From positions 1-42,192 of the IMG/VR virus record IMGVR_UViG_3300000553_000092: DNA of 42,192 nt; one strand, written 5' to 3'. The first letter of the stretch is position 1. Each line of letters opens with the position of its first letter. This document shows positions 1-42,192 of the stretch, one piece after another. The notes under the pieces were generated by a model that was not told the DNA's origin, searched no databases, and saw only the letters and a list, made by a program, of their open reading frames with translations. The DNA is from a virus. A program made the translations under genes and the position numbers.

Positions 1-186
1 ACCCACTTACTAATTGCTAAAGATGCAATGGTAGGGATTCTTGGTAATTCTGATTCAATGAGAGAGATTACCAAGCAATATGAAAAGATTAGATACGAGG
101 GTAAAAAATCATTTTATGATTGCATTGCTTTTGTTGCACTTGAATATGCAGACACACTAATCAAAGCAGAGGAGGAAAGCAGATGA
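1..186 (+). CDS. Small phage protein, 5' end outside window (partial)
   Basis: The frame is open from base 1 to a TGA at 184-186, giving the last 61 residues of a protein that begins upstream. It ends in an Ala/Glu-rich helix (FVALEYADTLIKAEEESR). Short proteins ending in a similar 'YADALI' helix are common in accessory regions of Bacteroides phages and prophages, but I know no function. The stop overlaps the next start (ATGA), so the two genes are probably translationally coupled. Confidence 0.6.
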   Translation, partial: THLLIAKDAMVGILGNSDSMREITKQYEKIRYEGKKSFYDCIAFVALEYADTLIKAEEESR

Positions 187-671
187 AACCAACAGACGAA
201 CAGATTAGGGAAGAAGCGAAAAAAGCGAATAGATACGGCTACCTTGGCGCACACGATAGAGCGTATATTGCTTTCAATGAGGGTTATGAAAAAGCACTCT
301 CACAACTTTCCGAACCTGTGCAGGAATTTCACAAGTTGGAAGATGATTGGGTAAGGTTAGATTTGTCAATATTGAAACAAGCAATTTATAAATGGGGCAT
401 GGATGCTCAATGTGAAATGATAATCGAAGAATGTTTGGAACTTGGACTTGCCCTTCAGAAGTTTAAACGTAGTGGGAATAAAGATCAGAAATATGCAAAT
501 ATCATTGATGAAATCGCAGATGTGACCATTATGATCACTCAAGCACACCAAATGTTTCCAAGGGATAGAATCCAAGAAAGGATTGATTTCAAAATTAATC
601 GTCTTACCGAAAGACTTAAAGACGAGTTATATGATAATAAATCATTTCCAAAACCATCAAGAAAGGAGTAA
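183..671 (+). CDS. MazG-like nucleotide pyrophosphohydrolase
   Basis: A 162-residue protein whose C-terminal half carries the all-alpha NTP-PPase signature: an EExxE motif (EECLE, about residues 82-86) followed by ExxD (EIAD, about 109-112) in two helices. Family members hydrolyse (d)NTPs to monophosphates and pyrophosphate; phage copies may clean nucleotide pools or lower host ppGpp. The N-terminal 60 residues are an unassigned extension. The start overlaps the preceding stop. This gene and the next few are GC-richer (about 42% in hand-counted stretches) than the replication genes downstream. The exact substrate cannot be read from sequence. Confidence 0.75.
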   Translation: MKPTDEQIREEAKKANRYGYLGAHDRAYIAFNEGYEKALSQLSEPVQEFHKLEDDWVRLDLSILKQAIYKWGMDAQCEMIIEECLELGLALQKFKRSGNKDQKYANIIDEIADVTIMITQAHQMFPRDRIQERIDFKINRLTERLKDELYDNKSFPKPSRKE

Positions 672-675
672 CAAA

Positions 676-867
676 ATGAGAACTATTATATGGCAAGAGT
701 TTAAAATAGGAGAAGTAGTAGAGCTGGATGCTGAGCTGGCACACCGAAGTAAAGTAATCGTAGTCGGACAATCTCCAAATCTACTGTTTACGAGAGTCAA
801 GGATGAAAACACATCATGGGATGTAATGACAAACAGATTAACGAAAATAAAGGAGGATATAAAATGA
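676..867 (+). CDS. Small hypothetical protein
   Basis: A 63-residue protein. I placed the start at the ATG at 676 because AAAGGAG precedes it at a good distance; the reading frame is open further upstream, but that part overlaps the MazG-like gene. The composition (IGEVVELDAEL, then a hydrophobic strand and VKDENTSWDV) suggests a small beta-rich fold. No function recognised. The stop overlaps the next start (ATGA). Confidence 0.65.
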   Translation: MRTIIWQEFKIGEVVELDAELAHRSKVIVVGQSPNLLFTRVKDENTSWDVMTNRLTKIKEDIK

Positions 868-1055
868 TTTGGTTAGCAGTAAATGCAAATGCAACAGAAA
901 TGATTAGTAACACAAAACCACATAGGGAAAGTGATGGGTTTTGGTCGTATGTTGACTACTGTGAAAGATTACCGATGGGAACTATTGAAAAGTTTATTTA
1001 TCGTAAATTGACATGGAATGATGAACCCGTAAAATTAAAGGAGCAATATAAATGA
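864..1055 (+). CDS. Small conserved phage protein
   Basis: A 63-residue protein starting at 864 behind a near-perfect Shine-Dalgarno AAGGAGG. The pattern MIWL...ISNxKP...LPxGTIEKxIxRKLTWxDEPVxL resembles short proteins that recur in Bacteroides phages and prophages (family recalled, not searched). Function unknown. It overlaps both neighbours by four bases and belongs to the same GC-richer block. Confidence 0.65.
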   Translation: MIWLAVNANATEMISNTKPHRESDGFWSYVDYCERLPMGTIEKFIYRKLTWNDEPVKLKEQYK

Positions 1056-1297
1056 CAGCAAGAGATAAGGCGGATGAACTTATTGATAAACTTAGTCCGA
1101 AATGTGCAGGAAATTCACAAACAATGCTGAATCGAAAATTAGCTGGTCAATGTGCCATCATCGCAGTAAAGGAAATCATTAAGCACAACTTGCATCTTGA
1201 TAAATGTATCCGATGGGGCAGTGACAATGTGAACGTGCTATATGAGGACTTAAAGTTTTGGGAGCAAGTATTAACAGAACTAAAAGCAATGCAATGA
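1052..1297 (+). CDS. Small conserved phage protein
   Basis: An 81-residue, mostly helical protein (MTARDKADELIDKL ... CAIIAVKEII ... FWEQVLTELKAM). It has the layout of a family common in Bacteroidota phages and prophages: a helix, then 'A(I/L)IAVxEII', then 'YWxEVxxEL'. Function unknown. AAAGGAG lies upstream of the ATG. The stop overlaps the next start. Confidence 0.65.
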   Translation: MTARDKADELIDKLSPKCAGNSQTMLNRKLAGQCAIIAVKEIIKHNLHLDKCIRWGSDNVNVLYEDLKFWEQVLTELKAMQ

Positions 1298-1695
1298 AAG
1301 CAAACGAACTGAGAATTGGGAATTTGGTAAAATACGCAGAAATAGTAATGAGAGTTACTTCTATTAGTGCCCAAATCGTAACTCTAAAGAGAAGATCTAT
1401 TACAGTAACTGCTCATATTGATAAAATTGAACCTATTGCTCTCACCGAAGAATGGCTATTGAAGTTTGGGTTTAAACAGTCTGAATACGAAGAACAATGT
1501 TACTGCTTAAGCGGATTAGATTTAAAATGGGGATATAGATATTTGGAGAACGAACCAAATTGGCATTACGGGCACGACTACGAACACGGAGGAGGTATGT
1601 CTTGTTTATGGCAACCAATAAAATTTGTTCATCAACTCCAAAACCTCTACTACGCACTTACTGGCAAAGAACTTGAAATAAGAAAAGAGAACTAG
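1294..1695 (+). CDS. Conserved phage protein of Bacteroidota (KANELRIGNLV family)
   Basis: A 133-residue protein read from the ATG at 1294, which overlaps the preceding stop. The in-frame ATG at 1258 lies inside the upstream gene and is less likely. It has the marks of a widespread uncharacterised family: MKANELRIGNLV at the N-terminus, PIALTEEWLLKFGF in the middle and a C-terminal VHQLQNLYYALTGKEL. The family is frequent in Bacteroides phages and prophages. No role is established, and no catalytic residues are evident. Confidence 0.75.
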   Translation: MKANELRIGNLVKYAEIVMRVTSISAQIVTLKRRSITVTAHIDKIEPIALTEEWLLKFGFKQSEYEEQCYCLSGLDLKWGYRYLENEPNWHYGHDYEHGGGMSCLWQPIKFVHQLQNLYYALTGKELEIRKEN

Positions 1696-1697
1696 CG

Positions 1698-1898
1698 ATG
1701 AAGGATGAAGTGAAGATTGATTTATCATTATTTAAAAATACGAAATGTTGTAGTAACTGTACATACTTTCTATATTGGGGACTACATACTGGAATTTGTG
1801 AAATCTCTTTAGATTTGTCAGCTAAATCTAATTCTGCAGGAAAATATTGTAAAAAATTTAAACAAAGAAAAGAAGAGAATGACAAAATTAATAATTGA
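1698..1898 (+). CDS. Small Cys-rich, probably zinc-binding protein
   Basis: A 66-residue protein with Cys residues arranged CCxxC near position 17, then single Cys residues in GICEIS and in KYCKKF. This spacing is typical of small phage proteins that bind one metal through four cysteines. Function unknown. The gene follows its neighbour by two bases, and its 3' end overlaps the next start by 20 bases. Confidence 0.6.
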   Translation: MKDEVKIDLSLFKNTKCCSNCTYFLYWGLHTGICEISLDLSAKSNSAGKYCKKFKQRKEENDKINN

Positions 1899-2094
1899 AA
1901 TTAGAGAGGGAGTACTTACAAGAGTTACTTCAAATATTACTATTGAACCTATCGAATATGTACTTGTCGATTGGGATAATATTAACGATGGAGATGAGTT
2001 TCCTGAAGAGTTTTATCCCGTCGATAATGTATCTTTGGATATCGATAAGATGTTAATTGGATTAAGAATTGATAATATTTTAAATACTGACTAA
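1879..2094 (+). CDS. Small acidic hypothetical protein
   Basis: A 71-residue acidic protein (IIEIREGVLTRV ... YVLVDWDNINDGDE). The pattern of two strands followed by 'VLVDWDNI..GD' is seen in short phage proteins of gut Bacteroidota. No function is known. It overlaps the upstream gene by 20 bases and abuts the next. Confidence 0.6.
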   Translation: MTKLIIEIREGVLTRVTSNITIEPIEYVLVDWDNINDGDEFPEEFYPVDNVSLDIDKMLIGLRIDNILNTD

Positions 2095-2095
2095 T

Positions 2096-2320
2096 ATGGC
2101 AGGAAGAATTAATAATGTTAAGAATGAGATTACCGCTTTTCTTAAGGAACATGCTGAACATTTAACTACAAAGATTAACGAATCTCCTACCAGACCCTTA
2201 ATCGGTCATATGATCAATTATGAAAGAGAAGTTTATTTTATTCCTTCAGAAAGATCTATAATGGATGAGAATGATGAGCTTTTGTTAGAAATGTTAATTG
2301 CAACTTTTTTATATGAGTAG
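2096..2320 (+). CDS. Small hypothetical protein
   Basis: A 74-residue protein, one base after the previous stop. It is predicted mostly helical (N-terminal KNEITAFLKEHAEHL, C-terminal ELLLEMLIATFLYE) with a short central strand. No recognisable motif or family. The tight spacing within a co-directional run supports it as real. Confidence 0.5.
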   Translation: MAGRINNVKNEITAFLKEHAEHLTTKINESPTRPLIGHMINYEREVYFIPSERSIMDENDELLLEMLIATFLYE

Positions 2321-2405
2321 ATATGTATTTCAAGTTGTAATTGCTGGATTTGGTAATAATCCAGATGAAGATGCTTATACTTTAGATGAAGAAGAAGATG
2401 AGTAA
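2313..2405 (+). CDS. Tiny acidic ORF
   Basis: A 30-residue ORF overlapping the previous stop (ATGAGTAG). It encodes a short strand (RYVFQVVIAG) and a very acidic tail (LDEEEDE). The strand-plus-acidic-tail composition looks like a genuine micro-protein rather than noise, but at this size coding cannot be proven. It partly fills the gap before the helicase gene. Confidence 0.35.
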   Translation: MSRYVFQVVIAGFGNNPDEDAYTLDEEEDE

Positions 2406-2439
2406 TTTCGATGAATTAGACAAACTTAAATATTAATTT

Positions 2440-3501
2440 ATGAGTTTTGAACAACTAAAAATTGAAGTAGAAAAGGGAATGTCAGGATTAAACAATGGCA
2501 TTCCTATGGGATTTAATAGACTTAATAGATATGTAGGTATTAGACGAAGAATTCTTACACTTGTGTTCGGAAGTCCTGGTTCTGGTAAATCTGCATATGT
2601 ACATTCTGCCTACATCTTATCACCTTTCGATTGGTATATTAAAAATAAAGACACTGTAAATATTAAATTTAAGGTTATTTTATTCTCCATGGAAAGAAGT
2701 AAGGTGTATATTCTTGCTAAATGGATGAGTAGAAAAATATTTATAGATCAAGGAGTATTTATACCTATTCAAAAATTGTTAGGATGGTGGGATGAAAAAC
2801 TTACAAAAGACGAACATGATCTTTTTTTAATGTTTGAACCTTATATGAATGAGCTTTTGGAATATGTAGATGTAATAGAAGGAGCTCAAAATCCTACTGC
2901 TATATATAAATATGTAAGAAATTATGCAGAAGCTAATGGTAAATTTGAACAGAAGGATGAATTCTCAAAAGTTTATATTCCAAATCATTCAAATGAAATA
3001 GTAATAGTTGCAGAAGATCATTTAGGTATTACTAAACTTGAAAAAGGACTTACTACAAAGAAAGAGGCAATTGATAAAGTCTCAGAGTATAATCAATTCT
3101 TTAGAGATACGTTAGGATACTCTCCAGTAACAGTCAGTCAATTAACAAGAAATCTTAGCAATCCTTTATTTCAAAAACAGACAAGTTTTGAACCTTCGAT
3201 AGATGATATTAAAGAAAGTGGAAGACCTGGTGAAGATAGTGACAATGTTATTAGTTTATTTGATCCGAGTAGATATAAAACTACTGATCCGAGTTATAAA
3301 GTTGATAATTTTATAGATCCTGCTACAGGTGGTAATTTCTTTAGAAAGATTAAAGTGTTAAAGAATACATACGGAGAGGATTCAATAGGTATTGGAATGG
3401 CATTCCATGGAGCTACTGGAATATTTAAAGAACTTCCTAAAGCAAACAATATGAACAATTTTAATTATACTGATATATTCAACGGAAGTTATTTTCTTTA
3501 A
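2440..3501 (+). CDS. DnaB-like (SF4) replicative helicase
   Basis: A 353-residue RecA-fold ATPase of the DnaB/SF4 family, expected to unwind DNA at the phage fork in partnership with the primase at 7742. Walker A is GSPGSGKS (44-51). The family's 'SMEx' signature is LFSMERS (81-87), a Walker B-like strand ends VIVAEDH (188-194), and the SQLTRN element (233-238) matches the sensor/loop region 'SQLxR'. It lacks the N-terminal primase-interaction domain of bacterial DnaB, as do many phage versions. No good Shine-Dalgarno is visible. It opens the replication module. Confidence 0.85.
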   Translation: MSFEQLKIEVEKGMSGLNNGIPMGFNRLNRYVGIRRRILTLVFGSPGSGKSAYVHSAYILSPFDWYIKNKDTVNIKFKVILFSMERSKVYILAKWMSRKIFIDQGVFIPIQKLLGWWDEKLTKDEHDLFLMFEPYMNELLEYVDVIEGAQNPTAIYKYVRNYAEANGKFEQKDEFSKVYIPNHSNEIVIVAEDHLGITKLEKGLTTKKEAIDKVSEYNQFFRDTLGYSPVTVSQLTRNLSNPLFQKQTSFEPSIDDIKESGRPGEDSDNVISLFDPSRYKTTDPSYKVDNFIDPATGGNFFRKIKVLKNTYGEDSIGIGMAFHGATGIFKELPKANNMNNFNYTDIFNGSYFL

Positions 3502-3519
3502 CATTTTAAAAATAAGAAT

Positions 3520-3702
3520 ATGGAATTTGAATGGATGAGTGAATTTCCTTCTGAGAAGAGAAACTGGTATTGGGAGTTTGAGTTAATTCCTCACATCTCC
3601 TTTGTAAATAATCCTGAGCAGGGATGGGCTATTGGAATTGGTTGGTTATTTTGGACATTTGCTATGTTTATTGATTTAGAAAATAATGGATTTATTCAGT
3701 AG
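3520..3702 (+). CDS. Small hypothetical protein, hydrophobic centre
   Basis: A 60-residue Trp-rich protein (seven Trp) with a hydrophobic stretch (WAIGIGWLFWTFAMFI) that could be one membrane segment or a buried helix. It sits between the two helicase genes and overlaps the SF2 helicase start by 17 bases. No family recognised. Confidence 0.5.
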   Translation: MEFEWMSEFPSEKRNWYWEFELIPHISFVNNPEQGWAIGIGWLFWTFAMFIDLENNGFIQ

Positions 3703-4780
3703 TCTTCCTATAAGAGATGTAAGACAGCAAGAATTTGCAAATCTTTGGATTAATTCTGGTAAGTTTGGGATTTTAAATCTTTGTCCACGTTTTGGTAAGA
3801 TAAGAACTACCATTAATATAATGGATATGATGAAACCTAAAAGAGTTCTTATTGTTTATCCTGATACAAAGATTAAGCAATCCTGGATAGAAGATTTTAA
3901 TTTTCGTAATTATTCTATGAATGGTATTGTATTTACTACATATTTATCATTAAAGAAGCATTATGAAGAAGAATACGATCTTATCATTTTAGATGAAATT
4001 CATTTGATATCTTCCGCTCAGACAAGAATAGCAATTGAGCTATTAGAAACGAATAAACAGGTACTAGGACTTACTGGTACATTGTCATCTGCAACAAAGA
4101 GTTATATAAAGATTAATCTGGGACTGAAGGTAATAGGAGAATACTCTATAGCTAAAGGTATTGAAGAAGGTATTCTTTCAGATTATCAGATTGTCGTTGT
4201 AAACACTCCTTTAGATAGTATAAAAAGGTTTAAGTATCCTAAGGGTTTCTATACTGAGGCAGATAGATATGGACATCTTTCCTGGGCTGTTGAAAATCTT
4301 ACTCAGAAAGAGAAAAACTCAAAATTTCTTCGTCTTATGAGAATGAGACTTATACAAAATTCTATTGCCAAGAAACAGAAGACTATTGATATTTTGCATA
4401 AGTACGCAGATGAAAGAATTCTTGTATTTTGTGGTATTACGAATCTTGCTGATTCTCTGGGTATTCCTTCCTATCATAGCAAGAGTGCTGAGAAGAAAAT
4501 CTTTGAGGATTTTGCAAATGGTTTTGGTAATCACCTGGCTGTAGTGAAGATCGGTAACACTGGAGTAACATATAAACCTCTAAATAAGGTGATTATCAAT
4601 TATTTTGACAGTAATGCTGAAAATATGACTCAGAAGATACTTAGAAGTATGTCTATGGAATATGATAATCCTGATAAGAAGGCTTATATCTATATTATCT
4701 CAACAAATGAATCAGAAGAGAGAAATTGGTTGAATAAGTCTCTCAGTTTTTTTGACAAAACCAAAATTAAATATGTATGA
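3686..4780 (+). CDS. SF2 (DEAD/DEAH-type) helicase
   Basis: A 364-residue SF2 ATPase. Motif I is a variant (CPRFGKIRT, 33-41), motif II is DEIH (103-106) in the strand LIILDEIH, and motif III is LTGTL (129-133). The second RecA-like domain follows, with IGNTGVTYKPLNKVII near motif V and QKILRSMSM in the place of motif VI. Compact SF2/SNF2-like helicases are a core replication gene of crAss-like phages and may act in replication restart or branch migration, as T4 UvsW does (inference). The canonical QxxGRxxR of motif VI is degenerate. Confidence 0.8.
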   Translation: MDLFSSLPIRDVRQQEFANLWINSGKFGILNLCPRFGKIRTTINIMDMMKPKRVLIVYPDTKIKQSWIEDFNFRNYSMNGIVFTTYLSLKKHYEEEYDLIILDEIHLISSAQTRIAIELLETNKQVLGLTGTLSSATKSYIKINLGLKVIGEYSIAKGIEEGILSDYQIVVVNTPLDSIKRFKYPKGFYTEADRYGHLSWAVENLTQKEKNSKFLRLMRMRLIQNSIAKKQKTIDILHKYADERILVFCGITNLADSLGIPSYHSKSAEKKIFEDFANGFGNHLAVVKIGNTGVTYKPLNKVIINYFDSNAENMTQKILRSMSMEYDNPDKKAYIYIISTNESEERNWLNKSLSFFDKTKIKYV

Positions 4781-5142
4781 AAGTAAGTAGATTTACAATT
4801 CCTATATATGGCTATACTGTTATATACATCAAATCAGATGATCAGATTGGAGAAGATGTAATGGTTAAGAGAGCTCTTAAGGAAGTAAAAGCTAAAGACG
4901 ATCAGATAGTAGATACAATTAGAAGAATGAACGATCGAATGGGAGGAGGAGAACATTACTATAATCCCGATCTTTTAAAAAGTGTAATTGTTATATTTTC
5001 TTCAAAAAGTAAAAAACAGAAAATATGTACAATAGCGCATGAAAAAAGACATTTAGAAGATGCTATTCTTGAAACTCTCGGAATAAAAGATAGAGAAGCT
5101 GCAGGATATCTTGCTGGATATCTTGCAGAAAAGTTAAGATAA
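4777..5142 (+). CDS. Putative small zinc metalloprotease-like protein (HExxH)
   Basis: A 121-residue protein overlapping the helicase stop (ATGA). Its C-terminal half has a perfect HExxH (HEKRH, 88-92) after a hydrophobic strand, followed 15 residues later by an acidic residue in DREAAGYLAGYLAEKL (E107). That is the order of zinc ligands in gluzincin-type peptidases (His, His, downstream Glu). Similar 'HExxH ... E.AYL.GYL' proteins occur in other Bacteroidota phages without known function (recalled, not searched). Protease activity is inferred from the motif only; no signal peptide is seen, so it would act in the cytoplasm or virion. Confidence 0.55.
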   Translation: MKVSRFTIPIYGYTVIYIKSDDQIGEDVMVKRALKEVKAKDDQIVDTIRRMNDRMGGGEHYYNPDLLKSVIVIFSSKSKKQKICTIAHEKRHLEDAILETLGIKDREAAGYLAGYLAEKLR

Positions 5143-5207
5143 ATTAGGATCTAACATTTTTAATTAGTATTTTTAATCTTTAATAATTATAAAAATGAGA
5201 AAGTAAA

Positions 5208-5873
5208 ATGAGTAAGTTAATTGCGTTAGTAGGTGAAACAGGAAGTGGGAAATCACACAGCATCCAGTTTTTAGATCCAAAGGAAACCTATATTATTTCT
5301 GTTGCTGGCAAGGAATTACCCTTTAAAGGTAGCTCCAAGCTTTATAACAGGGAAAGTAAGAATTACAAAGAAGTTACCGATACCTTAAGTGTTCATAGGT
5401 TATTAGAAACTTTGTCCAACACTGCTCCCCAGATCAAAACCATCATTATCGAAGATGGGAATTATCTTATGGCCTTTGACCTTGTAGCGAAAGCTACTGA
5501 GACAGGCTATACGAAGTTCTCGTTAATGGCACAACAGATGGTTAATTTGGTACAGACTTCCAAGAAGTTAAGAGATGATCTTACAATCGTCTACGTATCT
5601 CACTTGGAAGAAGTAGAGGATAGTGGTGACATTGTAAACTACAAGATGAAGACTGCTGGAAAAATGATCGACAATCAGATAAAACTGGAAGGTCTGTTTA
5701 CAGTGGTTCTTTATTCAGTACCAGAGACTACAGGAGGAAAGACTGACTACGGATTTATAACAAATCGTTATAAGAAGTATCCAGCCAAATCTCCTTTAGG
5801 AATGTTTGAGGACCTTAGGATTCCTAACAATCTTCAGATGGTTGTGGATAAAGTAAATGAGTATTATAAATAA
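5208..5873 (+). CDS. Sak4-like (AAA_24) RecA-fold ATPase
   Basis: A 221-residue P-loop ATPase: Walker A GETGSGKS (9-16), a Walker B-like strand TIIIEDGNYLM, and a third strand IVYVSHLEE ending in a sensor His. Length and layout match phage AAA_24/Sak4-type proteins, which promote single-strand annealing with a cognate SSB. The SSB gene follows immediately, which supports that role. The 65-base AT-rich gap upstream may hold a promoter, but I see no clear TAnnTTTG box. Confidence 0.75.
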   Translation: MSKLIALVGETGSGKSHSIQFLDPKETYIISVAGKELPFKGSSKLYNRESKNYKEVTDTLSVHRLLETLSNTAPQIKTIIIEDGNYLMAFDLVAKATETGYTKFSLMAQQMVNLVQTSKKLRDDLTIVYVSHLEEVEDSGDIVNYKMKTAGKMIDNQIKLEGLFTVVLYSVPETTGGKTDYGFITNRYKKYPAKSPLGMFEDLRIPNNLQMVVDKVNEYYK

Positions 5874-5900
5874 TAATAAAAACAAGTAAATTTAAAAAGT

Positions 5901-6794
5901 ATGAGTGCGATTGGTGGAGAAAAAAGAGTTTCAACAAATTTTTCACAACGAAAAGTAGGTCTATTTGAGGCTAAAGTAATTTGTGTCAATCCTGATGTAG
6001 AGAAATACAAAGACATCCTTGGTATTGAGCTAAAGGAAGATAGTAAAGCTACAGAGTATTTAGGAGTAAGTAATGATGGAAATGCTTATTTACGTCTGGA
6101 TATTTGGGTACAGGATGTAAGAAAGGATGAAACAGGTGGAAAATATCCAATTACTTTCTTTCTGGAGAACAAAGTTCGTGAGAATAAAGATCAAAGTAAA
6201 AAACAGTATATTAACGATATAGGATCGTGTACTTGGTCTGCTGATCCTAATGATTTTCCTACTTGGTTTAGAGGTGGTGATGGAAAGACTCCTCCTCGTG
6301 AATATCGTGAAGCATATGTTGGTGAAGAAGAATTGTATGGATTTCTTCGTACATGGCTAAGTGAACTTGATTATCGTCAGGCAGCCACTACATTACAGAT
6401 TGAGTGGAAAAAACTAATGAAAGGTAATGTGAAAGATATTGAAGAACAAATTAATGGTGAATGGTGTACTAATATCGTTTGTCTTGCTACAGTTAAGATT
6501 AAAGAGATTGATGGAGAAATGAAGGAGATTCAGCGTGTTTGGAATAAAGGCTTTCTGCCTCCATATGCAATGAAAAACTTCAGACTAGTTGATTATTCTG
6601 ATCAAAAAGTTCTTCAAAATCTGAAGCTGAAGAAGATGAAGGATATGAAGCCTCACGAAAAATTCGTTTTCAATCTTATTGGAGAGTATGGTTGTAAAGA
6701 TTATTACATTCTGAAAGATCTGCAAGATTATGATCCAAATAGCAACCTAGCTGCTTCAAACAAAACTATTGAAGAAGGAGATGATAATTATTAA
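5901..6794 (+). CDS. Single-stranded DNA-binding protein (large phage type)
   Basis: A 297-residue protein assigned as the phage SSB. It has an N-terminal strand-rich core (GLFEAKVICVNP ... AYLRLDIWVQDV ... KYPITFFLENKV) resembling the extended OB-fold SSBs of crAss-like phages, followed by an aromatic-rich part (CTWSADPNDFPTWF). The C-terminus is acidic (TIEEGDDNY), as in SSBs that recruit partners through an acidic tail. Position directly after the Sak4-like gene fits. The assignment combines fold impression and context, not a diagnostic motif. Confidence 0.65.
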   Translation: MSAIGGEKRVSTNFSQRKVGLFEAKVICVNPDVEKYKDILGIELKEDSKATEYLGVSNDGNAYLRLDIWVQDVRKDETGGKYPITFFLENKVRENKDQSKKQYINDIGSCTWSADPNDFPTWFRGGDGKTPPREYREAYVGEEELYGFLRTWLSELDYRQAATTLQIEWKKLMKGNVKDIEEQINGEWCTNIVCLATVKIKEIDGEMKEIQRVWNKGFLPPYAMKNFRLVDYSDQKVLQNLKLKKMKDMKPHEKFVFNLIGEYGCKDYYILKDLQDYDPNSNLAASNKTIEEGDDNY

Positions 6795-6813
6795 TGTAAG
6801 TTGATTGTTGAAT

Positions 6814-6850
6814 ATGCCCTAGGTGAAAACCTGGGGCATTATTTTTCTTA
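6814..6850 (+). terminator. Rho-independent terminator after SSB
   Basis: An 11-bp stem (6814-6824 with 6829-6839, one G-U pair) closed by a GAAA tetraloop and followed by a T-rich run (TTATTTTTCTT). It would stop the upstream replication operon just before the inserted endonuclease gene. Confidence 0.85.
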
Positions 6851-6884
6851 TTGCTTATAGTAACTAAATATCGCATTATATACC

Positions 6885-6892
6885 TATATTTG
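6885..6892 (+). promoter_or_regulatory. Candidate Bacteroidota -7 box of the endonuclease gene
   Basis: TATATTTG matches the TAnnTTTG consensus and lies 14 bases before the ATG at 6907. No TTTG is found 19-21 bases upstream, so only half of the promoter is supported. The terminator just upstream makes a new promoter necessary here. Confidence 0.5.
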
Positions 6893-6906
6893 TATAAAAC
6901 AATTCT

Positions 6907-7782
6907 ATGACAAATTTAGAAAAGGTAAAAGAACTCTATGAACAAGATTATGGAGTTACTGAAATTGGAGAAATTTTAGTTATGAAAACTTCTAATGTAG
7001 GCATGTATTTAAACAAAATATATGGAAAGGATAGACCTAAGAGAACTAGATATAGATATATAAATAGACAATATACCTTAAATGATAGATATTTTAAAAA
7101 AATTGATTCTGAAGATAAGGCTTATTTTTTAGGATTACTATATGCAGACGGATGTATGTCAAGTACAAGTAATGCTGTACAGCTTGCACTGCAAGAGGAA
7201 GATAGTTACATTATAGAAAAATTTAAAGAATATATTAATTCTGATAAACCTTTAGGATTTATAAAAAGTAGTGAAATACTAGGGTTTCATAATCTACAAA
7301 AAAAGTACTATAGAAAAAATCAGAATATTCTCATAATTAACTCTTCTAGAATAAAAGAGCAACTACTAAATTTAGGTTTGACTCCCAATAAATCCTTAAC
7401 TATTACTTTTCCCTCCTTTTTATATAGAGAGATGTTACTACATTTCATAAGAGGTTATTTCGATGGAGATGGATGTATTTCTGCTTCTCCTAAAAATAGA
7501 TGGGGTATATCAATAGCGGGTAATAAAGAGTTCTCTGAAGAATTATCACTCTATTTAAATTCAAATGATGTAAAATCCATAGTTGTAAAGCATCGTAAGA
7601 ATAATGTTTATTATAGTAGAATTGCTGGAAGATTGAATTGTATAGATTTTTACAATCTTATATATAAAGATTCAAGCATTTACTTAACTAGAAAATTTAA
7701 TAAATTTCAAGAATGTATAAAATCGACAAAAATGGAAAGATATGGCAATACATGGAGAAAGGAAAAAGTTACTAACACCTGA
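6907..7782 (+). CDS. LAGLIDADG homing endonuclease with N-terminal HTH
   Basis: A 291-residue free-standing homing endonuclease. Residues 1-45 resemble a helix-turn-helix (VTEIGEILVMKTSNVGMYL). The first LAGLIDADG motif is AYFLGLLYADG (72-82) and the second is FIRGYFDGDG (about 180-190), both with the catalytic Asp, so it should act as a monomer. It is inserted between SSB and primase and overlaps the primase start by 41 bases. A 31-base stretch at 7450-7480 is identical to the next endonuclease gene, showing recent shared origin. Its target is probably the SSB-primase junction of endonuclease-free relatives. Confidence 0.88.
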   Translation: MTNLEKVKELYEQDYGVTEIGEILVMKTSNVGMYLNKIYGKDRPKRTRYRYINRQYTLNDRYFKKIDSEDKAYFLGLLYADGCMSSTSNAVQLALQEEDSYIIEKFKEYINSDKPLGFIKSSEILGFHNLQKKYYRKNQNILIINSSRIKEQLLNLGLTPNKSLTITFPSFLYREMLLHFIRGYFDGDGCISASPKNRWGISIAGNKEFSEELSLYLNSNDVKSIVVKHRKNNVYYSRIAGRLNCIDFYNLIYKDSSIYLTRKFNKFQECIKSTKMERYGNTWRKEKVTNT

Positions 7783-8755
7783 TACTATTTTAAATCTCAT
7801 AAGTCCTTATGATATATTCAGATTTTACATGAAGGGAGACTGGAGAATTAATGCTGTTACTATATCTCCATTTCCCAGAGCTGGTAAGGGCATAGAGCAG
7901 CATCCTTCATTTCTAATTGGATCTAAAGGAGGAGGTGTATCATTTATTGATTTTAGTGATACTGAGAAACGAGGCGATTGTTTTACGTTTGTTAAGCTGT
8001 TACATCACATGACATCAATGGATGATGTTTTAAAGAAGATTGATCAGGACTTTGGTCTAGGGATTAGCAGCAAACCTTTAGGAGATTATAAAAAGATTGT
8101 TAGTGAATATCAACAACCCGAAGAGATAGGCAAACGATATTCTTTGATTCAAGTGTCTACACGAAAATTTACTCATGAAGAATTAGAATATTGGAATCAA
8201 TATCATCAGAGTCTGGAGGATCTTAGAGCTAATAATGTCTATTCGATTAAGGATATATTCTTTAATAAGAGTAGATTTATAATGAAAGATACTGATCTTA
8301 GATTCGGTTATTTGTACGATGGACATTGGAAAATATATCGACCATTTGCTGACAAAAAGGTTAAATGGGTTCCAAATAACGTATTTATTACAGCATTAGA
8401 TGGACAAGATGGAATTCAGTGTACAAATCTGATGATTCAAAAAAGCAAAAAAGACTTCATGGTGATGAGTAAAGTTTATCCTTATAATGTAGCAGTACAG
8501 AATGAGGGCATAGCCTGTTTCTCTCATGAGAATGTGGAATACTTTAAAGAGATCTCTGCAAATCAAATCCTATCATTTGATAGTGATGAACCAGGTGTAA
8601 GAAACTCACAACAAATCACTAAAATCTTTGGTTTCAACTACTGCAACGTTCCAAAGGAGTATTTAAAGGAAGGTATAAAGGACTGGGCAGCACTTGGAGC
8701 TACGTATGGTTTAAAGACTATAGAGAATATACTTAGAGAAAAAGGTATTATTTAG
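7742..8755 (+). CDS. DnaG-like primase (TOPRIM)
   Basis: A 337-residue primase. The N-terminal part (SPYDIFRFYM ... SPF ... PSFLIGSKGGG ... DFSD ... GDCFTFVKLL) follows the zinc-ribbon-type DnaG domain but without Cys ligands, as in many crAss-like phages. The TOPRIM domain spans about 228-325 with DSDEPG (280-285) as DxD and KDWAAL (313-318). The usual TOPRIM Glu is Gln233 in LMIQKSKKD; related phage primases often carry a variant here. The start at 7742 is needed to include the conserved N-terminus and lies inside the endonuclease gene. Confidence 0.82.
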   Translation: MAIHGERKKLLTPDTILNLISPYDIFRFYMKGDWRINAVTISPFPRAGKGIEQHPSFLIGSKGGGVSFIDFSDTEKRGDCFTFVKLLHHMTSMDDVLKKIDQDFGLGISSKPLGDYKKIVSEYQQPEEIGKRYSLIQVSTRKFTHEELEYWNQYHQSLEDLRANNVYSIKDIFFNKSRFIMKDTDLRFGYLYDGHWKIYRPFADKKVKWVPNNVFITALDGQDGIQCTNLMIQKSKKDFMVMSKVYPYNVAVQNEGIACFSHENVEYFKEISANQILSFDSDEPGVRNSQQITKIFGFNYCNVPKEYLKEGIKDWAALGATYGLKTIENILREKGII

Positions 8756-8765
8756 TAGTATTTTC

Positions 8766-8796
8766 TTTGCTAAATCAGTTGTATTACTTATATTTG
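8766..8796 (+). promoter_or_regulatory. Complete Bacteroidota-type promoter
   Basis: TTTG (8766-8769), a 19-base spacer and TATATTTG (8789-8796) match the Bacteroides primary-sigma consensus exactly. Transcription should start about five bases later, at or next to the ATG at 8801, giving a leaderless or nearly leaderless mRNA. Confidence 0.75.
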
Positions 8797-8800
8797 TAGT

Positions 8801-9604
8801 ATGAAAACTACACAATCTCAGATTGAATATATGATTAGATCATATACAATTGATAAAAAAAATACTTACGTTATAGGTATGGAATTAGGTATATCTAGTG
8901 TAACTGTACGATCCTATCTTAAAAGGGCAGGAATTACAATATCTAATCAGAAGTATAAGTTTAATGAGAATTATTTTAGAGAGATAGATACTTCAAATAA
9001 AGCATATTTCTTAGGATTTATATATGCAGACGGATGTGTGTTTCCCCCAAAAAATAGTTGTGCTATTAAACTTAAGAGAGAAGATGATTATATTCTTGAA
9101 CAATTCAAAAAAGAGTTAGGAAGTAGTAAACCGTTAAACTATACTGAATCAAAGCTTATAGTAGGTACTAATTATATTGGAAAAGCTCAATCTAAAATTG
9201 AAATTAATTCCAAAATAATGATTGAGGATTTACAAAGATTAGGTGTGACTCAGAATAAATCACTAACCTTAAAGTTTCCAAATGATATAATTTTTATGAG
9301 AGATTTTATCAGAGGTTATTTCGATGGAGATGGATGTATTTATTTTTCTCAAAAAAGAATAATGTTAAACTTCGTAGGTAGTGAATATTTTTGTAAGGGA
9401 TTGTGTAACTTTTTACAAAATAATCTTAATATAAATGTAATAACAAAACAGGATAAAAGAGGTAAATCTTGGTACATATTTATTTTTAGAATAAAAGATG
9501 TGCTAAAATTTTGTAATTATATTTATTATGATCCAACTTGTATAAAATTAAATAGAAAATTTAAAAAATTTGAAGACTATGTAATAAATAAGAGACTATT
9601 ATAA
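8801..9604 (+). CDS. LAGLIDADG homing endonuclease with N-terminal HTH
   Basis: A 267-residue paralogue of the gene at 6907. It has an HTH-like start (TYVIGMELGISSVTVRSYL), first LAGLIDADG motif AYFLGFIYADG (68-78) and second FIRGYFDGDG (about 169-179). It lies just after the primase gene, so the primase is bracketed by two related endonucleases. It has its own consensus promoter and no Shine-Dalgarno, consistent with leaderless translation. No intron core is seen around it, so it is free-standing. Confidence 0.88.
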   Translation: MKTTQSQIEYMIRSYTIDKKNTYVIGMELGISSVTVRSYLKRAGITISNQKYKFNENYFREIDTSNKAYFLGFIYADGCVFPPKNSCAIKLKREDDYILEQFKKELGSSKPLNYTESKLIVGTNYIGKAQSKIEINSKIMIEDLQRLGVTQNKSLTLKFPNDIIFMRDFIRGYFDGDGCIYFSQKRIMLNFVGSEYFCKGLCNFLQNNLNINVITKQDKRGKSWYIFIFRIKDVLKFCNYIYYDPTCIKLNRKFKKFEDYVINKRLL

Positions 9605-9621
9605 AGGAATAACATAGATGT

Positions 9622-9686
9622 CCTGAGAGGCTGTAGCTTGGCTACATTGCCCTGAGAGGCTGTGCAGTGCAAGATACAGGTTTTTT
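9622..9686 (+). ncRNA. Possible structured RNA with a duplicated 13-base motif
   Basis: CCTGAGAGGCTGT occurs at 9622-9634 and 9651-9663, 29 bases apart. The motif is itself partly palindromic (CCT-GAG-AGG). The first copy runs into the hairpin TGTAGC-TTG-GCTACA. The second is followed by TGCAGTGCA, then CAGG and six Ts, which resembles a weak terminator end. Local GC is well above its surroundings. It could be a small RNA, a protein-binding repeat or an origin element; nothing matches a family I know. Confidence 0.35.
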
Positions 9687-9794
9687 CTGACATTATTTTC
9701 TCTTTTCGTAAGATACTTGTCAATCATATTAAAATTAAAAAGAGTTATTTAATTGATTTATATCTTGAAATTATTGATCTACATCATAAATTTT

Positions 9795-9810
9795 ATTGAT
9801 ATATATCAAT
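9795..9810. promoter_or_regulatory. 16-bp perfect palindrome, candidate operator
   Basis: ATTGATATATATCAAT is a perfect inverted repeat 24 bases before the ATG at 9835, in a gene-free stretch. Its length and dyad symmetry suit a dimeric repressor or activator. AT-rich palindromes can arise by chance in this genome, so the call is tentative. Confidence 0.3.
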
Positions 9811-9834
9811 GTTAAAAATTTAATACTTTGAAAA

Positions 9835-10050
9835 ATGAAAACGTATCAAGTTAGAGTAACACAAGAATTAAAAGGTTATTATGAAGGAATGTTAGAAATA
9901 GAAGCTCCTACAAAAACTATAGCCAAGAAGATATTGAGAGGTATGTCTTTAGAGGAAATTGATCAGCAGACAGATTGGACTCAAGGAGACGACTATGATG
10001 GTGATCCTAACACTATACATATTGAAGGAGATCTTGAATTATTAATTTAG
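9835..10050 (+). CDS. Small acidic hypothetical protein
   Basis: A 71-residue protein: an N-terminal strand pair (TYQVRVTQELKGYYEGMLEI) followed by an acidic C-terminal half (DQQTDWTQGDDYDGDP). The 'Y.V.v.....G...ieA.t...Akk' start resembles small proteins common in phages, of unknown role. It is the first gene after the non-coding stretch and leads a run of small overlapping genes. Confidence 0.6.
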   Translation: MKTYQVRVTQELKGYYEGMLEIEAPTKTIAKKILRGMSLEEIDQQTDWTQGDDYDGDPNTIHIEGDLELLI

Positions 10051-10055
10051 TTAAT

Positions 10056-10196
10056 ATGAAAACAGAAACTAAGTATGATGGAAATGGACAAGAATTTAAA
10101 GTTCCTATAGATAATTATGAACCTCTTCCAAGAGGTTATAGGAAGATAAGGAAAAAGATTACAAACTTTACACCTAAAAAGAAGAAAAGAAAATGA
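10056..10196 (+). CDS. Small basic hypothetical protein
   Basis: A 46-residue protein with an acidic N-terminal half and a very basic C-terminus (TNFTPKKKKRK). It starts five bases after the preceding stop and its own stop overlaps the next start (ATGA). The charge split suggests nucleic-acid or membrane contact, but there is no recognised family. Confidence 0.5.
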   Translation: MKTETKYDGNGQEFKVPIDNYEPLPRGYRKIRKKITNFTPKKKKRK

Positions 10197-10369
10197 ATGA
10201 CAGACAATTATCAAGAGAAGTAGAAGCTGCTATAAGTTGCATAATCAGTCTTGTATCAAAGATCGAAGAGTTGGAATATACTCTGGAAGATAAAGAAGTT
10301 GAGATCGACAAACTCAATGTTCGTATAGAGAAACTTGAAAAACAACTTAATTCAATCGGGGACTTATGA
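10193..10369 (+). CDS. Small coiled-coil protein
   Basis: A 58-residue protein, almost entirely a heptad-patterned helix (IISLVSKIEELEYTLEDKEV then IDKLNVRIEKLEKQLNSI). It should form a dimeric coiled coil. It overlaps both neighbours by four bases. No enzymatic motif; partner unknown. Confidence 0.55.
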   Translation: MNDRQLSREVEAAISCIISLVSKIEELEYTLEDKEVEIDKLNVRIEKLEKQLNSIGDL

Positions 10370-10605
10370 AAGGTAGTATTGAAGTCACTTACAAAGGATT
10401 AATCTTTCAAGTAGATTATGATTATACTCCTGAAAGATCTGGAGTATGGACTCTTCCTAATGGTGATCCTGGATATCCAGACGAGCCTGCAGAGTTAGAT
10501 ATTGATTACATTAGAGTAATGGGTATCAATGTTTATGATGTTTTATCACAAGATACAATTAATCAAATTGATGAATTAACATTTAGAAAATTAAATAACA
10601 ATTAA
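10366..10605 (+). CDS. Small conserved phage protein
   Basis: A 79-residue protein with the pattern 'SIEVTYKGLxFxVxYDYxP ... PNGDPGYPDEPAELDI', which I recall from many uncharacterised phage and prophage proteins. Predicted beta-rich. Function unknown. The start overlaps the upstream stop. Confidence 0.65.
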   Translation: MKGSIEVTYKGLIFQVDYDYTPERSGVWTLPNGDPGYPDEPAELDIDYIRVMGINVYDVLSQDTINQIDELTFRKLNNN

Positions 10606-10617
10606 AACCAATAAAAA

Positions 10618-11454
10618 ATGAAAGGTATTATTTACACAACAACAAAGGAGTTATTATTACATGCTCCTATTCCAGAACAGACGAGAACCTATATGCCAGT
10701 AGAGCATAGTAGACTTATTGATTTGACTCTTGAGGGAATTGCTCAAGCAGGATTTAATATTGAAAAAGAGAGATATACATCAGCTAAGGATGGCAATGTA
10801 GCTACTGGACGATATAGTATTAATACTGTATCTGATAATGAGATGAATCTTCAGATCATGTTTCAAAATAGCTATGATAAGAGTCTTAGACTAGAATTTT
10901 CTATTGGTGCAGAGGTATTAGTATGTACTAATGGAATGATATCTTTTAGAAGTATAAATTCCTTTAGAAAGAAGCACGTGGGAGATATTCAGACACTGGC
11001 TCCATCAAGGATTGCTGAATATATTAGAAATGCTGGTGAAATCTTTCAGAGTTTGCAAGGAGAGCGTGATCTTATGAAGAGTATTGAAATTGATAGAAGA
11101 ATAGCAGCTGAACTTATTGGTAGAATGTATATCGAGGAACAGTTTATTGAAGCTACGCAATTAAATATCATTAAACGTGAGCTGGATAAACCTACATATG
11201 ATTACAAGGCTGCTAGTAGTCTCTGGGAACTCTACAATTATACAACATTTGCAATTGGAGGAATTCATCCAGGACGTTGGATGGAAGATCATATGAGTGC
11301 TCATAAGTTTTTCACTGATGTTGTTTCATTATTACAAAAACCAACAGAAGTTATTACTGAAGCAGAAGTAGTAGGTACAAAATTATTATCTGTTCGTGGA
11401 ATAGAACCACCAGTAGATGATCCAAGAGTTAAACAACTTTTAATGTTTGAATAA
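10618..11454 (+). CDS. DUF932-like phage protein
   Basis: A 278-residue protein. The central 'VLVCTNGMISF' strand and the C-terminal 'SLWELYNYTTFAIGGIHPGRW' followed by 'HKFF' resemble the DUF932/TIGR03299 group of phage and plasmid proteins, where a CxNG(M) strand and a late 'Y..yNa.T' helix recur. These are common beside phage recombination genes, but no activity is known. The family call is by pattern only. Confidence 0.5.
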   Translation: MKGIIYTTTKELLLHAPIPEQTRTYMPVEHSRLIDLTLEGIAQAGFNIEKERYTSAKDGNVATGRYSINTVSDNEMNLQIMFQNSYDKSLRLEFSIGAEVLVCTNGMISFRSINSFRKKHVGDIQTLAPSRIAEYIRNAGEIFQSLQGERDLMKSIEIDRRIAAELIGRMYIEEQFIEATQLNIIKRELDKPTYDYKAASSLWELYNYTTFAIGGIHPGRWMEDHMSAHKFFTDVVSLLQKPTEVITEAEVVGTKLLSVRGIEPPVDDPRVKQLLMFE

Positions 11455-11651
11455 TGATAGCAGCATTTATTAAAATCAATGAAGAACGTTTAATCAAAAG
11501 CTCCATTAAAAGGTATAAACCTAACGGACAGACAAGTCTTAATATCTATTATTGTCCTTCCAGAAATAAAATGGATGTAGAAACTTTTTATTTTTCTACG
11601 AAAAAGAAAAGAGATGATATGATTGCTAAACTTGATGAATTATTTTTATAA
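11454..11651 (+). CDS. Small hypothetical protein
   Basis: A 65-residue basic protein sharing one base with the preceding stop (TAATG). It has strand-rich character (SLNIYYCPSRN ... VETFYFSTKKK) and a C-terminal helix. No family recognised. Confidence 0.5.
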   Translation: MIAAFIKINEERLIKSSIKRYKPNGQTSLNIYYCPSRNKMDVETFYFSTKKKRDDMIAKLDELFL

Positions 11652-11667
11652 TTAAATAAGTTAGATT

Positions 11668-11712
11668 ATGATTTGGGAAACATTTAAAGACAAGTTTCAT
11701 GAGAGTCAGTGA
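11668..11712 (+). pseudogene. Remnant of the original 5' end of the uracil-DNA glycosylase gene
   Basis: A 14-codon ORF, MIWETFKDKFHESQ then TGA. It lines up with the start of the glycosylase 0.9 kb downstream (MKWESFEPKF): M-x-W-E-[ST]-F-x-x-K-F. The simplest reading is that this is the old start of the glycosylase gene, cut off when the GIY-YIG cassette inserted after about codon 13. The downstream gene now has a replacement start. It could also be a short decoy peptide, or the similarity could be chance. Confidence 0.55.
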
Positions 11713-11732
11713 ATAGTTTTAATATAAATATG

Positions 11733-11740
11733 TACATTTG
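11733..11740 (+). promoter_or_regulatory. Candidate -7 box of the GIY-YIG gene
   Basis: TACATTTG matches TAnnTTTG and is identical to the -7 box of the intron endonuclease gene at 14492. No TTTG lies 19-21 bases upstream. A transcript from here would begin inside the left arm of the next hairpin and so escape it. Confidence 0.4.
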
Positions 11741-11774
11741 TGGAGCAGGAAAATAATCCTGCTCCATTTTATTT
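11741..11774 (+). terminator. Rho-independent terminator before the GIY-YIG gene
   Basis: A perfect 10-bp stem (TGGAGCAGGA at 11741-11750 with its complement at 11757-11766) and a six-base loop, followed by TTTTATTTATT. It would end transcription coming from the upstream operon at the edge of the inserted cassette. Confidence 0.8.
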
Positions 11775-11783
11775 ATTATTGTT

Positions 11784-12605
11784 ATGTCTGGAATATATAC
11801 AATTACTAATATACTTACTAATCAAGTATTGGTTGGAGAAAGTAAAAATGTTCATAAAAGATTAATTGAACATAGATCTAAATTGCGAGGCAACTATCAT
11901 GAAAATGATTATTTGCAAAAAGCATTTAATAAGTATGGTGAACAAAATTTCAAATTTGAACTATTAGAAAATTGTGATCCATCTTTTCTGTTATCTCAGG
12001 AAAACTATTGGTGTAACTTATTAGATTCTCACAATGATAGATTTGGTTATAATATATTACAAACAGGACCAAATAAAATTAGTCACAAGAGAGTTAAATC
12101 GTTGAACGAGGTTCAGATAGAAACATTAAGAAGATCTTCGACTGGTAGAAAGTTTACAAATGAAGCTAAGTTAAAAATGTCTAGTGCTAAGAAATTATAT
12201 TATACAAATCATAAACATCCTTTGTTAGGAAGAAGTATGACAGAAGAAACAAAACAAAAAATATCAAGTAGTTTAAAAGGCAAGAATTTTCATACTGAGG
12301 AAGGAATTATAAATATTTCAAATAGTGCTAAACATAGAATAAAAAGTGTAGAAGAGATTAATAAAATAATAAATTTTCATACAGGAAGAAAACGATCTAA
12401 TAGTTCTATTCAAAACATGATTAATAATAGTAGAAGTATAAAATCTGTAATTCAGTACGACATGAACGGTTCGTTTATTAGAGAATGGGATAGAATTAGA
12501 GAAGCTGCAGAATTCCTGAAATGTGACCCTTCAGGTATATCAGCTTGTTGTAGAAATAAATGTAAATCAATAAAAAATTTCAAATGGAAATACAAACAAA
12601 AATGA
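11784..12605 (+). CDS. GIY-YIG homing endonuclease with NUMOD3/NUMOD1 repeats
   Basis: A 273-residue endonuclease. The N-terminal GIY-YIG domain begins GIYTITN with VLVGES as the YIG-equivalent strand, then the catalytic Arg region (KNVHKRLIEHRSKL) and a Glu in SQENYWC. NUMOD3-type DNA-binding repeats follow (SSTGRKFTNEAKLKMS, LLGRSMTEETKQKISSSLKG), then a C-terminal NUMOD1/IENR1 module (VIQYDMNGSFIREWDRIREA). It sits between the glycosylase remnant and the intact glycosylase gene and overlaps the latter by ATGA. A hairpin terminator and a candidate -7 box lie upstream. Confidence 0.85.
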   Translation: MSGIYTITNILTNQVLVGESKNVHKRLIEHRSKLRGNYHENDYLQKAFNKYGEQNFKFELLENCDPSFLLSQENYWCNLLDSHNDRFGYNILQTGPNKISHKRVKSLNEVQIETLRRSSTGRKFTNEAKLKMSSAKKLYYTNHKHPLLGRSMTEETKQKISSSLKGKNFHTEEGIINISNSAKHRIKSVEEINKIINFHTGRKRSNSSIQNMINNSRSIKSVIQYDMNGSFIREWDRIREAAEFLKCDPSGISACCRNKCKSIKNFKWKYKQK

Positions 12606-13312
12606 AGTGGGAGAGTTTTGAACCAAAATTTGGCACATATGCTCAAAAGATTAAACCTTTCTTTGATTCTGGAGGGTTTGATCCTATTTACGATTTCTTA
12701 AAATCTGAGTCAGCACGAGGCAAGAAGATAGCCCCTCTCTCTTCCAACGTCTTCAGGTGTTTTCTTGAGACTCCATATGATCAGATTAAAGTGATTATGG
12801 TAGGGATGTGTCCTTATCATAACTTCAGGGATGATGTGCCAGTGGCCGATGGCCTTTTAATGGGTTGCAGTATTACAGATTATGTACAACCGTCCTTAGA
12901 GAAATTCTACAGAGGAATTGAGATTGATCTGTTCAATGGGTTGGCTGTTAATCATAGTGGTACACCAGATGTAAGTTATTTAGCTAAACAAGGAGTACTT
13001 ATGTTAAATATTGCACTTACAGTAGAAGCTAATAAACCAGGAAGTCACACTGAAATTTGGGAACCATTCATGAAATATCTTTTTCAAGAGGTGTTTGATG
13101 TAATTAGAGTTCCTATTATATTTCTTGGAAAAGAAGCCGCAAGTATTGAGAAATATGTAGATCCATTTACATGGATATTCAAAGTTTCACATCCTGCCAG
13201 TGCTGCATATTCAGGAACTGAATGGAATCCTGAAGGAGTTTTTAAGAAAGTGCAGAATATTATATATGACATGAATGCACATCAAGTTAATTGGTTAGAT
13301 ATAATAGATTAA
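12602..13312 (+). CDS. Uracil-DNA glycosylase (family 1-like), catalytic Asp replaced
   Basis: A 236-residue protein read from the ATG at 12602, which overlaps the endonuclease stop. Family-1 features are: VIMVGMCPYH (64-73) in place of ILGQDPYH, MLNIALTVEANKPGSH (134-149) matching LLNxxLTVxxxxxxSH, and VSHPASAAYSG (195-205) with the catalytic-loop His197. The water-activating Asp of GQDPYH is Cys70 and the Gln is Met69, so normal activity is doubtful. The first 300 bases average about 41% GC by hand count against about 34% for the rest, as if the 5' part came from another phage. Confidence 0.78.
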   Translation: MKWESFEPKFGTYAQKIKPFFDSGGFDPIYDFLKSESARGKKIAPLSSNVFRCFLETPYDQIKVIMVGMCPYHNFRDDVPVADGLLMGCSITDYVQPSLEKFYRGIEIDLFNGLAVNHSGTPDVSYLAKQGVLMLNIALTVEANKPGSHTEIWEPFMKYLFQEVFDVIRVPIIFLGKEAASIEKYVDPFTWIFKVSHPASAAYSGTEWNPEGVFKKVQNIIYDMNAHQVNWLDIID

Positions 13313-13315
13313 ATT

Positions 13316-13654
13316 ATGTTAGTACACATTCAAAATTTAAAAAAAGGAGATCTACTATTATTTCCCAGCAATGGGAAATTTATCATGGTAATTGTTTTGC
13401 AATATCCAAGAATCGATATTGATTCTAAAACAGGACAACCTATAATCCTTAGGAATGGAACAGATAGTTATAAGAGATTAAGAGTTTCTTGTAAAAGAGA
13501 AGTTAAAATTGTTCCTTGTATGTGGGGAAATACGAAGCATGAACGAAAAGAAATTAAATTCTTTTGTACATCTGAAAATCATAATTACAAGAGATATATT
13601 TATGTCAATGGTAGAGAATTCTGGTTATTAGAAAGAGGATTATCAACAATTTAA
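13316..13654 (+). CDS. Small basic hypothetical protein
   Basis: A 112-residue beta-rich basic protein. It starts LVHIQNLKKGDLLLFPSNGKFIM, which resembles the entry strands of an SH3-like or Hint-like barrel. Three bases separate it from the glycosylase stop. No catalytic residues are seen. It probably belongs to the conserved small proteins between the glycosylase and rII genes in related phages, but I cannot name it. Confidence 0.55.
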   Translation: MLVHIQNLKKGDLLLFPSNGKFIMVIVLQYPRIDIDSKTGQPIILRNGTDSYKRLRVSCKREVKIVPCMWGNTKHERKEIKFFCTSENHNYKRYIYVNGREFWLLERGLSTI

Positions 13655-13666
13655 CAAAGAAAGAGA

Positions 13667-16600
13667 ATGATTTTAGAAAACCAAAAAGAAGCAGAAGTCC
13701 TCATGATTGGGGATATAAATGAAACAATTGCAATGTCACTAGACTTAGATTCTACACAGATGTTGATGCAGATGTTAAGTAAAAATCTTTATTCGGATGA
13801 GATTGGTTCTACTGTTAGGGAACTCTGTTAACACAATTTGTTCAAAATTATTAGGTAAATTAAAGAAGACTTACAATCTATATATAATAAATTGTATGAC
13901 AATGCGTCTTATTTTTTTTAAACGAAAGAAAGATAAGATGATGCTAAGTTTTTTAGAAACAGAACAAATTGAAGCAGCCTTACAAGGTAACTTGTAAGTG
14001 AAAATTGGGTGAATTGTCTGGGAAGTCCTGAAGAGGATAATCAGCAGCCAAGCTACATAGGAATGTGTAGAAGGTTCAACGACTAATAGCATACCACTAG
14101 AACAGTGATGAAGCTAACACGAGTGCCCGACAGCCAGTAAATCTGGTTGATGATATAGTCTGAGCTACAGATATAACAAAAAGAAACTGTAGAAGTAGAT
14201 ATAAAGAGATCTACGATAACAACACTGAGTAACGCCTTAGATAGTCATAGAAGAGCTGGAGTTGACAAACCAATCATCGTTTCATTAAAAATGAACAAAG
14301 AATATAATTATGAATTTACTGTAGAGGACTTTGGGGTAAAAGAAGAAACTTGCCCTCCTATTAAGTAATTATTAGGTAATAAAGAGAGCTAACCCATTTT
14401 AAAATGGGGTGTTGACATTTTTTGTCAGCTATCGGGGAAACCTAAGTAAGTAATAGAAGATTATATATTTGGTTTATATTGTTATATTTTGTACATTTGA
14501 AGAAAATATAACAATATGAAATTTTTAAGAACAGGATTAAATGAAGATTATTTTAAACAAATAGATTCTGAAGAAAAAGCATATTTCTTAGGATTTATAG
14601 TTGCTGATGGTTGTATAGTAAAAGATAAAGATACAACAATTAAGAAAGCTCAGAATAGATTAGTAATATCTATTCAGAATAGAGATGGTTATATTTTAGA
14701 GATAATCAATAATAGAATTAGTCCATATAAAAAATTACAAAATTGGACTTATGTTGGTCATCCTCTCTGGAGTAAACGAGTAACATTTAAAATAAATTCA
14801 AATAAACTTTGTAATGATTTAGAAACTTTAGGAGTAACATCTATGAAATCTGGAAATGAACAATTTCCCATAATAGATAAGTTATTAATGAGACATTTCG
14901 TTAGAGGATATTTCGATGGAGATGGATGTTGTTATGTTAAAACTATAAACAAAATCTGTAAACATGGAGGTAAACTTAAAGTTAAAGTTATTTTCACATG
15001 TCTTAATGAAAAGTTTTTAGAAGAATTACAAAAAGAACTAGAAGGTATAGGTATAATAAAAAAGATTATCAAAAAAGGAAATAGACAAGATGTATTTCAA
15101 TATACTATTGAAAATAAAAAAGATGTTCCTACCTTTTTTCATTATATTTATAATAATTCTAACTTATTCTTAAAAAGAAAATATGAGAAATTTTTATATG
15201 GCAATCCCGAACTAATTAACATTATAATAAATGTTAACAGTGTAGAGACTAGTAGTTGAAACTTTATTGCATTAATAAAGAATATAATACTACAAACAGG
15301 AGTTCTCCATCCTATAACTAGGATGAAAAGATAGTCCACTCCCTTTGGAAACATTGGGGTAACGTGAGGTTTAGACAATGATGATATTAAGAATATTATT
15401 AGTAAATATGGAAAGAGTTTAGCTAGAAATGAAGCTAATTCGTTGGGTATGATGGGTTTAGGCTTTAAATCACCATTGGCTTATACATCTGCCTTCTATT
15501 TTATCTGTAGGAAAGATGGAATGGAACGTAAGTACATGATGTATGAAGGCGAAGATGGTAATGCTATAGATCTTTTATATGAATCAGAAACAACTGAAAT
15601 AAATGGTGTAAAGGTTATAGTACCTATTAAGTCAGGAGACAAATATTCCTTTGTACTTAAGATTAAAGAGCAACTTGCTTATTTTGAAAATATATATTTC
15701 GATTGTAATGGAGATGTTAATAACAACTTTCTAATCAATCGTAGTGAGCTCTTTCAATATTCTGAATTATCGAAGGATAGTGATATGCACTTGTGTTTGG
15801 ACAATGTTTATTATCCTTTAGATTTTGGTAAACTAGGTATTAGTCGTATTAATGTTCCAATAGGATTAAGATTTGGTTTAAATGATGGTATTTTTCCTAT
15901 TCCTAATAGAGAGTCTCTAAGATATACTCCTGAAACAAAGCAAATAATAATTGATAAGATTCATTTAGTAGCTGATTATTTTGTAGATAAGTTTAATTCT
16001 CAAATAGTCGATGCTGATAATCTTGATAATATTTTTAATTTTTATGAGAATAAAATTAGAAATGTGACTCTTGGAACAAAACTATATGATATTGCTACAT
16101 TAATTCCTTTCTCATCAAAGAATATAGTTGAGCCTTCTTATACAAATATTAAATATTTGGATTTAAAACAATTGTATAAAATAAAAGATCATATTATGGA
16201 TGAATATCGTGTACAATTTATTTATCGTAGAGGAAAGATTAGTGAAAGTAACGAATCATTTAAAGCTAACGATTTAAAGAATGGTAAATACTATATAACT
16301 ACAGGTAGAGTATCTGGTAATAAACGAGAGTATATGAAAAGTATTCTTAACGACACTCATTATTTTGTAACAAAGATAAGAAGTTTTACATTAGGAGATC
16401 GTTATAGTACTTCTTATAATAAATATCATACACTTCTAGCTTTAGATAAACAACCTAAACATCTTTGGAGAAAAATCATTATAGAGTTTCAGAATATTCA
16501 AAAGATCTATATTAATATGTTTAAGGATTATGAGGCTATTGAAATTCCTAAAAGTTGGCTCGATGAGAGAAAAAAGAAAAGAGTCTCTGTTGGTGGTGGT

Positions 16601-17443
16601 AGAAGAGTAAAACTTACTGGTCAGATCTTTGGAAAGACTTGTGCACCTCTTGAAAGATATGTATCAGGAAAGAGTTCAAAACTTATTCCTATTACTCTCG
16701 ACTTAGCAACTCTTCATAAATTTAAAGGAATAAGTGTTTATACATCTTATGATGATGCTCTTGTACTTGATTCTTTATATACAATATCAAGAGGTGCTCA
16801 CAAGATTAGATGTGTAGCATTTTCTGATAGAGAAATGAAGATAGTTAACACAATAAATATTCACAATTTTATGTCATATGAAAAGTTTATGGAAGGAAAA
16901 AATGCACCTTTTAAACGTTTAGTTACAGCTCATCTAATTTATGAACTAGTAGATACATACAAACACGTATTTACAAAGTGTAGTCATATTAAGAGTATAT
17001 CAACAGAATTATTTACTGATATTAAAACTTTAAATGAATATCGAAATAAGTATTATATCAATCGTTCAACTTCAGAGATGTATCAAGCAATGTTAGAGGT
17101 TGCTAACGAACATCGATTGTTCGATTCTTCAATTTATTCTACTTATCTAAAAGTTAAATCACTTCTAGAAAAACTTAAGTTTATGGAGATTATTCTTAAA
17201 CGAAGTATAGATGAATCTTCTTATGGATATGGATCTGAAAGAGCGTTTCGCATTGAAGAAACTCATGATCTTTTAGTAGATATGTGTAAGTATTATAAAT
17301 TTAAAATGAATATTGAAAATTATAAACTTCCTGATCCTATTATACAGATAGAGAACAATAATGAATCGAAAGAAGAAACGTTTGCTGAGAATGAAGATTC
17401 AATAGAAGATGAATTAGTAGAATTACAAGAACAAATAGTATAA
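13667..17443 (+). CDS. rIIA: rIIA-like GHKL ATPase, split by two group I introns
   Basis: Three exons, 13667-13828, 14228-14337 and 15367-17443, join in frame to 2349 bases, 782 residues. Joining restores two GHKL ATP-binding motifs: the N box, VREL-C|SN-ALD (Asn56), and the G1 box, EDFGV|GLD (Asp88, Gly90, Gly92). A glycine-rich MGLGFKSP follows in exon 3. Both 5' exons end in T and both introns end in G, as group I splicing requires. rIIA/rIIB pairs occur in T4 and crAss-like phages; in T4 they are membrane-associated and guard against exclusion. Unspliced RNA meets a stop at once in intron 1. Residues after about 250 have no recognised fold. Confidence 0.85.
13829..14227 (+). ncRNA. Group I intron 1 in rIIA (no ORF)
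   Basis: A 399-base intron with the conserved core: AATCAGCAGCCAAGC (14039-14053, P4 region), AAGGTTCAACGACTA (14071-14085, P3/P7) and GATATAGTCTGAGC (14152-14165, 3' P7). Two terminal hairpins follow (14165-14192 and 14195-14214), resembling P9 extensions. It ends in G14227. The 5' exon ends in T13828. It carries no endonuclease gene. Sequence layout suggests subgroup IA/IB. Confidence 0.85.
14468..14499 (+). promoter_or_regulatory. Complete Bacteroidota-type promoter inside intron 2
   Basis: TTTG (14468-14471), a 20-base spacer and TACATTTG (14492-14499) match the consensus. It lies 16 bases before the endonuclease ATG, so the gene can be transcribed independently of rIIA. Confidence 0.7.
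14516..15259 (+). CDS. Intron-encoded LAGLIDADG homing endonuclease
   Basis: A 247-residue protein. First motif AYFLGFIVADG (22-32), second FVRGYFDGDG (about 127-137), both with catalytic Asp. It lacks the N-terminal HTH of the two free-standing paralogues, and its second motif shares most of their nucleotide sequence there. It lies wholly within intron 2 and should cleave intronless rIIA at the G1-box codons, driving intron homing. Confidence 0.88.
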   Translation: MKFLRTGLNEDYFKQIDSEEKAYFLGFIVADGCIVKDKDTTIKKAQNRLVISIQNRDGYILEIINNRISPYKKLQNWTYVGHPLWSKRVTFKINSNKLCNDLETLGVTSMKSGNEQFPIIDKLLMRHFVRGYFDGDGCCYVKTINKICKHGGKLKVKVIFTCLNEKFLEELQKELEGIGIIKKIIKKGNRQDVFQYTIENKKDVPTFFHYIYNNSNLFLKRKYEKFLYGNPELINIIINVNSVETSS

Positions 17444-17463
17444 ACAATTAAAATCAATAAATT

Positions 17464-19089
17464 ATGTCAATTTTTACATTAGATTGGTTCAAGTCTGAAA
17501 GAGAAAAGGAACTTGAACAATTAAAAATCGAAGAACAGAAGTTAAAAAATCAACTGTTACAGAAAATGCTGGATTCAGAAGATCTATTTAAAAGTGCAAC
17601 AATAAATCCAATGCGTCCTACTACTACGTTAGGTCCTAGAAATTATCAAATATCTTCAGAAATTAAATCTGATGAATTAGATAATGTAACAGCAGCCGAA
17701 GAATATATGGAAAGTGTTCCAGTTGCTCCAGTTGATATCCAGGAGATTATGAAGCCAGTACAAAGTGAAACAGTAAAGAATATAGTTGAGAAGAAAGAGG
17801 AAAAAGTAATTATTCTATCAAATCCTTCAGTAGTACCTCTTACTGTATATAAAACTGCAAAACTGATCAATAATGTTATTAACGTTATTCTAAGAGACGG
17901 AACCATTCTTACTAGAGTTGGTGTAGATAAATATTTCTTTGAACAGATCAAGTCCGCAACAACTGAGCAGGAAATTCGTGATATATTTGTTCCTAAGGAA
18001 AAGATAGCTCAGAAGAAAGTTGATGAAGAGAAGATAGAAATAGTTAAGAAAGAGATTGAGGAAACTAAAGTATTACTCAAAGGAATTGATCTATTAAAAA
18101 ATTCTCCTGAATTTGAAATGAAAGACAGTTCTGTTTATCTGAAAGGAATAGATAGAACTATACCTAAACTACTTGTAGAACAATTTGTTAAATTGTTTAG
18201 TAAGTATGAAGGATTAAAAGTTGAGAAGACTGATGAATTTCTGGCATTAAAGAAGTTTTGGTTGAAATGTTGTTTAAATCCAAACGCTCAAAGTGCAGAA
18301 GATCTTTATTTATTCTTATCAAAACATCAATTTAAAATTGATAGACATGGTAATTTCTATGCTTATAGACGAGTAGTGAGTCAAAATACATCTACAGACA
18401 AAGATCTAGTTGATTTTATTTCTAATGCTTATAATAAAGTAAAAGCTGTATGGAAGAAAAGTCCTAAAAATTTTGAAGTATTTAATGATAATGACTACGT
18501 AATTGTAGATAGTAGTAAACAAAATCATGGATATAACAAACATGTAGGTAATCTTAAAGATCTGTATGAAAATCTTCCTAACATGGAGGAAAACAGTTAT
18601 ACAGATGCTCAAACACACTCTTTTAAATATAGAGTAGGAGAGATTATAAGTATGCCAAGATATCTTGGAGATGATAACAATGCTGTTAGTTGTAGTAAGG
18701 GATTCCATCAAGCCAGTAAAGAATATGACTATAGTGGCTTTGGAGATACACCTATTCTCAGTATTGTTAATCCTATGGATGTATTAGCTGTTCCAAGAGG
18801 AGAAGTTGGTAAACTTAGAGTTTGTCGATGGTTCTTTGCAATGACTCTTCCTGAAAAAGAGAAGTATATATTGGATGATAATGCATTTGATGTTACTGAT
18901 CTTGGAGATATTTTCGAAGAGAAGTGTATAAGTAATGTTGAAGAACATGTAACTACTAGTTATGCTGAAGAAGTAAAACGACATACGTTCAATGTTCCTA
19001 AATTATTCACAGAAAACATGGATTCTGTTATTACATCTCTGAAGGAAATGGAGAATATTATTTCTAAAAGAATTGCTATAATTGAATAA
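17464..19089 (+). CDS. rIIB: rIIB-like protein
   Basis: A 541-residue protein directly after rIIA, as in other phages with this pair. The N-terminal 65 residues are a coiled coil (KSEREKELEQLKIEEQKLKN). The C-terminal half carries the rIIB pattern: DRHGNFYAYRRV, then YRVGEIISMPRYLGDDNN, then SCSKGFHQAS and a long conserved segment containing VCRWFF. T4 rIIB acts with rIIA at the membrane; the mechanism is unclear. This protein is longer than T4 rIIB because of the coiled-coil N-terminal half. Confidence 0.8.
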   Translation: MSIFTLDWFKSEREKELEQLKIEEQKLKNQLLQKMLDSEDLFKSATINPMRPTTTLGPRNYQISSEIKSDELDNVTAAEEYMESVPVAPVDIQEIMKPVQSETVKNIVEKKEEKVIILSNPSVVPLTVYKTAKLINNVINVILRDGTILTRVGVDKYFFEQIKSATTEQEIRDIFVPKEKIAQKKVDEEKIEIVKKEIEETKVLLKGIDLLKNSPEFEMKDSSVYLKGIDRTIPKLLVEQFVKLFSKYEGLKVEKTDEFLALKKFWLKCCLNPNAQSAEDLYLFLSKHQFKIDRHGNFYAYRRVVSQNTSTDKDLVDFISNAYNKVKAVWKKSPKNFEVFNDNDYVIVDSSKQNHGYNKHVGNLKDLYENLPNMEENSYTDAQTHSFKYRVGEIISMPRYLGDDNNAVSCSKGFHQASKEYDYSGFGDTPILSIVNPMDVLAVPRGEVGKLRVCRWFFAMTLPEKEKYILDDNAFDVTDLGDIFEEKCISNVEEHVTTSYAEEVKRHTFNVPKLFTENMDSVITSLKEMENIISKRIAIIE

Positions 19090-19098
19090 GTTAGAAAC

Positions 19099-19136
19099 AA
19101 TGATATCCAAGGATTTTATTATCTTTGGATATCATT
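19099..19136. terminator. 16-bp hairpin after rIIB
   Basis: A near-perfect inverted repeat (19099-19114 with 19121-19136, one G-U pair, six-base loop), followed by AATTTAATT. The T-run is weak, so it may be a terminator or an RNA-processing/stability hairpin ending the rII transcript. Confidence 0.6.
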
Positions 19137-19148
19137 AATTTAATTAGA

Positions 19149-19532
19149 ATGGTTAAAACTAAAAAAGTTAGAGTATTGAAGAATAAGTCAAGATGTAATG
19201 GTACATTAACCGAGTCTGCATTTTGGGCATTTATTCGCAGTGCTCTAAGACAGAAATCGAGATGGTGGAAACCAATATATCTTGCTAAAGTAAATGCTAG
19301 AAGATCTTATGCTGGAGTAAATAAAAGACAAAAGTTTGAATATCAGTGTAATCATTGTAAAAAATGGTTTCCTGAAAAAAAAGTTAATGTCGATCATATA
19401 ATTCCAGCAGGAACTCTTACATGTGCAAACGATCTTCCTGGATTTGTTGAAAGATTATTTGTAGAGATTGAAGGATTACAGGTACTATGTTCAGATTGTC
19501 ATAACGAAAAAACGAAAAATGAAAAACCATGA
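19149..19532 (+). CDS. HNH endonuclease (non-homing type)
   Basis: A 127-residue protein read from 19149; an earlier in-frame ATG lies inside the terminator hairpin and is unlikely. A CxxC knuckle (CNHCKKWF), the core VNVDHIIPAG and a second CxxC (VLCSDCHNEKTKNEK) make a complete HNH with structural zinc. The basic N-terminal region should bind DNA. Position among replication genes and a compact form suggest a phage DNA-processing nuclease rather than a mobile element, but both remain possible. Confidence 0.78.
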   Translation: MVKTKKVRVLKNKSRCNGTLTESAFWAFIRSALRQKSRWWKPIYLAKVNARRSYAGVNKRQKFEYQCNHCKKWFPEKKVNVDHIIPAGTLTCANDLPGFVERLFVEIEGLQVLCSDCHNEKTKNEKP

Positions 19533-19855
19533 CAGCAATTGCAGAATGGAGAACCAATCGTCTATATTATGGAGTATTAGAAGTACGAGAGGAGAATATA
19601 AAAAAAGCTCTTAATGCTAATAAGTCTTTAAAAGTCATAGTAACTGCAGAATGTGACGATTATATGATTTTAGATCGAGAAATGCTTTTAAATCCTGAAG
19701 ATATAGAAACACGAAAAGCATCTGGTAAATGGAAGGATGATTATACTTTATATAAGTATTCCTGGTTTCCTTTTCAGGAAATAGGAGTTAAATTAATTAG
19801 AAAAATTAAAAAGAATGGCAATACAAGGGGTAAGCAAAACAGAAGCAAACTATGA
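19529..19855 (+). CDS. Small hypothetical protein
   Basis: A 108-residue protein with a basic C-terminus (VKLIRKIKKNGNTRGKQNRSK). It overlaps both neighbours by four bases (ATGA), implying translational coupling. The N-terminal half looks alpha/beta. No family recognised. Confidence 0.55.
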   Translation: MTAIAEWRTNRLYYGVLEVREENIKKALNANKSLKVIVTAECDDYMILDREMLLNPEDIETRKASGKWKDDYTLYKYSWFPFQEIGVKLIRKIKKNGNTRGKQNRSKL

Positions 19856-20061
19856 AGAAAGTATTTTTAGTTAGTTTTACACCAATGACTAGAGTAGTTG
19901 TTGATGTGAATGATGAAACTTTAGAAGATTTATAAGATTTTCATAAAGTTATTAGAGTAGCTCGTCAGAAAATGATAGATAATATAAACGATTATCTTAT
20001 AGGAGATACATGTGACGAAACAAGTATTGATACAGAGTGTCCTTATGATCTAAAAACCTAA
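19852..20061 (+). pseudogene. Small conserved phage gene interrupted by an in-frame TAA
   Basis: The frame reads MKKVFLVSFTPMTRVVVDVN..., meets TAA at 19933-19935 after 27 codons, then continues for 41 codons (DFHKVIRVARQKMIDNINDY ... DTECPYDLKT) to a second TAA. Both halves match one small protein family of Bacteroidota phages (start 'MKKV.LVSF...TRVVVD', end 'DTECPY'), so the stop splits a single gene. It is a nonsense mutation, a sequencing error or, less likely, readthrough. A GIY-YIG-type gene begins two bases after it. Confidence 0.65.
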
Positions 20062-20063
20062 AA

Positions 20064-20720
20064 ATGGCTATATTATATCAACATGTAAGATTAGATACTA
20101 ATGAAATATTTTATATTGGTGTAGGAGTTAACATTAAACGAGCCTATGCTACTAAATGTAGAAATAGGTTTTGGAAAGCCGTAACCTCTAAAACTAAATA
20201 CAAAGTAGAAATCTTATATTCCGATATATCATATGATGAAGCTTTAAATTTAGAAATGAATTTGATAGAACTGTATGGTAGACGAACTTTAGGAACAGGC
20301 ACTTTAGTTAATATAGATAGAGGAGGAAGAGGCGCTGCAGGCTATCATCAATCTCCAGAAGTTATAGCAAACAGAGTAGCTAAAATAAGAGGAAGATCAC
20401 CTTCTGAAGAAACAAAAGAGAAACTCAGAGTATCTAATCTTGGTAAAAAACGATCTGATAAAACTAGAGAAGCAAATAGAAAAGCTAATCTTGGAAAAAT
20501 ATTATCAGATTCTCATAAACAAAAAATATCAGAAGGATTGTTAAGAAATATCAATAAGCCAAAGTATAAATCTGGAATAAAAATAATAAATGAAGAGACA
20601 GAAGAAATCTATAAATCTTCATCTATGGCTGCTGCTATAGCAAATATTCCTAGAGAAACTTTTAGACGTTGGTTGAATAATTCTTCTGATAAATGTAAAC
20701 CTTTTAAATATTTAAAATAA
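20064..20720 (+). CDS. GIY-YIG-type homing endonuclease with NUMOD repeats
   Basis: A 218-residue protein. The N-terminal domain is a variant GIY-YIG fold (LYQHVRLDTNEIFYIGVG, then a basic helix with KRAYATKCRNRFWKAV, then a Glu in ALNLEMNLIELYGRR). NUMOD3-like repeats follow (RGRSPSEETKEKLRVSNLGK, LGKILSDSHKQKISEGLL), and a NUMOD1/IENR1-like module ends the protein (INEETEEIYKSSSMAAAIA). It lies between the interrupted small gene and the PD-(D/E)XK nuclease gene. I see no separate promoter or terminator, unlike the other endonuclease genes. Confidence 0.75.
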   Translation: MAILYQHVRLDTNEIFYIGVGVNIKRAYATKCRNRFWKAVTSKTKYKVEILYSDISYDEALNLEMNLIELYGRRTLGTGTLVNIDRGGRGAAGYHQSPEVIANRVAKIRGRSPSEETKEKLRVSNLGKKRSDKTREANRKANLGKILSDSHKQKISEGLLRNINKPKYKSGIKIINEETEEIYKSSSMAAAIANIPRETFRRWLNNSSDKCKPFKYLK

Positions 20721-20721
20721 A

Positions 20722-21780
20722 ATGATTGGTGGAGTAAATAGAAATAGAAGTGAACAGAGCTATCGTGAGGTACTATTAGACTCATATAGCTCATTGAAAG
20801 ATTTTAGTATGGATCGTAAGTTATATCAAAAACGATACATTCTAAATGAAAAAATAGAAGATAAATTCAATCAGGCTCTTCTTATGGGACAACTTGTTGA
20901 TTGTTTATTATTGGAAAAAGAATTATTTGATACGAGATTCTATATGTCTGCATGTGCTAGTGCTCCTACAGGAAATATGTTAAAATTTGTAGAAGCTCTA
21001 TATGATCATACAAAACAGGCTACTAATAATGAAGGTGAAATTAATCGTTCTTTTGAAGATATTAGTAGAAGTGCATATATAGATAGTGGATATAAGATAT
21101 CTTTTGATAGAGTTATTAATACATTCGTAGGCAGTGATGCTGAGATTTATTACAATGAGATTAGAAAAGTAAGAACTAACAATCTATCTGTTGTAACCAC
21201 TCAGGACATTACCAATGCTGAAAGAATAGTTGAAGAGCTTAAAACTAATTCTACTACTAGAGATATAGTAAATTTGGTAAATAGTGTTAGATATACTGTT
21301 ATGAACCAACATCAAGTAGAAGGATATTCTGTTGGTGGTCATTTATTTAAGAGTATGATGGATAAAGTTATTGCAGACCATCAGGAGAAAACTATTCAAG
21401 TTTATGATCTAAAATGTATCTGGGCTGTTGAAAATTTCTATGAAGAATATTATCTTTATCGTAGAGCTTATATTCAGGCTTATCTATACTATCGTGCTGC
21501 AATGTTTCTAACATTAGACTCAGAGGGTTCTGTATATGAATATAATGTTCTTCCTCCCAAATTTATTGTTTGTGATAGTACAAACTATTTTAGTCCTTTA
21601 ATTTATACATTAGATTATAATGATCTGGCTGATGCTCTTCTTGGATTTGAGTATAAAGGTAGAGATTATCCTGGTGTAAAGATCTTAATTGAGAATTTGC
21701 AATGGGCATTACAAAACAATATCTGGAATACCTCCAGACAGAACTATATAACAAATGGAATAGTAAAATTAAGAGAATAG
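20722..21780 (+). CDS. PD-(D/E)XK nuclease (Cas4/RecB-like)
   Basis: A 352-residue protein with the layout of the crAss-like PD-(D/E)XK family: SYSSLKDFSMDR near the start, LLMGQLVDCLLLE as the first acidic helix, MMDKVIADHQ followed by IQVYDLKC as the D...(D)xK catalytic strands, and a helix YRRAYIQAYLYYRAAMF with the QAxxY pattern. It probably degrades or processes DNA ends in recombination with the RecA and Sak4-like proteins. No Cys cluster for an iron-sulphur centre is seen. Confidence 0.75.
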   Translation: MIGGVNRNRSEQSYREVLLDSYSSLKDFSMDRKLYQKRYILNEKIEDKFNQALLMGQLVDCLLLEKELFDTRFYMSACASAPTGNMLKFVEALYDHTKQATNNEGEINRSFEDISRSAYIDSGYKISFDRVINTFVGSDAEIYYNEIRKVRTNNLSVVTTQDITNAERIVEELKTNSTTRDIVNLVNSVRYTVMNQHQVEGYSVGGHLFKSMMDKVIADHQEKTIQVYDLKCIWAVENFYEEYYLYRRAYIQAYLYYRAAMFLTLDSEGSVYEYNVLPPKFIVCDSTNYFSPLIYTLDYNDLADALLGFEYKGRDYPGVKILIENLQWALQNNIWNTSRQNYITNGIVKLRE

Positions 21781-22335
21781 ATGGAGATAACAAGAACAAT
21801 TACAACAATGTTTATGGTTCCCACTCTAGGAATTCCTAAGAAGCAGTTATTGGATAATACCTTTATTAATGCATTTGTTCAAAACGATTTGAATAATTTA
21901 TATTATGAAGATGTTGTTTATCTTCTATTTCTTCCTCAAAATTTAGATAAATTTAGGGAATTTATAACTGATGAATATGAACGTACTTCTTCTATAATTG
22001 AGGACTATGATTGTGCAGATGGTTATGTAGTAGTGGTTTATAAATTAGATTCTGAACTAAAATCAGATTTTAAACTTATTCAAGAAAGTAAATATTCAAA
22101 AACTTCTACAAAATTTCAGAAATTATTTCCTGAAACAGTAAAAATTCCAAACGGATTACGTACGATAAAAGAAGTACATTCTTTACAATACAAAATCTTT
22201 AATAAATCTCAAGATATGATAAATCACTGGGAGATTATGTTTGATGTAAAGTTTACTGAAGATATGGAGGTTTGGGATAGATTTGATTTAATAAAAGAAA
22301 CACTAACTCTTGATAAATTTAAAGAACATGTTTAA
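21781..22335 (+). CDS. Conserved phage protein of unknown function
   Basis: A 184-residue protein, starting immediately after the nuclease stop. The N-terminus (TRTITTMFMVPTLGI) and a middle segment (LDKFREFITDEYERTSSIIEDYDC, split by conserved aromatics) look like a protein kept between nuclease and RecA genes in related phages. No catalytic motif. Confidence 0.55.
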   Translation: MEITRTITTMFMVPTLGIPKKQLLDNTFINAFVQNDLNNLYYEDVVYLLFLPQNLDKFREFITDEYERTSSIIEDYDCADGYVVVVYKLDSELKSDFKLIQESKYSKTSTKFQKLFPETVKIPNGLRTIKEVHSLQYKIFNKSQDMINHWEIMFDVKFTEDMEVWDRFDLIKETLTLDKFKEHV

Positions 22336-22636
22336 TAAAGAATTATATAAAAAGTTAGAACATCAATTTGGTATAGAGAGGATGAAATCCTTTGCTGAAA
22401 TAATGGCTGTTAGACATGATATATTATTTACAGATAGCGATGAGTCTTTGAATGGGGAAGACTTTGAAAGAGATTGGTGGCTTGATAAATACGCTGAACT
22501 TTCAAATATTCCTAAAAATCCAGACTCTATAGAGGAGGCAATGACCATTCTTCAAGAGCAAGGATATTACAATTTTCAAATAAAATTTCTTAACGACTTT
22601 GAAAATGAAGAATTCAGAATACGAGACATTGATTAA
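22328..22636 (+). CDS. Hypothetical protein
   Basis: A 102-residue, mainly helical acidic protein. I chose the ATG at 22328 over the in-frame one at 22310 because it gives a short 8-base overlap with the preceding stop. A repeated acidic motif (FERDWWLDKYAEL) is the main feature. Unknown function. Confidence 0.5.
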   Translation: MFNKELYKKLEHQFGIERMKSFAEIMAVRHDILFTDSDESLNGEDFERDWWLDKYAELSNIPKNPDSIEEAMTILQEQGYYNFQIKFLNDFENEEFRIRDID

Positions 22637-22775
22637 TAAAGGTTTTAGAATTTATAAGATAAATAAAGATAAAATCTGGATTAGAAATAAGAAAGGTTGG
22701 TCGATTGTAGATAATTATTCTGAAACTAGATGGTCAGAACTTTTAAATAATGATAAAGCACTTTGTGATCAATAA
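22605..22775 (+). CDS. Small basic hypothetical protein
   Basis: A 56-residue ORF overlapping the preceding gene by 32 bases. It encodes a plausible beta-rich small domain (GFRIYKINKDKIWIRNKKG, then WSELL). It fills the gap before recA, and the aromatic and Lys content fits its neighbours. Moderate support only. Confidence 0.45.
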   Translation: MKNSEYETLINKGFRIYKINKDKIWIRNKKGWSIVDNYSETRWSELLNNDKALCDQ

Positions 22776-22796
22776 TCCTCTTAAAATTAAAATTGA

Positions 22797-24683
22797 ATGG
22801 CAAAAAAGAATGAGAATTTAGAAGATAAGGGTAAGACAAAGCTACAACTTGCCTTAGAAAAATTAGATAAGACATACGGAAAAGGTACAGTGCTAGCATT
22901 AGATAGTAGACCTTATGGAAACTATGATATAATCAGTACAGGATCAATTGGCTTTGATTGGATCACATTAGGAGTAGGAGGAGTCTGTAAAGGTAAACTC
23001 TATGAGTTGATGGGTTGGGAAGGATGTCTTGCTGAAGATAACTATATAAAATTTATTAATGTAAGAGAAGATGGTATTGTACAAGATTGTAAGGGTGCAT
23101 CTATTAAAAATCTTTATGAGAGATTTCATAATAGAAGTAGTTTAACAATTAATAGTACTTTTAATGTTGTTTCTATTAATGAATCAAATAGAGTATTTAG
23201 AAATCCCATACTAGATGTAGTTAAGAGTGGTAAAAAGGAATGTTTTGAATTAGTTACACAAAGAGGATTTGCTATTAAAGCTACCAAAGATCATAAGTTC
23301 TACATAGGTACTAAATATGTAGCATTGAAAGATCTTTCAAAAGGAGATGTTGTATTTATTCATAACAATACTCCGTATGAATCATTAGCTAAATCAGAGA
23401 GAAAAAAATATAAAGAAACTACTCTTAAATATTATTATAAAGGAAAACCAAAACTTATCAACGGTAGTTGGTATTTTAGAGAAAAGATCCATAGACTTAT
23501 ATTTGAAGCTGCTCAGAATAATCTTAACTATGTTCAATATAAAGAACTCTTAAATACTGGACAGATTCCTGAAAAATTCTGGACAATTCCTGAAGGTTAT
23601 GATATTCATCATATTGATGAAAATACTGAAAATAATGATATATCAAATCTACAACTGATTGAAAGTTTTAAACATTGCAGTCTACACGCTACAAATAATT
23701 CTAACAATTTAAGATTTGTTGTAGTTCCTGATAGAATCGTTAGTATCATATCTAAAGGAGTTATGGAAACCTACGATATTAAGTGTGAATTTCCTTATAA
23801 CAATTTCATTGCTGAAGGGATAGTAGTTCATAATTCTGGTAAGTCTACAGTATGTGGACATCTCGTAGCTAACTGTCAAGCTGCAGGAGGAGTAGCTGCA
23901 TATATTGATGGGGAACATGCTGTTGACAAACTTTATTTTCAGAATTTAGGAGTTAATACCAAAACACTATTATTTGCTCAACCTTCTTCGGGAGAAGAGG
24001 GTTTTCAAATAGCAGAAGAATTAATTAAAACTGAAGAAGTAGATCTAATTATTATTGATAGTGATAGTTCATTAATTCCAAAGGCAGCCATAGTTGATGG
24101 TGATATAGGTGATAGTACAATTGGTAAAAAAGCCAGATTGAATAGTAATGCCTATCCTCGACTAAAAAACTTACTGTCTCAGCATCACGTTGCTGTAGTA
24201 GTTATTAGTCAATATAGAGAAAAAATTGGTGTAATGTTTGGTAATCCTACTACAACACAGGGAGGACACGCATTAAAATTCTATTCAGACTGTAGAATTG
24301 AAATCTCTAGAACTATTGCTAAAGAAGGTGATCATGCTTATGGTAATATTACTAAGCTAAAAGCTACTAAGAATAAGATGTCCCCCCCATATAGACTCTC
24401 TCAATTTGAGATTATATACGGTAAAGGAATCGATGCTTTCACTGAAATGGTAGAACTGGGTGTAGAGTTTAACATTATTAAGAAGTCTGGATCTTGGTTC
24501 TCTTATGGAGAAGTAAAGCTAGGTCAGGGATTTGATGGCGTAACTGAACTGCTTAAAGATAATCCTGAACTCTTTGATGAGATTAAATTACAAATTATTA
24601 ATAAAATTAAACAAACAGATGATCTTCCTGTTGATCTTACTACAGAAGATCCTTTAGAAACAGAAACAACAGCAACAGTATGA
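22797..24683 (+). CDS. recA: RecA recombinase with an intein in the P-loop
   Basis: A 628-residue precursor. Removing residues 77-346 (the intein) leaves a 358-residue RecA of bacterial type, not UvsX. Walker A is restored as GWEG|SGKST; AAYIDGEHAVDKLYFQNLGV, LFAQPSSGEEGFQIAEEL, VDLIIIDSDSSLIPKA, IGDSTIGKKAR and REKIGVMFGNPTTTQGGHA match consecutive bacterial RecA blocks. It should form ATP-dependent filaments for strand exchange. The catalytic P-loop is broken until splicing. The stop overlaps the dUTPase start. Confidence 0.9.
   Translation: MAKKNENLEDKGKTKLQLALEKLDKTYGKGTVLALDSRPYGNYDIISTGSIGFDWITLGVGGVCKGKLYELMGWEGCLAEDNYIKFINVREDGIVQDCKGASIKNLYERFHNRSSLTINSTFNVVSINESNRVFRNPILDVVKSGKKECFELVTQRGFAIKATKDHKFYIGTKYVALKDLSKGDVVFIHNNTPYESLAKSERKKYKETTLKYYYKGKPKLINGSWYFREKIHRLIFEAAQNNLNYVQYKELLNTGQIPEKFWTIPEGYDIHHIDENTENNDISNLQLIESFKHCSLHATNNSNNLRFVVVPDRIVSIISKGVMETYDIKCEFPYNNFIAEGIVVHNSGKSTVCGHLVANCQAAGGVAAYIDGEHAVDKLYFQNLGVNTKTLLFAQPSSGEEGFQIAEELIKTEEVDLIIIDSDSSLIPKAAIVDGDIGDSTIGKKARLNSNAYPRLKNLLSQHHVAVVVISQYREKIGVMFGNPTTTQGGHALKFYSDCRIEISRTIAKEGDHAYGNITKLKATKNKMSPPYRLSQFEIIYGKGIDAFTEMVELGVEFNIIKKSGSWFSYGEVKLGQGFDGVTELLKDNPELFDEIKLQIINKIKQTDDLPVDLTTEDPLETETTATV
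23025..23834 (+). mobile_element. HNH intein in RecA
   Basis: A 270-residue intein starting at Cys (CLAEDNYIKFINV, Hint block A) and ending VVHN before extein Ser, all required for splicing. Block B is TKDHKF with the conserved His. The endonuclease is an HNH: IHHIDENTENNDISNLQL with a following His. The C-terminal blocks are VMETYDIKCEFPYNNFIAEG and IVVHN. The insertion point lies between Gly and Ser of the Walker A motif. Confidence 0.92.
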
Positions 24684-25105
24684 ATGTAAAAATTAAGAGA
24701 TTAATAAGTGATGCAATAATTCCTTCGTATGCAAAAGAAGGAGATGCAGGAATGGATATCACAGCTACTGGTATTACTAAAAACACCTTTCAACATGTCA
24801 TATACAGCACAGGATTAGCAATCGAAGTTCCTCCAGGACATGTTTGTTTATTATTTCCAAGATCATCTATCAGAAATTATGAACTAACACTTACTAATTC
24901 TGTAGGAGTCCTAGATAGTGAATATAGGGGAGAAATTACATTTACCTTTCTGAAAACTGATGGAAAGCATTCCAAGAAATATCAGATTGGAGATAGAATT
25001 GGTCAGATGTTGATTATTCCCTATCCTCACATTGAGTTTGAACTAGTTAATGAATTATCTGAATCTGAAAGAGGTGAAGGTGGTCATGGCTCGACAGGAA
25101 ACTAA
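24680..25105 (+). CDS. dut: dUTPase
   Basis: A 141-residue trimeric-type dUTPase with all five motifs: AGMDI (23-27), PRSSI, NSVGVLDSEYRGEI with the catalytic Asp/Tyr, RIGQMLI and RGEGGHGSTG. It hydrolyses dUTP to dUMP and PPi, keeping uracil out of phage DNA. That is relevant here because the nearby glycosylase lacks its catalytic Asp. It overlaps RecA by four bases. Confidence 0.95.
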   Translation: MNVKIKRLISDAIIPSYAKEGDAGMDITATGITKNTFQHVIYSTGLAIEVPPGHVCLLFPRSSIRNYELTLTNSVGVLDSEYRGEITFTFLKTDGKHSKKYQIGDRIGQMLIIPYPHIEFELVNELSESERGEGGHGSTGN

Positions 25106-25323
25106 TGGGACTTATTCTAACTATAGGCGATGATGATGTGGAGTTCTTCAAGAAACAATATTTGTCTCTTGGAGAGCTTCACTCAGCCATTGAAAAAGCT
25201 CTTTCAGAAGAAGAGATGACAGATGGTGAACCTGGACCACATAAACAGTGGCAACAGCGTACTAATTTTCTAATTGATATGTACAATAATAGATCGCATT
25301 TTAAGAAATTTAATAGAGTATGA
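25105..25323 (+). CDS. Small hypothetical protein
   Basis: A 72-residue helical protein (SLGELHSAIEKALSEEEMT ... RTNFLIDMYNN), starting on the last base of the dUTPase stop and overlapping the next gene. No family known. Confidence 0.5.
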   Translation: MGLILTIGDDDVEFFKKQYLSLGELHSAIEKALSEEEMTDGEPGPHKQWQQRTNFLIDMYNNRSHFKKFNRV

Positions 25324-25520
25324 CAGTGCAAGAATTGATTGAACATTTAATGAATGTTGAAGATAAGAGTATTCAAGTAATAAATTATCATGATGGATAC
25401 TATCATATTGTAGATGATATAGTAATTACTCAACTTTATGCTGATACAGAGAATAAGGATATTACTAACTGGGATGAAGATTTGAAAAAGCTTAAATCTT
25501 TTCTTTTAATCAACTTGTAA
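25320..25520 (+). CDS. Small hypothetical protein
   Basis: A 66-residue acidic protein beginning MTVQELIEHLMNVEDKSIQV, a start common in small phage proteins of unknown function. Overlaps both neighbours. Confidence 0.55.
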   Translation: MTVQELIEHLMNVEDKSIQVINYHDGYYHIVDDIVITQLYADTENKDITNWDEDLKKLKSFLLINL

Positions 25521-25948
25521 TGATCTGTAAGATATGTGGACTAAAAGCAGAATCAGAATTCTGTTTTCGTCATAAAAAGAAGAAACCTTTATGTGCAAAT
25601 TTAAAGAGTAGAAATAATAGATTGATTAGTATAATTGCAATTAGTCCTCCAAAGAATGCTAATAGTAAAGGAGTTTTGGATTGGAAGATTATGAGAGGAT
25701 TCTTTCTTGAAATATGGAAGAAAAGACATCATAACTCGGAAATATCCAGAACTTCTTTGGGAGAAGAACCTCTAACTATATTCTTTCATCATATTTTATC
25801 AAAGAATAAATATCCTCAGGCTCAATATGATGAAGAGAATATTATTTTGCTAACTTTGGAGGAACATGACACAGTGGAAGCTAATATGTACAAGTACGAA
25901 AAGATTAACTATATTCGTGAGAAGTTATTATTAAAATATAATTTATAA
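25520..25948 (+). CDS. HNH-type nuclease with N-terminal zinc knuckle
   Basis: A 142-residue protein. The N-terminus has CKICG and a CxxxH (CFRHKKKK) that could bind zinc. The C-terminal half is an HNH: FFHHILSKNKYPQAQYDEEN then IILLTLEEHDTVEAN, with first His pair, Asn and final His in place. It lies in the tail of the replication operon. It is probably a phage DNA-processing nuclease; the substrate is unknown. Confidence 0.65.
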   Translation: MICKICGLKAESEFCFRHKKKKPLCANLKSRNNRLISIIAISPPKNANSKGVLDWKIMRGFFLEIWKKRHHNSEISRTSLGEEPLTIFFHHILSKNKYPQAQYDEENIILLTLEEHDTVEANMYKYEKINYIREKLLLKYNL

Positions 25949-25957
25949 ACCAACAAG

Positions 25958-26269
25958 ATGAAGAATCTATTTTATTACACAAAAAAAGAAGTTGCACAAC
26001 CAAAACTAGGAGATACAGAACCTAGGTTTGAGCTTATCGAAAGTAGTTTTAATATTAACAAGGTTATTATTACTGCCAAGGTAGAAGGTGATAAGTTCGC
26101 TGTTGTCCTGGATGACTATCATGAGCGTATTGCTGAAGTGCCTGATTATAATGCTAAAGGTATTAAAAAAGGTATGAAGAATAAACACTACACCCATCAG
26201 ACAATTATCTATCTGGAGGAAGATGATGCTGCTAAATTTATAGCACTTACTAAAGCGAATGTTGACTAA
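25958..26269 (+). CDS. Hypothetical protein
   Basis: A 103-residue alpha/beta protein (NKVIITAKVEGDKFAVVLDD ... TIIYLEEDDAAKFIALT). Its 3' end overlaps the fucosyltransferase start by 11 bases. No family recognised. Confidence 0.5.
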   Translation: MKNLFYYTKKEVAQPKLGDTEPRFELIESSFNINKVIITAKVEGDKFAVVLDDYHERIAEVPDYNAKGIKKGMKNKHYTHQTIIYLEEDDAAKFIALTKANVD

Positions 26270-27056
26270 AGACTATATTATTCCAAGTCTGGCTGGTAGG
26301 ATGGGTAATCATATGTTTATGATTGCTCATGCCTATGCTAGATCTTTGGAATACAATAAACAACTTGTTATTGCTAGAGATCAACTTGTCGATGGCAATA
26401 ATGGAGATGATTATTCGCAACATATCTTTAGAAAAATTGAAACTATAGATAAGTTTGATGATAATCATAACTGGAATCCATCTATACCTAGTGATGATAA
26501 ACATACTCAATATCATGGATATTATCAGAGTGAAATATATTTCCAAAAATACAGTGAGGCAATTAAATCGTTGTACGCACCCACTCCTGAATTTATAGAA
26601 AGGATAAAATATGAGATTCCTGAATTATTTACTACAGAAGTTACATTAATCTCTGTAAGACGGGGTGATTATTTATTCTATCCAAATTATCATCCAGTAG
26701 TATCTGAAGAATATCTTCATATGGCAGTAGGAATTATTAAACCAACTTTTCATTTAATAGCTAGTGATGATATTCCTTGGTGTAAAGAACATCTTAGAAT
26801 GACTCCTTGTAGATATCTAGAAGGATATTCGGCTCATGAACAGATGTGGATAATGGGAATGTGTAATCATTTTGTTATCTCTAATTCTTCATTTAGTTGG
26901 TGGGGAGCTTGGCTCTCAAACTATCCTAAAAAAAAGATAATTGCTCCTTCTATATGGTTTGGTCCAGAAGGTCCTCAAGATTGGCAAAGTATATATGCTA
27001 ATAATTGGGTTATACTTAGTTCTCGTTTTAAAAACGGTTTTATATATCCATTATGA
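26259..27056 (+). CDS. Glycosyltransferase family 11-like (alpha-1,2-fucosyltransferase type)
   Basis: A 265-residue GT-B enzyme. The N-terminal GRMGNHMFMIAHAYARSLE matches the GT11 start, YHGYYQSEIYFQKY the mid-region, and VTLISVRRGDYL is the nucleotide-sugar motif (HxRRGDY-like). The C-terminal part has FVISNSSFSWWGAWLS, the family's 'SNSTFSWWGAWL'. Such enzymes move fucose (or a related sugar) from GDP-fucose to glycans. No signal peptide, so cytoplasmic. It pairs with the GT2 gene that follows. Confidence 0.88.
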   Translation: MLTKDYIIPSLAGRMGNHMFMIAHAYARSLEYNKQLVIARDQLVDGNNGDDYSQHIFRKIETIDKFDDNHNWNPSIPSDDKHTQYHGYYQSEIYFQKYSEAIKSLYAPTPEFIERIKYEIPELFTTEVTLISVRRGDYLFYPNYHPVVSEEYLHMAVGIIKPTFHLIASDDIPWCKEHLRMTPCRYLEGYSAHEQMWIMGMCNHFVISNSSFSWWGAWLSNYPKKKIIAPSIWFGPEGPQDWQSIYANNWVILSSRFKNGFIYPL

Positions 27057-27748
27057 TATCAGTTCTAACATTAACTTATAAGCGTTCACATTTACTTGAA
27101 GAGGCAATTCAATCTTTTCTTGAACAATATACGGATGATTGTGAAATGGTGATAATAAATGATAATTCAGAAGTTGATTATATATTTAATCATCCTCAAG
27201 TAAAAATTATTAACTGTAAGAATAGGTTTCCTTCCATCGCTGCAAAGATAGAATGGGGATATAAGCAATGTAAATATAATTATATATATCGATTAGATGA
27301 TGATGATCTATTATCACCTTTTGCAATGATGAATGCTAAATATGATATAATGGATCATGTTGGATTTGATATCTATCGCAGTAAAGGATCTTATTTCTTT
27401 TCTGAGAATAAATATGAAGGAGAAACATCTAATATCAATAATGGAAATATTTATACTAAATCTTATTTAGATAGAATTACTTTTCCAGATAAGAGTGGTA
27501 ATGAAGATGAGGATATAACATTTCATCATAATGCTAAAATATATGAATCAACACTTCTTCATACAATGATTTATCGTTGGGGAATGAACACTCTTCATAT
27601 CTCTGGAATGGGATGTAATAATAGTGAATTAATCTTTGCTCAGGCTGATCGAGTTTTAGATAATACTAAAGGGACTATTATTCTTCATCCAAAATTTCTT
27701 AATGATTATTATACTCCTATATTTGATTATATAAAAAAGAGCTCTTAA
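27053..27748 (+). CDS. Glycosyltransferase family 2
   Basis: A 231-residue GT-A enzyme. The N-terminal ISVLTLTYKRSHLLEEAIQS and VIINDNS are the nucleotide-binding strands, and YRLDDDDLLSP supplies the metal-binding DxD. The length suits a single-domain GT2. It overlaps the fucosyltransferase by four bases, so the two are co-translated. The sugar and acceptor are unknown. Its stop codon lies in the loop of the terminator. Confidence 0.85.
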   Translation: MISVLTLTYKRSHLLEEAIQSFLEQYTDDCEMVIINDNSEVDYIFNHPQVKIINCKNRFPSIAAKIEWGYKQCKYNYIYRLDDDDLLSPFAMMNAKYDIMDHVGFDIYRSKGSYFFSENKYEGETSNINNGNIYTKSYLDRITFPDKSGNEDEDITFHHNAKIYESTLLHTMIYRWGMNTLHISGMGCNNSELIFAQADRVLDNTKGTIILHPKFLNDYYTPIFDYIKKSS

Positions 27749-27762
27749 TTGAGCTCTTTTTT
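27733..27762. terminator. Bidirectional terminator between convergent blocks
   Basis: A 12-bp perfect stem (AAAAAAGAGCTC / GAGCTCTTTTTT) with TTAATT loop. T-runs follow on both strands, so it can end the rightward replication/glycosyltransferase transcript and the leftward structural transcript. Confidence 0.9.
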
Positions 27763-27905
27763 TATTTAGAAAGTTTCTTTCCTGTAAGAGGAGCCATAGG
27801 ACTCTTTCCTTTAGTAGCATGTTGATTCTCTTTAAAGAAACTATTTGGTCTTTTCTTTGAGGGAATTGCTATTTTGGGAGCTTTCTTAGGAGTACCAGAT
27901 TTCAT
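27762..27905 (-). CDS. Small Lys-rich basic protein
   Basis: A 47-residue protein starting at 27905 (MKSGTPKKAPKIAIPSKKRP) and ending at the terminator. Nearly one residue in four is Lys. A short motif HATKGKSP recalls neighbouring small proteins (ATGKGATK). It is the last gene of the leftward operon. Possible DNA- or RNA-binding role, from charge only. Confidence 0.5.
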   Translation of the reverse strand: MKSGTPKKAPKIAIPSKKRPNSFFKENQHATKGKSPMAPLTGKKLSK

Positions 27906-27908
27906 TAT

Positions 27909-28061
27909 CTAGCATTTTTTCTTTTTAGTTTTTCCACCTTTTTTCATCATAGGAGCACCCCCCTGCATGGGAGCTGCAGAAGAAGGACCTTGAACAGGAG
28001 CTTGTGGAACAGCAGGAGCAACTTTTCTTTTAGACATAGAAGGAGCAGTTTTCTTTTTCAT
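27909..28061 (-). CDS. Small Lys/Ala/Pro-rich basic protein
   Basis: A 50-residue protein: MKKKTAPSMSKRKVAPAVPQ, then an Ala/Pro/Gly-rich linker, ending KKGGKTKKKKC. It has basic ends around a flexible centre and low complexity. It lies three bases from the next gene. A DNA-contacting or virion role is inferred only. Confidence 0.5.
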   Translation of the reverse strand: MKKKTAPSMSKRKVAPAVPQAPVQGPSSAAPMQGGAPMMKKGGKTKKKKC

Positions 28062-28085
28062 AGGAAAATTTTTAAATTATTGAAA

Positions 28086-28388
28086 TTATTTTTTCTTTGT
28101 TTTAGTACCACAGCTGGTACACTTATTAGTCTTTTTTACTAATTTTCCACCACGCCTAAGACTTGGGGTAGATGGACTAGTTGCAATTCGTTTTTGATAA
28201 TTTCGTGATTGATTTATCTTATTTGTAACGTTATCTTTATAAGGTTGTTCATAAGCCGATCCTAATTTCTCAGCTCTAGCTTTATCGTATAAATCTTCGG
28301 CCTTCTTAACAGAAGCGGCATAAATGCTCGTACTGTCTATAGAAGCTTTGCTCTTTATACCATCGTCGGCTTTCTTTTTAGTTGCCAT
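28086..28388 (-). CDS. Small basic protein with C-terminal CxxC
   Basis: A 100-residue protein with Lys-rich ends (MATKKKADDGIKSK; NKCTSCGTKTKKK) around a helical centre (KKAEDLYDKARAEKLGSAYE). One CxxC near the end could help bind metal in a dimer. It belongs with the run of small basic proteins in this stretch. Confidence 0.55.
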   Translation of the reverse strand: MATKKKADDGIKSKASIDSTSIYAASVKKAEDLYDKARAEKLGSAYEQPYKDNVTNKINQSRNYQKRIATSPSTPSLRRGGKLVKKTNKCTSCGTKTKKK

Positions 28389-28412
28389 ATCTATTTACTT
28401 TTAACCATTTTT

Positions 28413-29306
28413 TTAAATGTCTGAGCTTTTTAATAAATACTCTACTAATCTTTTTGCTGTATCAACGTTGTCATCTATCTGACCAAGAAATCTATTACAG
28501 TTTCCACATAATAAACCTCGAACTTTACCAGTTTTATGACAATGATCGACAGCTAATGATCTATCGAGTTTCGAAACATGAATATGACAAATGTAACATT
28601 TATTGTTTTGTTCTAAAAGTAATTTGTCATAATCATTAATAGTTAATCCATATTTAAGTTTTAATGATTTTGTTCTACTTTCTTCAGGATTGTAATTCTT
28701 TTTATTTCTTTCTATTGAACATTCTTCACAATAAGGATTAGTTTTATTAGGAAGTTTCCATTCTTTACAAATATTACAAAACCTTAATCCTTGATTTATT
28801 TTAAATTGTTCTTCTTGTTCAATTTTTAATAATTCTTCTGTAGTAATATTCAATTTTCTAGCTCTTCTAGTAATAGAACGAATATTTTGAGATTTCACTT
28901 TATTTTTACTTATATTTGGCTTATAATTTTTAAATAATTCATTATTCCATTCATAATGATTACTTCCTGAATTAAATTTATCAGCACATTGCTTAGAACA
29001 AAAATTATTTTCAGATATATTTTTACTTAATAAATGAATTTTACGACTAAAAAGAATACCACAAGTTTTACAAGTTGTTTCTATTAGTTCTGAAGATTGA
29101 TTTTTAACTTTACATTCAAAACTACAAAATTTAGCATTACTATCCCAACTTTGTCTTTCAAATTCTTTACCACATTCTTGACATACTAAGGATACTCTTC
29201 TTTTTCTAGCAGCATGAGAACAATTATATCCACAATATTTTGTCTTAGGATTACCAAAATATTCTTTCTCACAATGTATACATATTCTTTTTACTGAAGC
29301 ATACAT
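28413..29306 (-). CDS. Endonuclease VII-like HNH nuclease with zinc-finger array
   Basis: A 297-residue protein. The C-terminal third is an endonuclease VII domain: YGLTINDYDKLLLEQNNKCY with ICHI, then LAVDHCHKTGKVRGLLCGNC, NRFLGQIDDN and AKRLVEYL. T4 gp49 of this family resolves Holliday junctions. The N-terminal 200 residues contain four Cys4 knuckle pairs (CIHC...CGYNC, CQEC...CSFEC, CKTC...CSKQC, CNIC...CEEC), which T4 gp49 lacks. It is either a phage resolvase or a mobile endonuclease; insertion among tiny structural-type genes and the zinc-finger array favour mobility. Confidence 0.8.
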   Translation of the reverse strand: MYASVKRICIHCEKEYFGNPKTKYCGYNCSHAARKRRVSLVCQECGKEFERQSWDSNAKFCSFECKVKNQSSELIETTCKTCGILFSRKIHLLSKNISENNFCSKQCADKFNSGSNHYEWNNELFKNYKPNISKNKVKSQNIRSITRRARKLNITTEELLKIEQEEQFKINQGLRFCNICKEWKLPNKTNPYCEECSIERNKKNYNPEESRTKSLKLKYGLTINDYDKLLLEQNNKCYICHIHVSKLDRSLAVDHCHKTGKVRGLLCGNCNRFLGQIDDNVDTAKRLVEYLLKSSDI

Positions 29307-29482
29307 TAGGATTTATGTTTCTTAGCAATTCCTTTAAATACTTTGGCTAAGTTATATCTTTTAGAACCAGTAGGACAAGATTTAGAACCAAATTTAGATC
29401 CTGTACAAACTCCTTCAGTACCTCTACGTTTAATAGAAGCTGTAGCTCCACTTATCCAATCCTTTTTACTCTTAGTTGCCAT
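29306..29482 (-). CDS. Small basic conserved phage protein
   Basis: A 58-residue protein from 29482: DWISGATASIKRRGTEGVCT with SKFGSKSCPTGSKRYNLAKV following, and a Lys-rich end. I recall the 'SIKRRGTEGVCTG.K.GS..CPPGS.RYNLAK.F' pattern from crAss-like and other Bacteroidota phages. Function unknown. One-base overlap with the nuclease start (TAATG). Confidence 0.6.
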   Translation of the reverse strand: MATKSKKDWISGATASIKRRGTEGVCTGSKFGSKSCPTGSKRYNLAKVFKGIAKKHKS

Positions 29483-29486
29483 GTCT

Positions 29487-29624
29487 CTATTTCTTTTTTA
29501 TAGATTTAGTAGCACCTTTTCCTGTAGCTAATGTTCGTTTCTGAACATCAATGAAGGCTCCTTTTTTAGGAGGAGTGGTAGGGTTAGGAGTAGATACTCC
29601 AGCACTCATAGCTTTCTTTTTCAT
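29487..29624 (-). CDS. Small basic Pro/Thr/Lys-rich protein
   Basis: A 45-residue protein (MKKKAMSAGVSTPNPTTPPK, then FIDVQKRTLATGKGATKSIK). Another member of the basic cluster. It overlaps the upstream gene by four bases. Confidence 0.5.
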   Translation of the reverse strand: MKKKAMSAGVSTPNPTTPPKKGAFIDVQKRTLATGKGATKSIKKK

Positions 29625-29875
29625 TTTTGAACAACTTTTAAATGTGATTCTTTACCAGGTTCTGGCATCTCCAGAACAATGCCATCTTCAACAGCCTGAA
29701 TCATTAAAGTTTCAAATACATCGTTGGCTCTTGCAATAGCTAAAATACGTTGTGTTTCAGGTGTTCCAACAATTGCTCTTATTGCATTCAAAACTGTTCC
29801 AAACTGATCTCCAGTTAATGTAAATGTATCTTGTGGAGTCCAAGTATACTTTTTAGTAGGATCATACATACTCAT
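29621..29875 (-). CDS. Small conserved phage protein
   Basis: An 84-residue protein (YDPTKKYTWTPQDTFTLTGD, then a helix and a C-terminal acidic helix). The 'YTWTPQDTFTLTG' start recurs in Bacteroidota phages near tail genes (recalled). Unknown role, probably structural by location. Confidence 0.6.
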   Translation of the reverse strand: MSMYDPTKKYTWTPQDTFTLTGDQFGTVLNAIRAIVGTPETQRILAIARANDVFETLMIQAVEDGIVLEMPEPGKESHLKVVQK

Positions 29876-29885
29876 AATATATTAT

Positions 29886-30173
29886 TTATTGGTTTAATTC
29901 AATCTGAAAGGCTATTATACCTGAACTTTTTATACTTTTTGAAATATCAAGTCGAATATTAAATATATTATGTAGTTTTAATATTTCACCAAGTAGTAAA
30001 TCATTATATTTAGGAAGACTTGGAGCTAGTCGAAAATGATAAGCAGTTGGAGATTTTACAATCTCAAGACTGGCTAACTCGTCAACCGAACTAAGAATTC
30101 CTTCTAAATGTGCAAAATAATTTTCCTCATTATCTAACAGAATAGCTGGAAAAAATCTTCGATTAATCTGCAT
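29886..30173 (-). CDS. Hypothetical protein
   Basis: A 95-residue alpha/beta protein (MQINRRFFPAILLDNEENYF, C-terminal strand SSGIIAFQIELNQ). It shares one base with the upstream stop. No family known. Confidence 0.5.
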   Translation of the reverse strand: MQINRRFFPAILLDNEENYFAHLEGILSSVDELASLEIVKSPTAYHFRLAPSLPKYNDLLLGEILKLHNIFNIRLDISKSIKSSGIIAFQIELNQ

Positions 30174-30589
30174 TATGACATAGTTAAAAGATATTTAGTT
30201 CGAGAAGCATCTCCTGACAGACTCTGAGCTATATTTGCTATATCTGGCATGTTATTGCTATCTGCATAACTTTCTAACTGTTTAGCAAATATAATTAATT
30301 CATTAACAACTTGTGTAGATAATCCTGAAGAATAATTTTTAATGAGATCTACAGACATAGCTTTTGTTCTAATGCCTGTATATCCCATTATTTTCTCTAC
30401 TATCTCATCCTTTAGATCGAATATCTTATCATAGAGATTACCCAATGCTATATGCTCTGCGTAGTTTTTTGTCTGCCAATGCAACTCGTGTATTTGCAAT
30501 TCAAAATAGTTCAACTTAGCCTTAATGACATCTAGTGATAATACTCCACTACTTAACATCTCTTTAGGAAATATTGATTCACCAGCCAT
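30173..30589 (-). CDS. Dps/ferritin-like helical phage protein
   Basis: A 138-residue protein. The segment LNYFELQIHELHWQTKNYAE with HIALGNLYDKIFDLKDEIVE resembles the Dps core, where His, Trp and Asp/Glu sit at iron sites (HWQTxxYAEHxALxxxYD). Uncharacterised phage proteins of this type are frequent in Bacteroidota phages near tail genes (I recall DUF5856). Iron binding is plausible but unproven; a structural role is equally likely. Confidence 0.55.
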   Translation of the reverse strand: MAGESIFPKEMLSSGVLSLDVIKAKLNYFELQIHELHWQTKNYAEHIALGNLYDKIFDLKDEIVEKIMGYTGIRTKAMSVDLIKNYSSGLSTQVVNELIIFAKQLESYADSNNMPDIANIAQSLSGDASRTKYLLTMS

Positions 30590-30592
30590 GAC

Positions 30593-30802
30593 TTACAAAT
30601 GTGTAGTGGTAGTACTGGTAGTAGTTGAATGTGTAGTAGTGGTAGTGGTAGTAGTTGTAGGATTACAACATTGATATCCTGGAATAGATACCCATTTACC
30701 TACTTTAGGCATTTTACGTCTTAGAATAAGACTTCCTGCAACCACTCTGCCTTGTCCATCCATACGAACATAAGCATTAAGTTTCTTGTCGAGACTTCCC
30801 AT
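30593..30802 (-). CDS. Small structural-type protein with poly-Thr tail
   Basis: A 69-residue protein. The N-terminal 50 residues (DKKLNAYVRMDGQGRVVAGS then LILRRKMPKVGKW and a CC pair) match a small protein I recall from many Bacteroidota phages. The C-terminus is TTTTTTTTTHSTTTSTTTTH, a dense Thr tail and an obvious candidate for O-glycosylation. The gene end consists of short repeats that could vary in length by slippage. Confidence 0.65.
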   Translation of the reverse strand: MGSLDKKLNAYVRMDGQGRVVAGSLILRRKMPKVGKWVSIPGYQCCNPTTTTTTTTTHSTTTSTTTTHL

Positions 30803-30814
30803 AATGATATAATT

Positions 30815-30967
30815 TTAAGAATGATGAATATTTGTTGCACTTGTTGTCTTTACACTTGGAGACATTGCAATAGTTGTTTTCTGTTTTTTAATAATTTTAT
30901 ATACAACTATTGCAATCTCAATTCCAAGTGTAATCAGTAATAATATTTCAAGAATATTAAGAAACAT
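30815..30967 (-). CDS. Tiny single-pass membrane protein
   Basis: A 50-residue ORF starting at 30967 and overlapping the upstream stop by 11 bases. Residues 2-23 form one hydrophobic helix (FLNILEILLLITLGIEIAIV), followed by a Lys-rich stretch (KIIKKQK) and a Ser/Thr-rich tail. The topology looks like a real membrane peptide. It fills an otherwise empty 150-base gap. Confidence 0.55.
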   Translation of the reverse strand: MFLNILEILLLITLGIEIAIVVYKIIKKQKTTIAMSPSVKTTSATNIHHS

Positions 30968-31268
30968 TGGTAGCATCTAATGTTGTACTAGAAGGAACAT
31001 CTGTATTAGCAAGTGTAGTAAACTGTAATATATTTCCAGAAGTTGTTCCAAGAAGATTTGTAGCTACAACTTTGAAAAAATAAACAGTTTCTGGAAGAAG
31101 TGCTGTAACATCTGCAGATACAGGAATAAAATCTAATCCTGCAGATACTGTAACTTCAGGAGTAACTGTACCTAATGCATCTGTAACTCCATATTCAAAA
31201 GATACCTGAGTATCTAATCCGTTAGGATTAACTGTGCCATTTAATGTGGCTGTGTGAATAAGACTCAT
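30957..31268 (-). CDS. Fibronectin type III-like tail protein
   Basis: A 103-residue protein with one FN3-like beta-sandwich: ATLNGTVNPNGLDTQVSFEY at the start, LLPETVYFFKVVATNLLGTT and ILQFTTLAN at the end. Such domains decorate phage tails and may hold carbohydrate. A similar module ends the large fibre protein in this window. The C-terminus is Ser/Thr-rich. Confidence 0.7.
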   Translation of the reverse strand: MSLIHTATLNGTVNPNGLDTQVSFEYGVTDALGTVTPEVTVSAGLDFIPVSADVTALLPETVYFFKVVATNLLGTTSGNILQFTTLANTDVPSSTTLDATNVS

Positions 31269-31285
31269 AATTATAAATATTAAAA

Positions 31286-32320
31286 TTAATAGTTTAAATG
31301 ATACTTTTCGTATAATTCTTTAAGTTCTTTGACATAATACCAACTGCAATATTTCTTACTATTCTCATTATTAAATACAAAGTCAATTTGAGGATCTGTA
31401 AAAGGATCTCTACCGTTGTGATACTTACCTTTATAGAATGTGGGATATGAAAACGTATCACTTATTTTCATTAGTTCACTGGATATACCAGCATTATGAT
31501 ATATAGGATGTGTTTCTAATCTATCAATAGTGTCCGTAGCCCAACTAAATCCCATTTCTGGAACTACTTTAGGAGCTGCATCTCTTACCCACAAATTCCA
31601 AAGAACTGCCCACATATCTGCACACCAACTTTGAAAACCTTTATCCTCACTTTCAAAAAATCGTTTATTAATACTTTGAAGATAATTTCGAATAATAACA
31701 CAATCGTTCATAACCTTACTCCAAAACTTAGCATCTATATTTTTCAATAGATATTGAGCTCCTCCTGAATCAAGATTATGCTCTTCCGCTATCTGTCTAC
31801 TAGTTCCAACTATACTTGTAATTTCAGCAAGAACGTCTATAGATTCATATTCAATTTTTCTTTCAGGTAGAACATCATTTAGTTTACTATTAAAATAACT
31901 AGCATTAATATAACTATTTGTATCAGATACATAGTTTATATTATTCTCAATGAGATGATCTATATTAAATCTTTCACTAAATATAATATCACAATCACAA
32001 TAAAAAATGGCATCAGCTACTCTTTGAGGATTATCTTTAAAATATCTCCATAGAACATAAGGTCTTAAAACAGAAACATAAATATCTAGTAATGATGTTA
32101 TGTCATGATCATCCGTATAATATACAAATTCTGCTTCAGGGTATAAATTATTAATTCGTTGCCACTTTGGTAAATCTGGTTGTCTGTCTTTGGGAGTAAA
32201 CACTAAGATGATAGCATCTTTTGAGTGATTAATCTTTTTTAAACTTTCTAACCATAGGTGAACTTGCCAAGTGTAATAAGTATCGTCGGGCTGTGCACAA
32301 ATGAATTTAAGATCTCTCAT
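31286..32320 (-). CDS. Putative GT-A glycosyltransferase (DxD)
   Basis: A 344-residue protein. The N-terminal KFICAQPDDTYYTWQVHLWL opens a nucleotide-binding-like fold, AIFYCDCDIIF holds the DxD, and HNAGI near the C-terminus recalls the late His of GT-A enzymes. Similar proteins sit among tail genes of Bacteroidota phages (recalled). Location between the fibre and FN3-like genes suggests that the acceptor is a virion protein. Sugar unknown. Confidence 0.6.
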   Translation of the reverse strand: MRDLKFICAQPDDTYYTWQVHLWLESLKKINHSKDAIILVFTPKDRQPDLPKWQRINNLYPEAEFVYYTDDHDITSLLDIYVSVLRPYVLWRYFKDNPQRVADAIFYCDCDIIFSERFNIDHLIENNINYVSDTNSYINASYFNSKLNDVLPERKIEYESIDVLAEITSIVGTSRQIAEEHNLDSGGAQYLLKNIDAKFWSKVMNDCVIIRNYLQSINKRFFESEDKGFQSWCADMWAVLWNLWVRDAAPKVVPEMGFSWATDTIDRLETHPIYHNAGISSELMKISDTFSYPTFYKGKYHNGRDPFTDPQIDFVFNNENSKKYCSWYYVKELKELYEKYHLNY

Positions 32321-32349
32321 ATGTAGTTGGTTTTTAAATTACAATTAAA

Positions 32350-32463
32350 TTATGAATTAACAGATTGTCCTACTATCTTAATTAGTTTATTAAGTTGAAT
32401 TAATATATTGTATAATAATTGAGATTCAGGATCTTGTCCTATGGGTCTTGAAGGAATTGTCAT
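32350..32463 (-). CDS. Tiny helical protein
   Basis: A 37-residue ORF from 32463 overlapping the fibre stop (ATGA): a Pro-rich start, then an amphipathic helix (LLYNILIQLNKLIKIV). It may trimerise with the fibre, but this is a guess. Confidence 0.4.
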   Translation of the reverse strand: MTIPSRPIGQDPESQLLYNILIQLNKLIKIVGQSVNS

Positions 32464-35400
32464 GGCTTATAAGTTAAAGGAATTATTCCCAAATATACAA
32501 AATTTATCTTCTGATTATTAAAATATATTTTAGATGTACTAATTATACTAAATGATTCTAAACTACCATAAGTAGTTCCATGACTATTTGTAGCATATGC
32601 TTTCCAATAATAAGTTCCTTCAGATAGTCCAATAATAGTTGCTGTAAATGGATTTGTTGCACTTCCAGAAATTGTATTATTTAGACTCGTAGGACTTGTT
32701 CCATATATAAAACCTTGAGAACTAACATCAAGACCTCCATTATCAAGTAAATATGTTGATAATGTTACATTTTGAGTAAGAATATCAACAGTTGATATAA
32801 AATTTTCAATTGTTGGATTACTATATATATCTATACCTGAGATAGTAAATTGTGATAATGATGCCTGAGATGACCAATATGTACCATACACATTTCCTAA
32901 TGTATCACGAGCTACTTCATTTAATGGAACTCCATCTTGTACTCCTAGATACTTATTAATAAATGTTCCTACTGTTCTTTGTCCTATATTTTCAGTGATA
33001 GACCAGTTATCTGCATCTGATACATTAATAAATATCATCTGACGATTTGTTCTAAGATCTACTAGATATTGTCCAAACATTAATCCTCCATAAGATTGAT
33101 TTCCTGTAGGAGGATTATCATTTTTATGTAATCTAGGAATAGCAGTTAAATGTAAATCAGATTTTCTAAAAGCAACAGATCCCCAACCATATCCATAAGT
33201 TGTAGGATTAGCACTAGCTTGTATTTCAACACCTAAAAAAATATGTGTGGAATTTTGACACATATCATCTGTACCTTGAGGACTATATACCCATCCTGCA
33301 GGAGTCATATCTGATTTTCTAATCTTATGAATCTCATTGTAGGTTCTTCCTGTAGCAGGATCATATCCCGAAATAAATCCATTATAAGGAGTATCGAAAG
33401 CAACATATAAGTAGTTACTATCTGTTATAGCACTATGAACAGTTCCTTTATATGCTGCATTATATCCTCCTGATATATATCCTCCTTGTGAATCTTCATC
33501 ATATACTGCTATAGCAATATCAGATAAGGATAATGTAGTTGATGGATTATATTTAGTAGAAGATATGAATGCTGTAGCAGGATCTACTTTATATATTTTT
33601 CTAATAGTTGTAAATGATTCAAAATATAAAAACTCACCATCAGTTATTATAGGAGCAATAGAATTTACTTTTCCAACTTGATAAACTTTATAATCATTTA
33701 CAATCGGATCAAATTCTAAAACCCAATCATTACTATTTACAGATTGATTATAAAATGTAGCATATATTTTACCTTTACATACTACAACTTGTTCTAGATT
33801 TGTACTAGCATTACTAGGAAGTGTACCTACCACAGGATTACTAACATATATCGGATATTCCTGATATGCTGTTATATTTTCTTGAGGAGTTCTTATTAAT
33901 AATCCTGGATTTGTAGGAAAAGGATTTCCTCGTGTACCTCCATACCAATATCCATTATAAAATTCTGTTCCATGAACTAATTCTGCATAAAATGGTATAG
34001 TAAAAGTTACTTTAGCATCTTCATTAATTACTACTGGATCGGCATATGCAGCATCCTCAAAATAATGAAAATATGGAGTAGAAGACCCTGAATAATGTTT
34101 TATACCCCCACTATAATAGTAAGGAGCAATTGAGTATGAATGATCTTGAGTTATTCCTGTAAAAATAGAAGTTAACTGATTTGTACTATTAAATACAATA
34201 GTTGCTCCATCCAATACATCTATTCCAAAACTATCTGCTGCAAACTCTGTAACTGTTACAGAAAAACTACTACTACTATTTCTTACAATAGATGTAATAT
34301 TTACTGAAACGAGAGGTATATCATATGTATATATAGGATTATTTTGTAATACTGGATTACTGGCTCCCATACTCCAAGTTGATCCAAAATCAAATCCAGT
34401 AAAGTTGCTTTGAACTACCATCTGAGCAGCAGTAAATCCTATTTGATTTCCTACCTCATCAATAGGAGTCATACTTACTACAGCATCTTTATTATAAAAC
34501 TGATGAGATTGATCATATCCAGATATTCCTAGTTTAGAAAATATAGGTCTATTATTATAATCTGAATTAGAAAGATCTCCATTAAAAATATTACGCCTAT
34601 GAATTGTAGTAATTGATGCTCCATTAATAAATCCTGATTTTCCAACAGTAGTTCCTCCTGGAAGAGTATTATTTCCACCATTGATATAGAAATTTCCTAA
34701 TACTAAACAATCTTGAACAATAGGTCCAGCTCCACCATTTTGAGCACCGTATAGAATATGAAGTGTGTTAGTAGTATTGATATTAGATTGTGTAACATTA
34801 ATATTAGCTAAAACCAAACATTGCTGCAAAATTGTACTAGTTTGTAATGTCTGTACTATCATACCACTACTCATGTCTATACTTCCTCCACTAGGAGAAA
34901 ATGATGGAACAATTATTTGACATTTATCTATTGTACCAAATACTGTACTAAATAAAAACGGAAGATTTTGCTCACCTGATATAGCAGGAGCTAATCTATA
35001 TAGATTAACATTACTGACATTACAATGGATATCACATTTAAATATACTTCTAATATTACCTTCCATTGTAATATTAGAGATTACACTAGAAGCTCCAATT
35101 ATCGGTCCAACGTATATAAAGTAACTAATTAGTGAACTTCCTATAGCTACTATATGAACATTTTGAAGAGTAATAGAGGTTAGGTTGTTTGCATTTTGAT
35201 AGACAACAGTAGATGCACCTGATGTAACTCCAGATGTATATTGAAATTTAATATTAATTAATGACAATCCATTCCAGAAAGTTAAACCGCTACCGAAACC
35301 GTTACCTGTTACTAAACTGGTAATAGTTTTATTATTACCGTCTAGATGTCCTTTCAGATCAAATGTTAACGATCTATAATAATTTACCTGACTAATCATA

Positions 35401-35528
35401 TCAACATCATTCATCACCTTCATGTAGGTGGTGGATGTATTTAGATTCAGAGCATTGACGAATTCAGCAGCTGTTGTTATTTGCCACGGATCACTAATAA
35501 TGCCTGTTCCTGCTCCTGTCCAACTCAT
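32460..35528 (-). CDS. Large tail fibre or receptor-binding protein
   Basis: A 1022-residue protein. Residues 1-400 start GTGIISDPWQITTAAEFVNA and continue with short-strand repeats rich in Asn/Ser/Gly, like a right-handed beta-helix with GLUG-type character. Residues 500-880 have repeated strand blocks (KIYATFYNQS, FLYFESFTTIRKIYKVDP, YLYVAFDTPYNGF) suggesting a beta-propeller. The last 110 contain an FN3-like module (GTYYWKAYATNSHGTTYG). No enzymatic triad seen. It probably contacts host surface glycans. Confidence 0.7.
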   Translation of the reverse strand: MSWTGAGTGIISDPWQITTAAEFVNALNLNTSTTYMKVMNDVDMISQVNYYRSLTFDLKGHLDGNNKTITSLVTGNGFGSGLTFWNGLSLINIKFQYTSGVTSGASTVVYQNANNLTSITLQNVHIVAIGSSLISYFIYVGPIIGASSVISNITMEGNIRSIFKCDIHCNVSNVNLYRLAPAISGEQNLPFLFSTVFGTIDKCQIIVPSFSPSGGSIDMSSGMIVQTLQTSTILQQCLVLANINVTQSNINTTNTLHILYGAQNGGAGPIVQDCLVLGNFYINGGNNTLPGGTTVGKSGFINGASITTIHRRNIFNGDLSNSDYNNRPIFSKLGISGYDQSHQFYNKDAVVSMTPIDEVGNQIGFTAAQMVVQSNFTGFDFGSTWSMGASNPVLQNNPIYTYDIPLVSVNITSIVRNSSSSFSVTVTEFAADSFGIDVLDGATIVFNSTNQLTSIFTGITQDHSYSIAPYYYSGGIKHYSGSSTPYFHYFEDAAYADPVVINEDAKVTFTIPFYAELVHGTEFYNGYWYGGTRGNPFPTNPGLLIRTPQENITAYQEYPIYVSNPVVGTLPSNASTNLEQVVVCKGKIYATFYNQSVNSNDWVLEFDPIVNDYKVYQVGKVNSIAPIITDGEFLYFESFTTIRKIYKVDPATAFISSTKYNPSTTLSLSDIAIAVYDEDSQGGYISGGYNAAYKGTVHSAITDSNYLYVAFDTPYNGFISGYDPATGRTYNEIHKIRKSDMTPAGWVYSPQGTDDMCQNSTHIFLGVEIQASANPTTYGYGWGSVAFRKSDLHLTAIPRLHKNDNPPTGNQSYGGLMFGQYLVDLRTNRQMIFINVSDADNWSITENIGQRTVGTFINKYLGVQDGVPLNEVARDTLGNVYGTYWSSQASLSQFTISGIDIYSNPTIENFISTVDILTQNVTLSTYLLDNGGLDVSSQGFIYGTSPTSLNNTISGSATNPFTATIIGLSEGTYYWKAYATNSHGTTYGSLESFSIISTSKIYFNNQKINFVYLGIIPLTYKP

Positions 35529-35530
35529 TA

Positions 35531-35755
35531 TTATGATTTAATAAAGTATATTACCATTGGATCTTTTACAGCAATTGCATCATATTCTGCTTGAGTTAAT
35601 ACTTGAATTCCTGTAAAAGAATTATTCACAAATAAATTCTGAATTCTTGCAACAAGTTTTGCTACAAGAGTTGTAAATCTTTCAAACTGTTTAGCGATAT
35701 ACCATAACAGATTTGCTTGAGAAGATTGACCTATTTGTTTACTAGGTACCGACAT
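35531..35755 (-). CDS. Small tail-fibre-associated protein
   Basis: A 74-residue protein with a helical N-terminal half and a C-terminal VLTQAEYDAIAVKDPMVIYF, the 'LTxxEYDAIxxKDPxTIYFI' ending seen in many phage fibre and hinge proteins. Two bases separate it from the fibre gene. Confidence 0.65.
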   Translation of the reverse strand: MSVPSKQIGQSSQANLLWYIAKQFERFTTLVAKLVARIQNLFVNNSFTGIQVLTQAEYDAIAVKDPMVIYFIKS

Positions 35756-35775
35756 ACATTTAGTATTAATAATTA

Positions 35776-35783
35776 CAAATATA
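35776..35783 (-). promoter_or_regulatory. Candidate -7 box before the tail-fibre genes
   Basis: On the minus strand TATATTTG lies 20 bases before the ATG at 35755, within a 33-base gap. No matching TTTG is found upstream, so this is a half promoter. Confidence 0.35.
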
Positions 35784-35788
35784 CAACA

Positions 35789-36076
35789 TTAATGAAATAA
35801 ATCATAGAATGCTTTTTTAATAGCTAATCTAAAGATTTTAAACTTATTAAGATCTGTCTCTATTACAAGTTCTTCCTTTTTAATTCCATTGATTATTTGA
35901 TCTTTCAATGTAATTGCTTTCTGTACTTCTACAGAAATAGAGGCAACTATTAGGGCCTTCTCTCTCTCTATATTAGCAATTTCTAATTTTAAATTTGCTT
36001 CAAGAGTCGCTTTTTTTGCATTAAGAGCATTTAATTTTGCATCAATGCTTGTTGCAACTTCCATTAATGTACTCAT
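35789..36076 (-). CDS. Coiled-coil protein
   Basis: A 95-residue protein, one long heptad-patterned helix (VATSIDAKLNALNAKKATLE to IANIEREKALIV), with a short aromatic C-terminus. Likely a trimeric or dimeric linker in the tail, or part of the lysis cluster. No enzymatic residues. Confidence 0.55.
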   Translation of the reverse strand: MSTLMEVATSIDAKLNALNAKKATLEANLKLEIANIEREKALIVASISVEVQKAITLKDQIINGIKKEELVIETDLNKFKIFRLAIKKAFYDLFH

Positions 36077-36094
36077 TGTAGAGGTATATAATTA

Positions 36095-36490
36095 TTAAGT
36101 AATTGAAATTGAAATTTCATCTCTGCTATTAATAGCATCTTGTATAAGTGGAAACAGTTTGTTAAAGGTATCTCGACTGTTTATCACCTCTCCTTTGATC
36201 TTATTTTGACCAACAAGAATGCAACCGTCAGTATCCTTGTCAGTGTTTCCTGAGTGAATACGAATACCATCAAAGCCTGGTACATTCAAAACATGAGGCA
36301 TATCTCTTTGAAATCTGTTTGAGAAATCAATAATTACCTTATATTCTCCAGCTGGTATGCAAGTTTCATTCTGTATCTTAATATCTCTTGGTACATCCTC
36401 TAATGTATCACAAAAGTATTGACTATCAATAAATAGATAACCGATTGTGTAAGTGTCCTTAAAATAGGTACGTTTAAGTTCCAGTTTCAT
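36095..36490 (-). CDS. DUF5675 family protein, probable lysis enzyme
   Basis: A 131-residue protein with the DUF5675 pattern: ELKRTYFKDTYTIGYLFIDS, CDTLED, CIPAGEYKVIIDFS, HVLNVPGFDGIRIHSGNTDK and DGCILVGQN. The conserved His, Asp and Cys in RIHSGN...DGC recall an L,D-transpeptidase-like site. The family often lies beside holins in Bacteroidota phages, so an endolysin or peptidoglycan-processing role is inferred. No signal peptide. Confidence 0.7.
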   Translation of the reverse strand: MKLELKRTYFKDTYTIGYLFIDSQYFCDTLEDVPRDIKIQNETCIPAGEYKVIIDFSNRFQRDMPHVLNVPGFDGIRIHSGNTDKDTDGCILVGQNKIKGEVINSRDTFNKLFPLIQDAINSRDEISISIT

Positions 36491-36496
36491 ATTATT

Positions 36497-36703
36497 CTAT
36501 ACTTTATTTTGTACTAACGTCATTGCCGATGTTCCTAAAATTAAACTAACTAATGAATATATAATTACATTATCTATTGCTACTTTAAAGAATACTCCAT
36601 ATAGCACAACTATTATATATATCACTAAAGCAACAAGAGCAATGAATCTTTTACTACTCTCTGGCTTATCAGCATTAATTAAATTTTTTAGATATTCTAA
36701 CAT
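36497..36703 (-). CDS. Holin-like small membrane protein
   Basis: A 68-residue protein with two hydrophobic helices (FIALVALVIYIIVVLYGVFF and VIIYSLVSLILGTSAM) and short polar ends. Size, topology and position six bases before the DUF5675 gene fit a holin that lets the lysin reach the cell wall. Confidence 0.65.
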   Translation of the reverse strand: MLEYLKNLINADKPESSKRFIALVALVIYIIVVLYGVFFKVAIDNVIIYSLVSLILGTSAMTLVQNKV

Positions 36704-36705
36704 TC

Positions 36706-37308
36706 TTAAAGTTTAATTTTCCAATAACTCTGTATCCCATATACAATCTGACCATTAAAATCAATTCCTGTATATATACCATATATTTGGTCTCTCTTAT
36801 TTTTTAGAAGAAATCCTGCAGTAATCTGATGAACAGGACTAATATTAGTTCCTTCTATAGAACCTCCTACATACACTTGATTTACTAATTTAGAAGACTT
36901 AATTATAGTTGTATTTATCTCTGGAATATTTAAATGATATTTATAAGTTCTTCCAGAAATAACATTTTTAGTTAGAGTATCTACCACAAAAACACTTCCA
37001 AACTTATCTAATTTTAAAGTATCATTAATAATATTATTTCTAAAATATAAAGTTAGAAGATCACGATACTGCTTTAATAGTTTATTATAATTTGGATTAG
37101 GAAGATAAAATGTATCGATTTTTGATTCTCCTGCTATCTTAATTACTTTTGGTTTAGAGTAAATCGTACTATCTTTTTTAATTATTATTGTATCGTGTTT
37201 AATTATAGGTTTATCAATCGTTGTAGATTTACTACATTTACCTAAGAAGAGTAGTATTAGTAAAACTCCAATTATTAGATATAGAAAATATTGTTTTATA
37301 AAGTTCAT
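36706..37308 (-). CDS. Membrane-anchored, spanin-like protein
   Basis: A 200-residue protein: an N-terminal membrane helix (YFLYLIIGVLLILLFLG), a basic/polar linker, and a C-terminal half of alternating beta-strands (VYVGGSIEG, ITAGFLLKNK, IYGIYTGIDF, IVYGIQSYWKIKL) that looks able to insert in or bind the outer membrane. The Cys after the helix lacks a proper lipobox (LGKC). It could be a one-piece spanin joining both membranes at lysis. It overlaps the upstream gene by four bases. Confidence 0.5.
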   Translation of the reverse strand: MNFIKQYFLYLIIGVLLILLFLGKCSKSTTIDKPIIKHDTIIIKKDSTIYSKPKVIKIAGESKIDTFYLPNPNYNKLLKQYRDLLTLYFRNNIINDTLKLDKFGSVFVVDTLTKNVISGRTYKYHLNIPEINTTIIKSSKLVNQVYVGGSIEGTNISPVHQITAGFLLKNKRDQIYGIYTGIDFNGQIVYGIQSYWKIKL

Positions 37309-37646
37309 TTTTTGAAATTACCATAAATATTGAATACCCATTCTGCAATTAATCCAAGAGCTACAATCACTGCGCCTGTCCATACAAATCTATTTCTAAA
37401 CGTATCTTGTTCCTGAATCTGTTTATCCTGTAACTCAAGTTTTGTCTCAAGTTTCTTAATCTTATCCTTTAATGTAACAATTTCTTCAATAAACCCTCCA
37501 GCTTTCGTTAGAGGATTTCCAAGAATTGCATCTACAACTTGGGTGAGCTTTGCATCTATAGAAGTGACTTTCTCTTCGAGATCAGAGAGTTGCTGCTCCA
37601 TACTTTTTAATTTTGCGTTTACAGATGATTCAGGAATGTGATCCAT
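37305..37646 (-). CDS. Coiled-coil protein with C-terminal membrane helix
   Basis: A 113-residue protein with a soluble coiled coil (NAKLKSMEQQLSDLEEKVTS and later IKKLETKLELQDKQI) and one C-terminal membrane helix (WTGAVIVALGLIAEWVF). The layout resembles XhlA/hemolysin-type holin helpers. It is the first gene after the leftward promoter and leader hairpin. Confidence 0.6.
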   Translation of the reverse strand: MDHIPESSVNAKLKSMEQQLSDLEEKVTSIDAKLTQVVDAILGNPLTKAGGFIEEIVTLKDKIKKLETKLELQDKQIQEQDTFRNRFVWTGAVIVALGLIAEWVFNIYGNFKK

Positions 37647-37659
37647 ATCACTAAGATTA

Positions 37660-37709
37660 ATAATCAGTTATAAAAAATAATACACGTAGGTACATATTCT
37701 ACGTGTATT
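37660..37709 (-). terminator. Terminator or attenuator in the leader of the leftward operon
   Basis: An 11-bp perfect stem (37679-37689 with 37699-37709, nine-base loop). On the minus strand it is followed by an ATTTTTT run. It lies between the leftward promoter and its first gene, so read-through would need antitermination; it would also stop transcripts entering from 39.9 kb. Confidence 0.7.
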
Positions 37710-37748
37710 GAGTTGATATAGTATCATAATAGGGATTATAATAATAAA

Positions 37749-37780
37749 CAAATCTATATATAAATCTTAACATCACCAAA
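37749..37780 (-). promoter_or_regulatory. Complete leftward Bacteroidota-type promoter
   Basis: On the minus strand, TTTG (37780-37777), a 20-base spacer and TAGATTTG (37756-37749) fit the consensus. It should drive the lysis/tail operon, leaving a leader of about 100 bases. Confidence 0.72.
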
Positions 37781-37787
37781 TTTTTTT

Positions 37788-37795
37788 TATTTTTG
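37788..37795 (+). promoter_or_regulatory. Candidate -7 box of the rightward glycosyltransferase gene
   Basis: TATTTTTG fits TAnnTTTG, 21 bases before the ATG at 37817. The upstream TTTG is missing. It would form a divergent pair with the leftward promoter. Confidence 0.45.
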
Positions 37796-37816
37796 TGTAA
37801 ACCAATATTTTACTTT

Positions 37817-39907
37817 ATGAAACTATTAAAAAATCCAAGAATTTTATTCCTGCCAAGTCATCTATCTACAGGAGGAATGCCTGCATTTCTTCTAAAGCGT
37901 ATCGAGGTTTTGCAAAAATATACTAATGCTAAGATATTCGTAGTTGAATATCAGTGTGTATCTTTAGAATTTACAGTTCAACGAAACACAATCAAACTCT
38001 TATTAGGAGATAATTTTCAAACTCTAAATGAAAACAAGATGCAACTATTTGATATTATTAAAAGTTGGCATCCTGATATTATTCATATAGATGAAATGTC
38101 TGAAAGATTAGATTATCAAATGACTAGTAGATTATATGATATAAATAGATCTTACAAAATAGTTGAAACTTGTCATGATATATCATTTAATCCTCAAGAT
38201 AAGATATTTCATCCTGATATATATATGTTTTGTACACCCTATCATCTTACTACTTTTGCTAATTTACCAGGATTAAAATCAATATTACAATTTCCAATAG
38301 ATGAAGTTAATAATGGAACATTAACTAAACTTAGAGCAAAAGAAATTTTAGGAATGGAACCCTCTATGAAACATGTTTTAAACGTAGGACTTTGGACTAA
38401 AGGAAAAAATCAAGAGGAAGGATTAAGAATTGCAAGACTATATCCAAATATAAAATTTCATTTTGTTGGAAATCAGGCAAATAATTTTATAGATTATTGG
38501 AAATCGTTGATGAAAAATCTTCCAAAAAATGTAAAAATATGGGGAGAACGTACTGACGTGGCAATGTTTATGAAAGCTGCAGATATATTCATGTTTAATT
38601 CTACTTGGGAATGTAATCCATTAGTATTAAGAGAAGCAATATCAAATCATCTTCCTATAATTGCAAGAGATTTGCCACAGTACGGAAATATGTTTAAGAA
38701 ATATATTAATCCTATTACTTCTGATTTAAACTTAATTAAAGCAGATTATGAAGTTCCTATAGATAATACATCGGAAGATTGGGCAATAAATCACGTTGAC
38801 TGTTATAATTTTATTGTGAATAATACAATTTCGATAGCACCAACTCCAAAGATATCTATTACTCAGCATTTTGTTGAGAATCCGTTCTTAGAGATATTAG
38901 GAAATAGTGATAAAGATTACACTGTTAAATTTTTAGATTCTGATAATGTATGTTATTATGAAAATACAATTAAATCAAATCATTGGATTAAATTAAATAG
39001 AACATGGTTTACTAAATGGACTACTGAGATATGGTCTGAAAATAAATTATTGTATAAAAATACATTAGACTATACAGGAAAACGTGTATATATTGCATTT
39101 AATAGTAAAGCTCTTGGAGATACAATTGCTTGGATTCCTTATGTATTAAAATTTCAAGAAATACATAATTGTCATGTAATTGTATCAACATTCAATAATG
39201 CATTATTTAAAAAAGTATATCCAGAACTAGAGTTTATAAATCCTGGTGAAATAGTATATGATATATATGGAATGTATAATGTTGGATATTTCTATAATAA
39301 TGATAAAGAACCAACATTTCCTAATTCAGTTCCGTTGCAAAAAGCTGCATGTAATATTCTTGGATTAGCATATGAAGAACTAATTCCTAGAATTAATTTT
39401 ACTCCTAAGAAAAGATTATATAAATACAAATATGTAACCATTGCCACCAATTCAACCAGTGGTTGTAAATATTGGAATAAAGTAGATTGGCAAAAACTAG
39501 TAAACTATATAATAGAGAGAGGATATAAAGTGATAAATGTATCAATTGAAAAGAATCCTCTAGACTATGTAGAACAAATCGAAGATACATCTATAGAGAA
39601 TACTATGCATACAATTTATCATAGTGAACTCTTTATTGGTCTATCTTCAGGATTAAGTTGGTTAGCTTGGGCACTAAAGAAGCATGTAGTAATGATTGCT
39701 AATTTTACAGGAGATAATTATGAGTTTCAATCTAATTGTACAAGAATAATTAATAAATCTGTATGTCATGACTGTTGGAGTACGAATCGATTAGATGCTG
39801 GAGATTGGAATTGGTGTCCATTATACAAAAATACTCCTCGACAATGGGAATGTCAGAAGAGTATTAATGCCAATATGGTTATAGATAAATTAAAAGAACT
39901 ACTATAG
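37817..39907 (+). CDS. Fused GT4 glycosyltransferase and TibC-like heptosyltransferase
   Basis: A 696-residue protein from the ATG at 37817 (an upstream in-frame TTG at 37793 overlaps the promoter). Residues 1-310 are a GT4-type GT-B enzyme (PSHLSTGGMPAFLLKRIEVL, NVGLWTKGKNQEEGLRIARL, FMFNSTWECNPLVLREAIS). About 340-420 is a strand-rich linker. Residues 420-696 match autotransporter-type O-heptosyltransferases: YIAFNSKALGDTIAWIPYV, GLSSGLSWLAWALKKHVVMI, and a four-Cys metal finger CHDCW...DWNWCP...RQWEC (Cys 650, 653, 667, 679). Such enzymes glycosylate protein Ser/Thr. It is the only rightward gene inside the leftward structural block. Confidence 0.8.
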   Translation: MKLLKNPRILFLPSHLSTGGMPAFLLKRIEVLQKYTNAKIFVVEYQCVSLEFTVQRNTIKLLLGDNFQTLNENKMQLFDIIKSWHPDIIHIDEMSERLDYQMTSRLYDINRSYKIVETCHDISFNPQDKIFHPDIYMFCTPYHLTTFANLPGLKSILQFPIDEVNNGTLTKLRAKEILGMEPSMKHVLNVGLWTKGKNQEEGLRIARLYPNIKFHFVGNQANNFIDYWKSLMKNLPKNVKIWGERTDVAMFMKAADIFMFNSTWECNPLVLREAISNHLPIIARDLPQYGNMFKKYINPITSDLNLIKADYEVPIDNTSEDWAINHVDCYNFIVNNTISIAPTPKISITQHFVENPFLEILGNSDKDYTVKFLDSDNVCYYENTIKSNHWIKLNRTWFTKWTTEIWSENKLLYKNTLDYTGKRVYIAFNSKALGDTIAWIPYVLKFQEIHNCHVIVSTFNNALFKKVYPELEFINPGEIVYDIYGMYNVGYFYNNDKEPTFPNSVPLQKAACNILGLAYEELIPRINFTPKKRLYKYKYVTIATNSTSGCKYWNKVDWQKLVNYIIERGYKVINVSIEKNPLDYVEQIEDTSIENTMHTIYHSELFIGLSSGLSWLAWALKKHVVMIANFTGDNYEFQSNCTRIINKSVCHDCWSTNRLDAGDWNWCPLYKNTPRQWECQKSINANMVIDKLKELL

Positions 39908-39927
39908 AGTAGCACTTTCAATATTTA

Positions 39928-41448
39928 TTATTCCCAAGTATAAATAAATTGATAAGTATATGCCAACACTCCAGAAGTTAATGCTGTAGTGATTGTTTTA
40001 TTTCCAACTAGAGCTATGAATTCTCCAGGATTAACATATATAGGTTGATCAAAGTTAGAAACATAGGCTGGCTGTTGCAAAAGAGTTCCTGCTGCTGCTG
40101 TAGCAACAGTAATACTAGTTAACTCTGGAAGCATAACTCTTCGTGGAGCTTTCGTAGTAGCTGCTTCCGCAGTAGTTAGTGCTGCTGCTGTATGTCCAAA
40201 AGCTATATACCACTCTGTATATGATGGACCTCCTGCAACAACTGTTTGAACCATTCCTGATAACTTAATACCTGTTACAACTAATCTTCTACCTTGTACA
40301 CCTACAGTTCCTCCAGGAATCTGATATGATGCAAATATTCCATCAACATTAGCAGCAAGACCTGTACTTAAAGTTTCATATATTCTTCCTCCTAAAGAGT
40401 TAGGTAAGTTTGCAGTTAGAGCTCCGTTCGCAGGAACTGCAGCAGTGGGTTTTACTAGTGTACCTGAAGTTACAGTTCCTGCAATAAGTTGTCCCATTGC
40501 AGCACCACCAGATAGACCTTGATAACTACCAAAACAACGATTTCCTCCTTCTCTGTAACTTCCACCACCAGTAACTCCACCAAGTCTAACATTATATTTA
40601 GAAAGAGTTGCACTTAAAGCAGTACCAGCAGCACCACCAACAATTGCGTGTCTAATGTGAAATGGAGCAGTTGCAGATGATATTGCTGTTCCTTGTCCCG
40701 ATGGTATTGCTATATCTGATAATAGCTTTGCACCATTGCCATCGTTGACCCAAAACTCAACCTCTACGGATGATATGTATAAGATAAATTGATACTTCTT
40801 GTTATTGGTATATGCCCATGTTCCAGCTCCTGCGGCCAAAGGGAAGATACCAGTTGATGTCTCTGTTCCATTATAGTTTAATATACCTTGTAATCCTGAA
40901 GCATTTAACCTAAAATAAGCTCCATCAGAAGGTGCAAATGGATTTGTAGTTGCTCCATAAAATAAACCAAAATCAATAATTGTATTTGATGTAGGTTGAG
41001 CTGTAAATGCTAGTTCCATATCACACGATATAGTTCCAGTACCAATAATAGGAAAACATGCATAGGTTTGTAGAGTTGCTCCTGATGCAGAAGTTGTTAC
41101 ACCAGTCGGATTAGTATTATATCCTCCCGCTGTCCAAGATGGAACTAAATTGACTGCTGTTGCTATAATAGTATGCTTTCCTGTATTTTGTGATGTATAG
41201 TTAAATAATTCATCATCAAGAATAGTATCTTGTGATACTCTAAGACGATAATCATCATCCGTTTCTGGAGATAATAGATATGGATTTCCAGTTAATGCTC
41301 CTTCATCATTAACACTTTGAATTCTAACATTTCCAATATTTTTAGGATTTCCAAGTGAATCTACTTCAGGAATAATCTTTAATTGATTTGTTCCTGCTAC
41401 TTCTGCTACATTGCCTGAGACGTTACCCTCAATTCTTATTCCTGCCAT
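39928..41448 (-). CDS. Virion structural or adhesion protein
   Basis: A 506-residue Gly/Ala/Thr-rich beta protein. It starts with GIRIEGNVSGNVAEVAGTNQ and a segment ending in DYRLRVSQDTILDDELFNYT, which I recall in a common but uncharacterised class of Bacteroidota phage structural proteins. The middle looks like a lectin-type sandwich (YQFILYISSVEVEFWVNDG); the C-terminus is compact and beta-rich. It probably decorates capsid or tail. Confidence 0.6.
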   Translation of the reverse strand: MAGIRIEGNVSGNVAEVAGTNQLKIIPEVDSLGNPKNIGNVRIQSVNDEGALTGNPYLLSPETDDDYRLRVSQDTILDDELFNYTSQNTGKHTIIATAVNLVPSWTAGGYNTNPTGVTTSASGATLQTYACFPIIGTGTISCDMELAFTAQPTSNTIIDFGLFYGATTNPFAPSDGAYFRLNASGLQGILNYNGTETSTGIFPLAAGAGTWAYTNNKKYQFILYISSVEVEFWVNDGNGAKLLSDIAIPSGQGTAISSATAPFHIRHAIVGGAAGTALSATLSKYNVRLGGVTGGGSYREGGNRCFGSYQGLSGGAAMGQLIAGTVTSGTLVKPTAAVPANGALTANLPNSLGGRIYETLSTGLAANVDGIFASYQIPGGTVGVQGRRLVVTGIKLSGMVQTVVAGGPSYTEWYIAFGHTAAALTTAEAATTKAPRRVMLPELTSITVATAAAGTLLQQPAYVSNFDQPIYVNPGEFIALVGNKTITTALTSGVLAYTYQFIYTWE

Positions 41449-41467
41449 GATTTTTTATTTTTTAAAT

Positions 41468-42192
41468 TTAGTAATTAATTATATAGTCTACATTAAATGT
41501 TCCATTTAATCTCCAATCACTAATTGCTGTAAGATCAAAGGATACTCCAACTACTATGTTTCCAACACTTAACTTAATTGGTACAATCTGATGTTCTGTT
41601 ATATTATGTGTTGCTGTAGCTCTTGCTGGAATTATAGGTATGATTATAGATGATGATGTAACATTTGAATTAGTTATAGTAGTAATGATCATATTTGTTC
41701 CTGGAGCATTACCAAAATTAATGGTACTAGTTCCTAATTTAACATTACCTACGCCACTTGTACCATTACTTCCATCCTCTCCATCCTCTCCACTTGTACC
41801 ACTTGTAGAAGAGGTTCCAGACGTTCCATTTGATCCATTTATTGATACTCCTGAACTACCAGAAGTTCCATTAATACCCGATGTACCATTACCACTTGAT
41901 CCTGATGTACCATTTGAACCATTAGTTCCACTAATAGTTATACCTGATGTACCGTTTGATCCATTACTTCCCGATGTACCATTAGTACTAACTCCAGAAG
42001 TGCCACTAGATCCGCTGATAGTTATACCAGATGTTCCTGAACTACCAGCAATCGTTATTCCACTCGTACCTCCTGTTGATGAGGTTCCATTACTACCATT
42101 ACTTCCTGATGTGCCGTTAGAGCCAATGCCAGAAGTACCGCTAGTTCCATTTACTGTAAGACCACTACTACCAGATGTACCATTCGAACCGT
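41468..42192 (-). CDS. Collagen-like Gly/Thr/Ser-repeat fibre protein, 5' end outside window
   Basis: The minus-strand frame is open from the window edge to 41468, well upstream of the first ATG (41692). From the edge it encodes about 160 residues of Gly-X-Y-like repeats (GTSGSSG, GSNGTSG, GITISG), then GEDGEDGSNGTSGVGNVKLG and an 80-residue beta-rich end. Collagen-like stems are common in phage fibres. There is almost no Pro, and Thr/Ser dominate, leaving many possible O-glycosylation sites. Confidence 0.78.
   Translation of the reverse strand, partial: GSNGTSGSSGLTVNGTSGTSGIGSNGTSGSNGSNGTSSTGGTSGITIAGSSGTSGITISGSSGTSGVSTNGTSGSNGSNGTSGITISGTNGSNGTSGSSGNGTSGINGTSGSSGVSINGSNGTSGTSSTSGTSGEDGEDGSNGTSGVGNVKLGTSTINFGNAPGTNMIITTITNSNVTSSSIIIPIIPARATATHNITEHQIVPIKLSVGNIVVGVSFDLTAISDWRLNGTFNVDYIINY

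Follow-up and report, generated by a model that had tools for sequence, protein, structure and literature searches.

Positions 37817–39907 of the window (the whole stretch of DNA analysed here, a 42,192-bp virus record that is itself a fragment) encode a GT4 glycosyltransferase joined to a TibC-type heptosyltransferase domain, an organization that is confirmed here. From its domain identities, folds, catalytic residues, gene order and a statistical tie across phages, this protein is probably a two-active-site enzyme for virion O-glycosylation, whose TibC-type domain would add a first sugar, most likely heptose, to the Gly-Thr-Ser shaft of a tail fibre, and whose GT4 domain would most likely extend it. 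TibC and AAH (BAHT) are bacterial enzymes that heptosylate autotransporter adhesins such as TibA and AIDA-I. What is new is that one class of phage glycosyltransferase is tied to a specific repeat sequence in the phages' own tail fibres.

Domain organization and fold

The open reading frame runs from an ATG at 37817 to a stop at 39907, and an in-frame TTG at 37793 would lengthen the product to 704 amino acids. Pfam identifies GT1/GT4 (PF00534) at residues 185–296 (E 6.6e-11) and GT9/heptosyltransferase at residues 527–625 (E 8.8e-6), both over the curated cut-off, and the NCBIfam model TIGR04414, "autotransporter strand-loop-strand O-heptosyltransferase", covers residues 366–694 with 255.5 bits (E 7.5e-76; equivalog cut-off 200). 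A sequence search of the PDB matches TibC (4RAP, E 1.5e-43). In an AlphaFold model built with 25 relatives (pLDDT 84), residues 345–696 superpose on 4RAP with a Z of 34.5 and an rmsd of 2.5 over 344 amino acids, and residues 6–333 superpose on GT4 enzymes (Z 26 for HepE).

The initial annotation, made from the sequence alone, had described a GT4 fused to a TibC-like domain with a four-Cys finger, and this is borne out by Pfam, TIGR04414, the 4RAP fold and the alignment of the Cys residues. The structural comparison to TibC that it proposed is the superposition given above; residues 420–696, where a different fold would have spoken against that description, lie within the part of the model that fits TibC.

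Table 1. Features of the window, with strand and supporting evidence.
Feature	Position	Strand	Evidence and remarks
GT4-BAHT (TibC-type) fusion gene	37817..39907	+	696 aa; Pfam, NCBIfam, PDB search, AlphaFold
N-terminal GT4 domain, retaining GT-B fold, residues 6–337	37832..38827	+	PF00534; structure match HepE, BshA, MshA, PimA
GT4 E-x7-E motif, E265–E273	38609..38635	+	among 25 fusions E265 invariant, E273 at least 90%
C-terminal TibC-fold heptosyltransferase domain, residues 345–696	38849..39904	+	TIGR04414, 4RAP, Z 34.5; beta strands 346–416 precede GT-B core
D435, equivalent of TibC catalytic base Asp110	39119..39121	+	43/43 phage and 81/81 bacterial copies
Four-Cys finger C650, C653, C667, C679	39764..39853	+	aligns with TibC iron-finger Cys
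Probable tail/virion protein, between fusion and repeat gene	39928..41448	-	506 aa; weak PHROG "tail protein" match, E 0.0013
Candidate acceptor, tail-fibre-like Gly-Thr/Ser-Ser/Asn repeat protein	41468..42190	-	240 aa visible, cut by record end
Visible repeat tract	41750..42190	-	147 aa: 45 Gly, 43 Ser, 25 Thr, 15 Asn
GT11 glycosyltransferase, possible accessory enzyme	26259..27056	+	PF01531, E 3.4e-23
GT2 glycosyltransferase, overlaps GT11 gene	27053..27748	+	PF00535, E 1.5e-12
phrog_4417 protein, function unassigned	31286..32320	-	E 1.8e-53; further copy on record of L002
Divergent intergenic region	37647..37816	.	sigma-70-like site 37713–37742; TAnnTTTG at 37788; 11-nt inverted repeat 37679–37709

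Active-site residues and comparison to TibC

Residues were compared across 43 dereplicated phage copies and 81 bacterial copies, using TibC numbering, with the roles of the catalytic Asp110, the pocket and the iron finger taken from published work (PMC4358343). The four Cys, spaced CxxC-13-C-11-C, align with TibC Cys339/342/358/370 and are kept in 43/43 phage copies, in agreement with the metal finger read from the sequence in the initial annotation. The TibC pocket residues Thr226, Lys230 and Trp305 correspond to T547, K551 and W615 in the window copy; Lys230 and Trp305 are kept in all 43 phage copies, as is the catalytic Asp, and Thr226 is mostly kept. The GT4 and TibC-type domains both retain their catalytic residues (E265/E273, and D435, K551 and W615), and elsewhere in phages the two parts are found as adjacent, overlapping genes, which makes the earlier suggestion of two sugars added in sequence a plausible one.

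Other features depart from TibC. Arg286, which TibC needs for activity and through which it contacts the adenine of ADP-heptose (PMC4358343), is an Arg in 2/43 phage copies versus 68/81 bacterial copies, and the window copy has no Arg at this position (Thr in the PDB-search alignment). The position of Pro300 is occupied by Ser in the window copy and by Gly in most relatives; AAH, which naturally has a Ser there, accepts both ADP-heptoses (PMC4358343). The beta-hairpin thumb (F265/V266 at its tip), which links TibC dimers into a dodecamer (PMC4358343), is deleted in the window copy and in two relatives (L002 and L046), and most relatives possess a shorter DGYMGN-type loop, so that a TibC-like dodecamer is doubtful. 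With both Arg286 and the thumb missing in the window copy, its donor pocket and oligomer may differ from those of TibC.

Overall, the phage enzyme resembles TibC/AAH (4RAP, 4RB4; PMC4358343) in the fold of residues 345–696, the four Cys, the Asp, Lys230, Trp305, the strands preceding the GT-B core and a score exceeding the TIGR04414 equivalog cut-off, but differs in forming a separate clade that has lost Arg286, in the deleted thumb of the window copy, L002 and L046, in its fusion to GT4 in the window, and in its recurrent partner, a Gly-Thr-Ser repeat fibre, with no hint of a strand-loop-strand autotransporter in this fragmentary record. Because the Arg286 and thumb features are missing, I place the C-terminal domain in a variant clade, despite its TIGR04414 score and fold, and do not call it an autotransporter heptosyltransferase.

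Donor sugar

Since the adenine-contacting Arg286 is lost, it could be argued that the fusion glycosylates the virion using some other donor than ADP-heptose, such as a UDP-sugar or a different ADP-sugar. The Arg286 counts, the substitution of Pro300 by Ser or Gly, and the window record, in which no HldE gene was found, all agree with such a donor. However, the nearest relative in the C-domain tree (L002) encodes, around its fusion, an HldE-like kinase (E 2.6e-36), a heptose-phosphate adenylyltransferase (E 2e-28) and an HldD-like ADP-heptose epimerase (E 1.3e-52), these matches all being under the NCBI full-length cut-offs. HldE kinase/adenylyltransferase pairs are also found near or directly behind the enzyme in five other loci (L053, L059, L060, L073 and L078), and those directly behind the enzyme accompany clade members that likewise lack Arg286. 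Such genes beside relatives favour ADP-heptose despite the loss of Arg286, as do the retention of Lys230, Trp305, the catalytic Asp and mostly Thr226, and the use of both ADP-heptoses by AAH with its Ser at the Pro300 position. I therefore regard another donor as unlikely, and ADP-heptose as the preferred one.

HldE was also considered as a record-level co-marker of the enzyme, and rejected since it is not clearly enriched (8/41 versus 3/33), so that adjacency alone counts. Given this, and its absence from the window, most such phages would rely on host ADP-heptose.

Distribution and phylogeny

A scan of viral contigs identified 253 stretches encoding relatives, which rules out a chance reading frame or a unique fusion. 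Among the best 80 of these 253 there are many full-length fusions, at 37–54% identity. The GT4 and TibC-type parts also lie within proteins of up to 1527 amino acids, together with an FkbM methyltransferase and other GT domains. The enzyme is found in the isolate Microcystis phage Mel-JY01, and in phage assemblies of 636 kb and 735 kb. In the 735-kb phage a repeat protein, a GT4 relative and the TibC-type gene adjoin one another; in the 636-kb phage no repeat was found within 12 kb of the enzyme.

The Mel-JY01 protein (WWT39291, in PP395634) is likewise a large protein of several domains, among them a GT domain and, at the C-terminus, a TibC-type one; it is encoded two genes from a repeat protein in a phage that has been isolated, but its GenBank name is "methyltransferase FkbM". 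Within the same genome, positions 635–3052 (+) of PP395634.1 (L368) encode a clear 805-aa Gly-Thr-Ser repeat protein, where GenBank has instead an antisense hypothetical ORF at 739–2298 (-).

Two viral homologues are present in BFVD: A0A6J5SVC1, "Glycosyltransferase Aah/TibC [uncultured Caudovirales phage]" (35% identity over 373 columns), and A0A7S9XE01 from Virus NIOZ-UU157 (52% identity over 718 columns). Both are annotated by similarity, and no proposed acceptor, donor or role was found for either. The initial annotation had known of no phage role for this family; this has to be revised in view of the 253 relatives in viral contigs, Mel-JY01 and the 636–735 kb phages, and of the Aah/TibC label already given to a viral protein.

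In a tree of 125 C-domains, 43 phage copies and 15 copies from bacterial genomes form one group (SH-aLRT 96), separate from a clade that comprises TibC together with Burkholderiales and Selenomonad enzymes. Some of these 15 bacterial-genome copies may be phage DNA binned into bacterial assemblies. An origin of the window copy from a host genome is unsupported, as the phage and the 15 bacterial-genome copies group apart from the TibC-like clade.

Association with Gly-Thr-Ser repeat proteins

Clustering of the neighbouring genes revealed that proteins carrying long (Gly-Thr/Ser-Ser/Asn)n runs recur next to the enzyme. Defining a strict tract as at least six consecutive G[TS][TSN] triplets, one is present in 35/51 dereplicated enzyme loci versus 0/57 loci of GT11, another phage glycosyltransferase, and 0/11 loci of DUF5675, a lysis-block gene. 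The median distance between enzyme and repeat is 1950 bp, and the difference (35/51 versus 0/68) corresponds to a Fisher p of 4e-18, an optimistic value since the test assumes independent loci, and related phages, even after dereplication, are only partly so. Where the repeats contain no Ser/Thr, a tie to the enzyme is absent (1/51 versus 2/68 loci).

Enzyme loci lie in the tail block, and location alone could inflate these counts; whole-record tests were therefore added. Among 33 GT11 records, the four with a BAHT are exactly the four with repeats (p 2.4e-5, likewise an optimistic value). Records picked by their repeat DNA encode a BAHT in 17/38 cases, compared to 1/42 collagen-like control records, that one also having Gly-Thr-Ser repeats. 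For records of at least 60 kb, a BAHT is present in 16/21 repeat-selected, 4/20 GT11 and 1/13 collagen-like (Gly-Pro-X) records. The Gly-Pro-X control rules out a general link to any collagen-like fibre.

The pairing is not universal. No strict tract was found in the DNA fetched around the enzyme in 16/51 loci, nor in the whole, often short, record for six loci (L053, L059, L060, L071, L073 and L078, five of which have the HldE pair), and no BAHT was found in 5/21 repeat-bearing records of at least 60 kb. These absences carry little weight, as a virus record is often just part of a genome. In two loci, close relatives of the enzyme have neighbours with collagen-like GAT/GPT/GAQ repeats and no Gly-Thr-Ser runs (L020:16173–17120 and L051:16165–16866, both on the - strand), possibly reflecting a switch of acceptor.

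Bacterial members of the phage-type clade provide independent support, since no tail fibre is involved there: a strict tract is present in 8/20 of their loci versus 0/58 classical-clade loci. They adjoin Gly-Thr-Ser repeat proteins, several of which begin with a leader-like sequence; in Methylobacter the gene for the repeat protein precedes the enzyme gene by 41 bp, in the same orientation. In four Methylococcaceae loci (L085, L088, L091 and L095), proteins with a leader-like N-terminus and Gly-Thr-Ser/Ala tracts adjoin TibC-type enzymes, and from their sequences these are probably bacterial repeat glycoproteins.

The statistical tie across phages makes Gly-Thr-Ser repeat tail fibres the likely target of the enzyme, in place of the autotransporter acceptor implied by the initial annotation. 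Host-glycan or DNA-protection roles have been proposed for other phage glycosyltransferases (PMC7029224, PMC10202952), and the enzyme could similarly alter host surface glycans (LPS core, O-antigen or capsule) against superinfection, its adjacency to the fibre then reflecting a variable host-interaction region. The additional GT11 and GT2 genes of the window, and the structural kinship of TibC to the GT9/WaaC family, fit such a role. Against it, the protein-modifying model TIGR04414 scores 255.5 bits on the fusion protein versus just 22.2 for the LPS heptosyltransferase model heptsyl_trn_I, the association singles out Ser/Thr repeat fibres, with collagen-like fibres and the other phage glycosyltransferase showing none, and bacterial clade members are paired with repeat proteins outside phages; a host-glycan role is thus distinctly unlikely. 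It could also be envisaged that the fusion modifies a secreted or surface protein of the host during infection, as bacterial clade members adjoin secreted-looking repeat proteins and hosts may carry similar acceptors, but phages themselves encode the repeat fibre beside the enzyme, making a host target unnecessary and this reading highly improbable. Modification of the virion's own fibre remains the preferred reading.

Gene order and window context

The fusion gene lies on the + strand amid - strand tail and lysis genes, confirming the inversion within the tail block that was described earlier. In the closest relatives (L370 and L372, 53% identity to the window fusion), the order is a tail gene, a small tail-like gene, the repeat fibre, the convergent fusion and lysis-type genes; 13 bp separate the ends of the fibre and fusion genes in L370. 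The enzyme/repeat-gene order of the window is also present in L370, L371 and L372, where the repeat proteins have PHROG matches among tail-fibre and collagen-like tail families; the window inserts one gene, for the 506-aa protein, between the two. The inverted gene in the tail block is therefore a conserved arrangement. A plain moron, as suggested in the initial annotation, is ruled out by this conserved position, convergent to the repeat-fibre gene and beside the same lysis genes.

The repeat tract of the window uses three Gly, four Thr and five Ser codons, and such varied synonymous codons speak for a repeat kept by selection on the protein rather than one produced by recent slippage of the DNA. 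A strict pattern scan of the window record gave 0 matches, because its repeats are mostly irregular (GSNGTSGSSG) and not strict Gly-Thr-Ser triplets. The C-terminal end of the repeat protein that is visible here was predicted with a pLDDT of 47, and this model is unusable. The GT11 and GT2 genes may elaborate the same glycan, since the BAHT-bearing GT11 records (G039, G041, G042 and G044) are all among the closest GT11 relatives. A 69-aa protein with a poly-Thr tail (NPTTTTTTTTTHSTTTSTTTTHL), encoded at 30593–30802 (-), is another possible O-glycosylation substrate.

The promoter of its own previously assigned to the fusion gene finds a hint in the sigma-70-like site, which has 11/12 matches, a quality that 1.4% of dinucleotide-shuffled versions of the 170-bp upstream region reach as well; over the whole region, a promoter scan found 44 sites versus 38.8 expected, and so no excess. 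The inverted repeat at 37679–37709 is perfect over 11 nt with a loop of 9, followed by a T-rich run on the - strand, and is probably an intrinsic terminator or an operator that separates the fusion gene from the lysis genes running leftward. A Shine-Dalgarno-like motif precedes 4/41 ORF starts (window ORFs of at least 100 aa), and this scarcity, together with the TAnnTTTG located ∼22 bp upstream of the fusion ATG, suggests a Bacteroidota host. By eye, a RecA-like ORF at 22797–24683 (+) is apparently interrupted by an intein, and LAGLIDADG-like and GIY-YIG-like homing-endonuclease-like ORFs are seen at 6907–7782, 8801–9604, 11784–12605, 14516–15259 and 20064–20720.

Proposed mechanism and implications

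For the donor, acceptor residues, second sugar, order of addition and benefit, I propose the following. The C-terminal TibC-type domain would transfer a first sugar, most likely heptose, onto many Ser/Thr of the repeat shaft, from ADP-heptose supplied by the host or by phage HldE/HldD-like enzymes. In the window, the acceptor would be the shaft of the tail fibre encoded at 41468–42190 and past the record end. The N-terminal GT4 domain would then most likely extend this first sugar, and the glycan could be elaborated, in relatives, by additional glycosyltransferases and by FkbM methyltransferases that are fused to the enzyme or encoded next to it. A sugared shaft might be stiffer, protected from proteases, or active in adhesion.

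SdgB and GtfA, both GT4 enzymes, glycosylate adhesins with Ser-Asp or Ser-rich repeats. The system proposed here would work alike, in that a repetitive Ser/Thr protein is densely O-glycosylated by dedicated enzymes, and the GT4 domain of the window has the same fold (Z about 21.6), although fold alone is no proof of function. The first enzyme and the sugar differ, however, and the GT4 of the window is proposed to act second.

Phage glycosyltransferases are usually explained by DNA glucosylation or by changes to the host O-antigen. In the open-access papers searched, I found neither a phage function described for TibC/AAH enzymes nor a Gly-Thr-Ser fibre carrying sugar. Beyond the window, the balance tips modestly towards a widespread phage O-heptosylation of Gly-Thr-Ser tail-fibre shafts, by a distinct TibC-type clade that is often fused to GT4 or FkbM and sometimes accompanied by its own ADP-heptose genes, in phages from ∼100 kb to 735 kb, with bacterial counterparts acting on secreted Gly-Thr-Ser repeat proteins. 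As the enzyme is tied to a specific fibre repeat, its acceptor can be predicted, and the prediction can be put straight to the test in a phage available as an isolate. If this reading holds, fibre shafts with a heavy sugar coat would be a common feature of environmental phages, which would matter for how hosts are recognized, how stable virions are and what Gly-Thr-Ser repeats mean in both phage and bacterial proteins, and the TibC family would extend past autotransporters.
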